From Spongiibacter tropicus DSM 19543 (GTDB lineage Bacteria > Pseudomonadota > Gammaproteobacteria > Pseudomonadales > Spongiibacteraceae): a DNA stretch of 64,000 bases. The stretch covers positions 126,501 through 190,500 of the forward strand of contig NZ_ATUS01000006.1 of the NCBI RefSeq assembly GCF_000420325.1, read 5' to 3'. Under the pieces are notes generated by a model, which was given only the letters and a program-made list of their open reading frames with translations, had not been told where the DNA came from and did not search any database. Shown here piece by piece: positions 1-64,000 of the stretch (position 1 is the stretch's first letter; each line of letters begins with the position of its first letter). Position numbers and translations under genes: made by a program.

Positions 1-610
1 CAGGTACTCGGCGACGTGGATTCCGGACTTGTCCAGTTCCAGCAATTCGATCTGCTCGCGCTTCTTGCCAGTGCAAAGAATGATCCCCAGCGGCGAGGCC
101 TCCTCTGGCTCCCGCTCGTGCTTGTCTAGCCAGCGCAAGTAAAGCTCCATCTGCCCCTTGTGCGCGGCCTTGAACTCGCCGATCTTCAACTCCACCGCCA
201 CCAGCCGCCGCAGCTTGCGGTTGTAGAACAGCAGGTCAAGGTGGAAATCCTCGTCGTCGATCTGGATGCGTTTCTGACGGGCGACGAAGCAAAAGCCCGC
301 GCCCAGCTCCAGTAAGAAGGCTTCCATTTCGCGGATGATGGCTGCCTCCAGGTCGCTTTCCTGCCAGCTATCCCGCAGCCCCAGGAAGTCGAGGATGTAG
401 GGATCGCGCATGACCAGCGCCGGGGTCATGCGCTTTGCATCGCGCAGGGTCGCCAACTCCTGCGCGATGGTTTCTTCCGGTTTTTGGGACAGCGCCGTGC
501 GCTCGTACAACATCGAGTCGATGCGCTCGCGTAGCGTCCGCACGCTCCAGCGCTCGGTGCTCGCCATCTGCGCGTAATAGTCCCGCTGGAGCGGATCTTT
601 CAGCGGCAGC
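1..610 (-). pseudogene. DUF1016 (YhcG-type) PD-(D/E)XK nuclease, C-terminal part, cut off by IS
   Basis: Read on the minus strand from the IS edge, the frame opens with LPLKDPLQRDYYAQ and runs to the window edge without a stop. It contains the PD-(D/E)XK core seen in DUF1016 proteins: FHLDLLFYNRKLRRLVAVEL followed by K, giving the D...ExK pattern, and later the LGIILCTGKKREQIE stretch. The N-terminal half of the same gene lies at 1815-2174 on the other side of the IS, and the two join cleanly when the IS and one target repeat are removed (VALL joined to PLKD). Family members are putative nucleases often found in mobile or defence contexts. The separated half has no start of its own, so it is probably not expressed. 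Confidence 0.85.
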
Positions 611-652
611 CGACGTCCCCCCTCAATTGAGTAGCAAGTTGCTTTGGAGTCC
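611..652. repeat. Left terminal inverted repeat of the IS
   Basis: The first 12 bases match the right end perfectly. After a diverged stretch the similarity resumes with AGTAGC and then TTTGGAGTCC, giving an imperfect repeat of about 42 bases. The partner is at 1774-1814. Confidence 0.85.
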
Positions 653-678
653 AATCCCCAACGAGAAGGAGATTGGAC

Positions 679-942
679 GTGAAAAAGCGTTTCAGCGAAG
701 AGCAGATCATCGGCTTCTTGCGTGAAGCCGAGGCCGGGCTGCCGGTCAAGGAGCTGTGCCGTCGGCACGGCTTCAGCGAGGCGTCGTACTACCTGTGGCG
801 CAGCAAGTTCGGCGGCATGAATGTGTCGGAGGCCAAGCGCCTGAAGGAACTGGAGACCGAGAACGCGCGCTTGAAGAAGCTGTTGGCCGAGCAGGTCCTC
901 GAGAACGAAGTGATCAAGGACGTGCTGCGAAAAAAATGGTGA
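679..942 (+). CDS. IS3-family transposase OrfA (helix-turn-helix)
   Basis: OrfA is 87 residues and begins [20 protein letters not shown], a classical IS3/IS911-type N-terminal helix-turn-helix for end recognition. It is followed by a leucine-zipper-like stretch ([18 protein letters not shown]) used in multimerisation. A GTG start at 679 is preferred over the TTG at 673 because AAGGAG at 666-671 is spaced correctly only for the GTG. The frame ends in a TGA that overlaps orfB. Ribosomes slipping at the A7 run near its end would make the OrfAB fusion that acts as the transposase. Confidence 0.9.
930..936 (+). promoter_or_regulatory. A7 slippery site for programmed -1 frameshift (OrfA to OrfAB)
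   Basis: In the orfA frame the sequence reads CGA AAA AAA TGG TGA, so the seven A's fit the X XXY YYZ slippery pattern. A -1 shift moves ribosomes into the orfB frame just before the orfA stop. This is the standard IS3-family mechanism for making the fusion transposase. Confidence 0.75.
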
Positions 943-1769
943 GCGCACCCGCCCGACGCGAGCAGGTGCGCTACATGGCAGGCAAAGGACTCAGCGAGCG
1001 GCGCGCTCTGCGCGTGGTCGGCATGAGTGCCAGCGCACTGCGCTACACGCCTCGTCCGGACCGCAATGTAGAACTGCGGGCGCAGATCCAGGCCTTGGCG
1101 CATCGGCACAAGCGCTACGGGGTGGGCATGATCTACCTCAAGCTGCGGCAAGGCGGCCAGGTCGTGAACTACAAGCGCGTCGAGCGGCTGTATCAGCAGG
1201 CGAGACTGCAGGTGCGGCGGCGCAAGCGCAAGAAGGTGCCCCTGGGCGAACGGCAACCACTGATTCGTCCGGTTGCGGCCAACGAGGTGTGGTCGATGGA
1301 CTTTATCTTCGATCGCACAGCCGACGGCCGTGTCATCAAGTGCCTGGTGATTGTGGATGACGCCAGCCACGAGGCGGTGGCAATCGAGGTCGAGCGTGCG
1401 ATCTCGGGCCACGGCGTCAGCCGCGTGCTGGACCGCCTGGCACTCAGCCGTGGCCTGCCGAAGGTGATCCGGACCGATAACGGCAAGGAATTCTGCGGCA
1501 AGGCAATGGTGGCCTGGGCGCACGAACGTGGCGTGTCGCTGCGTCTGATCCAGCCGGGCAAGCCGAATCAGAACGCTTACGTTGAATCGTTCAACGGGCG
1601 CCTGCGCGACGAATGCCTCAACGAGCACTGGTTCCCAACACTGCTGCACGCGCGCACCGAGATCGAGCGCTGGCGGCGGGAGTACAACGAAGAGCGGCCG
1701 AAGAAATCGCTCGGCGGGCTAACGCCTGCCGCCTATGCCCAACAGCTGGCGGTGAAACCGCTACGATAA
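936..1769 (+). CDS. IS3-family transposase OrfB (DDE integrase domain)
   Basis: This is the catalytic half of the transposase, about 277 residues if read from the ATG at 936. It shows the HTH_21-type segment ([12 protein letters not shown]), then the rve/DDE integrase core: D in WSMDFIFD, D in [10 protein letters not shown] and E in [14 protein letters not shown], with the expected 35-residue spacing between the last two and the K/R that follows. It overlaps orfA by 7 bases, and expression as an OrfAB fusion through the A7 site is more likely than independent initiation. All catalytic residues are present, so the element may be mobile. Confidence 0.92.
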
Positions 1770-1773
1770 AGCC

Positions 1774-1814
1774 GGACTCCAAACAGCTCCGCTACTGAAA
1801 GCGGGGGGACGTCG
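1774..1814. repeat. Right terminal inverted repeat of the IS
   Basis: It starts with GGACTCCAAACAG and ends with GGGGGGACGTCG, the complement of the left end. The CAGC target repeat follows immediately. Confidence 0.85.
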
Positions 1815-2174
1815 CAGCAATGCCACGAAATGCGACCAGCTCAATTGTCGTGACAGCGTCACGACAATTGGCTCTTCGGGGTAAGTGGCCGCGAACTGCA
1901 CCATCCGGCGCAGGTTCTTATCCGCGAAGCTGCGCCCGTAGTCGCGGACAAGCTGCTCGGCCAGGGATGGCATGATTTCCTCGCCGTACTCGGCCCGCTG
2001 CCCGGCCAGCACCTCCGTATGGATACGCTGGCCGATCCTCCAGAACAGCAAGGTCAGTTCAGCATTGACCGCCGAGGCGGCGCGCTGGCGCGCAGCCTCA
2101 ATCAGTGCCCGAATGTCACCCAACAGTGCCTTCGGCGCTGCTGGTGAAGGGGTGGACACCTTGCGCCTGCTCAT
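1815..2174 (-). pseudogene. DUF1016 (YhcG-type) nuclease, N-terminal part, truncated by IS
   Basis: The gene starts at the CAT at 2172-2174, and the protein begins MSRRKVSTPSPAAPKALLGD. It carries the DUF1016 N-terminal all-alpha domain (LFWRIGQRIHTEVL, YGEEIMPSLAEQL, FADKNLRRMVQFA, LSWSHFVALL). It enters the IS after VALL and would read a few IS-encoded residues before stopping. The start overlaps the integrase stop by 4 bases, so the two genes were one transcription unit. The nuclease core is on the far side of the IS at 1-610, so this half lacks catalytic residues. Confidence 0.88.
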
Positions 2175-3373
2175 GCCGCCACCTCCGCAGGGGATTGCTT
2201 AGCGCCGGTGATCGCCTTGCGTCGGTTCGCCACCAACTCGGCGGCCTCTCGCACGGGCTTGTCTTCGGTATGGACGTAGCGCATGAACATCGCCACGGTC
2301 TTGTGCGCCGTCAGAGCCATACCGACCTTCACCGGGATGCCAGAATTGGCAATGTCCGTCGCCGAGCGGTGACGGATGCCGTGCGTACCCACATGCGTCA
2401 CGCCAGCGGCTTTGAGAGTGCGGCTCCAACCGTTGTAATACTCCCCGTCGGTCAAATGCCGATCAGGGTGCCGCGGAGACGGTAATACATGGGGCGTCGT
2501 AGCATTGCGAGCCGCCGTCGAAAGAAGCCGATAGGCTTCTTCGCTCATGGGCTTGGACATACCGCCTGTCTTGCTGTCAGGCCACACCACCCGCCGGTTT
2601 TCCAGATCAATCCAATCCCATTGGAGTGAGACGATCTCAGAAAGGCGAGCAGCAAACTCGAATTGCAGGCGGATGGCCAGCGGGATCACTACATGCTCCA
2701 GCCCTTCCGCCTCCAACTGGTCAAGGTAGCGAAACAACTTGCCCATTTCCTCATCGCTGATGAGGTGAGTCGCCTTGCCGTTCGGGTACATGGGCACATG
2801 GCGGCATGGGTTGGTGCCGTCAGGGCGATAGCCCCATACCTCGGCCAAGTTGAACATCTTGCGCATCACGCTGAACGTGCGGTTCGCATCGGCGGGCTTG
2901 TGCGCCATCTTCTTCATCATTGAAGCCACGTCAGGCCGCTTCAGATCCTGCACCTTCATGCGACCAAGCATTGGGATGATGTTGCGATCAATGACGCTCT
3001 GGTAGCCTTCTTGCGTGCTCGGCTTGTTGCGCTGGCTGGAGTAGTCCTCCATGAACTTGATGCACAGTTCCTTGACTGTGGGTGCCTGACGCGCTGCAGC
3101 CTTCTCTGCGGCAGGATCTCCACCCCGGCGCACTTGCGCCAGCCACTCCTGCGCCAGCGATCGAGCCTGTTCGACGGTCAGTTCTCCGTATAGGCCCAAG
3201 GCAGGTTTGCGCCGCTCTCCGGCGTTTGTGCGGTACTGGAGCATGAACACCTTGCGGCCTGCCGGGGTGATCTTGCACAGGAAGCCAGGAACCAGGGTAT
3301 CGCGCAGTTCGACTGGCTGCGCTTGGGCTTGTGCCGCATCGACTGCGGACTTGGTGAGTTTGATTTTCGCCAT
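2171..3373 (-). CDS. Tyrosine recombinase, P4-type integrase with DUF4102 arm-binding domain
   Basis: The 400-residue protein catalyses site-specific integration and excision of a mobile element. Residues 1-90 form the DUF4102 arm-DNA-binding domain (KLTKSAVDAAQ, KITPAGRKVFMLQYR, LGLYGELTVEQAR). A SAM-like core-binding domain follows, then the catalytic domain with Arg in FEFAARLSEIVSLQW, HGIRHRSATDIA (HxxR box), H in ALTAHKTVA and the nucleophile in MRYVH. The length is normal for the family. It is followed by DUF1016 with a 4-base overlap. No tRNA or tmRNA 3' end is visible beside it, so the att site was not located, and the gene may mark the chromosomal edge of an island extending left of the window. 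Confidence 0.92.
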   Translation of the reverse strand: MAKIKLTKSAVDAAQAQAQPVELRDTLVPGFLCKITPAGRKVFMLQYRTNAGERRKPALGLYGELTVEQARSLAQEWLAQVRRGGDPAAEKAAARQAPTVKELCIKFMEDYSSQRNKPSTQEGYQSVIDRNIIPMLGRMKVQDLKRPDVASMMKKMAHKPADANRTFSVMRKMFNLAEVWGYRPDGTNPCRHVPMYPNGKATHLISDEEMGKLFRYLDQLEAEGLEHVVIPLAIRLQFEFAARLSEIVSLQWDWIDLENRRVVWPDSKTGGMSKPMSEEAYRLLSTAARNATTPHVLPSPRHPDRHLTDGEYYNGWSRTLKAAGVTHVGTHGIRHRSATDIANSGIPVKVGMALTAHKTVAMFMRYVHTEDKPVREAAELVANRRKAITGAKQSPAEVAA

Positions 3374-3542
3374 GATGACTCCTCGGAAGACCCGATTTCC
3401 AGGAGCCTGTTGGGAGCCAAGCGGGTGGAAGCCGGGTCAAGTTTCAGAAAGCACCGGCATATGATGAACTCGCCTAAGTTATTGATAAACCTGCTGTATC
3501 TGGCTGTGGCGTAGTCCAGCGAAGTTCGGTGCTGGAGTCATG

Positions 3543-3588
3543 GTGAAATAAAAAAGAACTGACAAAAGCCATAACACTGACAACGGGA
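3543..3588 (+). other. Apparent out-of-frame signal-peptide start of the TonB receptor (A-tract indel)
   Basis: GTG at 3543 (also ATG at 3540) is preceded by GGAG at 3534-3537 and is followed by AAA TAA, a stop. With one A fewer in the AAATAAAAAAG tract the frame would read M-N-K-K-E-L-T-K-A-I-T-L-T-T-G-M and join the receptor frame, giving a normal Sec signal peptide that ends before QDGTG. As written, the receptor has only the internal ATG at 3589, inside the hydrophobic core. This is either a real 1-base frameshift, a phase-variable homopolymer, or an assembly error. Confidence 0.6.
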
Positions 3589-5994
3589 ATGCTTGCACTG
3601 GCAGAGCCTCTGCTGGTGATGGCACAGGATGGTACCGGAGAAGCTCGCTCAAGAACACGTAACAGTCTGCTGGAGGAAGTGGTGGTCACGGCACAGCGCC
3701 GGGAGCAGAACCTCAATGATGTGCCGATTGCGGTGACGGCGCTCAATGGGGAACAGCTCGACACGCTGGGTGTGACCGACACCCGCGATCTGAATATCGT
3801 TGTCCCCGGATTCTCGGCGTCCAATGGCGGTTATGGAACACCGGTATACACCCTTCGCGGTGTCGGTTTTCCGGATTCCACCTATTTCGCCAGCCCGACA
3901 ACCGGTGTGTATATCGACGAAGTCAGCATGCCGTACTCCATTATGTCGAAAGGGCCCAACCTCGATGTACAAAGGGTGGAAGTATTGAAAGGTCCTCAGG
4001 GAACGCTGTACGGGCGCAGCACCACTGGCGGCGCCATTAATTATATTGCTGAAAAACCCACGGACGAATTCGCCACCGGCTTTACCGCCTCGTATGGTCG
4101 CTGGGACAGAAAAGATCTGGAAGCCTATGTCAGTGGGCCGATTACCGACAATTTCAAATACCGGCTGGCAGGTCGTTATATTCTTCAGGAAGAACCCTGG
4201 CAGTACAGTAATACCCAGCATGACAACCGCCACGGTGAAGAAGACAAGTTTTCGCTGCGGGGAATTCTGGACTGGGATCTCAGCGATAACACCAGCGCAC
4301 GTTTAATGCTGGCTGGCTGGAAAGACAGGAGTGATGCACAGGCGGGACAGCCGGTGTATTTCAATGCACAGAACCCGCAGAGTGAATTGCTCACCTCAAT
4401 TAATGTGCAGAACTATCCCTATATTCCGGATACTGACGACCCGCGGGTGATGGAATTCTGTAAAGGGGATCCCTCCTGTGTGGATGTGACCGGCAAACCG
4501 TACGATTTCAAAAACGACGAGAGCTTCTATCAGGCGGCCCTGAGATTATCGACCTTTTTTACCGAGTCTCTGGAAGCGATTTTATTGGTCTCGTACAACA
4601 AGTTCGAGTCGGACGGCACCGAAATTCCCTCCTCGTCCTATAACAAGCGTCATATTGAAACGACCATTTTTTCTGAAATTGAAAACCTGGATGTTGAGTT
4701 TCGTCTGAGCGGCACCGGCGAACTGTTCTCGCGGGACATTAAATGGACCGCGGGTGTTCATACCACGCCGCAGGAAGAGGGCAGCGATGTGCGCCTGTTT
4801 GGCGCCAGCGATAACAACAGCGTGTTTTATGTGGTGCCGCTGGTGGGGGCTTTGCCGGGGCTGGACGACATCAGTCTGCTGGGCAGTTACTACTACAGCT
4901 ATGGCTATATGGATTATCAGTCGCAGTCGGCATTCGGCAACATGGAATGGCAGCTCAGCGACACCTTCCGCCTGAGTCTGGGTGCGCGCTATACCGATGA
5001 GGAGCGCGACTTTACCGGCTGTCTGGGCGACGATGCGCGCGACAACAATATCAATGTGAATCTGGTGTTTACCGCGCTGTCTTTACAGCGTGCGTTGCTG
5101 GCGGGAACGCTGCCCGATACCACCTCGCCGGGGGAGTGTATTTCACTGGCTGAGGACGGCAGCCTGGAGCCCTACGCGGATACGTTGGAAGAACACAGTC
5201 TGTCCTGGCGGGCGGTGCTGGACTGGGAACCCAGCGACAACACACTGATTTATCTGTCGCGGTCTCGCGGCTTTAAATCCGGCAGCTTCCCGGTGACCAA
5301 TACCACCGACCAGGGACAGTATCAGCCCGCCAAGCAGGAGCAGGTGGACGCGTATGAAATCGGGGCGAAACTGAATTACTTCGATCGACGCTTGCAGTTC
5401 AATACGGCGCTGTTCTACTACGACTACAGCGACAAGCAACTGTTCTCGCGGATTCAGGACCCGCTGTTCGGCTCACTGCCCCAACTGCAGAATGCTCCGT
5501 CGTCGGAGGTGCGAGGTATTGAATTTGATATCTCCGGCGCGCCCATCGACGGTCTGTATCTGTCGGCCGCGGCGGCGTATATCGAAACCGAGGTAAAGGA
5601 ATTCCCCAACGCCTTTAATACCCGGGGCGAACCCACCGACGTAACGGGGCAGTCGTTTAACTACTCGCCTGAGCTGACCTATACCTTTCTGGTCGATTAC
5701 AGCCTGCCGATCGCCAGCAACTACGAGGCCGGTGTGGGGGTGGACTACAGCTATAAGGACGAGACCAACTCCACACTGGATGGCGATCCGTTCTTTGCCC
5801 ATGACGACTTCGGTATTACCAATGCGCGACTGCGCTTCGGGCGCTCGGACGGCGAGTGGATGCTTACCTTCTACGGTCGCAATATTTTCAATGAGTACGC
5901 AACAACCGCCCACGCTCAGGTGGTCAGCGATATTGTGACCCGCTATGTGTCGGCGCCAAAAACCTGGGCGATTGCACTCGATTACAACTATTGA
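3589..5994 (+). CDS. TonB-dependent outer-membrane receptor (5' end apparently frameshifted)
   Basis: This is an 801-residue outer-membrane receptor. A plug domain begins at LLEEVVVTAQRREQNLNDVP, with the LKGPQGTLYGRSTTGGAIN motif in its C-terminal half. A long beta-barrel follows and ends in aromatic WAIALDYNY, the usual C-terminal signature. Receptors of this type import bulky ligands, often terpenoids, sugars or siderophores, using TonB energy; the substrate is not evident. ATG 3589 leaves only a partial signal peptide (see 3543-3588). The integrase lies just upstream on the other strand, a strong hairpin terminator lies just downstream, and the thiolase gene follows. Confidence 0.9.
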   Translation: MLALAEPLLVMAQDGTGEARSRTRNSLLEEVVVTAQRREQNLNDVPIAVTALNGEQLDTLGVTDTRDLNIVVPGFSASNGGYGTPVYTLRGVGFPDSTYFASPTTGVYIDEVSMPYSIMSKGPNLDVQRVEVLKGPQGTLYGRSTTGGAINYIAEKPTDEFATGFTASYGRWDRKDLEAYVSGPITDNFKYRLAGRYILQEEPWQYSNTQHDNRHGEEDKFSLRGILDWDLSDNTSARLMLAGWKDRSDAQAGQPVYFNAQNPQSELLTSINVQNYPYIPDTDDPRVMEFCKGDPSCVDVTGKPYDFKNDESFYQAALRLSTFFTESLEAILLVSYNKFESDGTEIPSSSYNKRHIETTIFSEIENLDVEFRLSGTGELFSRDIKWTAGVHTTPQEEGSDVRLFGASDNNSVFYVVPLVGALPGLDDISLLGSYYYSYGYMDYQSQSAFGNMEWQLSDTFRLSLGARYTDEERDFTGCLGDDARDNNINVNLVFTALSLQRALLAGTLPDTTSPGECISLAEDGSLEPYADTLEEHSLSWRAVLDWEPSDNTLIYLSRSRGFKSGSFPVTNTTDQGQYQPAKQEQVDAYEIGAKLNYFDRRLQFNTALFYYDYSDKQLFSRIQDPLFGSLPQLQNAPSSEVRGIEFDISGAPIDGLYLSAAAAYIETEVKEFPNAFNTRGEPTDVTGQSFNYSPELTYTFLVDYSLPIASNYEAGVGVDYSYKDETNSTLDGDPFFAHDDFGITNARLRFGRSDGEWMLTFYGRNIFNEYATTAHAQVVSDIVTRYVSAPKTWAIALDYNY

Positions 5995-6030
5995 TTCACC
6001 ACGGGGACTCCCCTCTTCGAGGTGATTGAT

Positions 6031-6056
6031 GCGGCTCGGTCGAGCCGCTTTTTTCT
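6031..6056 (+). terminator. Rho-independent terminator after the TonB receptor
   Basis: A 7-bp perfect stem, GCGGCTC with GAGCCGC, and a 4-base loop are followed by a run of six T's. It sits between the receptor stop and the thiolase start, so the two are probably separately transcribed or only partly coupled. Confidence 0.85.
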
Positions 6057-6077
6057 TTACAGACGACAGGAGGCACT

Positions 6078-7250
6078 GTGTCCAGAACCTATGTAGCCGG
6101 AGTCGGTATGGTGAAGTTTGCCAAACCGGGCAGTCAGCAACCGTATCGCCAGATGGCCAAAGCCGCTATCGACAAGGCGTTGACGGATGCCGGATTCAGT
6201 TTTGCCGATGTTGACCAGGCATTTGCCGGATATATCTACGGCGATAGCTGCTGCGGGCAGCACGCCATTTACGATGCGGGCATGAGCGGCATCCCCATTT
6301 TTAATGTGAACAATAACTGTGCCTCGGGTTCGACGGCGCTCTATCTGGCGCGGCAGGCGATCCAGTCCGGTAGTGCGGAATGTGTGCTGGTGCTCGGCTT
6401 TGAGGAGATGTTCCCCGGTGCGATCAGTTCCCAATGGGACCAGCACGAATCGCCGTTCAAGCGCTTTGACGATGCCCTCGATACCATGGGCTATCCCACC
6501 GGGCCGTTGGCGCTGCGTTGCTTTGGCGCGGCGGGGCACCACTATGTTGAGAAATACGGCGCCGAGCCCAGCCTGTTTGCCGAGGTGGCCGTGAAGACCC
6601 GGCGTCACGCTACCAAGAATCCGCTGGCCCTGTTCAATGCCCCGCTGACCGTAGATGAGGTGATGGCCGGGCCGCCGCTGTATATGAACTACCTGACGCG
6701 GTTGATGTGTTGCCCGCCGACCTGCGGCGCGGCAGCGGCGTTGTTGTGCAGTGACGATTTTCTCCGCCAGCGGGGTGTGGATCAGGCCATTGAAATTGCC
6801 GGGCAGGGCATGGCGACGGATACCGCCAGCAGTTGGGACGATCCCATGCAGTTGGTCGGTGCGGGCATGAGTCGGGCCGCCAGCCAGCTGGCCTATGAGC
6901 AGGCGGGCGTCGGGCCAGACGATCTGGATCTGGTTGAGTTGCACGACTGCTTTACCACTAACGAAGTCATCAGCTACGAGGCGCTGGGCTTGTGCGGAGA
7001 GGGCGAGGCCAGTCGCTTCGTTGCCGACGGGCAAAACAGCTATGGCGGGAGCGTGGTCGTGAATCCGTCCGGTGGCCTGATGTCCAAGGGGCATCCCATT
7101 GGCGCGACAGGACTGGCGCAATGTTATGAACTGGTTTCCCAGCTTCGTGGACAGGCTGGAGAGCGCCAGGTGGACAACGCCCGGCATGGCTTGCAGCACA
7201 ATATCGGCTTGGGCGGTGCGGCGGTCGTTACGCTGTATCGTCGTCCGTAA
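6078..7250 (+). CDS. SCP-x-type thiolase (acetyl-CoA acetyltransferase-like)
   Basis: The 390-residue protein belongs to the SCP2/SCP-x thiolase branch, which cleaves or forms 3-ketoacyl-CoA thioesters in the cytoplasm, often in lipid, sterol or branched-chain degradation. The catalytic Cys lies in NNNCASGSTALY (about residue 80). The ELHDCFTTNE His and the C-terminal GGLMSKGHPIGATG loop are present. The GTG start at 6078 is well placed after AGGAGG (6068-6073). No dehydrogenase or acyl-CoA ligase partner is adjacent, so the substrate cannot be named. It lies between a TonB receptor and a convergent beta-propeller lipoprotein. Confidence 0.85.
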   Translation: MSRTYVAGVGMVKFAKPGSQQPYRQMAKAAIDKALTDAGFSFADVDQAFAGYIYGDSCCGQHAIYDAGMSGIPIFNVNNNCASGSTALYLARQAIQSGSAECVLVLGFEEMFPGAISSQWDQHESPFKRFDDALDTMGYPTGPLALRCFGAAGHHYVEKYGAEPSLFAEVAVKTRRHATKNPLALFNAPLTVDEVMAGPPLYMNYLTRLMCCPPTCGAAAALLCSDDFLRQRGVDQAIEIAGQGMATDTASSWDDPMQLVGAGMSRAASQLAYEQAGVGPDDLDLVELHDCFTTNEVISYEALGLCGEGEASRFVADGQNSYGGSVVVNPSGGLMSKGHPIGATGLAQCYELVSQLRGQAGERQVDNARHGLQHNIGLGGAAVVTLYRRP

Positions 7251-7254
7251 ACTA

Positions 7255-7274
7255 GCGGGGCGGCTGCGCCCCGC
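7255..7274. terminator. Hairpin between convergent genes
   Basis: GCGGGGC and GCCCCGC form a 7-bp GC-rich stem with a 6-base loop in the 48-bp gap between the converging thiolase and lipoprotein genes. There is no T-run, so it is at best a weak intrinsic or Rho-assisted terminator. Confidence 0.4.
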
Positions 7275-7298
7275 AGGGATAAAACCGGCTTCGCCGTG

Positions 7299-8597
7299 TT
7301 ATTCAGGCAGTGATGCCTTGGCAATCCTTGCCGTGCGCACGCGCTGCGGGTGGTCGCCAACCGGAATGCGCGCCACTTCGGTGTCGGTCGCATAGGAGAA
7401 GACCGACAAGGTATCGTCGCCGGCAACCGATACATAGCAGAATTTACCGTCCTCGCTGGTGGTTGCCCAGTAGGTGCGCGCGCCCAGATCGTGGATGGAA
7501 TAGGTGAGCGTGTTGAGGTCCACCATCGCGGCATAGTTCGACATTGTGCCTGCAATACAGAGTGTGTCGCCCGCGCCGTTAATGGCGATGCCGTGGTGAG
7601 CGGAGTCCAGGATGTAGTCGATTTTTGGCAGGTCTCTGGCTTCTTCGCTCAGGGGCAGATTTACGACACGCACGACCTCATTCTTTTCAAGGTCGTATTC
7701 GATGAAGCCGTGAAAGAACGACACCTGAAAATACAGGGTTTTTTCATCGGGGCTTAGCGCCATCGGGCGAACCGCAGAACTCATATTGGGGTAGCCCGCG
7801 TCCTCAAGCACCTTCCCCATATCCAGACGTTTGATAATTTCCAGGGTCTCGGCATCGACGATCTGGAAATAGCGTTCACCCTTGGTGGTATCCAGAATGG
7901 GGTTGTCGAAAGGGGTGTAGATCAGGCCAATGCTGGCGTGAAAAATCTTTGAGCCATCGATGGAGTAATTGTTTTCGTGGGGCGAGTCGCCGGACTCGAA
8001 TTCGCCGACAATTTCGCCGGTAGCGGTGTCGAGAAGGTGAACCACGTTGCCGGTCGAGGCTGACACCGCAAGGCGCTCGCCGTCGGGCGAAATGGCCATG
8101 TGATCAGACCGCTGTCCGGCCACTTTGGTACGCCACACAATGTCGCCGCTGGCGATATCAATGGCAACCACGTCCGCAAGGCTCGGGCGCGAGACAAACA
8201 GGGTTTTTCCGTCGTTAGAGGCAAACATATCATCGACGAGCTGGTCGTTGCCCTCGCCAATCAACTGCTGGATCGCCAGGTAATAGGCGAAACGTATGGG
8301 GTTGGTAAGAATCTCCAGCTTGCGTTCTTCCAGATCGGGTACCACATTGATGCGGGCCAGCCGCGTATAGCCGGGCACGGAAAGAATATCCGCCGTGCCA
8401 TCCCAGTTATTGCCCACCAGCAGCACTTCCTGCGTATTGGCGTCGGCGCGTTGATCGGGCTCAGCGCTTGAGTCTGAGGAGGAGCTGCCTCCGCCGCCAC
8501 AGCCACTGAGTAACAGGGCCGCCACAATGGATGCCGCGACAGGGCGTAAACGGCGGAGCTGTGTTGTTAATAGCGCGATATATAAAGTTCGTAACAT
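7299..8597 (-). CDS. YVTN-type beta-propeller lipoprotein
   Basis: The 432-residue protein has a long hydrophobic N-terminus ending in the lipobox LLLSGC, followed by a flexible Gly/Ser linker, so it is predicted to be lipid-anchored in the periplasm or outer membrane. The body shows repeated WD/YVTN-like blades: DDMFASNDGKTLFVSRP, HMAISPDGERLAVSAST, RPMALSPDEKTLYFQ and TTSEDGKFCYVSVAGDD. Such propellers are binding or scaffold proteins, and some are quinoprotein-like, but no catalytic motif is visible. It is transcribed divergently from the sulfatase, with 449 bp between them. Confidence 0.75.
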   Translation of the reverse strand: MLRTLYIALLTTQLRRLRPVAASIVAALLLSGCGGGGSSSSDSSAEPDQRADANTQEVLLVGNNWDGTADILSVPGYTRLARINVVPDLEERKLEILTNPIRFAYYLAIQQLIGEGNDQLVDDMFASNDGKTLFVSRPSLADVVAIDIASGDIVWRTKVAGQRSDHMAISPDGERLAVSASTGNVVHLLDTATGEIVGEFESGDSPHENNYSIDGSKIFHASIGLIYTPFDNPILDTTKGERYFQIVDAETLEIIKRLDMGKVLEDAGYPNMSSAVRPMALSPDEKTLYFQVSFFHGFIEYDLEKNEVVRVVNLPLSEEARDLPKIDYILDSAHHGIAINGAGDTLCIAGTMSNYAAMVDLNTLTYSIHDLGARTYWATTSEDGKFCYVSVAGDDTLSVFSYATDTEVARIPVGDHPQRVRTARIAKASLPE

Positions 8598-8939
8598 CTC
8601 AAAAAACTCCCGGTATGAGTAAAACGTAAACGAACGCCATCTTTTCGCTCGTGTCTCTGCGGACAGTAGCGTGACAAGGCTCGGTATTTTTGCCGCCAGT
8701 CCATCTGTCTTTGATAAGCACAGTTAAGCGAAGGCGGGGTGTTGCTTGCTTGGGTCAGGGGGAATGCCGCCAATTCGTGAGCGCCGCCAGCCATTGCGCG
8801 TATTACTGCGTTGACCGGTCATACAGCGGCTTTTATCGATTTGGCATGAGGCAGACGTGTGCATGCTTGGCGCCGAGGCGCCTGTCTGCCGTTCGCGAGC
8901 TTGAGTATTGCGGTAAGGGCTTCTCCTTTCTCAATAGAC

Positions 8940-8969
8940 TTGTTTTGTGTGATGGGGATGAAGTATGTT
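8940..8969 (+). promoter_or_regulatory. Putative sigma-70 promoter of the sulfatase
   Basis: TTGTTT (8940-8945) and TATGTT (8964-8969) are separated by 18 bases. The same -35, spacing and near-identical -10 occur upstream of the receptor operon at 11383-11412, and both are followed by the same operator. Confidence 0.6.
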
Positions 8970-8971
8970 TT

Positions 8972-8985
8972 TGTAAACGATTACA
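8972..8985. promoter_or_regulatory. LacI-family operator
   Basis: TGTAAACGATTACA has TGTAA/TTACA arms around a central CG, the form bound by LacI-family regulators. An identical site with identical flank (the match runs 21 bases, to 8992) lies at 11412. Placement just after the -10 suits repression. The regulator encoded at 20946 is the obvious candidate. Confidence 0.8.
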
Positions 8986-9046
8986 TAATAATGTCAAGCC
9001 TGAGACCGGAAAGTCCTCCTGTTTTGGGCGTGGGGCCTCAGGATTT

Positions 9047-10723
9047 ATGCGCAAGTTCTCCATTTTTTCGATGGCAATGCTGTTTTTGCTCTTCGCAGTT
9101 AACGCTCAGGCACAGGCGCGTCCGAATATTCTGTTGTTGGTGGCCGAGGACCTTGGCCCGCGCCTGAACAGCTTCGGTGATTCGCTGGCGCAGACCCCCA
9201 ATCTTGATGCACTGGCCAGTAGTGGTGTGCGCTTTGATCAGGTGTTTGCGACCGCCGGTGTTTGTGCGCCCAGTCGGGCTGCACTGATTACCGGGGTTCA
9301 TCAAAACAGTTTTGGAGCAGGGCATATGCGGGCTTCTGACGGGCTTGGTGGCGACTACCTCGCGGTACCCCCTCATGACCTGAAGGCCTTTCCGGAATTG
9401 TTGAGAGCCGCGGGTTACTACACCTATGTGAATGACAAGCTGGACTACCAGTTTTCGGGAACACAGCCGGGCTCGGGGCCGTTTACGATCTGGGATCAGG
9501 AATCGAGCCTCTTCTCGCCGGTGAGCTGGCGAGATCGTCCCGCGCAGCGGCCATTTTTCGGTATGTACAATTTCATGGAAACCCATGAATCCGCTCTGTT
9601 CCCGCGTTGCTGCTGGCCTCGCAGTGGCCTTCACGCCCTGATGGCGGCCATGCAGATATACCGGCATTGGGGTGAGCCATCACCCGTGAGCGAAGACAGG
9701 GTAAGTGTGCCGCCTTACTACCCTGATACGCCTGCGGTGCGCCGCGACATTGCCCGTCAGTACAACAATATTGCGACGATGGACCGGCGTGTTGGCGAGA
9801 TTATGACTGCCTTGCAGCGAGAGGCGCTGCTGGATTCGACGATTGTTATCTGGCTGTCTGATCACGGCGATGGTCTGCCCAGAGCCAAGCGCGAACTGTT
9901 CGACTCGGGGCTGCATGTGCCGATGATTATCTACTGGCCTGAGGCGTTCCGCCCCGGCGGGTTATCGCCTGGTCAGGTGGACTCACGCTTGATCAGCTTC
10001 GTGGATCTGGCGCCTACGATTTTAACAATGGCCGGTGTTGCTCCCCCGGCCTTTATGCACGGGCAGGATTTTCTGGATCGGGGGCATCCCCCGCGGCGCT
10101 ATATCTATGCCGCGAAAGACCGGATGGATGAGGTCGAGGATCGCCAGCGGGCGGTGCGTGATCATCGCTACAAGTACATCCGCAATTACCAGTCTGGCCG
10201 CCCTGGCGCCCAGCCGCTGGCGTTCAGGGATTATCTGGGCAGTATGCAGTCACTCTGGGCGGCAAAGCGGAAGGGGGAGTTGAATACGGAGCAGGCACAA
10301 TGGTTTGCACCGCGCCCTCCCGAGGAGCTCTACGATACTCAGCTCGATCCCCATGAGGTTCGCAACATCGCATCGTTGCCCGCCTATCGCCCGATTTTGC
10401 TGCGTATGCGGCAGGCGCTGGATCACTGGCAGCGCGAGGTGCCAGATATGGGCAGCCTGAACGAGTCCGAAATGGCCGAGCGTTTCTGGCCGGGCGGTCA
10501 GGCACCGATAACGGCGAAGCCTGAGCTGGAATACACGGCCGCGAAAAGTGAGGTCCGTATAGTCGCTGGTACGCAGGGAGCGTCGGTCGGGTATCGCGCC
10601 AATGACGGGCGCTGGCTGCTCTATCGTGACCCGGTACCCGTTAAAGCGGGCGACCGGGTAGCCTCAAAATCCGTGCGCTATGGCTGGCGCGAAAGCCCGG
10701 TGGTCGAGCTGGTGGCGCCGTAA
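9047..10723 (+). CDS. Secreted type I sulfatase
   Basis: The 558-residue protein has a Sec signal peptide (MRKFSIFSMAMLFLLFAVNA, cleavage near AQA). It then shows the alkaline-phosphatase-superfamily fold of sulfatases: metal-site NILLLVAEDLG, the formylglycine motif CAPSR at about residue 73 in CAPSRAALITG, and the second metal site WLSDHGDGLPRAKREL. It should hydrolyse a sulfate ester in the periplasm or outside the cell, after activation of Cys73 by a formylglycine-generating enzyme that is not in this window. ATG 9047 is chosen because the signal peptide starts there. The operator at 8972 places it in the same regulon as the 11486-21956 operon. The natural substrate is unknown. Confidence 0.92.
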   Translation: MRKFSIFSMAMLFLLFAVNAQAQARPNILLLVAEDLGPRLNSFGDSLAQTPNLDALASSGVRFDQVFATAGVCAPSRAALITGVHQNSFGAGHMRASDGLGGDYLAVPPHDLKAFPELLRAAGYYTYVNDKLDYQFSGTQPGSGPFTIWDQESSLFSPVSWRDRPAQRPFFGMYNFMETHESALFPRCCWPRSGLHALMAAMQIYRHWGEPSPVSEDRVSVPPYYPDTPAVRRDIARQYNNIATMDRRVGEIMTALQREALLDSTIVIWLSDHGDGLPRAKRELFDSGLHVPMIIYWPEAFRPGGLSPGQVDSRLISFVDLAPTILTMAGVAPPAFMHGQDFLDRGHPPRRYIYAAKDRMDEVEDRQRAVRDHRYKYIRNYQSGRPGAQPLAFRDYLGSMQSLWAAKRKGELNTEQAQWFAPRPPEELYDTQLDPHEVRNIASLPAYRPILLRMRQALDHWQREVPDMGSLNESEMAERFWPGGQAPITAKPELEYTAAKSEVRIVAGTQGASVGYRANDGRWLLYRDPVPVKAGDRVASKSVRYGWRESPVVELVAP

Positions 10724-10731
10724 GTGAGAGC

Positions 10732-11277
10732 TTATTGATCCGCTGCCGGGAGGAGGGTCAGCAGGCTGTCCAGCTCTTGCTGGCTGACAATGCCGTCTTT
10801 GAAGAAACGCAGCGTGCCTTTGGGGTCCACGAGGAAAATCGCGCTGCCGCCGGGTTTGAGTTCCCAGGCCTGACGACCGTTGTCCATGTCGCCAATCAGC
10901 GGGCTGTCGGGGTATTTCCGCTTATTGTTCTCCAGTTCGGCGAGTGCGAATCCCGTCGCGCCGAATGGCACGTCGCGAACATTGATGATGTTGAAAATAT
11001 TAACGGCTACGCCTTGAGCGCGTTTTTCGGATACGGCGTCGACAACGTGGCGATTCACTTTGCTGGCTTTGGGGCGCGCCGCCATGTACTGCAGCAGGGC
11101 CCAGTCCCCATTCAATGAGCTGGTAGCCCAGGGGCGGTAGTCTATCGCTTTGCCGTTAAGGTGGAGTTCGCCCTTGTCGCGAATCTCCAGCGACGGCATC
11201 GGCTCGCCAACCGTTGGGCTTGCGGCATAACTGCTTAAGCTGAGCAGGAATAGTGTGGCCATAACGATAAAACGCAT
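10732..11277 (-). CDS. ytfJ: YtfJ-family periplasmic protein
   Basis: The 181-residue protein has a cleavable signal peptide (MRFIVMATLFLLSLSSYAAS) and a thioredoxin-like fold of the YtfJ family. It begins with the family pattern GEPMPSLEIRDKGELHLNG, has WALLQYMAARPKASKVN in the middle, and ends with AIFLVDPKGTLRFFKDGIVS. The CxxC of a thioredoxin is absent, so it is not an obvious oxidoreductase, and the function of YtfJ is not established. It is convergent with the sulfatase and divergent from the receptor operon; its 5' region is shared with the operator at 11412. Confidence 0.8.
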   Translation of the reverse strand: MRFIVMATLFLLSLSSYAASPTVGEPMPSLEIRDKGELHLNGKAIDYRPWATSSLNGDWALLQYMAARPKASKVNRHVVDAVSEKRAQGVAVNIFNIINVRDVPFGATGFALAELENNKRKYPDSPLIGDMDNGRQAWELKPGGSAIFLVDPKGTLRFFKDGIVSQQELDSLLTLLPAADQ

Positions 11278-11382
11278 TGCTTTCTCCTTGTTTGGGTGTC
11301 GTACTATTCAGCGATTCGCCCATCGGTGGGGAGTCGCACATTGCCAGATGTGTGTCGAGGGCTCCAATCGTCTATTCGGGGC

Positions 11383-11412
11383 TTGTTTTTGCCCCCCATC
11401 TCTGCTTATGAT
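11383..11412 (+). promoter_or_regulatory. Putative sigma-70 promoter of the receptor/oxidoreductase operon
   Basis: TTGTTT (11383-11388), 18 bases, then TATGAT (11407-11412). Its architecture is the same as that of the sulfatase promoter at 8940. The last T of the -10 is also the first base of the operator. Confidence 0.65.
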
Positions 11413-11425
11413 GTAAACGATTACA
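11412..11425. promoter_or_regulatory. LacI-family operator, twin of 8972-8985
   Basis: It is the same TGTAAACGATTACA as at 8972, and the identity continues through ATAATAAT-type flank to 11432. It abuts the -10 element, a repression position. It could also affect the divergent ytfJ gene that starts at 11277. Confidence 0.8.
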
Positions 11426-11485
11426 TAATAATAGTTGAAGTCGCCAGGCGGAAGCGCTGGGCGACGGGTATGGAGACCTTTACCC

Positions 11486-13822
11486 ATGCAAAAATACTCA
11501 CTGATTGTGGCCGTTGTGCTGCAGCTTTTGTTTTTTATTTCTGCCCATGCTGAGGATTATCCCGACGTGACGGATTCGGGACTGCGCATTGAAGAGGTGG
11601 TCGTCACTGTCTCCAAACGCAGCGAGTCGCTTCAGGATGTGCTGGGGTCAGTGTCAGCGCTTTCGGGCGAAATGATTGCTGAGCAGAATATTCAGGATTT
11701 CCGCAGCATGGCTGAACTCATGCCCGGCATGGTGGTGCAGGGGGAAGAGGCCGGCAGCGAGCAAGTGGCTATTCGCGGTATCAGTCGCACACGCGACGGC
11801 CCGTCGCCAGTGGCCTTCCATGTGAACGATATGTTTTTGGATATGCGCGGCGAGCCGTATTACGACCTTCAGGCCGTTGAGGTGGTGCGCGGTCCGTCGG
11901 GCACCGCCTATGGGCGCAATGCCACCGCCGGCGCGATCAACGCCAAATGGCGAAAGCCGGAGTTGGAGTGGGGTGTCGGCGGCAGTTATCGGCAAACGGA
12001 TCTCAACTCCAAGGAGCTGCGCGCCTATGTGAACATGCCGCTGCTCGGTGAGGATAACGACCGTTTGCTGGCGCGGGTGGCGGCAGTAGCTCGCGAGAAA
12101 GACGGTACCTATAACAATCTGCTGACTCCCGATGACGCCGATCCGGGCAACCTGCAGGATCGTTTTCTGCGCATTTACCTGACCAGTCAGCTGACGGATT
12201 CCCTCGCGCTTGGTCTGCGGGCCATCAAGTATCAGTATCGTACCAACGGCACGAATACCGTTTTTTCGCCCTCGAGGGCCACCAGGAACAGCGGCGAGCT
12301 GGAGCAGTTAGGGGCCGAGTCGCTGCCCGACGATCTGACGATCGTCCGTTCCACGGCGCATGAGCGTTTTGGCAATTTTGAAGAAGACTTTACACGGGTG
12401 TCGGGCGACATCACCTGGTCGCTCGAAGACCTGCCCTTGCTGGGCAGTATGGACGTGGTGTTTGTCGGGGGCGAGATGCGTCGCGACTGGCGCTCGGTGT
12501 TCGACCTTGACGGCACCGAGGCAGCTATCACCGATGGCCTTTCCGAGCACCCCAGCGATGTTCGCCGTTCCGCAGAGCTGCGCTTTGTGTCTACCAACGC
12601 CAGCGGCTTCGACTGGTTGCTGGGCTTTTTTGCCTATCGCAAAGTGGATGACTGGAATCAGGCCATCGATGTTCGCAGTCACCTGTCGGCCTCAACGGTT
12701 GGTCTTCCCGATTGGCTGGACTTCGTCTCCATGCCGATTACCGCCGAAGTGCGGATTGATGGCATCCATATTGTTGATGACAGCAAGGCGGCCTTCTTCA
12801 ATATGAATATGGATCTGGGCGAGCTGCTTGGGCTGCCCAACATTGAGGTGTCGGCAGGTATTCGTCATAACCGGGATGAATTCACCAACGAAACCGACAG
12901 CTCGGTGAACGCACTGGTAACGCCCATCGGCACCTTCCCGCTGGTGCAGGAAGAGAACATCAACCAGTACGCGGCATTCGAAGAAACCACCGGCGAGCTG
13001 GGTGTGCGCTGGTTCTACAGTGAAAGCGGTATGGCCTATGTGAAGGCCGCGCGCGGCTACAAGCCAGGACTGGCGCAGCGCATTGAAACCCTCGATGAAG
13101 GGGTGCTGCAGAATCCGGTCGATCCCGAGTTTCTGGATTCTATCGAGCTGGGCTGGAAGGCGAGCTTTTTGCAACAGAGTCTGCAGACCAATATGGCCTT
13201 GTACATGTACGACTACCAGAACCTGCAGGTCAGCCAGATTACCCCCGGCGGTGTCATTACCGAGAATGCGGCAGAAGCGACAATTCAAGGGCTGGAAATG
13301 GATGTGCGCTGGATGCCGACGGCAAGCTTCAGCCTGATGGGCGGTTTTGCCTGGACCGACGCCAGCTATGACCGTTATTGCGGCAATGATCCGGTGCGTG
13401 AGCAGGGTGATCCGGCACCGGGCTGTGATGCCGAAAACCCCTTCGACTTCTCCGGCGCGACGCTGCCTGCATCACCGGAGTTTGCGGTATCGCTGCTGGC
13501 CAGTTACCTGATTGATCTGAACGACTGGGGACGATTGACGGCCTCGCTGCAAACCAGTTGGACGGATGAAATTAACCGCCGTGGTCTGGGCAATGACGAG
13601 GATGTTGTCGAAGCCTATACCAACAGTTCGGTCCGACTGGGCTGGGAGAATGTCAGCGGGCAGGTGAAGATCACCGCGTTTGTGGAGAACCTCGAAGACA
13701 ACAGCGATCTGTTCTTCTCGGCGGCGCCGCTGTTCCTGGGTAGCGACCGGCCCAATCAGCTGACCCTGGTCGGTAATCTGCCGCCGCGAACCTCCGGTGT
13801 GGAACTGGAGCTGAGATTTTAA
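11486..13822 (+). CDS. TonB-dependent receptor of the LacI-controlled carbohydrate operon
   Basis: This is a 778-residue outer-membrane importer. The start at ATG 11486 gives a clean signal peptide (MQKYSLIVAVVLQLLFFISA, cleaved near HAE). The plug begins IEEVVVTVSKRSESLQDVLG, with VRGPSGTAYGRNATAGAIN later in the plug; a 22-strand barrel follows and ends in TSGVELELRF. It is first in an operon of sugar-oxidising enzymes and follows a LacI-type operator, so it probably imports the glycoside or oligosaccharide, perhaps after desulfation or with the sulfate still attached. Its stop overlaps the next start by one base (TAATG). Confidence 0.92.
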   Translation: MQKYSLIVAVVLQLLFFISAHAEDYPDVTDSGLRIEEVVVTVSKRSESLQDVLGSVSALSGEMIAEQNIQDFRSMAELMPGMVVQGEEAGSEQVAIRGISRTRDGPSPVAFHVNDMFLDMRGEPYYDLQAVEVVRGPSGTAYGRNATAGAINAKWRKPELEWGVGGSYRQTDLNSKELRAYVNMPLLGEDNDRLLARVAAVAREKDGTYNNLLTPDDADPGNLQDRFLRIYLTSQLTDSLALGLRAIKYQYRTNGTNTVFSPSRATRNSGELEQLGAESLPDDLTIVRSTAHERFGNFEEDFTRVSGDITWSLEDLPLLGSMDVVFVGGEMRRDWRSVFDLDGTEAAITDGLSEHPSDVRRSAELRFVSTNASGFDWLLGFFAYRKVDDWNQAIDVRSHLSASTVGLPDWLDFVSMPITAEVRIDGIHIVDDSKAAFFNMNMDLGELLGLPNIEVSAGIRHNRDEFTNETDSSVNALVTPIGTFPLVQEENINQYAAFEETTGELGVRWFYSESGMAYVKAARGYKPGLAQRIETLDEGVLQNPVDPEFLDSIELGWKASFLQQSLQTNMALYMYDYQNLQVSQITPGGVITENAAEATIQGLEMDVRWMPTASFSLMGGFAWTDASYDRYCGNDPVREQGDPAPGCDAENPFDFSGATLPASPEFAVSLLASYLIDLNDWGRLTASLQTSWTDEINRRGLGNDEDVVEAYTNSSVRLGWENVSGQVKITAFVENLEDNSDLFFSAAPLFLGSDRPNQLTLVGNLPPRTSGVELELRF

Positions 13823-14118
13823 TGAACAAGGAGCCCATTGCGATGGCGACCTCTTCTATTCGTCCCGCGCGCGTGTTGCTGGGGGTGGCGCTGGCGCTCT
13901 ACCTGTATGCGCTGCTCGGGGCGACGGCAACACTGTTTTATGAGCTTTACCACCTGACGGGATTCGGCGCGATTTATTACGGCTACAGTGCGTTTAAGGC
14001 GGCGGCCTACTATTTCGGAAGTTGGGAATACCAGTGGCTTGCCTGCCTGCTTGTGGGAGCCTTGGTGGCGCTGCCCTGGTGGCGTTATTTGCGCAGTGCA
14101 ATAGGAGGACGGGGATGA
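13822..14118 (+). CDS. Small two-helix membrane protein, possible anchor of the sugar dehydrogenase
   Basis: The 98-residue protein is of no recognised family. It shows two or three hydrophobic segments: VLLGVALALYLYALLGATAT, a Tyr/Ala-rich middle part (YYGYSAFKAAAYYF) and WLACLLVGALVALPWW. There is no heme motif and there are no conserved charged pairs. It overlaps the receptor by 1 base and the next gene by 4 bases, so it is translationally coupled between the receptor and the dehydrogenase small subunit. In glucoside dehydrogenase clusters this position often holds a cytochrome or anchor subunit. A membrane anchor or quinone-contact role is a guess from position only. Confidence 0.7.
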   Translation: MNKEPIAMATSSIRPARVLLGVALALYLYALLGATATLFYELYHLTGFGAIYYGYSAFKAAAYYFGSWEYQWLACLLVGALVALPWWRYLRSAIGGRG

Positions 14119-14732
14119 ACCGGCGAGAGTTTCTTGAGTGCGCCGCACTGCTGATTGCAGGCGCGAGTGCCAGTCAGTTGGGGGTATCGCTGACCCATGA
14201 GCAGCGCCAGCATCTGGCGGCGGCACCGAACTATATTGACCACAAGGTCGAGTACCTCACGGCCGCGCAGAAAAGCACGCTGGCCATGTTGACCGAAACG
14301 ATTATTCCGCGCACCGAAACGCCGGGGGCGATGGATGCCGGTGTGCCGCGCTTTGTCGAGCTGATGGTCTTTGAGTGGCTGAACGAGGACGAGCGCCGAC
14401 TCTTTCTGGAAGGCTTCAATGCGCTGATGACCACGGTGCAGGAGCAGTATCAGCAGCCGTTCGATGAGCTGCCCGAATCGACCCGTGTCGACATTCTCGA
14501 CGATCTGGAGCGCGAGGCCTCTGATTCCAGCTGGTACGCCTTTGGCGAAATCCCGGTGTATGTCAGCGATGCGCCATTTATCTGCCAGCTTAAAGAACTG
14601 ACGATTTGGGGCTTCTTTACCTCCGAGGTGGGCGGCACGCAGGTGCTGCGCTACGAGGCCATGCCGATGAAATTTGATGGACACCGCAAGCTGGACGATG
14701 ACGACAGCAGCTGGATGTCGGTAATGATTTGA
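14115..14732 (+). CDS. Gluconate 2-dehydrogenase subunit 3-family protein (small subunit/chaperone of GMC dehydrogenase)
   Basis: The 205-residue protein begins MNRREFLECAALLIAGASAS, with a twin-arginine-like N-terminus (NRREFL) typical of this family, in which the small subunit carries the Tat signal for the folded FAD-containing large subunit. The body has the family core LTAAQKSTLAMLTETIIPRTETPGAMDAG in its first third (conserved T..IIPRT...GA...GV) and ends with WGFFTSEVGGTQVL. AGGAGG at 14103-14108 supports ATG 14115. It lies directly before the GMC oxidoreductase, the usual order for membrane-bound sugar 3-dehydrogenases. Confidence 0.88.
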   Translation: MNRREFLECAALLIAGASASQLGVSLTHEQRQHLAAAPNYIDHKVEYLTAAQKSTLAMLTETIIPRTETPGAMDAGVPRFVELMVFEWLNEDERRLFLEGFNALMTTVQEQYQQPFDELPESTRVDILDDLEREASDSSWYAFGEIPVYVSDAPFICQLKELTIWGFFTSEVGGTQVLRYEAMPMKFDGHRKLDDDDSSWMSVMI

Positions 14733-14735
14733 GGA

Positions 14736-16439
14736 ATGGCGATGATTGACGTTAAGCAGTATGAGTTTGATGCCATTGTGGTCGGCTCGGGAATCACTGG
14801 CGGCTGGGCCGCGAAAGAGCTGACGGAAAAAGGTTTGAAGGTGCTGGTGCTGGAACGTGGCCGCGATGTGCGTCACGGTGTGGACTATCTCGGCGAGCAC
14901 GCCCCCGACTGGAAATTGCCGTTTCAGGGCAAACCGCCACGGGAACTCTATAAAGAACAGTACCCGGTACAGAGTACCTCCTATGCCTTTAACGAGGCGA
15001 CACGCCACTTTTTCGTTAACGACCAGCAGAATCCCTACCAGACTGATAAGCCCTTCCACTGGGTTCGTGCCGATGTTGTCGGCGGGCGCTCGCTGCTGTG
15101 GGGGCGGCAAACTTACCGCTGGAGTCAGCAGGATTTTGAGGCGAACAAGCGCGATGGTCACGGCACCCCGTGGCCGATTGGCTACGAGGATGTCGCGCCG
15201 TGGTACAGCTATGTAGAAAACTTTATCGGTGTCAGTGGGGAAAAGCTCGGTCTGGACGAGCTGCCTGACAGTGAATTCCTGCCACCGATGGGGATGCACA
15301 AAATTGAGGAAACCATTCGCGGTCGCTTAAAGCGCAAAGCCCCTGACGCCAAAATGACCATCGGGCGGGCGGCGATTCTCACGGAAGACCATAATGGCCG
15401 GGCGTCGTGTCACTACTGCGGTCCCTGCCACCGAGGCTGCTCTACCGGCAGCTACTTCAGCTCGCAGAGCTCGACACTGCCTGCGGCAAGGGCGACCGGC
15501 AATATGACGCTGCGCCCCGACTCGGTTGTGGAAAAGCTGATCGTTGATCGTGACAGCGGAAAAATTTCCGAAGTGCGCGTCATCGACAGTAAAACGGGTG
15601 AGCGACTGCGCTTTCGCTCGCGACTGGTCTTTCTCTGCGCGTCCACGGTGGGCAGTACCCAGTTACTGCTCAACTCTGCCTCCGATGAGGCGCCCAATGG
15701 CCTGGCAAACAGCAGCGGGGCACTGGGCCACTATCTGATGGACCACGTGCACGGCAATGCGTCGATGGGGATATTCCTCGATGACATGGACAGCTATTGG
15801 TACGGCAACCGCCCCAATGGCTGCTACATCCCGCGCTTCCGCAATCTACCGGGTCAGGAGGAAGGTACTGACTTCCTGCGGGGCTATGGTATGCAAGCCA
15901 ATATCGTGCGCCTGAACTGGAAAACCAGTTACCACCGCAAAGGCTTTGGTGCCGACCTCAAAAACGACTTGAGAAAACCCGGTCCCTGGATCTGGGTGCT
16001 CACGCCGTTTGGCGAAGCGCTGCCGGACAAGCGCAACCGCCTCTACTTACATCCCAGCAAAAAAGACCGTTTTGGCATTCCCCAAGTGGTCTTCGACGCC
16101 CAGTGGCGAGACAACGAATACAAGCTCTGGGCGGACGCGGTTGCACAGAGTGAGCGTCTGATGCGGGCGGCGGGTTCGGTTTGGATCATGCCGCAGGAAG
16201 AGGTGGAAAGTCCCATGGGCGCGGGTATTCACGAAATGGGAACAGCGCGCATGGGTGCGGACCCTTCCGAGTCGGTGCTCAACGGCCATAACCAGGCCCA
16301 CGATGTGCCCAATCTGTTTGTGACAGACGGCGCCTGCATGACCTCCGCATCCTGCGTCAATCCATCGCTCACCTACATGGCGCTGACCGCGCGCGCCTGC
16401 GACTACGCGGTGAAGCAGATGCAGGCAGGGAATTTGTGA
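14736..16439 (+). CDS. FAD-dependent GMC-family sugar dehydrogenase (candidate glucoside 3-dehydrogenase large subunit)
   Basis: The 567-residue flavoprotein has an FAD-binding GSGITGG at residues 17-23, then VLVLERGRDV, and the family C-terminus with HEMGTARMG, NLFVTDGACM and CVNPSLTYMALTARACDYA. A cysteine cluster C225-x2-C-x2-C-x3-C235 matches the place where FAD-glucose and glucoside-3-dehydrogenases bind an iron-sulfur centre. With the subunit-3 homologue just upstream (3-bp gap), it probably oxidises C3 of a glucosyl unit in the periplasm and passes electrons to the respiratory chain. Substrate preference cannot be read from the sequence. ATG 14742 is a possible alternative start. Confidence 0.88.
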   Translation: MAMIDVKQYEFDAIVVGSGITGGWAAKELTEKGLKVLVLERGRDVRHGVDYLGEHAPDWKLPFQGKPPRELYKEQYPVQSTSYAFNEATRHFFVNDQQNPYQTDKPFHWVRADVVGGRSLLWGRQTYRWSQQDFEANKRDGHGTPWPIGYEDVAPWYSYVENFIGVSGEKLGLDELPDSEFLPPMGMHKIEETIRGRLKRKAPDAKMTIGRAAILTEDHNGRASCHYCGPCHRGCSTGSYFSSQSSTLPAARATGNMTLRPDSVVEKLIVDRDSGKISEVRVIDSKTGERLRFRSRLVFLCASTVGSTQLLLNSASDEAPNGLANSSGALGHYLMDHVHGNASMGIFLDDMDSYWYGNRPNGCYIPRFRNLPGQEEGTDFLRGYGMQANIVRLNWKTSYHRKGFGADLKNDLRKPGPWIWVLTPFGEALPDKRNRLYLHPSKKDRFGIPQVVFDAQWRDNEYKLWADAVAQSERLMRAAGSVWIMPQEEVESPMGAGIHEMGTARMGADPSESVLNGHNQAHDVPNLFVTDGACMTSASCVNPSLTYMALTARACDYAVKQMQAGNL

Positions 16440-16476
16440 GCGTTTCCACGCGATTTTCACGAGGTGTATTTCAACA

Positions 16477-17376
16477 ATGAAACTCTGGATAAAGCGCAGC
16501 CTTTGGACGCTGCTGGCCGTCGTACTCCTGCTTGGCGGAACGGCGTACTACCAGCTCCGGTCTATGGGAGTCTTTCCGCGCTACGACTATGACACCGTGC
16601 CGCCGACCTTGCCGACCTTCAGCAAGCCGGCGGTGCTGGTATTCACCAAAACCAACGGCTTTATTCATAAAGATGCGATTCCCGTGGCCAAACGCGTATT
16701 GGGCAAACTGATCGCCGAGCAGGGCTGGGAAGCGTACCTCACGGATAATGCGGCCGTGCATTCTCCAGAGTTGCTTGAACAGTTCGATTTCATTATCTGG
16801 AACAATGTGTCGGGTGATGTGCTGACCGAGCCGCAACGCGCGGCAATGAAACAGTGGCTGGAAAGTGGTGGCGGCTGGCTGGGGATTCATGCCTCGGGCG
16901 GCGACCACAGCTACCTGTGGTCCTGGTATGGCGACACCCTGCTGGGTGCACAGTTTATTGGTCACACCATGCACCCGCAGTTTCAGGATGCCGATGTCCT
17001 TGTGGCCGATGACACTCTGGCCGTTACCGATCATCTGCCCGCGCGATGGACGGTGGAAAAGGAAGAGTGGTACGCCTTTGCCAATAACCCGCGTGATAAA
17101 GGTTATGAAATTCTGTTGACCCTCGACGAGGACTCTTACCGCATCAAGGGCGAAAACTTCTTCGGTAACGACCACATGGAGGGCGAGCACCCCATTGCCT
17201 GGCGGCACAAGCTGGCTGAAGGGCGGGTGTTCTACAGTGCCATTGGTCATCAGCCCTATACCTATGAATTGCCGATGTATCAGGCCTTTCTCGTCAAGGC
17301 CATGCACTGGGTGCGCGGCGCTGCTGAACCGCAGGCCGACGCCGAGGCGGTCGCGAGTGATGAGGGAGGCGAATGA
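16477..17376 (+). CDS. ThuA-like domain protein, membrane-anchored
   Basis: The 299-residue protein has one N-terminal membrane segment (SLWTLLAVVLLLGGTAYY) and a ThuA-like, glutamine-amidotransferase-like fold: VLVFTKTNGFIHKDAIP, FDFIIWNNVSGDVLT, GGGWLGIHASGGDHSY, GAQFIGHTMHP, and AWRHKLAEGRVFYSAIGHQPYTY near the end. ThuA is linked to trehalose and 3-keto-sugar metabolism, but its reaction is not settled. The anchor suggests that it works at the outer face of the inner membrane, where 3-keto-glycosides would be formed. It overlaps the next gene by 4 bases. Confidence 0.85.
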   Translation: MKLWIKRSLWTLLAVVLLLGGTAYYQLRSMGVFPRYDYDTVPPTLPTFSKPAVLVFTKTNGFIHKDAIPVAKRVLGKLIAEQGWEAYLTDNAAVHSPELLEQFDFIIWNNVSGDVLTEPQRAAMKQWLESGGGWLGIHASGGDHSYLWSWYGDTLLGAQFIGHTMHPQFQDADVLVADDTLAVTDHLPARWTVEKEEWYAFANNPRDKGYEILLTLDEDSYRIKGENFFGNDHMEGEHPIAWRHKLAEGRVFYSAIGHQPYTYELPMYQAFLVKAMHWVRGAAEPQADAEAVASDEGGE

Positions 17377-18557
17377 TGCGCCGCAAGATTCGTATGGGGA
17401 TGGTCGGGGGTGGCCCCGGCTCGATGATCGGTCCTATTCATCGTCTGGCGGCACGTCTTGATGGTGAGGTTGAGCTGGTTTGCGGGGCCTTTTCCCGAGA
17501 CCTCGAGCGGAGTCGGGAAACTGCCGAGTCCCTGCATTTGCCCGCCGAGCGGGTCTACCCCGACTATCGGGCGATGATGCAAGGCGAAGCCGCGCTTCCC
17601 GACGGAGAACGCATGGATTTTGTCGCCGTTGTGACCCCGAACGACAGTCACTTTCCGATTGCCAAGGCGGCGCTTGAGCATGGCTTTCATGTGCTGAGCG
17701 ACAAACCTGCGACCAAGTCGCTGGACGAAGTCGAGCAGCTTGCCGCAAGCCTTCAGCAAAGCGGTTTGCTCTACGGCCTGACCCACACCTATGCGGGTTA
17801 TCCGATGATCAAGCAGGCGCGCAGTATGATCGCCGCGGGCGCGCTCGGGCGTGTGCGAAAAGTGCTGGTGGAGTATCCCCAGGGCTGGCTGGCGGAGGCG
17901 GGCATCGAGGCCCATAGCCGACAAGCGGCATGGCGTCTCGACCCCAATCAGGCGGGTGTCAGTAGCTGTATTGGCGACATCGGTTCGCATGCCGCTCAGC
18001 TCAGTGAATATGTGGCCGGTACGGCGATCAGCGAAATCTGCGCCGACTTGAATGCCGTGGTAGACGGTCGGCAAATGGATGACGATGCCACGGTCCTGCT
18101 GCGGTTTGAAAATGGCGCGCGCGGGGTGTTGATTGCCAGCCAGATCTGCGCCGGTGAAGAGAATAATCTGAAGCTCAGAATCTATGGGGAAAAAGGCGGC
18201 TTGGAGTGGCAGCAACACGAGCCCAATACCTTGTGGTTGAAATGGATTGATCGTCCCACCGAGATGCTGCGTGCGGGCGGTCCGGGCCTGACGGAGCTTG
18301 CGCTCGCCAATTGCCGCACGCCCGGCGGACACCCCGAGGGCTATCTCGAAGCCTTCGCCAACCACTACCGTAATTTTGCGGGCCAGATTCGCGCGCGGCT
18401 GGAAGGCCGAGCCGCAACGGCGATCGAGAGCGATGTCCCTGACATCGTCGATGCTCTGCGCGGTATGCGTTTTATTGAAGCGACGGTCAGCGCCGCAAGC
18501 ACTGATCAGAAATGGCACCGCTTACCCGCCTTGATGGCGTTGGAGAATCAGCTATGA
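17373..18557 (+). CDS. Gfo/Idh/MocA-family NAD(P)-dependent sugar oxidoreductase
   Basis: The 394-residue protein has an N-terminal Rossmann domain (RMGMVGGGPGSMIGPIHR; GGGPGS dinucleotide loop), the family signature near residues 106-112 (LSDKPAT, equivalent to EKP), and the catalytic region GDIGSHAAQL (Dx3H). The C-terminal domain is a typical sheet (DDDATVLLRFENGARGV). In the ThuB branch such enzymes reduce 3-keto-sugars back to the parent sugar. Here it is coupled by 4-base overlaps to ThuA upstream and the TIM-barrel gene downstream, which supports a role in handling a 3-keto intermediate. Confidence 0.85.
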   Translation: MMRRKIRMGMVGGGPGSMIGPIHRLAARLDGEVELVCGAFSRDLERSRETAESLHLPAERVYPDYRAMMQGEAALPDGERMDFVAVVTPNDSHFPIAKAALEHGFHVLSDKPATKSLDEVEQLAASLQQSGLLYGLTHTYAGYPMIKQARSMIAAGALGRVRKVLVEYPQGWLAEAGIEAHSRQAAWRLDPNQAGVSSCIGDIGSHAAQLSEYVAGTAISEICADLNAVVDGRQMDDDATVLLRFENGARGVLIASQICAGEENNLKLRIYGEKGGLEWQQHEPNTLWLKWIDRPTEMLRAGGPGLTELALANCRTPGGHPEGYLEAFANHYRNFAGQIRARLEGRAATAIESDVPDIVDALRGMRFIEATVSAASTDQKWHRLPALMALENQL

Positions 18558-19600
18558 AAGGTCCGGCTATATTTCTTGCTCAGTTTGTCGGTGCTGAGCC
18601 GCCCTTTAATACGCTGGAGGGCTTGTGCCGATGGGCCGCTGAACTCGGCTACAAGGGGATTCAACTGCCGAGCTTTGAGCGCAATCTTATCGATCTGTCT
18701 CTGGCGGCGGAGAGTCAGGATTACTGTGACGAACTGAAAGGCCAGGTCAACGCGGCGGGGCTGGAGATATCCGAGTTGTCCACGCATTTGCAGGGGCAGT
18801 TGGTTGCCGTGCATCCCGCTTACGATGAACTGATGGACGGCTTTGCACCGCAGGCATTGCGCGGCAAGCCCGCCGAGCGTCAGGCATGGGCGGTCGACCA
18901 GCTTATGCTGGCCGCCAAGGCGAGTCAGCGCTTGGGGTTAACGGCGCACGCGACCTTCTCCGGCGCCCTGTTGTGGCAAACCTTCTACCCGTGGCCGCAG
19001 CGTCCGGCAGGGCTGGTTGACAGCGGGTTTGCGGAACTCGGTAAACGCTGGCGGCCTATTCTGGACGCCTTTGATGAGGCAGGGGTGGATTGCTGTTTTG
19101 AAATTCATCCCGGTGAAGATCTGCATGACGGCGCCAGTTTTGAACGTTTTCTGGAGGCCGTGGATCAGCATCCGCGCGCGAATATCCTCTTCGATCCCAG
19201 CCACTTGCTGCTGCAGCAGCTCGACTATCTGGCCTTTATCGACTTGTACCACGAGCGCATCAAAGCTTTTCACGTGAAGGACGCCGAGTTTCGCCCGAAT
19301 GGTCGAAGCGGGGTCTACGGCGGCTATGACGCCTGGGTCGATCGTCCCGGTCGTTTCCGCTCTCTGGGCGACGGACAGGTCGACTTCAAAGGGATTTTTA
19401 GCAAGCTGGCTCAATACGGCTACGAAGGCTGGGCGGTACTGGAGTGGGAGTGCTGCCTGAAGCATCCCGAGGATGGGGCGCGGGAGGGCGCGCCATTTAT
19501 TCGCGATCACATGATACGACTGACGGACCGCGCCTTTGATGATTTTGCCGGGGTTGGCAGTGACGAGGTTTTTAATCGCCGAGTCCTGGGCTTGAGCTAG
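18554..19600 (+). CDS. Sugar phosphate isomerase/epimerase-family TIM-barrel protein
   Basis: This is a 348-residue xylose-isomerase-like TIM barrel. The metal-binding residues of the family can be matched in order: E in CFEIHPGEDL, D and H in ILFDPSHLLL, H in AFHVKDAEF, and E in AVLEWECCL. ATG 18554 is used because it overlaps the preceding stop as ATGA and gives the family N-terminus. Members with GMC and Gfo/Idh/MocA partners include isomerases, epimerases and enzymes that cleave or hydrate 3-keto-glycosides. The last would be the bond-breaking step in this operon, but the exact reaction cannot be assigned. Confidence 0.82.
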   Translation: MKGPAIFLAQFVGAEPPFNTLEGLCRWAAELGYKGIQLPSFERNLIDLSLAAESQDYCDELKGQVNAAGLEISELSTHLQGQLVAVHPAYDELMDGFAPQALRGKPAERQAWAVDQLMLAAKASQRLGLTAHATFSGALLWQTFYPWPQRPAGLVDSGFAELGKRWRPILDAFDEAGVDCCFEIHPGEDLHDGASFERFLEAVDQHPRANILFDPSHLLLQQLDYLAFIDLYHERIKAFHVKDAEFRPNGRSGVYGGYDAWVDRPGRFRSLGDGQVDFKGIFSKLAQYGYEGWAVLEWECCLKHPEDGAREGAPFIRDHMIRLTDRAFDDFAGVGSDEVFNRRVLGLS

Positions 19601-19643
19601 CGGGCTGGCGACGTCTACATACTAATAACGGGGAAATCACCAC

Positions 19644-20927
19644 ATGAGCGATGCACTGGATCGCAAACGTCTATTTTTGGTCGGGAATCTGTCGATCTTT
19701 ATGATTGGTCTGGGGTTCGCTGTGCGCGCCAGCATCGCCTCCGACATTCAAAACGATTTATTCAATCAGTTGGATCTGGCGCGTTCGGCGGGTCTGGTCG
19801 GCGAGGTACTGGGGGCAACGTTTATCGGCTTCGCTCTGACTCTGTTATTTGGCAGTGCACTGGTTGATCGTATTGGTATGCGCGCCATGCTGCTGTTCTC
19901 GGCGCTGGGTTATATCATCGGCAGCGCGCTGGTGCTGGCGGTGTCCTTTATGCCGGTCTCCATGCTCAGCTACTGGCTGATTTTTGCCGGCTTCCTGTTA
20001 ACCGGTTTGGGGTGGGGCGCGGTGGAGGCTGCCAGCAACCCGATGGTCACGGCGGTCTATCCCGAGGAAAAGACCCATCGACTGAATATTCTGCACGCCT
20101 GGTGGCCAGCCGGTATTGTGGTGGGCGGCATTGCCGGACTGGCGTTTGCCGAGCTGGGTCTGCCCTGGCAGGTCAATTTGCTGATGCTGGTGTTGCCGGC
20201 CTGCTGGCTTGCCTACCTCACCCTGTCTACGCAGTTTCCCGTTTCCGAACGCGTGCAGTCAGGCGTGTCCTACGGCGATATGTTCAAGGAGCTGTTCCGG
20301 GCTCCCGGCTATTTCATCTGGTTCTTCTGTATGATGATCACTGCGGCTGCGGAGCTGGCTCCGGGGCAGTGGGTTGATCTGTCCTTGACCAATATTGTGG
20401 GGATGCCGGGCATTCTGGTACTGATTTATGTCAGTATGCTGATGTTTGTCATGCGCCATTTTGCCGGTGCGATTGCCAAGCATATCTCTTCCGTTGGCTT
20501 GCTGTTCTTCGGTTGTATTTTCGCGGCGCTGGGGCTGTACGGCCTGAGCTTGTCGACATCGCCGTTGACGGCCTTCCTGTCTGCGACGGTATGGGGGATG
20601 GGAGTGTGCTATTTTTGGCCGACCATGCTGTCGGTGGTCAGCGAGCGCTACCCGAAAGGCGGGGCGCTGTTTTTAGGGCTGACCGGCTTTGCCGCAGGCC
20701 TGTCGATACAGTTTGTACTGCCGCAGATGGGTGCGATTTTTGACAGCGCTAAAATAGAGGCCGCAGGCGGTGTCGCGCGACTGTCGACCCTCGGGGGTGA
20801 GGAACTGGACGCCGTACTGCGTTATGCCTCGGTGGAGTCTTTTCAAGCCGTAGCGATACTTCCCCTGTTGCTGCTGCCGGTGTTTGGTCTGGTGTGGTGG
20901 CGCGATCGTCGCCAGCATAAAGAATGA
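19644..20927 (+). CDS. MFS sugar transporter
   Basis: The 427-residue integral membrane protein has about 12 hydrophobic segments and the MFS loop-2 motif variant ALVDRIGMRAMLL near residue 70. It resembles the sugar-proton symporters of the FucP/GlcP-like group, with GWGAVEAASNPMVTAVYPEE after helix 4. It is in the same operon as the oxidative sugar enzymes and probably moves the released sugar or 3-keto-sugar into the cytoplasm, where the Gfo/Idh/MocA enzyme and glucokinase would act. A 43-bp gap separates it from the TIM-barrel gene. Confidence 0.85.
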   Translation: MSDALDRKRLFLVGNLSIFMIGLGFAVRASIASDIQNDLFNQLDLARSAGLVGEVLGATFIGFALTLLFGSALVDRIGMRAMLLFSALGYIIGSALVLAVSFMPVSMLSYWLIFAGFLLTGLGWGAVEAASNPMVTAVYPEEKTHRLNILHAWWPAGIVVGGIAGLAFAELGLPWQVNLLMLVLPACWLAYLTLSTQFPVSERVQSGVSYGDMFKELFRAPGYFIWFFCMMITAAAELAPGQWVDLSLTNIVGMPGILVLIYVSMLMFVMRHFAGAIAKHISSVGLLFFGCIFAALGLYGLSLSTSPLTAFLSATVWGMGVCYFWPTMLSVVSERYPKGGALFLGLTGFAAGLSIQFVLPQMGAIFDSAKIEAAGGVARLSTLGGEELDAVLRYASVESFQAVAILPLLLLPVFGLVWWRDRRQHKE

Positions 20928-20945
20928 TTGCAGAGTAGTGATTGC

Positions 20946-21956
20946 ATGGTAACGATAAAGGATGTTGCGAAGATGGCGGGGGTGTCGATTGCCACCGTCT
21001 CTCGCACATTGGCCGAGCCGGACAAGGTGTCGGAAAAGACCCGTAAAAAGGTTATGGAAGCGGTGGAAACCAGCGGCTACGTTGCCAATACTCTGGCCCG
21101 GAATTTTCGCCGTCGCCGCAGCAATATGGTCGTTGTGCTGGTGCCGGATATTGCGAACCCCTTCTTTTCCAATATTATTCAAGGTATCGAGCGGGTCGCC
21201 AGCCGCCATCAATACCGTATTCTGCTGGGGGATACGCAGGGAGAGCAGGAGCGGGAGCAGGCCTATGCCGATCTGGTCTCCCAGCGGCAGGCCGATGGCG
21301 TGATTTGCCTGGGACGCAATATCCCGTTCCGCTATCGAAAAGGGCGCAAGACACTCGACCCCGACTGGCCGCCATTCGCTATGGCCTGTGAGTACCACGG
21401 TGAAATTCCGGTGCCCACGGTGTGCATTGATAACGTTGCGGCGGCCAGAGATGCCGTCAATCATCTTCTTGAGCTCGGGCATCAACGCATTGCCTATGTG
21501 AACGGCCCGAGTGAATCACCGCTTTGTGAAGATCGCCTGCAAGGCTATGAGCAAGCTTTGAGAGAAGCAGGACTGACGGTGGAGCCCGCATTGATCAAGC
21601 AGGGAGATTTTACCCTTGCTTCAGGCTATGACTGCACCGCGGCCTTACTGGCGTCGGCGAATCCGCCGACAGCGCTCTTTTGCGCGAACGATGAGATGGC
21701 GATTGGCGCGATGCAGGCCTGCCACGCAGCGGGCTTAAGCCTGCCCGGTGACATGTCGGTAGTGGGCTTTGATGATATCGGCTTCGCAGCCTATACCCAC
21801 CCGCGATTGACCACCGTACACCAGCCGCGTAACCGCATTGGTGAGCAGGTCATGACGATGATGCTGGCGATGTTGGCGGGCAATACGCCTGCGGATTCGC
21901 GCATCGTACTGCCGCACGAGCTGGTTGTTCGCGAGTCGAGCGCGGCACGGGGCTGA
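20946..21956 (+). CDS. LacI-family transcriptional regulator
   Basis: The 336-residue protein has an N-terminal helix-turn-helix (TIKDVAKMAGVSIATVSRTL) and hinge (VANTLARNFRRRRSNMVVVLVPDI), then a periplasmic-binding-protein-like sensor domain (NPFFSNIIQGIERV, CIDNVAAARDAVNHLLELGH, FCANDEMAIGAMQA, VVGFDDIGFAAY). The ATG at 20946 starts exactly at the conserved MVTIKDVA. It is the last gene of the operon, so it is under its own control, and the two TGTAAACGATTACA sites are its likely operators. The inducer is probably a free or phosphorylated sugar. Confidence 0.93.
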   Translation: MVTIKDVAKMAGVSIATVSRTLAEPDKVSEKTRKKVMEAVETSGYVANTLARNFRRRRSNMVVVLVPDIANPFFSNIIQGIERVASRHQYRILLGDTQGEQEREQAYADLVSQRQADGVICLGRNIPFRYRKGRKTLDPDWPPFAMACEYHGEIPVPTVCIDNVAAARDAVNHLLELGHQRIAYVNGPSESPLCEDRLQGYEQALREAGLTVEPALIKQGDFTLASGYDCTAALLASANPPTALFCANDEMAIGAMQACHAAGLSLPGDMSVVGFDDIGFAAYTHPRLTTVHQPRNRIGEQVMTMMLAMLAGNTPADSRIVLPHELVVRESSAARG

Positions 21957-21958
21957 CG

Positions 21959-22894
21959 TCAGGGCAGTGTGTACTGCGAGGCGCCCAGCAGGCCGGGGTT
22001 GTCGTGCAGGACCAGCCGGACGGCGATCGGCTGGAGGTAATGCGCCATCGGCGCTTTGTTCTCGAAACGTTGACGGAAATCGCTGTTGGCCAGATGTTGC
22101 CGCAGTTTCGGCAGAATTCCCCCGGCCAGAAAAATCCCGCCCCGCGCGCCGCTACCCAAGGCTTGATCCCCCGCGGCGCTACCCAGCAAGCCCATAAACA
22201 TCGCAATGGCCTGACAGGCCGTTGCGTCTCCCGTTTCCGCCAATGCACTGACGTCGCCGCCATTATTCGCGTGCAGAGGCTGATGGCTGATATGTGCGAT
22301 CGCCTGATACAGCCGGTAGAGTCCAATGCCCGACAGGAAGCTCTCTCTGGAAAGCGGGATCCCCTGCTCTCGCCAGTACGCGAAAACCTGTTGCTCGATC
22401 TCATTTTCCGCTTGAAGGCTCGTATGTCCTCCTTCGGTAGCGATGGCTTTGAAGTGTCCGTCGCAGGGGATCAATAGCGCGGCGCCCAGGCCGGTGCCCG
22501 GACCGAGTACGGCCATCGGTGCAGAGAGATCAATACTGCCGCCCAGCGCCATCAGGTCGGCGTCTTGCAGGGCGGGAAGCGACAGCGCGATGGCTTCAAA
22601 GTCGTTGATGAAGGCGAGCTGTTGGATGCCGAACTGCCGTTGCAGAGCAAGGCGGTCGCACTTCCAATCCACATTCGTCATCTGAAAGCGGGTTTCGCTG
22701 ACCGGGCCGGCCACGGCAAGGCAGGCTTCGTCGGGACTGGCTTTCACTTCATCAAGGTAGTGCTGTACGGCTTCCTCCAGCGTCGGAAAATCTGCGGCGC
22801 GTAAGCTGCATAGCTGTTCGGGGCCCCCACCGGCCTCGCTTAATGCGAGGCGACAGTTGGTGCCGCCAAGGTCACCAATCAGTCGTAATGCCAT
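21959..22894 (-). CDS. glk: Glucokinase (Glk family)
   Basis: The 311-residue protein phosphorylates glucose to glucose 6-phosphate with ATP in the cytoplasm. The ATP-binding LIGDLGGTNCRLAL is at the N-terminus; the sugar site FINDFEAIAL is near residue 100; GPGTGLGAALL and ATEGGHTSL follow, as in proteobacterial Glk. Its length is normal (E. coli Glk is 321). It converges on the LacI gene with a 2-bp gap. Its place at the end of the locus suggests that the pathway yields glucose. Confidence 0.92.
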   Translation of the reverse strand: MALRLIGDLGGTNCRLALSEAGGGPEQLCSLRAADFPTLEEAVQHYLDEVKASPDEACLAVAGPVSETRFQMTNVDWKCDRLALQRQFGIQQLAFINDFEAIALSLPALQDADLMALGGSIDLSAPMAVLGPGTGLGAALLIPCDGHFKAIATEGGHTSLQAENEIEQQVFAYWREQGIPLSRESFLSGIGLYRLYQAIAHISHQPLHANNGGDVSALAETGDATACQAIAMFMGLLGSAAGDQALGSGARGGIFLAGGILPKLRQHLANSDFRQRFENKAPMAHYLQPIAVRLVLHDNPGLLGASQYTLP

Positions 22895-23044
22895 ACGGAA
22901 TCCTTGCTCGGCCGTGACCGTCCGCCGAGGCGGTGATCGTCGGCAGCGCGATTATCAATCGGAAAATAGTGTGTATCAAAGTTTATCGAGATGCATTCAG
23001 TGGGCCAATGACCTTTTGCGTCAACGGGGTATCAGATAGGGGGC

Positions 23045-23370
23045 TTATGAGTCATCGCGATAGATCATGATGGTAAGCTGTTTGGGGCCATGCGCGCCGA
23101 TTTGAATCGTCTGCTCGACATCGGCGGTGCGCGATGGGCCGGTAATCAAGTGGAAGGCGCGCGCGCCCGTGTTCCCGGCAATGCGCAATGCATCGTGCAA
23201 GTAACGCACGATGTTGTGCTCCGTGATTCCCAGGTACAGGTGATCACAGAGATAGAGCTTGTGTGTTGCGGCGACGTGACTGTCCACGCCGATACTGCCT
23301 GTTTCGGCAACCGCGATGGTGGCGCGAGTATAAAAGGCTGTGTCGTCCAGCGTGACATTCTCCTCGCGCT
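23045..23370 (-). pseudogene. LutC/YkgG (LUD-domain) C-terminal remnant
   Basis: The minus strand reads AVAETGSIGVDS, then HLITGPSRTADVEQTIQIGA and HGPKQLTIMIY before a stop. This is the C-terminal half of a LUD-domain LutC protein (lactate utilisation protein C), with the usual ETG, SGPS-TADIE and GxHGP motifs. About 100 residues remain of some 210. No start and no N-terminal half could be found in frame upstream, and no lutA or lutB neighbour is present. It is most likely a decayed gene. Confidence 0.7.
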
Positions 23371-23740
23371 GCCGGAAGCTTGCGTGGGCCCTTGCTGGAA
23401 CGTGTTCGTCAAGATATCAATACAGGGTTGCCTGATGGTGTTGGCAGTCAGATTCGCCCGCCGACGACCACCGGATTCAATGTCGACGGGGGTTAGATGG
23501 ATACCGTTTCGGTAGCGTGACGATGTTGGTCCGTCGTGGTGGTATCAGCCGCCTGAAGCCGCCACGTCGTTTAGTTGTGACGTATGCAAAGCGATTGGCA
23601 TGAATGTTCAGGTAGCTGTCGTCGTATCGAAAAGTCACTGCTGTAGCATTCCCCACATTGTCGAACGCCATGTCGGCGAAACAGTATTCGCCGCTGTCGA
23701 CATTGATCTAGCGGCGGTGTGAGGCAACTAGGCAAAGGGC
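23371..23740. other. Degenerate non-coding stretch upstream of the LutC remnant
   Basis: These 370 bases have no complete gene. On the minus strand a short open frame (about 23477-23707) reads NVDSGEYCFADMAFDNVGNA and on to TTKRRG. It looks protein-like at first and then degenerates; it matches no family I know and has no in-frame link to the LutC part. The stretch is best read as the remains of one or two genes. Confidence 0.45.
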
Positions 23741-24043
23741 TCAGTCAGCCCCTGCGGTGGTTCCGACTTCTACCCAGCCCTTGATGCCATCGATATAAAC
23801 AAAACGGGCGTTCAATGCGCTGACATCCCGCAGGTCGCCGTGGCGCGGCGGGTCGTAGCTCTCCAGTCCTTCCAGTGCCAGGCTGCTGGCCATGCTGGGT
23901 TTAGGATTCAGCTCGGCGGGAAGCGTATTGAGGTGAAGTTCTTCCTCGCTCCATATCTCACCCTGGCGTTCAACGGGTTTGTTGGCGTGTTGGTCGGCAA
24001 ACACAAAGACTGCGGCAGTGCCCGCCATTTTTTTGTAGTTCAC
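23741..24043 (-). CDS. Small protein of unknown function
   Basis: The 100-residue protein begins MNYKKMAGTAAVFVFADQHA and ends GWVEVGTTAGAD. There is no signal peptide, membrane segment or known motif; it is acidic, with several Pro and Leu. The start is GTG at 24043, preceded by a strong GGGAGGAG six bases upstream. A candidate FNR/Anr box lies 58 bases upstream of the start, so expression at low oxygen is possible. I do not recognise the family. Confidence 0.65.
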   Translation of the reverse strand: MNYKKMAGTAAVFVFADQHANKPVERQGEIWSEEELHLNTLPAELNPKPSMASSLALEGLESYDPPRHGDLRDVSALNARFVYIDGIKGWVEVGTTAGAD

Positions 24044-24100
24044 AGTTGCTCCTCCCTTGCAGGTATTACGTCACTGTAGAACGCGGCTTGAGGGAGGGCG

Positions 24101-24114
24101 CTGATTTGGATCAA
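24101..24114. promoter_or_regulatory. Candidate FNR/Anr box
   Basis: CTGATTTGGATCAA matches the consensus TTGAT-N4-ATCAA at 9 of 10 fixed positions. It lies between the small protein gene (minus, start 24043) and the GST gene (plus, start 24280); its distance fits the minus-strand gene better. Confidence 0.5.
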
Positions 24115-24279
24115 GCGCGGGTCAGCCTTGTCGCGCTTATCGGTATCGAGTCCGGGGTTGTCCCTGGCGAGAGAGAATTGTCCGCAGGCACATCGCTGTG
24201 ACGCGTGACCGCCGTACATGTCTCGCTACTGTGTTAAAAAGGCCGATACCGGCTATGCAGCGAATGCCCAAGAGGAGCT

Positions 24280-25209
24280 ATGACAATGACAGATGCGTTT
24301 ATTTTGCACCACTACGACCGCTCGCCTTACGCGGAGAAAGTGCGGTTGATGTTTGGTGTGACCCATAGCGAGTGGCAGTCGCTGTTGTCGCCGCCGTGGC
24401 CACCCCGGCCGAATGTTGACCCGCTGGCGGGAGGATATCGCCGCATTCCTGTTGCGCAGTGCGGTGCGGATATTTTCTGCGATTCGGCAGTGATTGCCGA
24501 GGAAGTCGCGCAGCGCACGGCTTGTCAGGCGCTGTCGCCCTATGGATTGAATGACGCGGACCAGTCGCTCGTATCACTGGCGGAAGGTGAGGCGTTCTTC
24601 TCGGCGATTGTGGCGGTGCCCAAGTTGCGTGCGCTGACAACGATGTTGATGGCCTTCGGCCCTTTCGGGGTCAGCCGTTTTATGAAAGACCGGGCGAGCC
24701 TGCTAAAAGGCGGGAAAGTCAGTCGCGTAACCCCTGAACGTGCCAAAGAGGTGTTAAGCGAGCTGTTTTCGGCAATGGCGTCGCGCTTGCAGCATCAGGA
24801 CTGGCTGAGTGGTGATGCGCCGTCCATCGTGGACCTGTCGGTATACCACCCACTCTGGTTGCACGCGAACGTCAGCCGCCGCGCGCTGGTGGCACCCTCC
24901 GTTGTGACGGCGTGGTTTGCGCGTGTCGCGGAGATTGGACAGGGTCAGCGCCGGGAGATCTCTCAAGGTGAGGCCTTTGCCGCCGCCCGCGATGCGGAGC
25001 CTGTGGCCGTGCCGACCAGTATCGACGACTTGCCGGTAGCATTGGGCACAACGGTAAACGTGGCGCCAGAGGATTACGGCCTGGTGCCGGTCAGCGGAGA
25101 GTTGGCCGCTGTCACTGATACACGGATTATTGTTGCCCGCGACACACCGCAGTTCGGGCGTCTGCATGTGCATTTTCCGCGCAAGAACTATTCGATTACG
25201 CCCCGCTGA
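24280..25209 (+). CDS. Glutathione S-transferase family protein
   Basis: The 309-residue protein has an N-terminal thioredoxin-like GST domain (FILHHYDRSPYAEKVRLMFG; Ser/Tyr near residue 14 in the usual glutathione-contact position, then the cis-Pro equivalent in YRRIPVAQ and the SAVIAEEVAQR stretch). The C-terminal half is helical (WLSGDAPSIVDLSVYHPLWL), with an extra tail of about 90 residues that reads as a small beta-rich domain (GTTVNVAPEDYGLVPVSGEL). It probably conjugates or reduces a small molecule in the cytoplasm. AGAGGAG lies just before ATG 24280. The tail is unusual for simple GSTs but occurs in large GST-like proteins. Confidence 0.8.
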   Translation: MTMTDAFILHHYDRSPYAEKVRLMFGVTHSEWQSLLSPPWPPRPNVDPLAGGYRRIPVAQCGADIFCDSAVIAEEVAQRTACQALSPYGLNDADQSLVSLAEGEAFFSAIVAVPKLRALTTMLMAFGPFGVSRFMKDRASLLKGGKVSRVTPERAKEVLSELFSAMASRLQHQDWLSGDAPSIVDLSVYHPLWLHANVSRRALVAPSVVTAWFARVAEIGQGQRREISQGEAFAAARDAEPVAVPTSIDDLPVALGTTVNVAPEDYGLVPVSGELAAVTDTRIIVARDTPQFGRLHVHFPRKNYSITPR

Positions 25210-25238
25210 GTCAGCTTTTCACTCAGCAGCCTCCGGGC

Positions 25239-25269
25239 TTCGCGTGCCCCCACGGCGAGGGCACGCGAA
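25239..25269. terminator. Strong hairpin between convergent GST and comEA genes
   Basis: TTCGCGTGCCC pairs perfectly with GGGCACGCGAA (11 bp, 9-base loop) in the 72-bp gap. There is no clear T-run on either side, so it is a weak intrinsic or bidirectional terminator candidate. Confidence 0.45.
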
Positions 25270-25281
25270 ACCCGCAGCACG

Positions 25282-25575
25282 CTATTTTTTGCTTGCGGAG
25301 CTTGAGCCCAGCTCGATCATCGCCGCGTTATCTTCCAACAGCTTGGGGCCGACGCCAGGAACGGCTAGCAGGGCCTCGCGGCTGGCAAACGGCCCGTTAG
25401 CCTCCCGGTAGCGCACAATGGCTTCGGCCCGTTTGGGGCCAATACCCTTGAGTTCGGTCAGCTCTTCTGCAGAGGCGCGGTTGACGTCGAGAGCGTGAGT
25501 AAAGCTGGCACCGCCCAGTAAGGCAATCATCAGGGTCAGCAGGGCAGTAATGCGTGTCAGGGAAAGAGTATGCAT
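25282..25575 (-). CDS. comEA: ComEA-type helix-hairpin-helix DNA-binding protein
   Basis: The 97-residue protein has a signal peptide (MHTLSLTRITALLTLMIALL, cleaved around THA) and then two helix-hairpin-helix motifs: VNRASAEELTELKGIGPKRA and FASREALLAVPGVGPKLLED. This is the short gammaproteobacterial ComEA form, a periplasmic DNA-binding protein linked to DNA uptake in competent species. The start at 25575 is where the signal peptide begins. No other competence gene is near. Confidence 0.85.
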   Translation of the reverse strand: MHTLSLTRITALLTLMIALLGGASFTHALDVNRASAEELTELKGIGPKRAEAIVRYREANGPFASREALLAVPGVGPKLLEDNAAMIELGSSSASKK

Positions 25576-25675
25576 GGCACAAGTCCTTTTGGTTTCACGA
25601 TAAAGTAGGGCGCCATCCGTTGGCGCCATTTCAGTCTAGCAGCAGTTCGTCGGAATGGCTTCCAGCATGCGGAAT

Positions 25676-25702
25676 AAAAAGGCCCGCACGGTGGCGGGCC
25701 TT
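25676..25702 (-). terminator. Rho-independent terminator of the pot operon
   Basis: On the minus strand, GGCCCGC and GCGGGCC form a 7-bp stem with a 6-base loop followed by a T run (AAAAA at 25676-25680 on the plus strand). It lies just after the potF stop. Confidence 0.8.
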
Positions 25703-25722
25703 CACGTTGGCGCTGGGGCGAC

Positions 25723-26793
25723 TTAGCGGACTTTTACCTCTGTCCACAAACGGCTGACCAATCGGCGCTCGCGGGATTTCTTGGCGGCGACGGTTTCCAG
25801 CTGCGCCAGTTGTTCTTCGCTGGGGAAGATCGCATTGATCGCGAGAATTTCCGGTTCGATAAACGGCTTGGCAGCGGCGTTGGGGTTGCCGGTGCCGACG
25901 ATGTTACTCAGCTCAGCCGCGTTTTCCGGGGCCAGCATGAAGTTGATGAACTGGTGGGCCAGTTCCGGGCTGCGGGCCTTCTTGGGGATGACCATATTGT
26001 CCAGTGCCAGCACCGCGCCTTGTTTGGGAAGCACAAAGCCAACGCTGAAGTCGCGCTGGGCATCGGCCGCGTCAGCGCGTGCCTGGAACATGTCGCTGGA
26101 ATAGCCGTGGGCTACCCAGATATTGCCGACGGTCAATTCCTTGATGTAGCTCGATGAGTTGAACGCCGCCCAGTAGGGTTTTGCTTTGAGAATGACCTGC
26201 TGGGCCTCTTTCAGGTGCGCTTCGTTGTTGTCATTAATCGAGTAGCCCAGGTATTTCAGGGCGGCAGCGAACAGTTCTTCCGAATCGTCCATCACCGTGA
26301 CCTTGCCTTTGATCTTGCTGAGCACAGTGGGATCAAAGATCACCGACCAGTCGCTGGGGTCGATGCCCAGCTCGGCCAGCTTTTGCTCGTTATAGCCCAC
26401 CAGCGTGGTGGTGAAGGCATAGGGCAGCGAGTACACATTGCCGGGATCGTAGGCTTTGTTCATAAAGCCGGGTGATAAATTGCCGATGCGGTCCAGTTTG
26501 CTCTTGTCCAACGGCAGCAGAAAGCCCTGGGCAATCAGCGCTTCAACCGCATTCTGGGTCGGGATGACAATGTCGTAGTCGCCGCCGCCAGCCAGTAGCT
26601 TGGCCATCATTTCCTCCGTGGCGGAAAAATAGTCCTGCACCACGGTGCAGCCGCACTGGGACTCAAAGCGGGCGACGGTTTCGTCGGCGATATAGTCGTT
26701 CCAGTTAAACAGGTGAAGGGTTTTGTCGGCGGCCGAAACCGGCACCGCGACGACGGACAGACTGAACAGCAGAGAGCGCAGCAGGGATTTCAC
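25723..26793 (-). CDS. potF: Polyamine ABC transporter, periplasmic binding protein
   Basis: The 356-residue PotD/PotF-type protein has a signal peptide (MKSLLRSLLFSLSVVAVPVS) and the mature start ADKTLHLFNWNDYIADETVARF. The ligand pocket shows FNWNDYI, YDIVIPTQNAV and LPYAFTTTLVGYN as in putrescine-binding proteins. It binds a polyamine, probably putrescine or spermidine, in the periplasm and delivers it to PotH/PotI. It is the last gene of the potG-potH-potI-potF operon (minus strand), 16 bp after potI. Confidence 0.9.
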   Translation of the reverse strand: MKSLLRSLLFSLSVVAVPVSAADKTLHLFNWNDYIADETVARFESQCGCTVVQDYFSATEEMMAKLLAGGGDYDIVIPTQNAVEALIAQGFLLPLDKSKLDRIGNLSPGFMNKAYDPGNVYSLPYAFTTTLVGYNEQKLAELGIDPSDWSVIFDPTVLSKIKGKVTVMDDSEELFAAALKYLGYSINDNNEAHLKEAQQVILKAKPYWAAFNSSSYIKELTVGNIWVAHGYSSDMFQARADAADAQRDFSVGFVLPKQGAVLALDNMVIPKKARSPELAHQFINFMLAPENAAELSNIVGTGNPNAAAKPFIEPEILAINAIFPSEEQLAQLETVAAKKSRERRLVSRLWTEVKVR

Positions 26794-26809
26794 GGTGTGT
26801 ATCCTCGGG

Positions 26810-27577
26810 TTAGCTTCGCAGCGTTTGCGGCGAAAAGCGGGAAAGCGCGGTGATCAGAATCAGCGTCAACAGCATCAGCAGTGTCGATACCGCATTAACT
26901 TCGGGCGTGACCGCAATCTTGACCATGGAGTAAATCTCCAGGGGCAGGGTTGAGCTGCCGACACCCGCAGTAAAAAAGGTCACAACAAAATCGTCGATAG
27001 AGAGCGTGAACGCCATCATCATGCCGGCGATAATGCCGGGCATCAGCAGTGGAAGGGTAATCAGGCGGAAGCTTTGCAGCGGTGTGGCGCCCAGGTCCCG
27101 GGCGGCCTCAATCAGGCTGTCGTCCATGCCCGCCATGCGCGACTGCACTGCCAGCGCAACAAAACCAATGCTGAAGCTGACGTGGGCGAGGATAATCGAC
27201 ACCATACCCAGGCTGATATTCATCAGCATGAACATCAGCAGCAAGCTCACGCCAATCAGAATATCGGGCATCGCCACCGGGCCGAGTACCAGTGCCGACA
27301 GCCACTTTTGCCGGAAGCGGTGAATGGCAATGCCCGCCAGCGTGCCCAGAATGCCGGCCAACAGCGCGCTAACTGTGGCAATAATCAGCGAGTTCATCGC
27401 CGCTTTCAGCATGGCGGGATTATCGAAAAGCTGTTCATACCATTTCAGGGTGAAGCCCACCCACTCGGCGTTGAGCTTGGAATCATTGAAGCTGAACAGC
27501 ACGACCACCATCAGCGGCAGATACAAAAAGGCATAGACCATCAGGGTGGCGCTGACCAGCAGAGCATTGTGTTTCAT
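26810..27577 (-). CDS. potI: Polyamine ABC transporter permease PotI
   Basis: The 255-residue inner-membrane permease has about six hydrophobic segments. The EAA loop that meets the ATPase is at ESRMAGMDDSL-type position: SLIEAARDLGATPLQSFRLI, followed by TLPLLMPGI. It has a PotC/PotI N-terminus (LMVYAFLYLPLMVVVLFSFND). It forms the channel together with PotH, whose stop overlaps its start by one base. Confidence 0.9.
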   Translation of the reverse strand: MKHNALLVSATLMVYAFLYLPLMVVVLFSFNDSKLNAEWVGFTLKWYEQLFDNPAMLKAAMNSLIIATVSALLAGILGTLAGIAIHRFRQKWLSALVLGPVAMPDILIGVSLLLMFMLMNISLGMVSIILAHVSFSIGFVALAVQSRMAGMDDSLIEAARDLGATPLQSFRLITLPLLMPGIIAGMMMAFTLSIDDFVVTFFTAGVGSSTLPLEIYSMVKIAVTPEVNAVSTLLMLLTLILITALSRFSPQTLRS

Positions 27578-28479
27578 CAGCGCGCCTCCTTGCCGCCCGA
27601 GGCCTTGCCCGCGCGGCCGGCTACCAGCACCAGCAGGAGGGTAAAGGCGGTCAGCACCAGCGACAGCACACTGCCAAAGGGCCAGTCACGGGCCTCGACA
27701 AACTGCTGCTTGATGACATTGCCGATCATAATGCCCTCGGTGCCGCCGAGCAGGTCGGGGATGGCGAACATGCCGAGGGAGGGAATGAATACCAGCACGC
27801 TGCCCGCATAGAGGCCGGGCAAGCTCAGTGGCCAGGTGATTTTCCAGAAGCACTGGTGGCGACTGGCGCCCAGATCGCGGGCGGCATCGAGCAGCGCTGG
27901 ATCGTGTTTTTCCAGATTGGCGTACAGCGGCAACACCATAAAGGGCAGGTGGACATACACCAGGCAGGTGATAACGGCGGTGCTGCTGAACATCAGGTTG
28001 ACGGTGGGCAGGCCGACGCTTTCCAGCAGGGTGTTAAGGGCGACAGTGAGGGCGCCCTGGGGGCTGAAAATAATCATCCAGGCGTAGATGCGCACCAGAA
28101 AGTTGCTCCAGAACGGCAGAATCACCAGCAGCAGGAGCAGGTCGCGGTATTTCTTGGGACTGCGGGCGATGGTCAGTGCCAGGGGGTAGGCCATCACGGC
28201 GCAGATGGCGGTGGTCAGCAAGGCAAAGCCCAGCGACTTGATCAACAGGCTGAGGTAAATGGTGGACTCGAACAGTCGCGCCCAGTTTTCGGTGGTGAGG
28301 TCAAAACTCAGCGCGCCATCGTCCAGGTAATACCAGGGCGCGAGACCGCCATAGTCGCCGGGATACCGGAAAGAAGCCAACAGCATCATGAGCGTCGGCA
28401 GTGCGAAAAACAGCAGCAAATAGGCCGCCGGGGGCAGCGACAGCAGGGCGCGCCCCAGCTTGGCAGAAAGGTTCTTCAC
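27577..28479 (-). CDS. potH: Polyamine ABC transporter permease PotH
   Basis: The 300-residue inner-membrane permease has six to seven hydrophobic segments and the EAA-type loop LLDAARDLGASRHQCFWKIT. GTG at 28479 is chosen as the start (protein VKNLSAKLGRALLSLPPAAY), because it follows the potG stop by one base and the longer reading frame upstream overlaps potG with non-family residues. It works with PotI as the membrane pore for polyamine import. Confidence 0.88.
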   Translation of the reverse strand: MKNLSAKLGRALLSLPPAAYLLLFFALPTLMMLLASFRYPGDYGGLAPWYYLDDGALSFDLTTENWARLFESTIYLSLLIKSLGFALLTTAICAVMAYPLALTIARSPKKYRDLLLLLVILPFWSNFLVRIYAWMIIFSPQGALTVALNTLLESVGLPTVNLMFSSTAVITCLVYVHLPFMVLPLYANLEKHDPALLDAARDLGASRHQCFWKITWPLSLPGLYAGSVLVFIPSLGMFAIPDLLGGTEGIMIGNVIKQQFVEARDWPFGSVLSLVLTAFTLLLVLVAGRAGKASGGKEAR

Positions 28480-28480
28480 G

Positions 28481-29560
28481 CTAGCGCACCAGGTGTCCGG
28501 CGTCGTAACGCCAGCACAGTTCAACGGTATCACCGGGCTCAAACAGGCGGGTGCGGCCGGGAGCGCTGTTGGCCAGCAGCGCCTCAATACGCACACCGTC
28601 AGCTTCAATGATGTACACCGTGACGTCGCCCAGGTAGAGCATGTCGTGCACCTCGCCGCGCACATGGAATTCGTCGTCGCCGCATTGCAGTTCTCGTGCC
28701 AGACGGATTTTCTCCGGGCGGAGTGTCAGCGCGCAGGCATCGCCGGGCAGAAAGTCGATTTCCTCGTTGGTGGGCACGGTCATCTCGCCGAGCCCCGCCA
28801 GCGCAATACGCACTCGTTCACCGTCTTGTTCGATGACCTTGCCGTCGAGCAGATTGCACTGGCCGATAAAATCCGCCACAAAACGGTTATCCGGGCAGCT
28901 GTACAGTACGGAGGGCTCGTCGACCTGACTGATTTCGCCATGCTCCATCACCGCTATGCGATGTGACAGCGCCAGCGCTTCGCCCTGATCGTGGGTGACA
29001 TACACAAAGGTGATGCCGACCTCTTTCTGCAAGTTGATCAGCTCAATCTGCATTTGCTCGCGCAGTTTGGCGTCCAGCGCGGACAGCGGCTCGTCGAGCA
29101 GCAGCAGGCGTGGACGATTGACCAGTGCTCTTGCTATCGCAATCCGTTGGCGCTGGCCGCCAGAGAGGGCGTCGGGGAAGCGGCTGCCGGCGTCGGGCAA
29201 ACGTACATCCTCCAGCACTTCAGCAACGCGCTGGCGAATCTCGGTTTCGTTGCAGCCAGCCATCCGCAGGGGGAAGGCGATGTTGTCGGCCACCGTCATG
29301 TGGGGGAACAGCGCGTAGCTCTGGAAGACGGTGTGCACCGGGCGCTGCTCCGGCGGCAGACTCAGCAGCGAGCGGCCATCAAGCAGAATATCGCCGCTGT
29401 CGGGTTGCTCAAAACCGGCGATGCTGCGCAGCAGCGTGGTCTTGCCGCAGCCGGAGGGGCCGAGCAGAGTAAAAAACTCCCCGGCCTCGACATGCAGGCT
29501 TACGCAGTTCAGCGCCTGGTAATCGCCAAAGCGCCGTGAAACATCGACGATTTCTAACAC
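28481..29560 (-). CDS. potG: Polyamine ABC transporter ATP-binding protein PotG
   Basis: The 359-residue ATPase has a Walker A GPSGCGKTT at residues 34-42, a Q-loop (VFQSYALFPHMT), the signature LSGGQRQRIAIARAL, a Walker B LLLLDEPLSALD, an H-loop YVTHDQ and a C-terminal TOBE domain (VRGEVHDMLYLGDVTVYII). GTG 29560 is preferred over the upstream ATG at 29626, because the family starts at LEIVDVSRRFG and a GGAG lies before the GTG. It energises polyamine import and is the first gene of the operon. Confidence 0.9.
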   Translation of the reverse strand: MLEIVDVSRRFGDYQALNCVSLHVEAGEFFTLLGPSGCGKTTLLRSIAGFEQPDSGDILLDGRSLLSLPPEQRPVHTVFQSYALFPHMTVADNIAFPLRMAGCNETEIRQRVAEVLEDVRLPDAGSRFPDALSGGQRQRIAIARALVNRPRLLLLDEPLSALDAKLREQMQIELINLQKEVGITFVYVTHDQGEALALSHRIAVMEHGEISQVDEPSVLYSCPDNRFVADFIGQCNLLDGKVIEQDGERVRIALAGLGEMTVPTNEEIDFLPGDACALTLRPEKIRLARELQCGDDEFHVRGEVHDMLYLGDVTVYIIEADGVRIEALLANSAPGRTRLFEPGDTVELCWRYDAGHLVR

Positions 29561-29724
29561 GCCGGAACTCTCCACAAAAACGTGAAAAAACGGCGCTAAT
29601 GTCGGGCTATATGGCGGCGCAGTCAATCCTTGAGGGGCGAAAAAATTCCAACATTTTTGCCACTTTTGCGCACTGCCTCATCACGGCGCATGGGCGCTGC
29701 GCGCGCGGCATGGCGTGCGGCCGC

Positions 29725-29750
29725 AAAGCCCGCTAAAATAGCGGGCTTTT
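29725..29750 (+). terminator. Terminator-like hairpin in the argG leader
   Basis: AAAGCCCGCTA and TAGCGGGCTTT form an 11-bp perfect stem with a 3-base AAA loop and a TTTT tail, 46 bp before the argG start. The genes on both sides diverge, so no obvious upstream gene needs terminating. It may be an attenuator or the end of a small RNA. Confidence 0.6.
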
Positions 29751-29795
29751 CCCACCCTGCGGCACTGGGCGCGCAGGTGTTTTTCGGAGTGTGTT

Positions 29796-31022
29796 ATGTC
29801 GGATATCAACAAGGTTGTACTGGCCTATTCGGGTGGCCTGGACACCTCGGTCATCGTCAAGTGGTTGCAGGAAACCTATCAGTGTGAAGTGGTGACGTTT
29901 ACCGCTGATATTGGTCAGGGCGAGGAAGTGGAACCGGCGCGCGCCAAAGCCCAGGCGCTGGGCGTGAAAGAAATCTACATCGATGATCTTCGCGAAGAGT
30001 ATGTGCGAGATTTTGTTTTTCCGATGTTCCGCAGCAACGCGATTTATGAGGGTGAGTACCTGCTGGGTACGTCGATTGCCCGTCCGCTGATTGCCAAGCG
30101 ACTGATCGAGATTGCCAACGAGACCGGCGCCGATGCCATCTCCCACGGCGCGACAGGCAAGGGCAACGACCAGGTGCGCTTCGAACTGGGCGCCTATTCG
30201 CTGAAGCCCGGCATTAAAGTGATTGCGCCCTGGCGCGAGTGGGATCTGACTTCCCGCGAGACCCTGATGGCGTACTGCGAACAGCACCAGATTCCGGTCG
30301 ATTTCTCCAACAAAAAGAAGAAGTCGCCGTACTCCATGGACGCCAACCTGCTGCACATTTCTTACGAAGGCGGCAATCTGGAAGATCCGTACTGGGAGCC
30401 GGAAGAAGACATGTGGCGCTGGAGCGTCAGCCCCGAAGCGGCTCCCGACAAGCCCACATACATTGAGCTGGGTTATCAGAACGGCGATCCGGTAACGCTG
30501 AACGGCGAGGCGCTGAGCCCGGCCACTATGCTGGCCACACTGAACAAGCTGGCCGGTGACAATGGCATTGGCCGTCTGGACCTGGTTGAAAACCGCTACG
30601 TGGGCATGAAGTCGCGCGGCTGTTATGAAACCCCCGGCGGCACCATTATGCTTAAGGCCCACCGCGCCATTGAGTCGATCACGCTGGACCGCGAAGCGGC
30701 CCACCTGAAAGACGAGCTGATGCCGCGTTACGCCAAGCTAGTGTATAACGGTTACTGGTTCAGCCCGGAGCGCCGTATGCTGCAGGCGGCCATCGACGAG
30801 TCGCAGGGTTTCGTGAACGGCACCGTACGCCTGAAACTCTATAAGGGGAATGTGGTCGTAGTAGGTCGCAAGTCAGACAACTCCCTGTTCGACGAGGCGA
30901 TTGCCACCTTTGAAGATGATGCGGGCGCCTACGATCAGAAAGACGCCGAAGGCTTCATCAAACTGAACGCACTGCGTCTGCGCATCGCCGCAAACAAAGG
31001 CCGCTCGCAGCTCTCAGGCTGA
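29796..31022 (+). CDS. argG: Argininosuccinate synthase
   Basis: The 408-residue protein joins citrulline and aspartate with ATP to form argininosuccinate, the penultimate arginine step. The ATP pyrophosphatase loop is at the N-terminus ([18 protein letters not shown]), followed by the conserved [33 protein letters not shown] and [15 protein letters not shown] blocks. Length and order are those of the common short bacterial type. GGAG-type Shine-Dalgarno (cggagtg) precedes ATG 29796. It stands alone, with a hairpin upstream and a strong terminator downstream. Confidence 0.97.
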
Positions 31023-31026
31023 GTGG

Positions 31027-31060
31027 CAGTAAAAAGGGGGCCGTGGCCCCCTTTTTACTG
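31027..31060. terminator. Long bidirectional terminator after argG
   Basis: CAGTAAAAAGGGGGCC pairs with GGCCCCCTTTTTACTG, a 16-bp perfect stem with a 2-base spacer at the tip, containing its own A and T runs. It works on paper in both directions. Confidence 0.9.
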
Positions 31061-31135
31061 CGATGGCGAGTCCATAACACAACAAGAACATTCAGGGTGG
31101 CTGAGCAGCCGCCTTTCAATATCGGGATCGAGTGC

Positions 31136-34063
31136 ATGATTGGATCAAAACGGGCCTTACTCAAGACCTTTCCTTTACTGGCCGCCGCGTTTGGTATGGT
31201 GGCTTGTAGTGGTGACAGTGACTCCAGCAGTCGCCGACTCAGCTTCGAGCTGAACTCCCGGCAGTTCTTCGTTGAGGAATCGCTCGGCACGGTGCAGTTC
31301 AGTAATGGCGCCTCGCTGCCTGTCAGCCTGTCTGTTGGCAGTGGTGCGTTCCGCGCGACCGATGAAGGCAGCAATATCTTCTACACGATCACGGATCGCG
31401 GGCCGACATTCCCCTGTTCGGACAGTGCGGAGATGATTGGTCAGGCCAATTTCTGCGACGACAACAGCGGTGTGGTCTTCGTGCAGCCGCAATATCAGCC
31501 GCGCATCCAGAAATGGAAGCTCAGTGGTGTGGGTACCAAGCTCGCGCTGGAGCAGCAGGACACCGTCTTTATCGAGGCGGGGGCGCAAAAAGCCAGTGGC
31601 CTGCCAAATGCCAACAGCAACGGTCCCGAGGAAGTGGCTTTCGACCCGAGTGGCAACCAGCTGCTGTCGACGCCGAACGGGATCGATCCCGAGGCGCTGG
31701 TCAAGCTCGAGAACGGACGGTTCTGGGTGGCCGACGACTACGGCCCCAGTTTGCTGCTGATTGACAGTGACGGCACCATCCTGCGTCGCGAAGTCCCAGC
31801 CGGACGCGGTGCTGACTACACTGGCGCTGCGTACACGGTGAGTGAAAGTTACCTGCCGTCCATTCTCAGCAAGCGTCAAAATGGCCGGGGTATCTCGGCG
31901 CTGGCGCTGAGCCCGGACAATGCCTTCCTGTATTTCGTGATGGCGGCACCGCTGGCCAATCCCGGCAGCGCAGCGGCGGCAGAGTCGCGAATCGTGCGTA
32001 TCGGCAAACTGGCGCTTAATGACGACGGCACGATTTCCAGCATCGACGGCGAGTACCTCTATCGCCTCGACAGCCCAGAGCAATATGCACGGCTGTTTAA
32101 TGGCAGCGGTGATCTGGACAACGGTGAGCTGATTGATCAGAGCGAAATCCGCGTGACCGAAGCGGCGGCCGTGGACACCGATTATCTGGTGGTGGTTGAG
32201 CAGGCGCGCAGCGTCAGTAAGTACTACAAAATCAATCTCGCCGACGCCGAAAGCATTCTGGGCACAAGCTGGGACGACAGCAACACAAGCCCCAGCCTGG
32301 AAGAGCAGTTTCTGGTGGCCGGGGTTCCGTTTGTACCCAAACACCTCGGTTTTGACAGCCTGAGCATGCCTCTGCCAAGCGGCATCGACCCGCTGGGCGA
32401 AAACGTGGAAGCACTGGCACTGTTGAGCGCGAACTTCGTTGCGCTGATCAATGACAACCGCTACGGACTGTACGGCGATACCGCAAACCGTATTGCCATA
32501 CTGCCCTTGGGCGCCTTCCTTGTTGACAATGTGCCGCTCCAGATCAGCATGGATTACGCTGAATCGGCCAGTATCCGTCGCAATGATGCACAGCTGAATG
32601 GCGGTGCTGCCAAGGCGGTGGCCTCCGATTCCACCAACAGCCAATTGTTTGTGCTCAACGGGCAGACGGGCGGTGTGGATATCGTCGACGTCAGTGAGGC
32701 ACTTTCGCCGGTACTCAATGGCACCGTCGACCTCAGCGCCGCTGAAGCCGATGCCGCTAAAACCCTGGGTGCCGCCACAAGCATTGCGACAGGCAGCGGT
32801 TTCCTGGCGGTAGCGATCGCTGCGGATAATCCGCAGGACGATGGGATTGCCGCGCTTTATCTGCTGGAAGATCTGAGCCTTGTCGCGACCTATGACGTTG
32901 GCCCCGGTCCCAGTGCCATTGTCTTCGATTTGCTGTCCAGCAGTCTGCTGGTTGCCAACGAAGGCTTGCCGAGCGATGACCACAGCGTCAATCCGGAAGG
33001 CTCGATTACGCAGATCGATTTAAGCGATGGCGTCGACAATGTGACCATTAACGACATCGATTTCAGTGAGTTCAACAGTGGTGGAAGTCGTGCTGATGAA
33101 GTGCCCGCTGGCTTGAAGCCGCTGGCTCCCGGTGTGACCCTGGCACAGGATCTTGAGCCCGGTCGCATCAGCGTAACCCTGGATAACGACAAAGCCTACG
33201 TCAGCCTGCAGAGCAACAATGCAGTGGCCGTGATTGACCTGGAAACTGCCAGCGTCGATGCGCTGATTGATCTGGGCGTCAAAGATTTCGGCGAGGCTCG
33301 CAACAGCCTCGACGTCAATGACAACGGCAGTATTACTCTGCAGACATGGCCCGGTGTGGTTGGTCTTTATCAGCCCTATGGTCTTCGCACCTATCAAAGC
33401 GGTGGCAGTAATTTCTTCGTGACCGCCAATGAGGGACGAGCCCGTGACTTCAGTGGCTTCTCCGAGTTGCTGCGTGCCAGCGACCTCGACGGTGTAGTTG
33501 GGCCGGAGATCGATCCTGCCAACCCCAGTGCTGCCGCCGCCGGCAATGACAGCCAGCTGGGACGTCTGCAGGTCAGCAGCGAGCGCGGTGATACCGACGG
33601 TGACGGTGATATCGATCAGATTTCCGCCTTCGGTGCGCGCTCGTTCTCGGTTCGCGATGCGGAAGGTAATCTGATCTACGATTCCGGTAATGATCTGATT
33701 CGTGTGACACAGACCCTGCTGGGTAACAATGCCAATGATCGCGATACCCTCAGTGACGAGAAGGGCGCACAGCCCAAGGGCTTGGCCCTGGTTTCCAGTC
33801 AGGAGCGTATCTATGCGCTGATCACACTCAACGGCGTCGGTGGGGTCGCGGTTTACGACATCACTTCACCCTATGGTGTGCAGTTCGTCAGCTACCTGAA
33901 TAACCGCAATTTTGCGGCATCGCTGAGCAATGAAACGGGTGATGTCGGACCGGAAGGGCTGGCTACCTTCGTGGTTGACAGTGTGGCGTATCTGGCGGTT
34001 GCCAACAGCGCCACCGGCAATGTGCGTATTTTCCGACTGAGAACTGGTACCGAGACCGAGTAA
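31136..34063 (+). CDS. Large lipoprotein: phytase-like esterase domain plus choice-of-anchor-I-type beta-propeller
   Basis: The 975-residue protein has a lipobox (FGMVACSG) after a short signal (MIGSKRALLKTFPLLAAAFG). Residues about 40-470 match the esterase-like phytase domain (ITDRGPTFPC, PEEVAFDPSGNQLL, RFWVADDYGPSLLLID, GISALALSPDNAFLYF). Residues about 500-970 resemble the YncE/choice-of-anchor I beta-propeller (FFVTANEGRARDFSGFSE, QISAFGARSFSVRDAEG, PEGLATFVVDSVAYLAVAN). Phosphoesterase activity is inference. A longer frame reaches 31043 but adds the terminator region, so ATG 31136 is used. Confidence 0.8.
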   Translation: MIGSKRALLKTFPLLAAAFGMVACSGDSDSSSRRLSFELNSRQFFVEESLGTVQFSNGASLPVSLSVGSGAFRATDEGSNIFYTITDRGPTFPCSDSAEMIGQANFCDDNSGVVFVQPQYQPRIQKWKLSGVGTKLALEQQDTVFIEAGAQKASGLPNANSNGPEEVAFDPSGNQLLSTPNGIDPEALVKLENGRFWVADDYGPSLLLIDSDGTILRREVPAGRGADYTGAAYTVSESYLPSILSKRQNGRGISALALSPDNAFLYFVMAAPLANPGSAAAAESRIVRIGKLALNDDGTISSIDGEYLYRLDSPEQYARLFNGSGDLDNGELIDQSEIRVTEAAAVDTDYLVVVEQARSVSKYYKINLADAESILGTSWDDSNTSPSLEEQFLVAGVPFVPKHLGFDSLSMPLPSGIDPLGENVEALALLSANFVALINDNRYGLYGDTANRIAILPLGAFLVDNVPLQISMDYAESASIRRNDAQLNGGAAKAVASDSTNSQLFVLNGQTGGVDIVDVSEALSPVLNGTVDLSAAEADAAKTLGAATSIATGSGFLAVAIAADNPQDDGIAALYLLEDLSLVATYDVGPGPSAIVFDLLSSSLLVANEGLPSDDHSVNPEGSITQIDLSDGVDNVTINDIDFSEFNSGGSRADEVPAGLKPLAPGVTLAQDLEPGRISVTLDNDKAYVSLQSNNAVAVIDLETASVDALIDLGVKDFGEARNSLDVNDNGSITLQTWPGVVGLYQPYGLRTYQSGGSNFFVTANEGRARDFSGFSELLRASDLDGVVGPEIDPANPSAAAAGNDSQLGRLQVSSERGDTDGDGDIDQISAFGARSFSVRDAEGNLIYDSGNDLIRVTQTLLGNNANDRDTLSDEKGAQPKGLALVSSQERIYALITLNGVGGVAVYDITSPYGVQFVSYLNNRNFAASLSNETGDVGPEGLATFVVDSVAYLAVANSATGNVRIFRLRTGTETE

Positions 34064-34066
34064 GCC

Positions 34067-34615
34067 TCAGGACTTCACCGGCCGCTTCTGCAGTTTGCGC
34101 TGCAAAGTGCGCCGGTGCATCCCCAGCTGCCGTGCCGTGGCTGAGATATTCCCGTCATTTTCCTTCAGCGCCTGCTGAATATGCTCCCAGGTCATTCTTT
34201 CCAGTGACGGCGCCTTAATCGGGTCGATGCTTTCGACTGCCGGGCTGCGCCGTTCTTCGTTCAGTGCGTTGAGAATGGCAGTGGTACCCGCCGGTTTCTG
34301 CAGGTAGTTGTCGGCGCCCAGCTTTATCGCGTCCACCGCGGTGGCGATGCTGGAGTAGCCGGTCAGCATCAGCAGGCGAATGTCGGGGAAGCGCTCCCGG
34401 AGGTAGGGAATAATGCTCAGGCCGGATTCCTGATCAATCTTCAGGTCCACTACGGCGTAGTGCGGACTGAATTGCTGGCAGACCTGTCGGGCACTGTCCA
34501 GATCCTGCGCCACCTCTACAAGGTAGCCCTTGCGCTGTAGTGAGCGCGACAGCGCATGACAGAAAGCCTCATCATCGTCGATAACCAGAAAGCGTTTATG
34601 TTGGCTAGCATTCAT
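34067..34615 (-). CDS. regA: RegA/PrrA-family redox response regulator
   Basis: The 182-residue protein has an N-terminal receiver domain (FLVIDDDEAF, phospho-acceptor D57 in YAVVDLKID, LMLTGYSSI, K in NYLQKPAG) and a Fis-type C-terminal HTH (NDGNISATARQLGMHRRTLQ). It is the RegA/PrrA/ActR type of global redox regulator. The start at 34615 overlaps the regB stop by 4 bases, so sensor and regulator are translated together. Longer reading from 34702 is rejected because it runs into regB coding sequence. Confidence 0.9.
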   Translation of the reverse strand: MNASQHKRFLVIDDDEAFCHALSRSLQRKGYLVEVAQDLDSARQVCQQFSPHYAVVDLKIDQESGLSIIPYLRERFPDIRLLMLTGYSSIATAVDAIKLGADNYLQKPAGTTAILNALNEERRSPAVESIDPIKAPSLERMTWEHIQQALKENDGNISATARQLGMHRRTLQRKLQKRPVKS

Positions 34616-35883
34616 GCATTGTCCTCTTCGCGATAATGGCTGATGGCGGCCAGTGGCAGGCGCAGTTCGAGACGGCTTCCGCCGCCCCGCCGTCGATGCC
34701 ACTGCAGATTTCCACCATAGCGTTCAGCGGTGGCGTGGCTGAGCATCAAGCCCAATCCCAGGCCTTTGCCTTTGGTGCTGACGTAAGCTTTGTGGATAAC
34801 GCCTTCGGCGCCTGGCAGGCCGGGGCCACGGTCTTTAATGGCAAGGCAGAGCTGGTCGTCGTCTTGATAGATGCTCAGGCTCACCTGGTCCGGAGTCACA
34901 TCTGCCGCGTTGTTCAGCAGGTTGAGAATGCTTTGGCTTACGGTGCCGTCGAGGCTGATGGTCATGGCGCGCAGCTCGGGCGCGATATCCACCACTAACT
35001 CACTGCCGGGTCGCATCAGTTGCCAGCGGTCCACCAAGCCCTGTACGTAGCTGGCCAGGGGTTCCGTTTCAGCCTGCAAGGCGCTCAGGTCGCGCGCAGT
35101 ACTCACCAGTTTGTCGAGAATCTGCTTGCAGTGATCCACCTGTTCGCTGAGCGCATCGACATCTTCACGCAGGTCGGTCTCCACCTCTTCGCGCAGGTCT
35201 TCGCTGATCACCTTGATCGTGGCCAGAGGGGTGCCCAGCTCGTGAGCCGTTCCGGCGGCGAGTGTGGCGACGGCCAGCAATTGTTCATCCTGTAGCTGGC
35301 GTTCGCGAACCTGCGCCAGTTCGTTCTCCTTCTGCCGCAGGCTGCTGGCCATGGCGGAAACGAAGTAGGCGATCAGCAGAGCGCTGACCACAAAGTTCAT
35401 CCACATACCTGCCACGTGCATGTTGAGGGTCATGCCCTGCATGGTCTGGTGGCTGTGGGGCGATAGCGGCGCCAATGGAATGAAGTAAACCAGCAGCAGG
35501 CTGTAGGCCAACAGGGACATCACACCCAGTGCCCAGGTGTAGCGCAGGGGCAGGGTGGTGGCGGAGATGCACAGCGGCACCAGTAGATAAGAGATAAACG
35601 GGTTGTTGCTCCCGCCGGAGAAATACAGCACCGCAGTAAAGCCCGCGACGTCGACGCAAAGTTGGACAAACAGCTCCAGCTCAATGACCGGCCAGCGCTG
35701 ATAGCTTCGCCACCAGCAGAACAGCGCAAACAGGGCGATCACCCCCAGCAGCAGTTCCAGCGTGACATAGGGCAGCATCCAGCCGAGCTGATGCTTGGCA
35801 AATTCCAGGGCCAGAAACTGACCGGCGATCACCACGCTGCGAATGGCGCACAGGCGTCGGAGGTTGGCGGTATCCGGATTCAC
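34612..35883 (-). CDS. regB: RegB/PrrB-family redox sensor histidine kinase
   Basis: The 423-residue membrane kinase has six hydrophobic segments and then a cytoplasmic kinase core. It has the ubiquinone-linked heptapeptide GGSNNPF (residues 90-96), the RegB H-box AHELGTPLATIK with H214, and the cysteine in EQVDHCKQIL (C252) that corresponds to the redox-active Cys of RegB. The ATP-binding N and G boxes (LLNNAADVTPD, DRGPGLP, GLGLGLMLSHA) are intact. GTG 35883 follows an AGGAG and gives the family N-terminus; earlier starts lie in the intergenic region. It probably senses respiratory-chain redox state. Confidence 0.9.
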   Translation of the reverse strand: MNPDTANLRRLCAIRSVVIAGQFLALEFAKHQLGWMLPYVTLELLLGVIALFALFCWWRSYQRWPVIELELFVQLCVDVAGFTAVLYFSGGSNNPFISYLLVPLCISATTLPLRYTWALGVMSLLAYSLLLVYFIPLAPLSPHSHQTMQGMTLNMHVAGMWMNFVVSALLIAYFVSAMASSLRQKENELAQVRERQLQDEQLLAVATLAAGTAHELGTPLATIKVISEDLREEVETDLREDVDALSEQVDHCKQILDKLVSTARDLSALQAETEPLASYVQGLVDRWQLMRPGSELVVDIAPELRAMTISLDGTVSQSILNLLNNAADVTPDQVSLSIYQDDDQLCLAIKDRGPGLPGAEGVIHKAYVSTKGKGLGLGLMLSHATAERYGGNLQWHRRRGGGSRLELRLPLAAISHYREEDNA

Positions 35884-36042
35884 GTTGGCTCCTGGCAAAC
35901 AAAGGACTAAGTATAGCGGTTGACCCTGTTCGGGCCTGCGCTGCTGCGTCATTATGTCGCAGCAGCGCGATGTCGCTCTGCGCCTGATGGTAAACTTCTG
36001 CGCCAAACAAAAACAATCATACTCCTCAGGGTGCCTCCTCCT

Positions 36043-37083
36043 ATGTATAAAACGATCCGGCAGGGTCTGCCGTTACTGGCGCTGCTTGTCAGCACATTCA
36101 GCATTGCCCATGAAACCGCTCCTGCGGCTGCGAGCATGGGGGCAAGCTCTCATGCACCGATTGGCGTGATGGGTGATCACCGCCATAAAGTGGGAGAGTG
36201 GATGCTGTCCTATCGTTATATGGCGATGGAGATGGAGGGCAATCTCGACGGCGGTGACCGTGTGTCGGCAGGGCAAATTACCGGCACGATGATGGCGCCG
36301 GGGCCCTATATGGTGGCACCGCTCAGCATGGACATGGAAATGCATATGTTCGGGGCGATGTACGCACCGAGCGACGAGGTCACCGTCATGCTGATGTTGC
36401 CGTATCTGCGCAACGAGATGACGCATGTAACCCGTATGGGACAGCGTTTTACCACGCGCAGTGAGGGGGTGGGTGATGTTAAGGCTTCTGCACTGCTCAA
36501 ACTCTATCAGAGTGACGACGCTCGCCACCGACTGCATGCCAACCTTGGCGTGAGTCTGCCGACGGGGAGTATTGATGAGCGTGACGACACGCCCGCGCAG
36601 AATAAGGCGAAGCTGCCTTATCGCATGCAGCTCGGCTCCGGCAGTGTTGATCTGATGCCCGGAGTGACCTATACGGGTTTTGGAAGCACCTTCAGTTGGG
36701 GCGCGCAGCTCATGCTGACGGTGCCCACCGACTACAACGACAATGACTACCGGATGGGCAATCGCGGCCAACTCAGCGGCTGGCTGGCACGCAGTTTCAC
36801 GCCAGCCTTCAGCGGCTCTCTGCGCCTTATTCACAGCGCCTGGGGCAATATTGATGGTGCCCGCGATGATCTGAACCCGATGATGGTGCCCACGGCAGAT
36901 CCCGGTGCGCAGGGCGGTGAGCGCAGCGAATTGGCCGTGGGGGTGAACTATCTCTTCACCAAAGGCCGTGCCAAGGGCCACCGTTTGGCGCTTGAGTACA
37001 GCGAACCGGTCTACCAGCATCTCGATGGCCCGCAAATGGAACAGCAGTCCACGTTTACAGCGGGTTGGCAGTACGCCTTTTAA
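36043..37083 (+). CDS. Met/His-rich outer-membrane transporter-like protein
   Basis: The 346-residue protein has a signal peptide (MYKTIRQGLPLLALLVSTFS, cleaved near IAH) and a beta-barrel-like body of the Phenol_MetA_deg/transporter type (GVSLPTGSIDERDD, LPYRMQLGSGSVDLMPGVTY, SWGAQLMLTVPTDYNDNDYR, final aromatic FTAGWQYAF). The first 120 mature residues are very rich in Met and His (MAMEME, TMMAPGPYM, MDMEMHMFGAMY), a pattern seen in copper-handling proteins. It is divergent from regB and followed by a PepSY protein. A metal-related function is inference. Confidence 0.7.
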   Translation: MYKTIRQGLPLLALLVSTFSIAHETAPAAASMGASSHAPIGVMGDHRHKVGEWMLSYRYMAMEMEGNLDGGDRVSAGQITGTMMAPGPYMVAPLSMDMEMHMFGAMYAPSDEVTVMLMLPYLRNEMTHVTRMGQRFTTRSEGVGDVKASALLKLYQSDDARHRLHANLGVSLPTGSIDERDDTPAQNKAKLPYRMQLGSGSVDLMPGVTYTGFGSTFSWGAQLMLTVPTDYNDNDYRMGNRGQLSGWLARSFTPAFSGSLRLIHSAWGNIDGARDDLNPMMVPTADPGAQGGERSELAVGVNYLFTKGRAKGHRLALEYSEPVYQHLDGPQMEQQSTFTAGWQYAF

Positions 37084-37120
37084 TCCAGGCTTAATTTAGC
37101 GTCGGTAAACTGGCATTACG

Positions 37121-37160
37121 TGGTAAATTACACGACGACGCAGATTTACCAGGTCGTCGT
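37121..37160. repeat. Two interleaved 8-bp inverted repeats before the PepSY gene
   Basis: TGGTAAAT (37121-37128) pairs with ATTTACCA (37144-37151). ACGACGAC (37132-37139) pairs with GTCGTCGT (37153-37160). The arms alternate a-b-a'-b'. The array lies 57 bp before the start at 37218. It can be an RNA switch (alternative hairpins) or overlapping protein sites. Confidence 0.6.
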
Positions 37161-37217
37161 TACTGTCTTGCCTGTCCGGTCTGCCGGCGGCATTGAATGC
37201 TCGAGGGGGGCGTTTTC

Positions 37218-37757
37218 ATGTCAAGGAAGTTACTGATTAATATCCACCTGTATCTGGCCGCTTTCTTTGCACCGATGGTGATACTGATGGCGATCTCCGG
37301 TGGTTTGTATCTGGTCGGTATTAAAGGTGAGCAGCGTGTGGAAAGCTCCGTGCTGCTGCCGGGCAGCCTGAACCCGGATAGCGTGCAGCTGGAAGAGGAT
37401 GTGCGGGCCTTGCTGGATCAGGCCGGTTTGGGCGGCGATTTTGAGCAAGTTAAAGTGCGTGGCCGGGAGGTGAGTACTCGTCCCAGCAACCGTCTTAACT
37501 ATCGTCTGACGCCCAGTGAAGGGGGGGTGCAGATCGATGTGGTTAAGCCGAGTCTTCAGGCGTCTTTGATTGAACTGCATAAAGGGCATGGCCCCCAGTG
37601 GTTCCGTATCGGGCAGCAGATTTTCTCTCTGGCGCTGGTATTGATTATGCTCAGTGGGCTGTGGCTGGGACTGGCCGCCAAAGGTCTGCGCACTCGCACC
37701 CTGCAATTATCGGTAGGTGGCCTGGCGGTCTTCCTGCTGTTGGCGCTGTTTGCCTGA
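37218..37757 (+). CDS. PepSY-associated membrane protein
   Basis: The 179-residue protein has an N-terminal membrane helix starting KLLINIHLYLAAFFAPMVIL, a soluble loop of about 110 residues, and two C-terminal helices (QIFSLALVLIMLSGLWLGLA and QLSVGGLAVFLLLALF). This matches small PepSY_TM proteins, which are found with iron or copper uptake systems and may reduce or handle metal complexes at the inner membrane. GAGGGGG before ATG 37218 supports this start; an in-frame upstream TTG-type start adds only seven residues. It probably belongs with the Met-rich outer-membrane protein. Confidence 0.75.
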   Translation: MSRKLLINIHLYLAAFFAPMVILMAISGGLYLVGIKGEQRVESSVLLPGSLNPDSVQLEEDVRALLDQAGLGGDFEQVKVRGREVSTRPSNRLNYRLTPSEGGVQIDVVKPSLQASLIELHKGHGPQWFRIGQQIFSLALVLIMLSGLWLGLAAKGLRTRTLQLSVGGLAVFLLLALFA

Positions 37758-37760
37758 GGC

Positions 37761-38039
37761 TCAATCGCGAAAGTACACCTGCACCAGATGGTAGCCGAAA
37801 CGGCTTTTGACCGGGCCCTGAACCTGCTGCAGCGGCCCGCTGAATATGGCCTTATCAACGCTGGCGACCATCTGGCCTTTCTTTACTTCGCCAAGATCGC
37901 CGCCGCGCTTGCCTGATGGACACTGGGAGTGTTTGCGGGCGAGCTGCTCAAAGTTATCGCCTTTCTCCACACGACGTTTCAGTGCCTTGGCTTCGTCGGC
38001 TGTTTTAACAAGAATGTGGCGGGCCATGGCGCTGCGCAT
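37761..38039 (-). CDS. ppiC: Parvulin-type peptidyl-prolyl isomerase PpiC
   Basis: The 92-residue single-domain parvulin catalyses proline isomerisation. Family blocks are complete: HILVKTADEA, FEQLARKHSQCPSGKRGGDL, GEVKKGQMV, and GPVKSRFGYHLVQV at the end, all very close to E. coli PpiC in length and motif order. There is no signal peptide, so it is cytoplasmic. GGAG six bases before ATG 38039 supports that start. It converges with the PepSY gene with a 3-bp gap. Confidence 0.93.
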   Translation of the reverse strand: MRSAMARHILVKTADEAKALKRRVEKGDNFEQLARKHSQCPSGKRGGDLGEVKKGQMVASVDKAIFSGPLQQVQGPVKSRFGYHLVQVYFRD

Positions 38040-38131
38040 CGAACACTCCGAGGATACTTGCGGTCTGAAAACGGGGGAGTGAGTATATATAATCCTGTTG
38101 TTTTCTTCTTTCGCAAATACGCTGAAACCTT

Positions 38132-38881
38132 ATGCCCAGAGTGCCGTTCTGCTTTGCCGATATTGCCGCTGAGTGCCGCGTTGAGTCCGGGGTACACCGG
38201 CTCGATGGCCGCCGGCTGGGATTGCGAATTACCGTGCCCCAGGCATTGCGGGAGCGCTACCCCTATTGCGGCAGTGCCTACGGGTTTTTGCAGGAGCTGC
38301 GACGGGAGATTCTGGACTACGGCCTTGTCGAGTTTCCCGGTCTGCCATTAAATCCCCAAAACTACACCTTGGCTCAGCGAGCGCCTCAGCAGCATCAATA
38401 CAGCAGCAATCCCTATCTCACCGACTTCTGTCAGCAACCGCATCAGGACACGCCGCCCTATCCTACGGCGTTCTGGCTACCGGCGCCGCGTCGCTATTTT
38501 GCCACCTGGGTGATGGGCGAGGACGGGGTGCAGCGCGTTATGAGCGCTCTGCGTAGAGGCGCGTCAATCGACGAGGTTCACCAGCGTCTTCAGGCCCAGA
38601 GTATTGCGCAAGGCTGGGGGCTGCTGGTGAATCAGCATCCGGGTTTGCTGCTTATCGACAACAGCTCCCGCAACCGCTTGTTTCACGCCCGCAGTGGCAA
38701 CTGGCAGGCACAGCGGGCGGAGCCGGATTTCGATACTGACACCCCGATGTACGCGTTCAATGAGGTGGGGCTGCTGAACTATATCGACGTGATGGACAGT
38801 CGGCGGGGCACGGGCGACCGCAATGCCGACGAGTGTGAGGAGCTGCGGCGCTTTCTGGAAAGCGAAGCGCCGTTTGTCTGA
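38132..38881 (+). CDS. Putative TauD-like 2-oxoglutarate/Fe(II) oxygenase
   Basis: The 249-residue protein has no clear annotated family. It reads like a small TauD-type oxygenase: an N-terminal stretch ILDYGLVEFPGLPLNPQNY, an HxD pair in QPHQDTPPYPTAFW (about residue 105), and a distal His with Arg ten residues later in FHARSGNWQAQR (about residues 189-199). These three points match the Fe(II) facial triad plus the 2-oxoglutarate-binding Arg. The substrate is unknown. It stands alone between ppiC (divergent) and the yhhJ gene (convergent, 2-bp gap). Confidence 0.5.
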   Translation: MPRVPFCFADIAAECRVESGVHRLDGRRLGLRITVPQALRERYPYCGSAYGFLQELRREILDYGLVEFPGLPLNPQNYTLAQRAPQQHQYSSNPYLTDFCQQPHQDTPPYPTAFWLPAPRRYFATWVMGEDGVQRVMSALRRGASIDEVHQRLQAQSIAQGWGLLVNQHPGLLLIDNSSRNRLFHARSGNWQAQRAEPDFDTDTPMYAFNEVGLLNYIDVMDSRRGTGDRNADECEELRRFLESEAPFV

Positions 38882-38883
38882 GC

Positions 38884-40008
38884 TCAGGCCATACGACTGA
38901 TCGTATTGCGGAAGCGCCACAGCGAAACGCTGAAAAATACGGCCCCGATGGCCGCGAGCGCCAGCAGTTGCGGCCAGATAATCGATAGTCCGGCGGCGCG
39001 GTAGAGCACGGCCTGACTGGCAGCAACGAAGTGGGTAGTGGGCGCGGCCAGCATTAAACTCTGCACCAGCAAGGGCATACTTTCTCTTGGCGTCATGCCT
39101 CCCGACAGCATATCCAGCGGCAGCAGCGTGAGCATCAGCAACATGCCGAATTGGGGCATGCTGCGGGCAATGGTGGCCATGAAAATGCCCATGGACGTGG
39201 TGGCGAACAGATGCAGCGCGGTGGTCAGTACGAACACCGCGATCGAGCCTTCGACGGGAACCTGCATCAGCCCGCGCACAACGCCATTCAGTGACAGTGT
39301 GGCGGCAAGCAGCACGACCAGCGCCATCGACCAGACTTTGGCGAGCATGATCTCTCCGGGCGTGACCGGCATCACCAGCAGGTGTTCGATCGTGCCGTGC
39401 TCCCGCTCGCGGATCAGTGCGGCGCCGGTGAGAATGATGGAAAGCAGCGTCACGTTATTGATGATTTCCATCAGCGAGCCGAACCAGCTCTCGTCGAGAT
39501 TGGGGTTGAATCGCATGCGCAGGTTGAGATCGATCGGCAGGCTGCTGTCGCTGCGGTAGCGCTGCACAAATTCAGAGACTTCACCCAGAGCGATCTGCTG
39601 AATATAGCTGCTGCCGGTAAATGCCTGGCTCATACGAGTGGCATCCACGTTGAGTTGCATTTCCGGTTGCCGCCCGGCCAACACATCGCGCTGAAAGTTC
39701 ACCGGAATCGTCAGGGCAAAGGTGTAGCGTCCGGCGTCCAGCGCCGGGTCGACCTCATTGATGTTCAGCAAGACTGGCGGGTTGAAGCGCGGAGGATAAA
39801 AGGCATCGCGGATGCGCGCCGACAGCGGCGACTGGTCCTCGTCGACAATGGCAATCGGGGTGCGGTGCAGCGATTCCGGCATCACCGATCCCGCACTGTA
39901 TATCGAGATCGAAAAGGTGAAGGCGATCAGCAGGAGCATGCCGGGGTCGCGGGCCAAGCTCCACAGTTCCTTTACGCCCAGGCGGTAGGTGTTCGACAGT
40001 TTGGACAT
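38884..40008 (-). CDS. yhhJ: ABC-2 type exporter permease YhhJ
   Basis: The 374-residue inner-membrane protein has one N-terminal helix, a large periplasmic loop (about residues 45-175), and a cluster of five helices (NVTLLSIILTGAALIREREH with the ABC-2 IREREHGT motif, then LLVMPVTPGEIMLAKV). This is the family topology. It is the third gene of the yhiI-rbbA-yhhJ exporter on the minus strand, 1 bp after rbbA. It forms the membrane channel with the permease half of RbbA. Confidence 0.9.
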   Translation of the reverse strand: MSKLSNTYRLGVKELWSLARDPGMLLLIAFTFSISIYSAGSVMPESLHRTPIAIVDEDQSPLSARIRDAFYPPRFNPPVLLNINEVDPALDAGRYTFALTIPVNFQRDVLAGRQPEMQLNVDATRMSQAFTGSSYIQQIALGEVSEFVQRYRSDSSLPIDLNLRMRFNPNLDESWFGSLMEIINNVTLLSIILTGAALIREREHGTIEHLLVMPVTPGEIMLAKVWSMALVVLLAATLSLNGVVRGLMQVPVEGSIAVFVLTTALHLFATTSMGIFMATIARSMPQFGMLLMLTLLPLDMLSGGMTPRESMPLLVQSLMLAAPTTHFVAASQAVLYRAAGLSIIWPQLLALAAIGAVFFSVSLWRFRNTISRMA

Positions 40009-40009
40009 G

Positions 40010-42745
40010 TCAGCGCTCCTGCTTCTTCAGCAGCAACAAGGCCATACCCATGATGACCGGAATCGCGAGAATGATCGGCCACAACGATCCCTGAATTTGC
40101 GGCAGGTCCAGTCCCTTGCTGAAAATCGCCCGGCTGATGGTGAGGAAGTAGGACACCGGTTGCAGTTCGCCGACAACGCGGCCGGGGCCTTCCAGTGAGG
40201 CCACGGGATTCAGTAAGCCGGCAAATTGCACGGCGGGCATGAGGGTGGCCAGCATGGTGAAGAACATCGCGGCAATCTGACTGCGCGTGACGGCAGAGGC
40301 GACCAGTCCCATGCCGGTTGCGCAAACCGAGAAAAGCAACGCGGCAATGCTCAGCGCCAGGAAGCTGCCTTTAACCGGGACGTCGAAAAGCGTTGTCGCA
40401 AGGGCAGTCATCAGCAGGAAGTTGAGCATCGACAGGGCGATGTAGGGAAGCTGCTTACCCAGCAAAAATTCGCTGCGGCGAACGGGGGTGACATAGAGGT
40501 TGATGATCGAGCCCAGTTCCTTTTCCCGCACAATCGACAGGGCGGTGAGCATGGCGGGAATCAGCAGCAGCAGAATCGGCATGATGGCGGGCACCATGGC
40601 CGGTAGGCTGGTTACATCGGGGTTGTAGCGAAAGCGCGTTTCTACCGAGGCGGCTGTTGCCAGGGTTTGCGCGTCCATGCCCATTTGCATGCGTGCAATT
40701 TGAATTAACCAGTTTTGGTGGATGCCTTGTACGTAACCGCCGACGGTTTCCGCCCGACTGGGCATGGAGCCATCGACCCAGGCGGCGACGGTCACCGTGT
40801 CACCACGCTTGGCATCTCTAGCGAAGCCCGGTGGAATTTCTATGGCGAGTGCCAGATCACCGCTGCGCAGACGGGCGTCCATATCGTCGTAACTTTTGAT
40901 GGGCGGTCGCTCAATAAAATACCGCGAGCCGCTCAGATTGAGTGCATAGCTCTGGCTGAGGTTGGTTTGATCCAGGTCGTAGATGGCATAAGTCAGATCC
41001 TCCACGTCCAGACTGATCCCGTAGCCCATCACAATCATCAGGAACACCGAGCCGATCAGCGCCAGCATGCCGCGAACGGGATCGCGGCGCAGCTCAAGGG
41101 CTTCGCGCCGGGTGTAGCTGAGTGTTCGACGCCAGCTAAAGTGCGGGTTGATCTTGCGCGGGGTGTCGGCGAGTTCGGGTGCCGCGTCGACATCGCTGTC
41201 GCGGCGCTGCCTGCTTGCCTCACTCAGATATTCAATAAAAGCGGCCTCCAGGCTCTCGGCCTGCCGTGAGCGCTGGATGGCTGTTGGTGTGTCGCTGATC
41301 AGTACCCGCCCGGCATGCATCAGCGAGATGCGGTCGCAGCGCTCTGCCTCATTCATGAAGTGGGTGCTGATAAAAATGGTAACGCCGTCCTGCCGGGACA
41401 GGCTGACAAGCAGTCGCCAGAAATTATCCCTGGCCACCGGATCGACCCCTGACGTTGGTTCGTCGAGAATCAGCAGTTCGGGTTTATGCACCAGGGCCAC
41501 GGCCAGTGACAGGCGCTGACGCAAGCCCAGTGGTAGATTGCCGGGCAAGCTGTCGCGAACGCCTGTCAGCGAAAAGCGCTCCAGCATTTCCTCGGCGCGG
41601 CCGGGAATGTCTGCGTCGTCTACGCCGAACAGCCGGGCGTGAAGGACCAGGTTCTGCATGACAGTCAGTTCGCTATACAGCGAGAACGACTGCGACATGT
41701 AGCCGACCCGGTGGCGGACTGCCAGATCGCGGGGGTCGATGGCTTTGCCGAATAGTTTGGCGTCACCCTCGCTGGCGGGCAGCAGGCCGGTCAGCATTTT
41801 CATAGTGGTCGACTTGCCGCAGCCGTTGGAGCCCAGAAAGCCAAAAATTTCGCCGCGCCGGATCTTAAAATTGACGTGATCCACCGCCACAAAATCGCCA
41901 AATCGCATGGTCAGCTCGCTGGCTTCAATGGCGTAATCGGCCTGCTCACTGATGTTCAGAGGGGGAATCTGCACCGGCTGGTAGTCCCGGCGCTGTGCCT
42001 CGGGCAGTAGCGCAATAAAGGCGGATTCCAGGCTGTCGCTGCCAGTCTTGGCCAGTAATTGTTCTGGACTGCCGTTGGCCAGAATACGGCCCTGATTCAT
42101 TGCGATCAGCGTATCGGCATTGCGGGCCTCATCCATATAGGCGGTGGCGACGATCACGCTCATTGCCGGGCGGCGACGGCGTATATCGCTGATCAGCTGC
42201 CAGAACTGGCTGCGGGCCAGCGGGTCGACGCCGGTGGTCGGCTCGTCGAGAATCAGCAGGTCGGGGTCGTGGATCAGCGCGCAACATAGCCCCAGCTTTT
42301 GCTTCATGCCGCCGGACAGTTTACCCGCGGGCCGGTCAAGAAAATCGTAGAGCCCGGTGCTATGGGTCAGCTGGTCAATGCGTCGCCGCCGCTCATCGGC
42401 GTCATGATCGAACAGGCGCCCGAAAAATTGCAGGTTTTCCTCCACTGATAGCGTGGCGTAAAGGTTTTTGCCCAGGCCCTGGGGCATATAGGCGATGCGC
42501 GGGCAAATCCGGTTGCGGTGCCGGCTGTCGCGCATATCCCCGCCGAGCACATTTAGCTCGCCATCCTGTATTTTGCGTGCGCCGGCGATCAGCGCCAGCA
42601 GGCTGGATTTACCGACCCCGTCGGGGCCGATCAATCCCACCATCTTGCCGGTGGGGACACTTAGGCTGAGCTTGTCCAGTGCGCAGCACTGGCCGTAGTG
42701 CAGCGAGACATCGCGGCAGGCGACCGCGCTGTCGCCATGGCTCAT
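40010..42745 (-). CDS. rbbA: Fused double ATPase-permease exporter RbbA (YhiH)
   Basis: The 911-residue protein has two ABC ATPase domains followed by an ABC-2 permease. Domain 1 (about 1-250) has Walker [10 protein letters not shown], signature [11 protein letters not shown] and [13 protein letters not shown]. Domain 2 (about 275-510) has [12 protein letters not shown], a degenerate signature [12 protein letters not shown] and [13 protein letters not shown]. The permease starts near residue 540 ([16 protein letters not shown]) and contains [11 protein letters not shown]. The architecture is that of RbbA/YhiH. It overlaps the membrane fusion gene by 4 bases. The substrate is not known; RbbA is also reported as ribosome-associated in E. 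coli. Confidence 0.92.
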
Positions 42746-43809
42746 TGTGGCACCTTGATGTGCAGGGCTTCGGGCCAGTCAATACTGTCATCCAGCTTGA
42801 TCCAGGCAATACCGGGAATGCCGGTTTTGACGACGGACTGGTGTTGTCGCAGCAGTGCGGGATCAATGCGGGCTTTGACTTTGAACATCAGTTTCTGGCG
42901 TTCGCTGGCGGTTTCGACCGTTTTCGGGGTGAACTGGGCAGTGCTGGCGACGAAGGAAACCGAGGCGGGAATGACCAGATCGGGGGCTGCATCGAGAATG
43001 AGGCGAACATCGCTGCCCAGCTTCAGGCGCCCGGCCGCCGCTTCGGGGAGGAAAAAGTTCATGGTGACATCGGTAAGATCGACCAGATTGACAATTTTTC
43101 CTCCCGCCGCGACGACTTCGCCGGGCTGGGCAACGCGGTATTGAATCCGTCCGTCGCGGGGGGCTTTGAGTTCGGCGTCAGCTAGATCAGCTTCAATGCG
43201 GGCCAGTGTCGCGGCGGCAGCGGTGACGGCGGTTCTCGCGCCTTCGGCCTGAGCCGTTGCGGCGACGACGGCCGACTCTGCGGCTTTAACTTGGGCTTTG
43301 GCGGCGCTGACGGCCGCGATGGCACTGTTCAAGGCTGAGCGTTCGTCATCCACTGTCTGGTGGGAAATATTCCCCTCGCGGGCGAGTGCTTCTGATCGTT
43401 TCAGGCGTTTTGCCGCGGCGTCCCGTTCGCTTTCTCGCTGCAATACCACCGCGCGTGCGGCGGCCATGTCACTCTCGCTCATCGCCACCTGCGCGTCAGC
43501 GGTCGCGACACTCTGCTGAGTTTGCATCAGCATGGCGCGGGCTTCATTGCGCTGTGCTTCAAGGCTGGTCACTTGCATTCGCGCGAGCACCTGGCCGGTT
43601 TTTACCATTTCGCCTTCTTTAACGAGAATGCTGTCAACACGCCCGGCAAGCTTGGTGGCAATATCCACTTCGGTGGCCTCAAGGCGGCCGTTACCGCTGA
43701 CAAAGGCGTCGCCATACCCCGAATTCTGCTGCTGCATCCAGCTGTAGGCTGCGAACGCTAACAGTGCAATGATGGCGAAGAGTCCGTACTTCTTGAGCGA
43801 TGCCGACAT
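42742..43809 (-). CDS. yhiI: HlyD-family membrane fusion protein YhiI
   Basis: The 355-residue periplasmic adaptor is anchored by one N-terminal helix ([20 protein letters not shown]). It has a biotinyl-lipoyl half motif ([20 protein letters not shown]), a long coiled-coil hairpin (about residues 85-220, [20 protein letters not shown] and the Ala-rich return arm), and a beta-barrel end ([20 protein letters not shown]). The start at 43809 (MSASLKK) puts the charged residues just before the helix. It is first in the yhiI-rbbA-yhhJ operon and links the exporter to an outer-membrane channel encoded elsewhere. Confidence 0.88.
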
Positions 43810-43942
43810 AAGTCTGTTCCATGGGGGCTGGGAATGGGGATACACAGACTATAGCGGTTGCTATGGCGAAGGCCCAGTCATTCGGGCTGGGCGCTTCGCG
43901 CATTCGGTTGCCGCTTGATTTGCGTCAACCACAGGTGGTTTC

Positions 43943-45304
43943 TCAGGCGATCCAGAGCTGCTTGGCATTTACAAATTCACGGATTCCATGAGGCCCCAGT
44001 TCTCGACCATAGCCCGAGCGCTTGATGCCGCCGCTGGGCAGACGTGGATCCGTTTTGACAATACCGTTAATGGCGACCTGCCCGGCGTCGATACGCAGGG
44101 CCATCTGCTCAGCCAGTTCCGTGTTGGCGGTCCAGATGCCGGCGCCGAGACCGTAGTCGGTTTCATTGGCGAGTTGCAGCGCCTCTTCCATATCGGCGGC
44201 GCGGGTCACGCACATGACCGGGCCAAAGGTCTCCTCGTTGAAGGCACACATCGTCTCACTGACTTCGGTGAGCAGGGTGGCTGGATAGAAGAATCCCGGC
44301 CCCTCGGGCAGCTCGCCGCCCAGCAAACACTGTGCGCCAGCGTCGATGGTTTCGCTGACTTGCCGGTGAAGATTCTGCCGAAGATCTGCGCGGGCAAGGG
44401 GACCAATGTCGGTGCCCTTGTCCAGTGGGTCACCGAGGCGCAGTTTTGCCAGCCGACTTTGCAACATCTCGACGAAGGTGCCGTACACCGGCTCTTCAAC
44501 AATGACACGCTTGGCGGCAATACAGCTTTGTCCGGCGTTGATGATACGCGACAGTACCGCGATATCGGCGGCCTTCTCCAGGTCGGCGTCAGCCAATACT
44601 ACGAAGGGGTCTGAGCCGCCGAGTTCGAGCACGGCGGGTTTCAGCTCGGCGCCCGCCAGTGCGGCAACTTTGCGCCCGGCAGCGTCGGAGCCAGTGAACG
44701 ACACGGCGCGAATTCTGGGGTCGCGAATTGCCTGCTCGACGTTGCCGGTTTCCAGCGGCAGGTTAACCATAATGTCGCTGGGCGCGCCCGCTCGCTGGAA
44801 GGCCTCGGCAATACCCGCCGCGCTGGCCGGGACGTTAGGGTCGTGCTTCATGGCGCAGGTATTGCCCGCCATGAGTGCAGGCGCCAGAAAGCGAAAGGCC
44901 AGCCACAGGGGCGCGTTCCAGGGCAGAATGCCCAACACTGTGCCCAGTGGCTGGTAGCAGACGTAGCTGTTTGAGGCATCAGAGGCCAGAGTCTCTGTGC
45001 TCAGGAACTGCTCGGCATTGTCGGCATAGAATTCCGCGCACCAGGCGGCTTTCTCAACTTCCGGCACGCCTTCTTTGATCGGCTTACCCATTTCGATTGC
45101 CATCAGTTCTGCGAGCCGATCCTTGTCGGCGCGCAGCTCGCGGGCAACGGCTTTCAGTACCTTTGCCCGGTCTTCGAAGGTACTGCTCTGCCAGCTATCA
45201 AAGGCGCGGTCGGCATCGCCGATACGCTCGTGCATCTGAGTGGGTGTCAGCGCCGGGTACTCGGCGATAATCTCGCCATTAAACGGGTTTCTCGCTATCA
45301 GCAT
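43943..45304 (-). CDS. doeC: Aldehyde dehydrogenase, aspartate-semialdehyde dehydrogenase of ectoine breakdown (DoeC)
   Basis: The 453-residue ALDH has NAD-binding GTVLGILPWNAPLWL and SFTGSDAAGRKVA, the general-base Glu in LELGGSDPF and the catalytic Cys in GQSCIAAKR. The family is close to succinate-semialdehyde dehydrogenases. Its place as the last gene after doeB, doeD and doeA identifies it as the enzyme that turns aspartate semialdehyde into aspartate in ectoine degradation. The start follows AGGAGG. Without the context, succinate-semialdehyde dehydrogenase would be an equal call. Confidence 0.85.
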   Translation of the reverse strand: MLIARNPFNGEIIAEYPALTPTQMHERIGDADRAFDSWQSSTFEDRAKVLKAVARELRADKDRLAELMAIEMGKPIKEGVPEVEKAAWCAEFYADNAEQFLSTETLASDASNSYVCYQPLGTVLGILPWNAPLWLAFRFLAPALMAGNTCAMKHDPNVPASAAGIAEAFQRAGAPSDIMVNLPLETGNVEQAIRDPRIRAVSFTGSDAAGRKVAALAGAELKPAVLELGGSDPFVVLADADLEKAADIAVLSRIINAGQSCIAAKRVIVEEPVYGTFVEMLQSRLAKLRLGDPLDKGTDIGPLARADLRQNLHRQVSETIDAGAQCLLGGELPEGPGFFYPATLLTEVSETMCAFNEETFGPVMCVTRAADMEEALQLANETDYGLGAGIWTANTELAEQMALRIDAGQVAINGIVKTDPRLPSGGIKRSGYGRELGPHGIREFVNAKQLWIA

Positions 45305-45313
45305 CTGCGCCTC

Positions 45314-46570
45314 CTAGGACTTCTGTTCGGCTTTTTCAGGAGTGTTGTCCTGGTTCTTCTTGCGGCCTTTTACCTCATCCAGTTTGATCGGCATGGCAGC
45401 ATCTTGCGGCGGCTTTACGGTCATTTCTCGAGGGGTGGTGAAGAACGAACGGCAGCCGTCTTCAGTAATATAGATCGTGTCGGAAATGCCTACAGTTTTA
45501 TCGCCTTCCACGCCCCACATCCAGGGAATGATGTGAAAGGTCATCCCCTCTTTGAGTACGGTGGACTCCCCCTGCTTGAGGCTGACGATATAGCCTTCAT
45601 CCCAGCTCGGCGGGAAGGCGATACCAATGGAGTAACCCGAGCGGGTAATCAGCCGAGCACCGCAGTGGTTGTCGGAGATGATGTTGCGGATCATATTGTC
45701 GGCGTCAGAGACGGTCATGCCCGGCTGGAACAGCTCGTGGACCTGATCCAGCGCATAGATCATTCGCTCCTGCGCATGAAGCAAGGCATCGGTCTGCGGG
45801 CCCGTGAGCACGGTGCGCATCATCGCGGTGTGGTAGCGGCGATAGCAGCCGCCGACTTCCAGAAATACATGGTCGCCCGGTTGTACGGTGCGGCCCTCCC
45901 AGGTGGCGTGGCCGATCATGCTGCGCGGGCCTGAGGTGACGTAGGGCATCACTGCTGGGGGTTCGCCGCCCGCACGAAACATGGCGGCGCTGACGGCCGC
46001 GCCGATTTCGTTTTCTGTCACGCCAGCCTGTACCGCCTCGATACCGGCCTTCATGCCTTCTTCGGTGGCGATGGCGGCGCGGTGCATCAGCTCGATTTCC
46101 GCCGGCGATTTGCACACACGGCCTTCTTCCACAATGCCGAAACAGTCCAGCAGCTTTGCATCGGTCAATGTGGTGTGAATGCGGTCCTGCTGGTAGGCGG
46201 GGAAAAAGTAGCTGTTGCGCTCATAGCCGATGCGCTTGTCGGCCAGACCGAACTCCCGCAGCGCGTCGACCAGCATTTGAATGGCGTCGCCGGTGTCGGG
46301 GTAGGGTCGGGTACGCTCGATCCAGGTGCGAGCATGGATATTGGATTCCTCCATGGCCCGGGTAATCATGAATGGCTCGTCATCTATCGGTACCACCAGT
46401 GCCTGAAAAAAAGAGTAGCCGGTGGTCTGGTAGTCGGTGAGGTACATGATGTTTTCCGGGTCGGAAATCACCACCGCATCAAGCCGCCGCTCCTGCATTC
46501 GCTGACGCAGGCCGTTGATGCGCTGTTGGTACTCCTCATTGGCAAAGGTCATGTCATCGCGTTGTTTCAT
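45314..46570 (-). CDS. doeA: Ectoine hydrolase DoeA (M24 aminopeptidase fold)
   Basis: The 418-residue protein of the creatinase/Xaa-Pro-peptidase fold opens the ectoine ring to N-acetyl-diaminobutyrate. The N-terminal creatinase domain (RINGLRQRMQERRLDAVVIS, MYLTDYQTTGYSFFQA) leads to a C-terminal pita-bread domain (EIGAAVSAAMFRAGGEPPAV, GPRSMIGHATWEGRTVQPGD, VFLEVGGCYRRYHTAMMRTV). It has a charged C-terminal tail of about 20 residues (KGRKKNQDNTPEKAEQKS). Its start overlaps the doeD stop by 4 bases. The ectoine assignment rests on the doeB/doeD/doeC neighbours as well as the fold. Confidence 0.88.
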   Translation of the reverse strand: MKQRDDMTFANEEYQQRINGLRQRMQERRLDAVVISDPENIMYLTDYQTTGYSFFQALVVPIDDEPFMITRAMEESNIHARTWIERTRPYPDTGDAIQMLVDALREFGLADKRIGYERNSYFFPAYQQDRIHTTLTDAKLLDCFGIVEEGRVCKSPAEIELMHRAAIATEEGMKAGIEAVQAGVTENEIGAAVSAAMFRAGGEPPAVMPYVTSGPRSMIGHATWEGRTVQPGDHVFLEVGGCYRRYHTAMMRTVLTGPQTDALLHAQERMIYALDQVHELFQPGMTVSDADNMIRNIISDNHCGARLITRSGYSIGIAFPPSWDEGYIVSLKQGESTVLKEGMTFHIIPWMWGVEGDKTVGISDTIYITEDGCRSFFTTPREMTVKPPQDAAMPIKLDEVKGRKKNQDNTPEKAEQKS

Positions 46571-47838
46571 GCGGCCTCCAGAATACGGTTACTGACGCTT
46601 GCAAGCGTGTCCAGACCCTGTTGCAGGTCGGCGTCGGGAATGGTCAGCGGCGGAATCAGTTTCACGACCCGACCGCCGCTGCCACAGGCAGAGACCAGCA
46701 GCCCTTCTTTGAAGCACTCGCCGACAATGGCTTTAGCGAGTTCGCCGTCGCCGACGTCCAGGCCGAGAATCATGCCTTTGCCGCGCAGCTCCACACCTTG
46801 GTGTCGCTCTGCGATCACTTGCATGGCGCTGTGCATGGTCTCGCCTTTTGCGCGGACTTCGCTCATGAAGTCGTCGCCGTCGAAATAGCGCAGCGCTTCG
46901 CGTCCGGCGACAAAGGACAGCCCCTGTCCTCTGAACGTGCCGGTATGTTCGCCGGGCGACCAGTGTTGGTCGTGTTCCGGTTTCACCAGATTCATGGCGA
47001 TGGGCGTACCCACGCCGCCCAGGCCCTTGGCAAGGCAGACGATATCGGGGTTTAAACCGAGGCCGTCAAAGCTGAAGTAGTGACCGGTGCGCCCGCAGCC
47101 CACCTGAATGTCATCGACAATAAACAGGGCGCCCAGCTCGTGGGCCAGGGTTTGCAGGGCTTCCAGCCAGGCCTGGCTGGCGACATTGACGCCGCCCTCG
47201 GCCTGAATGGTTTCCACCAGAAAAGCCGCCGGCGGCGCCAGCCCCGCACTGCCATCCTTGTATAGCGCCCGCAGTTGCGCCAACGCTTCAACACCGCCTC
47301 CCAGTGTGTGGTCGCGGCTGTCGGCGTCGCAGTCGAAGGGGTAGTGACTGACATTGTCCAGCGAGACGCCTGCGGCTGAGCGGAAGTAACTGTTGGCAGT
47401 GCAGGCCAATGCGCCGAGCGTCATGCCGTGAAAGCCCTTGCTGAACGCCACCACTTCACTGCGCCCGGTGACACGGCGAGCCAGTTTCAACGCCGCTTCA
47501 ACCGCATTGGTCCCGGTCGGCCCCATGAATTGCATTTTGTGGGGCATATGTCGGGGTTCGAGAATGGTGCGGGTGAAGTCCTCCATAAAGGCGCGCTTGG
47601 CGGTGGTGTGCATATCCAGGCTGTGGGTGACGCCGTCGCGCTGCAGGTAGTCGATCATCGCCTGCTTCATATGCGGATTGTTGTGCCCGAAATTCAGCAC
47701 CCCTGCGCCGGCGAAAAAATCGATGTACTCGCGACCCTGGTCGTCCGTCTGGCGCGCATTGCTGGCCGTATCGAACACTACCGGGTACGTCCGGCAGTAG
47801 GCGCGGATCTCGGATTCACGTTGCTCAAAAATGCTCAT
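46567..47838 (-). CDS. doeD: Diaminobutyrate aminotransferase of ectoine breakdown (DoeD)
   Basis: The 423-residue class III aminotransferase shows PLP-fold blocks YIDFFAGAGVLNFGHNNP, MGPTGTNAVEAALKLARRVT, SKGFHGMTLGAL and the DDIQVGCGRTG motif, and the PLP lysine in CLAKGLGGVGTPIAM (about residue 273). It is closely similar in pattern to EctB, the reverse-direction enzyme of ectoine synthesis. In this operon it should convert 2,4-diaminobutyrate to aspartate semialdehyde. No ectA or ectC is present, which supports catabolism. Confidence 0.88.
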   Translation of the reverse strand: MSIFEQRESEIRAYCRTYPVVFDTASNARQTDDQGREYIDFFAGAGVLNFGHNNPHMKQAMIDYLQRDGVTHSLDMHTTAKRAFMEDFTRTILEPRHMPHKMQFMGPTGTNAVEAALKLARRVTGRSEVVAFSKGFHGMTLGALACTANSYFRSAAGVSLDNVSHYPFDCDADSRDHTLGGGVEALAQLRALYKDGSAGLAPPAAFLVETIQAEGGVNVASQAWLEALQTLAHELGALFIVDDIQVGCGRTGHYFSFDGLGLNPDIVCLAKGLGGVGTPIAMNLVKPEHDQHWSPGEHTGTFRGQGLSFVAGREALRYFDGDDFMSEVRAKGETMHSAMQVIAERHQGVELRGKGMILGLDVGDGELAKAIVGECFKEGLLVSACGSGGRVVKLIPPLTIPDADLQQGLDTLASVSNRILEAA

Positions 47839-47900
47839 GCTTCCTCCTGATTTTTAGAATCGGCGGCAGCCATGCTACCGCCGTGCTCGCCCCGAGGGGC

Positions 47901-49067
47901 TTAGCCGAGTCGGTCGTCCGCCGCACCCGCGAGGGCAGCATAGAGGCGGACAACTTTGGGAATTAGCTGGTCGTTGAAGTCGTAATAGGCACTGTGACAG
48001 GGGGCGTCGTGGCCATTCCCGTCATCGGCGCCGATAAGGGCGAAAGCGCCGGGAATTTCACGCAAGTAATAGCTGAAGTCTTCCGAGGCCATAATCGGCA
48101 CCGGCAGGCTGTGGTTGATGGCGTCGCTGCCGTAGAGTTGTCGCCAGCAATGGCGGACGCGACTCGCGGCATCGGCATGGTTGATGGTGGCCTGATAGCG
48201 GGGGTGGCATTCCACCTCACACTGCAGACCGTAAGCAGTGGCTGTCTGTTGGGCGATCTCCTCTATGAGCTGATTCAGTTGTTGTCGGGTGTTTTCGTCG
48301 GGAACGCGGATGCTGCCACCCAGCTTGGCCTCGCCGGGGATAACGGTAGCGGCGCTGGGGGCTTCAATACTGGTGATGCTGAGCACGGCGCTGGCCTGTG
48401 GTGCCAGCCGGCGGCTTACTACCTGTTGCAGGGCCAGGGTAATGGCGCTGGCGCCCAGTACCGGGTCGCGACAGAGTTCGGGCTGACTGGCGTGGCCGCC
48501 CTGTCCGATAACGCGGATGCTGAAGGTGCCGTTGCCGCACATCACAATGCCGTCGGGGCAGATCAGTTCACCAAAGGCAAGGGCGGGCCAATTGTGCCAG
48601 CCGAAGATTTCATCGACATTTTCCAATGCACCGTCGTGGATCATTTCCCGGGCACCGTGCCCCCCTTCCTCGGCGGGCTGGAAAATCAGTGTTACCGGGC
48701 CGGGCAGTTCGGCTTCGTGAGCCTTTAACCAGCTGGCGGTCGCAATGAGCGTAGCGGTATGGCCGTCATGCCCACAGGCGTGCATGCAGCCAGAGGTGTG
48801 CGAGGCCCAGTCAAGTTCGGTTTGCTCAACAATGGGGAGGGCATCGATATCGCCTCGCAGGGCGATATGACGGCCGGAGCTGCCGGCATTCAAACAGGCC
48901 ACAGTGCCGGTTTTGGCGCAGACCCGCCAGGGGATGTCGAGAGCGGTGAGCTGCTGGCGGATACGTTCGGCGGTACCCTGCTCCTGCCAGCCCAGTTCGG
49001 GGTGTTGGTGCAGTTCTCGGCGCAGTGATATGGCGTTGCGCACAATGTCTTGCCAAACCGTAGACAT
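47901..49067 (-). CDS. doeB: N-acetyl-diaminobutyrate deacetylase DoeB (M20 family)
   Basis: The 388-residue metal-dependent amidohydrolase has the M20 motifs LRGDIDALPI, MHACGHDGHTATLIA, FQPAEEGGHGAREM and the late SEDFSYYL plus HSAYYDFND. The dimerisation lid lies between residues 180 and 290. It removes the acetyl group from the ring-opened ectoine product. It is the first gene of the operon, with a 62-bp gap before doeD. Amino-acid amidohydrolases (AmhX or hippurate type) look alike, so the name depends on the operon. Confidence 0.85.
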   Translation of the reverse strand: MSTVWQDIVRNAISLRRELHQHPELGWQEQGTAERIRQQLTALDIPWRVCAKTGTVACLNAGSSGRHIALRGDIDALPIVEQTELDWASHTSGCMHACGHDGHTATLIATASWLKAHEAELPGPVTLIFQPAEEGGHGAREMIHDGALENVDEIFGWHNWPALAFGELICPDGIVMCGNGTFSIRVIGQGGHASQPELCRDPVLGASAITLALQQVVSRRLAPQASAVLSITSIEAPSAATVIPGEAKLGGSIRVPDENTRQQLNQLIEEIAQQTATAYGLQCEVECHPRYQATINHADAASRVRHCWRQLYGSDAINHSLPVPIMASEDFSYYLREIPGAFALIGADDGNGHDAPCHSAYYDFNDQLIPKVVRLYAALAGAADDRLG

Positions 49068-49246
49068 GGTCCTCCTGCCGTTGCTGTGAGGAATACGCGG
49101 CTAGCGTTTCCGCGCTGCTACTCCAGCCTAGTGGCTCGCGGCGCAATGCGCCAGTGTCGATCCACTCTGCCCGAGCTGGGCTCTTTAGCCTGAGCAAGTT
49201 TAGTCTCAGCAAGTTCCGAGCCAGACTGCTCCGGCTATCCTTGTTT

Positions 49247-49265
49247 GAAAATGAATCTTAATTGC
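49247..49265. promoter_or_regulatory. Candidate Fur box
   Basis: GAAAATGAATCTTAATTGC agrees with the 19-bp consensus GATAATGATAATCATTATC at 11 of 19 positions. It is in the 259-bp region between doeB and the PepSY operon and fits the latter, which is iron-type. The score is modest. Confidence 0.35.
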
Positions 49266-49326
49266 GATTCGCAGGCTGATTTCGTATTCTTGCGCTTTTC
49301 AAGCGTGTGGCCGGGAGCCTAAAAAA

Positions 49327-49629
49327 GTGACAGTACAGAAGGCAGGGAGTTCATCAGATGCGATGTGGCCGCGCTGGCTGCTTGCCGGGCCGCTATGCTT
49401 TCTCTGTGCCTTTGTGATGATGGCGGGCGCGTCGATCTGGTTGCCCGAAGGGCCCGCGCGTATCGACAATGTGGCGATCCCGCTGGTGCTGTTTCCTGCG
49501 GTTTGGGGTGTGTTGTTTTTCTACAGCTGCCTGGGGCGTCTGGGACGGACCTATCTTGTCGTGGGCGCGTTAACGGTGGCACATCTGGTACTGATTGTCT
49601 GGCAGCTGATGCTCAGAGGTGCCGCGTGA
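49327..49629 (+). CDS. Small membrane protein of a PepSY operon (DUF3649-like)
   Basis: The 100-residue protein has three hydrophobic segments: WLLAGPLCFLCAFVMMAGAS, VAIPLVLFPAVWGVLFFYSC and YLVVGALTVAHLVLIVWQLM. It is followed by a PepSY protein with a 4-base overlap and then another small membrane protein. This three-gene order is common next to siderophore receptors, where the first member is a DUF3649-like protein. The assignment rests on topology and order. No receptor is present in this window. Confidence 0.7.
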   Translation: MTVQKAGSSSDAMWPRWLLAGPLCFLCAFVMMAGASIWLPEGPARIDNVAIPLVLFPAVWGVLFFYSCLGRLGRTYLVVGALTVAHLVLIVWQLMLRGAA

Positions 49630-51206
49630 TTCGATTGTCGCAGGCGCGCAGCAAAACCCTGTTGGCCATCCACGGATGGTCAGCCGTTGCGCTCGGTTTG
49701 CTGTTGTACGCGGTGATTGTTACCGGCACGCTGGCGGTGTTCGAAGATGCGATTGGCGTGTGGGCGGATCCCATGCCAGTGGCGCCCGTTGAGGAGATTC
49801 CCAACGGCACCGGCGCCCTGATGGCCGACATTGCTGCGCGAATTGACCCCGCCTATCTCGATGAGGTTTTCCTGTTCTCCGGGACCGGCGAACACCTGCG
49901 GGCGCTGTTTCACTACCATGGTGACGACGGTACAGAACCGGCAATGCTGTTTTTGATTGATCCGGCACAGCAGCGGGTGGTTCGCGAGGTTGAGGGTTTG
50001 TCGCCGGATGTCTTTCGGCAGTTGGGTGTGGGGGCGCTTCGGGATTTTCTGGTCGACCTGCACGTGAATTTGCTGCTGCCGGGGCGCTGGGGGTTACTGG
50101 CGACGGGCGTATTGGGGTTTGCCATGCTGGTCGCGGCGGTCAGTGGCCTGCTGATCCACCGCCACCTGCTCAAAGAGCTGTTCACACTGCGTCGCAAAGG
50201 GGGATTGCTCACTGCGCGCGACCGCCATGCGCTGGCGGGCAGCTGGAATTTGCCGTTTGCCTTTCTGCTGTCATTCACTGGTGCGTTCTTCAGCTTTGGC
50301 GGGGCCATCGGGCTGCCCGCAATCGCCTACGTCGCGTTTGGTGGCGATGTGGAAACCGTCAGTGAGGAGTTGCTGGCGCCGATTATGGCTGAGGATGATC
50401 GTCCATCGCCGCTCGCGAATATCGACGCGATGATACAGGATGCCGCGCGACGAACCGGGGCTGAGCCCAGCAGTTTGCAGATTCATCACTGGGGGCGAGC
50501 AGATGCGAGCCTGCTTGTCGGCCTGAATAATGGAGACGGTGAACTGCTGCCATCCGCGGTCGCGTATGCCGGCGCTTCCGGCGAGTTTCTGGGTTTGCGC
50601 CCGGCGCTGGGGAATGCCCCCTCGCTCGGTGGCGATCTGGTCAGCCTGATGTCACCGCTGCATTTCGGAAATTTTGCGGGTATCGCCTCGAAAATACTGT
50701 GGTTCGCCATGGGGTTTGCCAGTGCCTACGTAGCCCTCACCGGGCTCATGTTGTGGACTCGGCGTCGACAGGCCGAGCCGGGCTGGCATTGGCTGGAAAA
50801 GCTGACGGTGATCGTCGGCTATGGCTTGCCGCTGGCACTGCTGATCAATGCGGCCGTGTATGTGACCCGTCGGCCGGTTCCCAGTGCCGCATTTTACGAC
50901 CTGCTGAGCGTCTTTCTGGCGGCAATGGCTCTTACCGCGTTTTACGGCTTTGCGCAGCGTGATGCGGCGCGCAGCCGCAGGGGTATTCTGCGAGCGATGG
51001 CGCTGGTAATGCTGGCATTGCCGGCGGCGCGATACTGGGGCGGTGGTTTGGGATGGCAGGCCGCGATCTCTGGCGGCTTGCCAGCCGTGTTGACGATCGA
51101 CGGTTTACTGCTGGTCAGCGGGGCCTGGCTGCTGTGGACACAGCGCCGTGCGCCAGCGCCTGCCATGCTTGAGACAGAGTCAGAACCCGAGGCGCTGAAG
51201 TCATGA
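49626..51206 (+). CDS. PepSY-associated TM protein, iron-uptake type
   Basis: The 526-residue inner-membrane protein has the PepSY_TM topology: helix 1 SKTLLAIHGWSAVALGLLLY with a conserved His, an external PepSY loop (about residues 55-150), helices GLLATGVLGFAMLVAAVSGL and FAFLLSFTGAFFSFGGAIGL, a second loop, and three or four helices to the end. Several His residues in helices could bind heme. It is of the type linked to reduction or release of iron from siderophores. GTG 49626 overlaps the previous stop (GTGA), which sets the start. Confidence 0.85.
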   Translation: MIRLSQARSKTLLAIHGWSAVALGLLLYAVIVTGTLAVFEDAIGVWADPMPVAPVEEIPNGTGALMADIAARIDPAYLDEVFLFSGTGEHLRALFHYHGDDGTEPAMLFLIDPAQQRVVREVEGLSPDVFRQLGVGALRDFLVDLHVNLLLPGRWGLLATGVLGFAMLVAAVSGLLIHRHLLKELFTLRRKGGLLTARDRHALAGSWNLPFAFLLSFTGAFFSFGGAIGLPAIAYVAFGGDVETVSEELLAPIMAEDDRPSPLANIDAMIQDAARRTGAEPSSLQIHHWGRADASLLVGLNNGDGELLPSAVAYAGASGEFLGLRPALGNAPSLGGDLVSLMSPLHFGNFAGIASKILWFAMGFASAYVALTGLMLWTRRRQAEPGWHWLEKLTVIVGYGLPLALLINAAVYVTRRPVPSAAFYDLLSVFLAAMALTAFYGFAQRDAARSRRGILRAMALVMLALPAARYWGGGLGWQAAISGGLPAVLTIDGLLLVSGAWLLWTQRRAPAPAMLETESEPEALKS

Positions 51207-51478
51207 GTACCGAGCTCCTGGCGGGATTGGCCATTGCATTCAGCGCGCTGCCTCTGTTGTTGCTGGCAATACGCGACCCGAAGCGTCTGCGCAGTCGACG
51301 GCAGCGAAGTCAGGCCACCGTCCTTGAGCGCCGGTGTCTGGCGATTGCCGTGGCTCTGCCGCTGGTTTTCTTGCTGGGGAATGCGGCAGCGGCACTGATT
51401 TGGTTGTCGGGGGTGTTTGTGACGGGGTGGTTTTGCGCGCTGTGGCTGGCGACACCTGCTCACTCCGAGTCACAGTAA
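51203..51478 (+). CDS. Small membrane protein of the PepSY operon (DUF3325-like)
   Basis: The 91-residue protein has an N-terminal helix (LLAGLAIAFSALPLLLLAIR), a basic loop (DPKRLRSRRQRSQ) and two C-terminal helices (CLAIAVALPLVFLLGNAAAA and LIWLSGVFVTGWFCALWLA). It overlaps the PepSY gene by 4 bases and is the third member of the iron-type trio. A role in the same membrane complex is inferred from coupling only. Confidence 0.7.
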   Translation: MSTELLAGLAIAFSALPLLLLAIRDPKRLRSRRQRSQATVLERRCLAIAVALPLVFLLGNAAAALIWLSGVFVTGWFCALWLATPAHSESQ

Positions 51479-51694
51479 TTATCCCTATAGCGGGCCTGTG
51501 CCGTGCGAAAATGCTATACCGCGCTGTTTTTTCCCGCTATAGTGCGTGGCGCTAGAACGTAGCACTACTATTTATGCACACCATTTCGATGTTCTGTTCA
51601 GTTCTCGTCCTGATTCATAAGTAATAGAAACACTTCCAGCATGGCCGCCTCATGAGAGGCAACTTATTTACTGAAAGATTCAGGAATACACATT

Positions 51695-51901
51695 ATGTCT
51701 ACTGTAACCGGCACTGTTAAATGGTTTAACGAAACTAAGGGCTTCGGCTTCATCGCTCAGGAAAACGGCCCCGACGTATTCGCTCACTTCAGCGCGATCA
51801 GCGGCTCAGGCTTCAAAACCCTGGTTGAAGGTCAGCAAGTTGAGTTCACTGTTAGCCAAGGCCAGAAAGGTCCTCAGGCTGAGAACATCGTCGTCCTGTA
51901 A
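51695..51901 (+). CDS. Cold-shock domain protein (CspA family)
   Basis: The 68-residue single CSD protein has RNP1-type KGFGFIAQ and RNP2-type VFAHFSAI motifs in the family order ([39 protein letters not shown]). It binds single-stranded RNA and DNA. It has a 216-bp upstream gap typical of cold-shock leaders and a strong terminator 58 bp downstream, so it is monocistronic. Confidence 0.96.
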
Positions 51902-51959
51902 GGCCGACTCCCGCGCATTGCGGGAAACTGCACTGGCTACGGTCAGCCTGTAGAGAAAG

Positions 51960-51987
51960 GGCAGAACCATCGGGTTCTGCCTTTTTT
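51960..51987 (+). terminator. Rho-independent terminator after the cold-shock gene
   Basis: GGCAGAACC and GGTTCTGCC form a 9-bp perfect stem with a 4-base loop followed by six T's. Confidence 0.92.
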
Positions 51988-52041
51988 CGTTTATGGCCTC
52001 CTGATTTCGGTATGATCTCTCCGAGGCATCACACAGTTGGA

Positions 52042-53430
52042 ATGAACTTGAGCGAGACGAGCTTTCACACACTGCCATTGGCGGCGGGCCTACTCGATAA
52101 TCTGGCGTCGCTGGGCTATCGCGATATGACCGCGATTCAGGCCGCGGCACTGCCGCGCATATTGGCGGGCAGCGATTTGGTCGGACAGGCGAAAACCGGT
52201 TCCGGTAAAACGGTCGCCTTTGGCCTCGGCTTGCTCAATAAGCTTGAGGTCAAACGCTTCGCTGTGCAGGGCTTGGTGTTATGCCCCACGCGCGAGCTGG
52301 CCGATCAGGTTGCCAGAGAGCTGCGCAAGCTGGCGCGTGGCGTGCACAACGTCAAGATTCTCACTCTCTGTGGCGGTATGCCCTTTGGCCCACAGGTCAG
52401 TTCACTGGCGCACGGCGCCCATATCATTGTCGGTACACCGGGTCGGGTGCACGACCACCTGCGCAAGCGCAATCTGAAGCTGGAGCAGGTGCATACCCTG
52501 GTGTTGGACGAAGCCGATCGCATGCTGGAAATGGGCTTTCAGGAGACGCTTGACGCGATTGTTGCCGAGGTGCCCGCCAGTCGTCAGAGCCTGCTGTTCA
52601 GTGCCACTTACCCCGAGCAAATCCAGCAGATTGCCCGTCGGGTGATGCGTGACCCCGAGTTGTTGAAGATTGCCGAGCAACACCGGCGAAGCACCATCGA
52701 TCAGCGTTTTTACCAGGTGGAAAACAATGAGGCCCGCGCCGATGCTGTGGCGCGTTTGCTGCTGGACCGTCGCCCCGATTCCGCCGTGGTGTTCTGCAAC
52801 ACCCGCCGCGATACCGAGGAGTTGGCTTCCGTTCTGCGTGATTACCGCTTGAATGTCATCGCTCTGCATGGCGAGCTGGACCAGCGTGCGCGGGATCGTG
52901 CATTGGTGTGTTTTGCCAATCACAGCGCTTCGGTGCTGGTGGCAACAGATGTTGCCGCCCGGGGGCTGGATATTGAAGATTTGAATATGGTGATTAACTA
53001 CCATATTGCTCGCGATGCCGAGGTGCACACGCATCGTGTGGGCCGTACGGGTCGCGCGGGTGCCAGTGGCGAAGCCGCCAGCCTGTTTACCGAGCGAGAA
53101 CAGCACAAACTGGCGCGACTGGAAGCGGACGGGGTGGAGCTGTTAATGGGAGAACTTCCTCACCCGGCCGTATTGGATGGGCCTGCCTACTCGCCCCCGA
53201 TGCACTGTCTGCAACTGGATGTGGGCAAAAAACAGAAAATCCGTCCGGGTGATATCCTTGGGGCGCTGACCCGGGGCGAGCGTGTGGCGGGTTCGGATGT
53301 CGGCAAAATCCATATCTTTGATCAGTGCGCCTATGTGGCGGTAAAACGCCGCGCCGCCGATGAGGCGCTGCGGGTACTCAGTGCCGGCAAACTGAAGGGG
53401 CGCAGTGTGAGGGCCCGAAAGATCCGTTAA
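52042..53430 (+). CDS. dbpA: DEAD-box RNA helicase DbpA
   Basis: The 462-residue helicase has motif I AKTGSGKT, PTRELA, TPGR, DEAD and SAT in the first RecA domain, ATDVAARGLDI and HRVGRTGRAG in the second, and a C-terminal DbpA RNA-binding domain (KQKIRPGDILGALTR, GKIHIFDQCAYVAV). It acts on 23S rRNA in large-subunit assembly. The start at 52042 (MNLSETSF) is chosen over the ATG at 52012, which lies in the leader region. Confidence 0.95.
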   Translation: MNLSETSFHTLPLAAGLLDNLASLGYRDMTAIQAAALPRILAGSDLVGQAKTGSGKTVAFGLGLLNKLEVKRFAVQGLVLCPTRELADQVARELRKLARGVHNVKILTLCGGMPFGPQVSSLAHGAHIIVGTPGRVHDHLRKRNLKLEQVHTLVLDEADRMLEMGFQETLDAIVAEVPASRQSLLFSATYPEQIQQIARRVMRDPELLKIAEQHRRSTIDQRFYQVENNEARADAVARLLLDRRPDSAVVFCNTRRDTEELASVLRDYRLNVIALHGELDQRARDRALVCFANHSASVLVATDVAARGLDIEDLNMVINYHIARDAEVHTHRVGRTGRAGASGEAASLFTEREQHKLARLEADGVELLMGELPHPAVLDGPAYSPPMHCLQLDVGKKQKIRPGDILGALTRGERVAGSDVGKIHIFDQCAYVAVKRRAADEALRVLSAGKLKGRSVRARKIR

Positions 53431-53454
53431 TCCTTCTTACAGGGAGTGGTCTCG

Positions 53455-54105
53455 ATGATCCGACGCCTGCCCCGCTGGCTGGAACTCGGCGCGTTTACCC
53501 TGGCCTGGCTGGCGGGAACCGTCAACGCCGTCGGGCTCCTGGGGTTTGCCCATCAGTCAATTTCCCATCTCTCCGGCACGGCCAGCTTGCTGGGCGCGGC
53601 ACTGCTGCAGGGCAGCGATGCCTGGCACCTCGCGGTGATCCTGCTCAGCTTTCTGCTTGGCGCAGCCGTATCGGGCTATCTCAATATCAGTGAATCCCTC
53701 ACCTTGGGGCGCCACTACGATACGCTGTTAGTAATCGAGGGGCTGCTCTTGCTGGTTGCCATTGCGCTGCTCCGTGAGCAGCACAGCTCGGGACATTACT
53801 TTGCATCCGCCGCCTGCGGTTTACAGAATGCGCTGGCAACCCGCTACAGTGGGGCGGTGGTGCGAACGACCCATGTCACCGGCCTGTTTACTGACCTCGG
53901 TATTATGTTGGGCGCCGCACTGCGAGGGGAGGGCTTTGATCGCCGCAAGGCGGGGCTGTTCTGCCTGATTATTGCGGGCTTTGTCTTCGGCGGTACGGCG
54001 GGCGCGCTGTTCTATGCACGCTGGGGCTTCTTCGCTTTGCTGGTTCCCGCCATGTTATGTTTCATGCTCGCTGCGGCGTATCGGCTGCTGCGCTCGGGCA
54101 ACTGA
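53455..54105 (+). CDS. DUF1275 (YoaK-type) membrane protein
   Basis: The 216-residue protein has six or so hydrophobic segments and the DUF1275 patterns: LAWLAGTVNAVGLLGFAHQS at the start, SHLSGTASLLG, CGLQNALATRYSGAVVRTTH and VTGLFTDLGIMLGAAL. The function of the family is unknown; it is a small polytopic inner-membrane protein. ATG 53455 after GGGAG is used. It follows dbpA by 24 bp and may be co-transcribed. Confidence 0.85.
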   Translation: MIRRLPRWLELGAFTLAWLAGTVNAVGLLGFAHQSISHLSGTASLLGAALLQGSDAWHLAVILLSFLLGAAVSGYLNISESLTLGRHYDTLLVIEGLLLLVAIALLREQHSSGHYFASAACGLQNALATRYSGAVVRTTHVTGLFTDLGIMLGAALRGEGFDRRKAGLFCLIIAGFVFGGTAGALFYARWGFFALLVPAMLCFMLAAAYRLLRSGN

Positions 54106-54167
54106 GCCCCGGTTTGCCAGCGCCCCGACATAGAATAATAAACAGTACTGCCAGGAGTGACGACCCG

Positions 54168-54536
54168 ATGAGTAAGGCGTTTTTTGAAGCGTATTACCAG
54201 ACGTACAACCGTGAAGACCCCGATGCGCTGAGGGCGTTTTACGATCCCGACGTGGAGCTGCATTCGGCTCAGGGCGTGATTCGCGGTGTGGAGGCGGTGC
54301 TGGAGGTATACCGGGGAATTACGGCTCAGTTCAGCGATCACATGACCCCGCTGGATATTCGCGAGCGCAGTGACCATACCCAAGTGCGTATTCTCGACAA
54401 CTTCACGGCAAAGGTCGACGTCGCGGAGTTTATGGGCCGCGCTTTTGCTCCGGGCGAGCAGTTCAGTCTGAATCTGCTGGCAGAGTATCGCTTGCGCGAC
54501 GGTCGCATCCTGCGGGCGGATATTGCGGCGCTGTAA
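54168..54536 (+). CDS. NTF2-like (SnoaL-type) protein
   Basis: This 122-residue single NTF2-like domain begins MSKAFFEAYYQTYNREDPDA and has the family pattern LRAFYDPDVELHSAQGVIRG near residues 22-41. The cone-shaped fold usually holds a small hydrophobic ligand and can act as an isomerase or binding protein. The substrate is not evident. ATG 54168 starts at the family N-terminus, since the longer frame from 54057 overlaps the DUF1275 gene. Confidence 0.75.
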   Translation: MSKAFFEAYYQTYNREDPDALRAFYDPDVELHSAQGVIRGVEAVLEVYRGITAQFSDHMTPLDIRERSDHTQVRILDNFTAKVDVAEFMGRAFAPGEQFSLNLLAEYRLRDGRILRADIAAL

Positions 54537-54591
54537 GTCAGCGCGGTTCTTGCCAGGGCGTGAGCACAGCGGTGCCCACGCCCGTTTTCAC

Positions 54592-55692
54592 TTAGCCCGT
54601 GTACCGAGACAGTGAACTCCAGAAGCCGAATTCCATCATCCCGGCGCCCTGCTGTTCACCGTCGGGGCCGCTGAGGGTGAAGGTCGACGGAACTTCCACC
54701 AGACCCAGCATGCGTCCCTGATCTTGGGTGTAGTCAAGCGTCTCGCGTTGCACAACAGTTTCCGGCCCCTGATACATGCCGTGCCGCCAATCGGGCTCCA
54801 GGCCATAGCCGGTGCCGGTGGTGAGGTAGGTTTGTAGCTTCGTGGGCCTGCCGCGCAGGGTAAGCGCGCCGCCGGGGGCATCGGGGAAGTGAACGACGCC
54901 CTCGGCAATGTCGGCGAGGAACGGTTGAGCCACGTTGAAGCGGTGCTCGTGCTCGGGCCGTCCCAGCCACTCAGGTTCACGGCTGGGGTCTTTCCATACG
55001 CGCATCGCTTCTTCAATGCTGCGTTGGCCGCCTTCCGTTTCGTTGATGATGTAGAGCAGCGCGAAATCATCGAACAGCACCGGGAAGTAATTCCACATGC
55101 CCTCCATTGACGGTGTCCCCGCATGGATACCTGCCGGTTCAGCTTCGCCTACCGGTCGCACTCCCCAGGAGCGGTCGCGGCTGCCGATAAAATCCTCGGG
55201 GGTGATTGCGAAGTGCTGGCCGTCTACGGTCAGTTCGCCCTGCCAGCGCCCCAGTTGTGCGAAACGCATGGTGTCAAACAGAACGCGGCCTTCCTTGCGG
55301 ATGTAGTGGCGTGGCTCCAGAAAGGGGAAGTGCTCACCCTGCCAGGTCGCGTTCATGGTAATGCCGTTCTCGGCGTCGTCGCAGACAATCCGCAGGCGTT
55401 GAAGACCTTCGATAACCTCGATACGCAGTGGCCCAACCGAGATATCGCCGCGATCACTCAGGGGACGAGAGGCGCGAATGACATGGTGTTTATCCTTGTG
55501 GCGCACCAGCAGAAACGCATCTTGCACACCGAGATTGGGGTACTGGCCCAGTCCAAAGACGACGAACAATTCATCGCCTGCATTGTGCATATTGAAGTAA
55601 TAGCGATCGTAGAAGTTGCGGTCACTGGTGCCGGTGTGACGAATGACATCAGCAATCTGGTGTAGTGGATAGTCGTCCATGGTGCTCAGCAT
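54592..55692 (-). CDS. Lipocalin/CrtC-like beta-barrel protein of unknown function
   Basis: The 366-residue protein has no signal peptide. It resembles the double lipocalin-like proteins related to hydroxyneurosporene synthase: [20 protein letters not shown] in the first domain, then [20 protein letters not shown], which carries the R-D-R-S-WG signature of the group near the middle. It may bind or alter a lipid or terpenoid. ATG 55692 is taken; ATG 55680 is an alternative. It is divergent from the Cys-rich secreted protein gene. Confidence 0.65.
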
Positions 55693-55887
55693 GGCGGGCT
55701 CCTGTCTGGGTAATTGTTATCGTTGTTGTGTGACGGCAATGGCCGCCCGACTTTACTGTAGTGAGTCGCCGGGAGCGCGACAACCGTTAAAGCATGACAG
55801 AAAGTTAAGGTGCCGTAACTGGCGTGCAGGCCGCGGTGTCTGCTGCATTCGGGTAAACTCGCCGAATGATATGAATAAGGACAGAAC

Positions 55888-57045
55888 ATGTTTCGCTGGA
55901 TGATGCTGTTTCTCGCGATGGCGCCCGCCATCACTCAGGCTGACACGCGTATTGGCCAGACCTCGGTCGACAGTCTGACGCTGACCTACCGTAACCCGCA
56001 GACCGGCACCGATCTGGATGCCTCACAGACACGGGTACTGATCGAGCAGCTTTATGCGAGTGAACTGCTGAATCTGGATGAGGTTCTGGCGGCGCAGGAG
56101 CTGGATGCCAGCGGCGCCCAGGGCGATGGTTTTAGCGTGATCAACCCCTATTACCCCCGTGCGGAAGCTGGCGATGTGCCCCTGCCATCGGCTCGTTCGG
56201 TCATGCAAAACGGGGAATTGATTCAGAATCCCGAGCAATACCCACAGCCCGCCGAGGGTTACGAGATGGTCGATGGCGAGCCGGCGTTCTACCAACAGGC
56301 AGCGGTCAGTCGCTGGTTCAGCGAGCTGCGCAACGGCGGTGCGGCGGCGGAAGAGGTTTGCGCGGTGGCCATGGACGCCGATGGGCGTCGCTACCGGCTG
56401 AAAACCTTTCCGACGGTCGATGCCGCCCTGCAGGCGGGCTGGCAGATTACCCACCAGTACCGCTGCGGAAGCTGTTCAAGCCTGCGGGACCTGGCGGCGT
56501 ATATCGCCATTCCCGACATGACCCAGCCGGTTCGGGCCTGCTCGCAGCGGGGCCGCGGTCAACTCAGCAAGCTCGATGAGGTGAAGCAGTGCATTATCGA
56601 GGCGGTCGGTTTCACGCCCGCCTGTGCGGAAAGTTGGGCCTATAACGCGGTGCACACCGGCGCGGAGTGTGCCGGGCGCTGTATGCGCAGCTATGGTCGC
56701 GCCGGTCCCCTGCCCGCCCTGCTGCAGGGGGGGATCAATATTCTGCGCGGTCAGTACAGCGCCTGTCCGGCCAGTGTGGAGAGTGAGGATGCCGCGACCC
56801 GCGACGTGCTGGAGGCGCGGGGCTGTCCGCTGGACAACGAACAGACCGGCAAGCTCAATGATTGCCTGTGGTGTGATGAGCAGCTTTCCGGGCCGGGGTT
56901 CAAGTACAGCGCGGCCCGCACCCGCCGTGCCTCGGGCCTGCCGTCGGCGATTCCCCGGCCGAACGACCGCTTGTTCTATGAAGCCGACCACAGCCGCTAT
57001 TTTTCCGGGCGCGCTGTATCCCCGGCAGGCGGGAACCAGCCGTGA
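55888..57045 (+). CDS. Secreted cysteine-rich protein of unknown family
   Basis: The 385-residue protein has a signal peptide (MFRWMMLFLAMAPAITQA). Its C-terminal two-thirds contain paired cysteines: CGSCSSL near residue 193, then ACSQRGRG, QCIIEAVGF, ACAES, ECAGRCMRSY, ACPASVE, GCPLDN and CLWCDE. The even spread suggests several disulfides, so it is a periplasmic or secreted protein. I do not recognise the family, and no catalytic motif stands out. It overlaps the TSUP gene by 4 bases, so it is linked to a transporter. Confidence 0.7.
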   Translation: MFRWMMLFLAMAPAITQADTRIGQTSVDSLTLTYRNPQTGTDLDASQTRVLIEQLYASELLNLDEVLAAQELDASGAQGDGFSVINPYYPRAEAGDVPLPSARSVMQNGELIQNPEQYPQPAEGYEMVDGEPAFYQQAAVSRWFSELRNGGAAAEEVCAVAMDADGRRYRLKTFPTVDAALQAGWQITHQYRCGSCSSLRDLAAYIAIPDMTQPVRACSQRGRGQLSKLDEVKQCIIEAVGFTPACAESWAYNAVHTGAECAGRCMRSYGRAGPLPALLQGGINILRGQYSACPASVESEDAATRDVLEARGCPLDNEQTGKLNDCLWCDEQLSGPGFKYSAARTRRASGLPSAIPRPNDRLFYEADHSRYFSGRAVSPAGGNQP

Positions 57046-57776
57046 TCACCGATGCCCTGTTGCTGGTGGTCGCGGGCCTGCTGGCCGGGGCGCTGAATGC
57101 CGTCGCCGGAGGCGGCAGCTTTTTCACCTTGCCTGCTCTGGTGGCGCTGGGCCTGCCGCCGCTGATGGCCAATGCCAGTGGTACTGCGGCCCTTTTGCCG
57201 GGGTATATGGCCAGCGCCTGGCGCTTTCGTGGCGATATTCGCATGCCGGGCGATCTGTCGCTGTGGGGGCTGCTGCTTCTCGTGCTGGTTGGCGCGGTAT
57301 CAGGCGCACTGTTGTTATTGCTGAGCAGTGAGCAACTATTCAGTACGCTGGTCCCTTGGTTGATGCTGTTGGCCAGTGTGATTTTTGCGCTCTCGCCGCG
57401 ACTGCTGAAGAACCGGGCAACGGCGCCGACGTGGCTTGCCGCACTGACCCTGCTGTTGGTGTGTGCCTATGGCGGCTATTTCAATGGCGGTGTTGGGATT
57501 GTGCTGCTGGCGGCATTCGGTTTGCTGGGGCAGCATGATCTGCACGGTATGAACGGTCTGAAAAATGCCGTCTCGGCGCTGCTGACTTTGGTGGCGGTGG
57601 GGGTCTACGCGGCGGCAGGGCTGTTGGTTTGGAAGCCATTACTGCTGATGGCACTGGCCGCGTTGATGGGTGGCTATGTTGGCGCCGCGCTGGCTTATCG
57701 CTTGCCCGCTGGACCGCTCAGGGCGTTTATTGTCGCCTCCGGGCTGGTCATGGCCGCCGTGTTTTTTCTGCGCTGA
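57042..57776 (+). CDS. TSUP (TauE/SafE) family membrane transporter
   Basis: The 244-residue protein has seven or eight hydrophobic segments and the family start LLAGALNAVAGGGSFFTLPA with the GGG turn, repeated in the second half (YGGYFNGGVGIVLLAAFGLL). The family exports or imports sulfite, sulfoacetate and other small organosulfur or anionic compounds. GTG 57042 overlaps the preceding stop as GTGA. The substrate is not known, though sulfur compounds are common. Confidence 0.85.
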   Translation: MITDALLLVVAGLLAGALNAVAGGGSFFTLPALVALGLPPLMANASGTAALLPGYMASAWRFRGDIRMPGDLSLWGLLLLVLVGAVSGALLLLLSSEQLFSTLVPWLMLLASVIFALSPRLLKNRATAPTWLAALTLLLVCAYGGYFNGGVGIVLLAAFGLLGQHDLHGMNGLKNAVSALLTLVAVGVYAAAGLLVWKPLLLMALAALMGGYVGAALAYRLPAGPLRAFIVASGLVMAAVFFLR

Positions 57777-57796
57777 AACGCTTTAGGAGAACCGCA

Positions 57797-58219
57797 ATGA
57801 CAGATGCGCCATACGGACAGGGCGATGCGTCCTATCAGGCCGCTGGCGGCTGGGAGGGCATCTGTGCGCTGGTCAATGCCTTTTACGATGTGATGGACAG
57901 CGCGCCGATGGCTGGTGATATTCGCGCCATGCACGCGGCGGACCTGAGCGAGGCGCGAGACAAACTGAGCTGCTTTCTCAGTGGCTGGCTGGGTGGCCCC
58001 AAGCGCTATGCAGAGCGTTACGGACGAGGTTTGGGGATTCCCGCTGTGCATCAGCATATGAAGATCGGGACCGCTGAACGCGATGCCTGGTTGTGGTGTA
58101 TGCAGCAGGCAATTGACCAGCAGCCTTATCCGGTCGCTTTCAAAGAGTATCTCTACCGGCAGCTATGCGTGCCGGCAGAGCGGATTGTGCAGCGCTGCGC
58201 GTTGCACGCAGAGCCTTGA
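57797..58219 (+). CDS. Group II truncated hemoglobin
   Basis: The 140-residue protein has the trHb2 pattern: YQAAGGWEGICALVNAFYDV at the start, FLSGWLGGPKRYAERYG in the middle, and proximal-side HQHMKIGTAERDAWLWCMQQ. The heme-proximal His lies in VHQHM. Such globins bind O2 or NO and may detoxify peroxide or nitric oxide. TTTAGGAGA precedes ATG 57797. It is 20 bp after the TSUP gene and may share its transcript. Confidence 0.88.
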   Translation: MTDAPYGQGDASYQAAGGWEGICALVNAFYDVMDSAPMAGDIRAMHAADLSEARDKLSCFLSGWLGGPKRYAERYGRGLGIPAVHQHMKIGTAERDAWLWCMQQAIDQQPYPVAFKEYLYRQLCVPAERIVQRCALHAEP

Positions 58220-58239
58220 CCCCAGTGGTATCACTGGGG
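58220..58239. terminator. Hairpin between convergent globin and rhlE genes
   Basis: CCCCAGTG and CACTGGGG form an 8-bp perfect stem with a 4-base loop, starting right after the globin stop. There is no strong T-run, so termination may be partial. Confidence 0.5.
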
Positions 58240-58261
58240 CTATTGGCGTAGACGGTATTAC

Positions 58262-59545
<1,284 letters not shown>

Positions 59546-59776
59546 AGAATCTCTCGGTGTGAGGTGGGCGTCTGGCGCCTCACCGCGTCAGTGTGCTGAC
59601 AACCAAGATAAACTGATCGGCGGCACGGGGCGGGGCAGCTTACTGGATTCGCGTCCTCGCTGCCAGCAACATTCCCATTGACTGGAATTTATCGCCGCCG
59701 GGGCTTCGGGTAGAATACGCCGCTTCTTCGGCGCACGCATGCCCCTAGCGCCCGCCTCAAAACAGGATTCAGCACC

Positions 59777-61363
59777 ATGGCCGACGCCCAGCTCGTCAAC
59801 GACATCAATACGCGCCGTACCTTTGCGATTATCTCGCACCCCGACGCCGGTAAAACCACCATCACCGAAAAGCTGATTCTGCTGGGACAACTGATTCAGG
59901 TCGCGGGCACCGTCAAGGGAAAGAAGAACGACAAGTCGGCGACCTCGGACTGGATGAGCCTGGAGAAAGAACGGGGCATCTCGGTCACTTCCTCGGTGAT
60001 GCAGTTCCCTTACAAAGGACGCACGGTCAATCTGCTGGATACACCCGGGCACGAGGATTTTTCGGAAGACACCTACCGCACCCTGACCGCCGTGGATTCG
60101 GCGCTGATGGTTATTGACGGTGCCAAGGGTGTCGAGGACCGCACCATCAAACTGATGAACGTCTGTCGCCTGCGCGATACCCCCATTCTCAGTTTCGTGA
60201 ACAAGATGGACCGGGATATCCGCGACCCCATCGAACTGTTGGACGAAGTGGAGGAGGTGCTCGGTATTGAAGCCGCTCCGATCAACTGGCCGATGGGGAT
60301 GGGCAGCGAGTTCAAGGGCGTTTACAACCTCTACACCGACACCTTGCATGTGTTTCAGCCCGGTAAAGGCAGCGTGGTAGCCGAAGATATTCGCATTGAA
60401 GGGCTGGCCAGCGATGAGGCAAAAGCGCTGTTGGGCGACGAGTACGATAACTACCTCGACGAAATTGAACTGGTGCGCGGCGCCAGCCACGAATTTGATC
60501 AAGCGGCATATCTGGCCGGTAAACTCACGCCGGTGTTCTTTGGCACCGCGCTGGCGAATTTTGGCGTGCGGGAAATGCTTGATGGCTTTGTCGACTGGGC
60601 GCCCGCACCGCTGAATCGCAGCACCGATGTGCGTGAGGTTGAGGCGACCGAATCGGGTTTTACCGGCTTTGTATTTAAGATCCAGGCCAATATGGACCCC
60701 AAGCACCGGGACCGTATTGCTTTTATGCGCATCTGCTCGGGCACCTATAAAAAGGGCATGAAAATGCGCCACGTGCGCCTTGGCAAGGATGTGAAAATCG
60801 CCGATGCGGTGAGCTTTCTGGCCGGGGATCGGGAGCTGGTGGAAGAGGCGGTATCCGGGGACATTATCGGTCTGCACAACCACGGCACCATTCAGATTGG
60901 CGATACTTTCACCGAAGGCGAGGCGATGACCTTCACCGGTATCCCGCACTTTGCCCCGGAACTGTTCCGCCGCATTCGCCTGAAAGACCCGATGAAATCC
61001 AAGCAGCTGCAAAAGGGCTTGCAGCAGCTTTCCGAGGAAGGCTCCACACAGGTGTTTATGCCTCAGCGTAACAGTGACCTGATCGTCGGCGCGGTCGGGG
61101 TGCTGCAATTTGATGTGGTGGCCTACCGTCTGAAAGACGAGTACAAGGTTGAGGCCATCTACGAGCCGGTGAACATCCACACTGCCCGCTGGGTGGAGTG
61201 CGATGATCCCAAGGCCTTTGAAGAGTTCAAGCGCAAATGCGCGGACAACCTCGCCATTGATGGTGGCGGTCACCTGACCTATCTGGCGCCGACCCGCGTT
61301 AACCTGTCGCTCACTGAGGAACGCCATCCTGAAGTGCGTTTCCGCGCGACCCGCGAGCACTGA
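59777..61363 (+). CDS. prfC: Peptide chain release factor 3
   Basis: The 528-residue translational GTPase recycles RF1 and RF2. G1 [15 protein letters not shown]3 [16 protein letters not shown] and G4 FVNKMDRD are present; domains 2 and 3 follow with [20 protein letters not shown]. Length and N-terminus agree with E. coli PrfC (529). It stands alone, divergent from rhlE. Confidence 0.97.
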
Positions 61364-61548
61364 TGTCTGTCTGAAAGTTCAGTGAGTCGCGACACGACTC
61401 GCTGGAAATGTGATGTTTTACCAGTTTGCAAAAGCCGGTGGACGACATTCGTTCACATAGGGTTAAGGCTGTGCTTCTATCCTGTACCACGGTCAATTAG
61501 CCCGGTGCAGGCAGCCCCTGCAGACAGATAAAACAGATGGAGAATCCG

Positions 61549-62100
61549 ATGAAAAATTCCGTGAAGAACAGTGCGCTGGCAGTGCTGCTGATGGCTGTTG
61601 GAAGCCTGGCCATGGCCGATGGTGGTTTCAGTGGCAAGCTGGGACTGGGCGGTAAAGCCGGTGACGGCGAGGCATCGGCGAACGTCGACGCCAACGTCAA
61701 TCTTGGCATTGGCGACAAGCTGGAGAAAGCCAAGGCGAAGAAAGAAGAGATGCAAAAAGACGCCGAAGCTCGTCAGGCCCAGGCTCAGGCCGATGCTGAG
61801 GCCCGTCAGGCCGCTGCCGATGCTGAGCGTGAGCAACGCAAAGCGGCTGCTGAAGCCAAGCGCGAACAGATGAAACAGGAAGCTGAGGCTCGCAAGGCAG
61901 AAGCCAAGGCCAAGCGCGAAGAGATGAAGCGCGAAGCAGAAGCGCGTCAAGCGGCCCGCGAAGCCCAGGCTGAGGCGGATGCCAAAGCTCGCGAAGAGCG
62001 CAAGGCCAAAGCCAAGGCGGAAATGGAAGCGCGCAAAGAAGCCCTGAAGAAAGCGGGCGATATGAAAGTGAATGCTGAAGTGAACGTCGAGGCGAAGTGA
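61549..62100 (+). CDS. Secreted Ala/Lys/Glu-rich coiled-coil protein
   Basis: The 183-residue protein has a signal peptide (MKNSVKNSALAVLLMAVGSL, cleaved after AMA). It then has a Gly-rich head (GGFSGKLGLGGKAGDGEAS) and a long helix of repeating Ala, Lys, Glu and Arg (AKAKKEEMQKDAEARQAQAQ and on to about residue 165), ending with VNAEVNVEAK. The composition is that of a single alpha-helix or coiled coil. It is periplasmic or outer-membrane; the function is unknown. ATG 61549 is chosen because GGAG at 61539-61542 is correctly spaced and ATG 61537 is not. Confidence 0.75.
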   Translation: MKNSVKNSALAVLLMAVGSLAMADGGFSGKLGLGGKAGDGEASANVDANVNLGIGDKLEKAKAKKEEMQKDAEARQAQAQADAEARQAAADAEREQRKAAAEAKREQMKQEAEARKAEAKAKREEMKREAEARQAAREAQAEADAKAREERKAKAKAEMEARKEALKKAGDMKVNAEVNVEAK

Positions 62101-62151
62101 TCGCCTTTATCTCGCGTCATCCTCTGAATCCTTCGATGGTGTAGAGAAAAC

Positions 62152-62183
62152 AAAAAGGGCTTCCCGATGCGGAAGCCCTTTTT
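62152..62183. terminator. Rho-independent terminator after the coiled-coil gene
   Basis: AAAAAGGGCTTCC pairs with GGAAGCCCTTTTT, a 13-bp stem with a 6-base loop, active on paper in both directions. Confidence 0.92.
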
Positions 62184-62252
62184 GCTTGGTGGCGCGGCTT
62201 GAACCGTTATCGCCAATTCCCGACAATAGCGGCTTTTACCGGAAGCCCTCCC

Positions 62253-62981
62253 GTGAGCAAATCTTCCCCGTCTACCTCGCTGCGCCTCGATCGTTTTCTG
62301 GCGACGGTGACGGACTATTCCCGCAGCGAAGCCAAGCGGCTGATCAAGAATGGCGACATTACGCTGGATGGCGAAGTGTTGAGCGACCCGCGACAAAGCG
62401 TGGACGCCGACGCCGATGTGCGTTTGCGCGGACAGTCACTGCGCAGTGCAGAGCCGCGCTACTTTATGCTGAACAAGCCCGTGGACTACGTGTGTGCTGC
62501 GAGGGATCGCCGGCACTTAACCGTGCTGGACCTCCTCGACGAGGATAATCCGGAGCGCCTGCACGTGGCCGGGCGGCTGGACATCGACACCACCGGCTTG
62601 GTATTGCTCACTGACGATGGCAACTGGTCCCACGCTATCACCTCCCCCAAGAAACAGTGCTGGAAACGCTACTGGCTGCGCACCGCTGAGCCGATCGACG
62701 CAAGCGCCGTGGCGCGCTTTACCAAGGGCGTGTTTCTCAAGGATGACAAGCTGCGCACGCAGCCTGCCGAGTTGGAGATTATTGGCCCCTGCGAAGCCCG
62801 TCTGCGATTGTCCGAGGGGCGTTATCATCAGGTCAAACGCATGTTTGGCGCACTGGGCAATGCGGTGGTCGAGCTGCACCGCGAGGCCATTGGCGATATT
62901 GAGCTGGATGAGGCACTGGCCGAAGGCGAATATCGTCCATTGACGACGACAGAGCGCGACAGCGTGTGGAGCGATGGATAA
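62253..62981 (+). CDS. rsuA: 16S rRNA pseudouridine synthase RsuA family
   Basis: The 242-residue enzyme makes a pseudouridine in 16S rRNA (U516 in E. coli). It has an N-terminal S4 domain (LRLDRFLATVTDYSRSEAKR) and the catalytic Asp block HVAGRLDIDTTGLVLLTDDG, with the C-terminal VKRMFGALGNAVVELHRE. GTG 62253 is preferred over the upstream TTG at 62199, because GGAAG lies before it and the S4 domain starts soon after. It overlaps the next gene by one base. Confidence 0.9.
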   Translation: MSKSSPSTSLRLDRFLATVTDYSRSEAKRLIKNGDITLDGEVLSDPRQSVDADADVRLRGQSLRSAEPRYFMLNKPVDYVCAARDRRHLTVLDLLDEDNPERLHVAGRLDIDTTGLVLLTDDGNWSHAITSPKKQCWKRYWLRTAEPIDASAVARFTKGVFLKDDKLRTQPAELEIIGPCEARLRLSEGRYHQVKRMFGALGNAVVELHREAIGDIELDEALAEGEYRPLTTTERDSVWSDG

Positions 62982-64000
62982 TGAGTGACGAAGTACTCAA
63001 CTGCCTGCACCGGGCGCTGGCCGAGGCTGACGGGCCGGTGTGGTGGTTTGCCGATGAACAGGTTGTCGCGCCATTGCCGCGCGCCCGCGAAGATGTGCAG
63101 GTGTTCTGCAACCGTGTGGATACTGCCGAGGCGCTGAGGACCGCCGGTTTTGTCGTGCATCTCGGCGACTTTGCTGTTGAACAGGCCCCATTGAAACCGC
63201 AGACGGTGGTGTATCGGGTGTCCAAGGAACGGCCCTTGGTGAATATGCTGATCAACGCCGCGATGACGGCACTGCCGGTTGGCGGGCGTCTGTTGCTCAG
63301 CGGCTACAAGAACGATGGTTTGAAAGGCTATGCGGACAAAACTGCGAAAACCTTTGCCGCCGAGCGCGTGGTCAGAAAAGGCGATAGCGGTGCCTACCTC
63401 GCGGAAATTACCAAGCGCGCCGACAGCGCGGCGCGGCTGCCCGATAAAGACTACCGGCAGTTGCGGCCGATCTGTGAGGAGCCGCTGTTGTACAGTAAAC
63501 CCGGTATTTACGGTTGGGAAAAAATTGATCGCGGCAGTCGCCTGCTGATCTCACAGTTGCCAGACTTTGTGGAAGGTCTGACGACGCCGGTTCATCGCAT
63601 TGCCGATCTGGGCTGTGGCTACGGTTATCTGAGTGTGGCTGCCAATGAATATTTCCCGAATGCGCAATGGCTGCTGACTGATAACAATGCGACCGCGCTG
63701 CTGGCGTGTGAGAAGAATATGGCCGCCCATGGAATGGTGGCTGAGTGTGTGCTCACCGACTGCGCCGACGGGGTGAGCGGGCCGGTGGATGTACTGCTGT
63801 GCAACCCGCCGTTTCATCAGGGCTTTGCCATTGAAGGTGGGCTGACCGAGCGTTTCCTGCAAGGTGCTGCACGGCTGCTGACGCCAACTGGGCAGGCGCT
63901 GTTTGTGGTGAACCAGTTCATTCCACTGCCGCGTTATGCCGAGGCACTATTCGGGCAGTGCAAGCTGCTCTGTGAGCAGGACGGCTTTCGTGTGTATGGC
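62981..64000 (+). CDS. rsmC: 16S rRNA (guanine-N2) methyltransferase RsmC, runs off the right edge
   Basis: 340 codons are visible from ATG 62981 with no stop before the edge; E. coli RsmC has 343, so only the last residues are likely missing. The N-terminal non-catalytic domain leads to a Rossmann domain with SAM-binding RIADLGCGYGYLSVAA and the catalytic NPPFHQGFAIEGGLTERFLQ. It methylates G1207 of 16S rRNA in E. coli. The start overlaps the rsuA stop by one base (TAATG), so the two rRNA-modifying genes are co-translated. Confidence 0.93.
   Translation, partial: MSDEVLNCLHRALAEADGPVWWFADEQVVAPLPRAREDVQVFCNRVDTAEALRTAGFVVHLGDFAVEQAPLKPQTVVYRVSKERPLVNMLINAAMTALPVGGRLLLSGYKNDGLKGYADKTAKTFAAERVVRKGDSGAYLAEITKRADSAARLPDKDYRQLRPICEEPLLYSKPGIYGWEKIDRGSRLLISQLPDFVEGLTTPVHRIADLGCGYGYLSVAANEYFPNAQWLLTDNNATALLACEKNMAAHGMVAECVLTDCADGVSGPVDVLLCNPPFHQGFAIEGGLTERFLQGAARLLTPTGQALFVVNQFIPLPRYAEALFGQCKLLCEQDGFRVYG

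Follow-up and report, generated by a model that had tools for sequence, protein, structure and literature searches.

A putative LacI regulon that may join a sulfatase to oxidative glucoside breakdown in Spongiibacter tropicus

Why should a predicted secreted sulfatase stand beside an operon for the oxidative breakdown of glycosides, and which protein would cleave the glycosidic bond there? These questions are raised by positions 8,940-22,894 of a 64,000-nt window (the whole stretch of DNA analysed) on contig NZ_ATUS01000006.1 of Spongiibacter tropicus DSM 19543 (GCF_000420325.1), the genome of which is assembled as 3.95 Mb in seven contigs. The genes named for this locus in a sequence-only reading are all present, each as an intact open reading frame at the place given and with a family match. 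The families are PF00884 with SGSH_C, the TonB receptor, Gluconate_2-dh3, GMC_oxred N and C, ThuA, Gfo/Idh/MocA, an AP_endonuc_2 TIM barrel, MFS_1, LacI and glucokinase. The same reading recognised no glycoside hydrolase, and none was found among the 12 proteins of the locus scanned with Pfam. The features are as follows.

8972..8985, + strand: putative LacI-type operator TGTAAACGATTACA, 61 bp upstream of the sulfatase ATG
9047..10723, + strand: Cys-type sulfatase, predicted secreted; CAPSR motif, N-terminus signal-peptide-like by eye
10732..11277, - strand: YtfJ-family protein, between the two promoters
11412..11425, + strand: second putative operator TGTAAACGATTACA, upstream of the TonB gene
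11486..13822, + strand: TonB-dependent receptor by family match; 83% identical in congener G008, 53% in G020
13822..14118, + strand: 98-aa membrane-like protein, conserved in G008, G018, G019 and L016
14115..14732, + strand: Gluconate_2-dh3-type small subunit, twin-arginine start MNRREFLE
14736..16439, + strand: GMC flavin dehydrogenase, proposed glucoside 3-dehydrogenase; C-x5-C-x3-C motif
16477..17376, + strand: ThuA-family protein, proposed 3-keto-glycoside cleaving enzyme; N-terminal helix, residues 2-29
17373..18557, + strand: Gfo/Idh/MocA oxidoreductase by family match, proposed 3-keto-glucose reductase
18551..19600, + strand: 2-hydroxy-3-keto-glucal hydratase, by likeness to PDB 8RO4
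19644..20927, + strand: MFS transporter (MFS_1 match)
20928..21956, + strand: LacI-family regulator, nearest NCBIfam model CytR
21959..22894, - strand: glucokinase, convergent with the operon; 55% identical gene in the regulon of G019

The gaps between genes from TonB to LacI range from -7 to +43 bp, which is consistent with a single operon. The sulfatase forms a separate transcription unit, since the minus-strand YtfJ gene, probably a bystander, separates it from the TonB gene. The 98-aa frame, absent from the earlier gene list, overlaps both the TonB and the small-subunit genes and has no Pfam match.

A probable 3-keto glucoside operon and its regulator

The assignment of the operon to 3-keto glucoside metabolism, proposed earlier, holds up well at the level of sequence. 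It is carried by the TIM-barrel protein, which is 70.7% identical over 348 positions (E 2e-175) to the 2-hydroxy-3-keto-glucal hydratase of PDB 8RO4, and the gene probably starts at 18551, the point at which this alignment begins. The GMC and Tat small-subunit genes are present by family, the best PDB matches of the GMC protein being FAD glucose and fructose dehydrogenases, and the cysteine cluster earlier noticed in it can be placed at residue 225. The Gfo/Idh gene lies inside the operon, where family and position predict a reductase role. The regulator scores 387 bits against the CytR model, under its cut-off of 436.

Such a pathway is itself already known. In the excerpted text of PMC10628242, the Agrobacterium tumefaciens glucoside operon (GlycDH, Tat protein, AtOGE, AtHYD, Gfo) shares with this one the GMC dehydrogenase and Tat protein, the hydratase and Gfo, and with them the logic of oxidation, elimination, hydration and reduction. 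There the eliminase is the TIM-barrel AtOGE, whereas here ThuA would occupy that slot, and the TonB receptor, the 98-aa membrane protein and the apparently co-regulated sulfatase are additional relative to the operon as excerpted. The Bacillus smithii levoglucosan pathway (LgdA, LgdB1, LgdB2, LgdC; PMC7676230) likewise passes through 3-dehydrogenation, elimination, hydration and reduction to glucose, but differs in first enzyme and substrate, and its abstract mentions no sulfatase. The coupling to a sulfatase looks new, no description having been found of a route for sulfated glucosides through it.

What ties the sulfatase to the operon is the putative operator. The pattern TGTAAACGATTACA occurs exactly twice in the genome, upstream of the sulfatase and upstream of the operon, both copies lying inside a 21-bp identity that also precedes the TonB gene of congener G008. 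The reversed-pattern control gave 0 matches, the chance expectation is about 0.008, and a degenerate form of the pattern found only one further genomic site, within a 483-aa reading frame elsewhere. The earlier claim that the sulfatase is co-regulated thus agrees with an exact putative operator at these two promoters only, and the view that sulfatase and operon form one LacI regulon holds up well as a reading of shared sequence.

The sulfatase and what it may act on

In L016, a metagenome-assembled locus, a 64% identical GMC gene is followed after 10 bp by a 51% identical sulfatase gene, an independent case of linkage. In congener G008 the operon is complete and this sulfatase is absent, and the enzyme is for that reason an accessory of the operon. 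G018 and G019, of the same family, also have the core operon without it. In G020 homologues of the receptor and sulfatase are divergent and are followed by a GH3 glycosidase, and in G023 a hydratase lies near a sulfatase, with no GMC or small-subunit gene in the 39 kb examined. These loci bear on the strongest alternative, that a general 3-keto glucoside operon has a regulator which also induces a scavenging sulfatase for other molecules, the two sharing a signal and differing in substrate. The three genomes that keep the operon alone, and the separate transcription unit in S. tropicus, are as this would predict; it is nevertheless unlikely, with the sulfatase gene of L016 following so directly on the GMC gene and that of G020 beside the same receptor type and a glycosidase.

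Among 86 matched PDB sequences the sulfatase is closest to S1_8A, S1_8B and S1_8C, a placement that comes from best PDB match rather than a subfamily model. The CAPSR site is common to it, L003 and L016, and modelling with three sequences gave a structure of low confidence (mean pLDDT 47.8). A recent foreign origin was considered and is unsupported, as GC and third-position GC resemble those of neighbouring genes. According to the excerpted text of PMC12549532, the S1_8 enzymes characterised there are 2-O-sulfohydrolases acting on galactose-2-sulfate; others act on xylose-2-sulfate or N-sulfoglucosamine, 2-O- or 2-N-sulfohydrolase activity being known from characterised members. In the lambda-carrageenan locus of Pseudoalteromonas distincta U2A (S1_8A-C), as excerpted there, an S1_8-type sulfatase readies a sulfated sugar for the enzyme that cleaves it, much as would happen at the present locus; cleavage there falls to glycoside hydrolases, in contrast to the 3-keto pathway proposed here. 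Seagrass contains 2''-sulfated beta-glucosides, the thalassiolins being glucosyl-2''-sulfates, and a 2-sulfate on the glucosyl unit would interfere with chemistry at C2 and C3. Thalassiolins are candidate substrates.

Might the glycone be a sugar other than glucose, with relaxed forms of these enzymes processing a galactoside or xyloside that is sulfated at position 2? The S1_8 substrates just given would fit, as would the xyloside-2''-O-sulfate also present in seagrass. This appears improbable in view of the glucokinase that adjoins the operon and of a hydratase so close to an enzyme named for glucal. Moreover, genes for glucose-6-phosphate dehydrogenase, a 6-phosphogluconolactonase-family protein, an Ilv/Edd dehydratase and glucokinase stand in G019 behind a second operator of the type described above; the operon of that genome also contains a KDPG aldolase, so that the route leads to glucose. 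Still less probable is an unmatured, inactive sulfatase in an operon serving unsulfated glucosides only: neither FGE (PF03781, matched in 37 of the 57 genomes searched) nor the anaerobic maturase (TIGR03942) was found in the S. tropicus genome, yet four intact Cys-type sulfatase genes are kept there, this one behind an exact putative operator, and a gap in the seven-contig assembly could hide a maturing enzyme.

The cleaving enzyme

In most comparable loci a PF06439 protein holds the cleaving slot, a place that ThuA may take here. A survey covered 85 loci, namely 80 kept among at least 593 confirmed hydratase loci together with L105-L109. Classes were assigned with profiles each built up from a single seed rather than with Pfam; some contigs were short, and a PF06439-like match was counted anywhere on a locus. 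A GMC gene lay near a small subunit in 42, where 33 had only a PF06439-like protein, 4 only ThuA and none both, while the remaining 5 had neither. Of the four loci with ThuA, three (L105-L107) had been chosen as relatives of this window, itself uncounted, and the Fisher p of 0.001 is consequently not independent. Recounted within the 80, the 38 such loci divide into 32 PF06439-like only, 1 ThuA only, 0 both and 5 neither. Eight Chitinophaga loci lacking the GMC pair carry both proteins, and L016 has neither.

The S. tropicus genome contains no PF06439 protein, and the GH3 of G020, used as query without a positive control, found no match in it, an empty result that carries no weight by itself. 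The genome-wide searches for a hydrolase covered these two, and the cleaving enzyme may also be an unlinked hydrolase. The one further PF01261 protein (L097), considered as an eliminase, has no PDB match at E 0.1 in a set that may not include AtOGE. For the extra TIM barrel of L016 (12400-13275) the same role was rejected, its best solved relatives being tagatose/ketose 3-epimerases.

The ThuA model (mean pLDDT 81.0) matches best the folds of ThuA-like and glutamine-amidotransferase-like proteins, matches that do not settle the reaction. Cysteine is the amidotransferase nucleophile; the protein at this locus has no cysteine and thus lacks that nucleophile. Its helix at residues 2-29 is possibly a membrane anchor. 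In the rhizobial thu operon for trehalose, ThuA likewise adjoins a Gfo/Idh protein in 3-keto-sugar chemistry; to our knowledge that operon, unlike this one, has ABC uptake and no GMC pair, hydratase or sulfatase.

A proposed route and its meaning

A LacI-controlled regulon for sulfated beta-glucosides is the best explanation of the locus, and a reasonably probable one. Gene content, gene order, hydratase identity and the shared operator are read from the sequence; from them we infer the order of steps and the bond-cleaving enzyme, with compartments, substrate, sulfate position, electron acceptor and the reactions of the GMC, ThuA and Gfo proteins here. The glycoside would enter the periplasm through the TonB receptor and lose its sulfate, most likely from O2 of the sugar, to the S1_8-like sulfatase. 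The Tat-exported GMC/small-subunit pair would then oxidise C3 of the glucosyl unit, and a membrane-anchored ThuA would cleave the 3-keto-glycoside, the keto-sugar being imported by the MFS transporter. In the cytoplasm the hydratase would convert 2-hydroxy-3-keto-glucal to 3-keto-glucose, which the Gfo/Idh enzyme would reduce to glucose for phosphorylation by glucokinase. A bolder version, decidedly tentative, sees the pathway as devoted to glucosides sulfated at O2, the seagrass thalassiolins for example. Removal of the 2-sulfate in the periplasm would then be what makes C2/C3 oxidation and elimination possible, ThuA would be a lyase or hydrolase acting on 3-keto-glucosides in the periplasm and belonging to a class not seen before, and the 98-aa membrane protein would connect the GMC dehydrogenase with the respiratory chain.

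If the proposed route is right, desulfation and oxidative glycoside cleavage would be parts of one regulated route, and the presence of the sulfatase would gain a chemical reason. The substrate class would be the sulfated flavone glucosides of seagrass, and ThuA, whose solved fold relatives bear only the name 'ThuA-like', would acquire a testable function.

The operon and its proposed chemistry

The genes lie within C6:126501-190500 of the S. tropicus genome (G000; 3,947,342 bases in 7 contigs), and the intergenic gaps of the operon range from -7 to +43 bp.

9047-10723: secreted Cys-type sulfatase, upstream of the operon
Between sulfatase and operon: YtfJ-family gene, on the strand opposite to both
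11486-21956: operon of TonB receptor, 98-aa membrane-like protein (13822-14118; no Pfam match), Gluconate_2-dh3 small subunit, GMC dehydrogenase, ThuA, Gfo/Idh, TIM barrel, MFS and LacI genes
Behind the operon: glucokinase gene, convergent

The left end of the window (756-3373) is occupied by a transposase-like gene with an integrase core (rve) and by a gene for a phage-type integrase, ahead of another TonB receptor.

The GMC protein, whose best PDB matches are FAD glucose and fructose dehydrogenases, carries a C-x5-C-x3-C motif, an iron-sulfur ligand set in enzymes of that kind. The sequence-only reading had inferred here a locus for 3-keto glycoside breakdown, and this is supported by the TIM-barrel protein, which matches PDB 8ro4, a '2-hydroxy-3-keto-glucal hydratase', at E 2e-175 with 70.7% identity over 348 positions. 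The four-step pathway itself is already known: PMC10628242 describes oxidation, elimination, hydration and reduction in A. tumefaciens by a GMC dehydrogenase working with a Tat protein, a beta-eliminase, a hydratase and a Gfo oxidoreductase, and PMC7676230 gives the same logic for the levoglucosan route of B. smithii. Compared with A. tumefaciens, the window has a candidate for every slot except that of the TIM-barrel eliminase. The 98-aa protein, kept ahead of the small-subunit gene in the congener G008, in G018 and G019 of the same family and in the MAG locus L016, may anchor the GMC dehydrogenase or connect it for electron transfer.

Which protein then cleaves the glycoside? A search of the genome found no PF06439 protein, and its one additional PF01261 protein is without a PDB match. 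We propose ThuA as the candidate cleaving enzyme in the vacant slot. Its predicted model has an N-terminal helix (residues 2-29) that would fit a membrane anchor with the protein facing the periplasm, where the Tat-exported GMC/small-subunit pair would act. Among 42 loci with GMC and small-subunit genes (window left out; classes defined by profiles grown from one seed each), 33 have a PF06439-like protein, 4 ThuA, none both and 5 neither, with serious caveats, among them that three of the four ThuA loci (L105-L107) were picked as relatives of the window.

Linkage of the sulfatase

The sequence TGTAAACGATTACA has two copies in the whole genome, at window 8972 and 11412, ahead of the sulfatase and TonB genes, against a chance expectation of about 0.008 from base composition and none for the reversed control. 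Identity around both copies extends to 21 bases, which also precede the TonB gene of G008, and putative promoter boxes read by eye (TTGTTT, 18 bp, TATGTT or TATGAT) lie just upstream of each. A degenerate pattern allowing two mismatches gives four window matches where 0.93 are expected, and its exact form adds genome-wide a single site, within a 483-aa ORF. The earlier claim of co-regulation is thus strengthened, and the sulfatase is proposed to belong to the LacI regulon through this predicted operator.

Counting against the coupling are the relatives. In G008 the operon is complete (TonB 83%, GMC 83%, hydratase 87% identical) and the operator is present, yet the window sulfatase has no match there, and G018 and G019 have the core operon without this sulfatase. 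None of 17 congeners searched matches it at E 1e-60. The gene is rare: that threshold is reached in 4 of 57 relatives including S. tropicus itself, which at E 1e-100 is the only one among 369 class genomes.

Among the best 80 of 593 hydratase loci, 3 carry a sulfatase homologue. In L016 the probable start codon of the sulfatase, an ATG at 19146, falls 10 bp beyond the stop codon of a GMC gene that shares 64% identity with that of the window; the 98-aa protein (58%) and the small subunit (two copies, 56% and 54%) also have homologues there. In L003, from G023 of the same order (C15), 2.3 kb with an AbgT-type transporter gene separate Gfo-hydratase from sulfatase, and GMC and small subunit were not found in the fetched 39 kb. 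Both sulfatases are about 51% identical to that of the window; the third, in L007, is 31% identical and 9 kb away. Adjoining the L016 operon (571-8554) are genes for APS kinase, ATP sulfurylase, an FGGY sugar kinase and a 444-aa TIM-barrel protein, so that locus may process sulfate and another sugar too.

Maturation is a further issue. The genome encodes four Cys-type sulfatases with the C-x-P-x-R motif (C5:49238-50317, C5:53829-55046, C1:817491-818723 and window 9047-10723), and has no match to the formylglycine-generating FGE (PF03781), matched in 37 of 57 genomes though possibly not always by true FGEs, or to the anaerobic maturase (TIGR03942). Either there is an alternative maturation route, or the gene falls within an assembly gap, or the sulfatases are inactive. 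On C5 (locus L092, 1429-4220), the ORF directly after a Cys-type sulfatase gene contains several CxxCH motifs and, judged by eye, would encode a multihaem cytochrome.

Candidate substrates and the fate of the sugar

Our strongest clue to the sulfated compound being a glycoside comes from G020 (same family; genome 70% complete). There, genes for a receptor 53% identical to the operon TonB and for a 54% identical sulfatase diverge from each other, and the sulfatase gene has a GH3 glycosidase gene, for a hydrolytic cutter, behind it. No hydratase was found in that genome, nor an operator at up to two mismatches in the receptor-sulfatase intergenic region.

Of the 86 PDB sequences that the window sulfatase matched, S1_8A, B and C rank highest; PMC12549532 assigns these as galactose-2-O-sulfohydrolases and other S1_8 members as having exo-xylose-2-sulfate and N-sulfoglucosamine activities. 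A 2-sulfate would be removed before the C2/C3 chemistry, an order that makes chemical sense because elimination would deprotonate C2 next to the C3 ketone and the hydratase substrate has a free 2-hydroxyl. Thalassiolin B, chrysoeriol 7-beta-D-glucopyranosyl-2''-sulphate (PMC3037906), and further glucoside- and xyloside-2''-sulfates named in PMC11821081 are proposed as candidate substrates. No literature was found joining a glucoside 3-dehydrogenase with a sulfatase, or a sulfatase with non-hydrolytic 3-keto chemistry, although this absence is weak evidence given that most subscription papers lay outside the search.

As for the end product, G019 has a KDPG aldolase gene within the orthologous operon, while another operator of this type, TGTAAACGTTTACA, precedes genes for glucose-6-phosphate dehydrogenase, a glucosamine-6-phosphate isomerase/6-phosphogluconolactonase family protein, an Ilv/Edd dehydratase and glucokinase. 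The regulon there thus leads to glucose and Entner-Doudoroff metabolism. G019 also shows that satellite genes join regulators of this kind through an operator placed ahead of them, and the sulfatase is proposed to have been recruited in that way.
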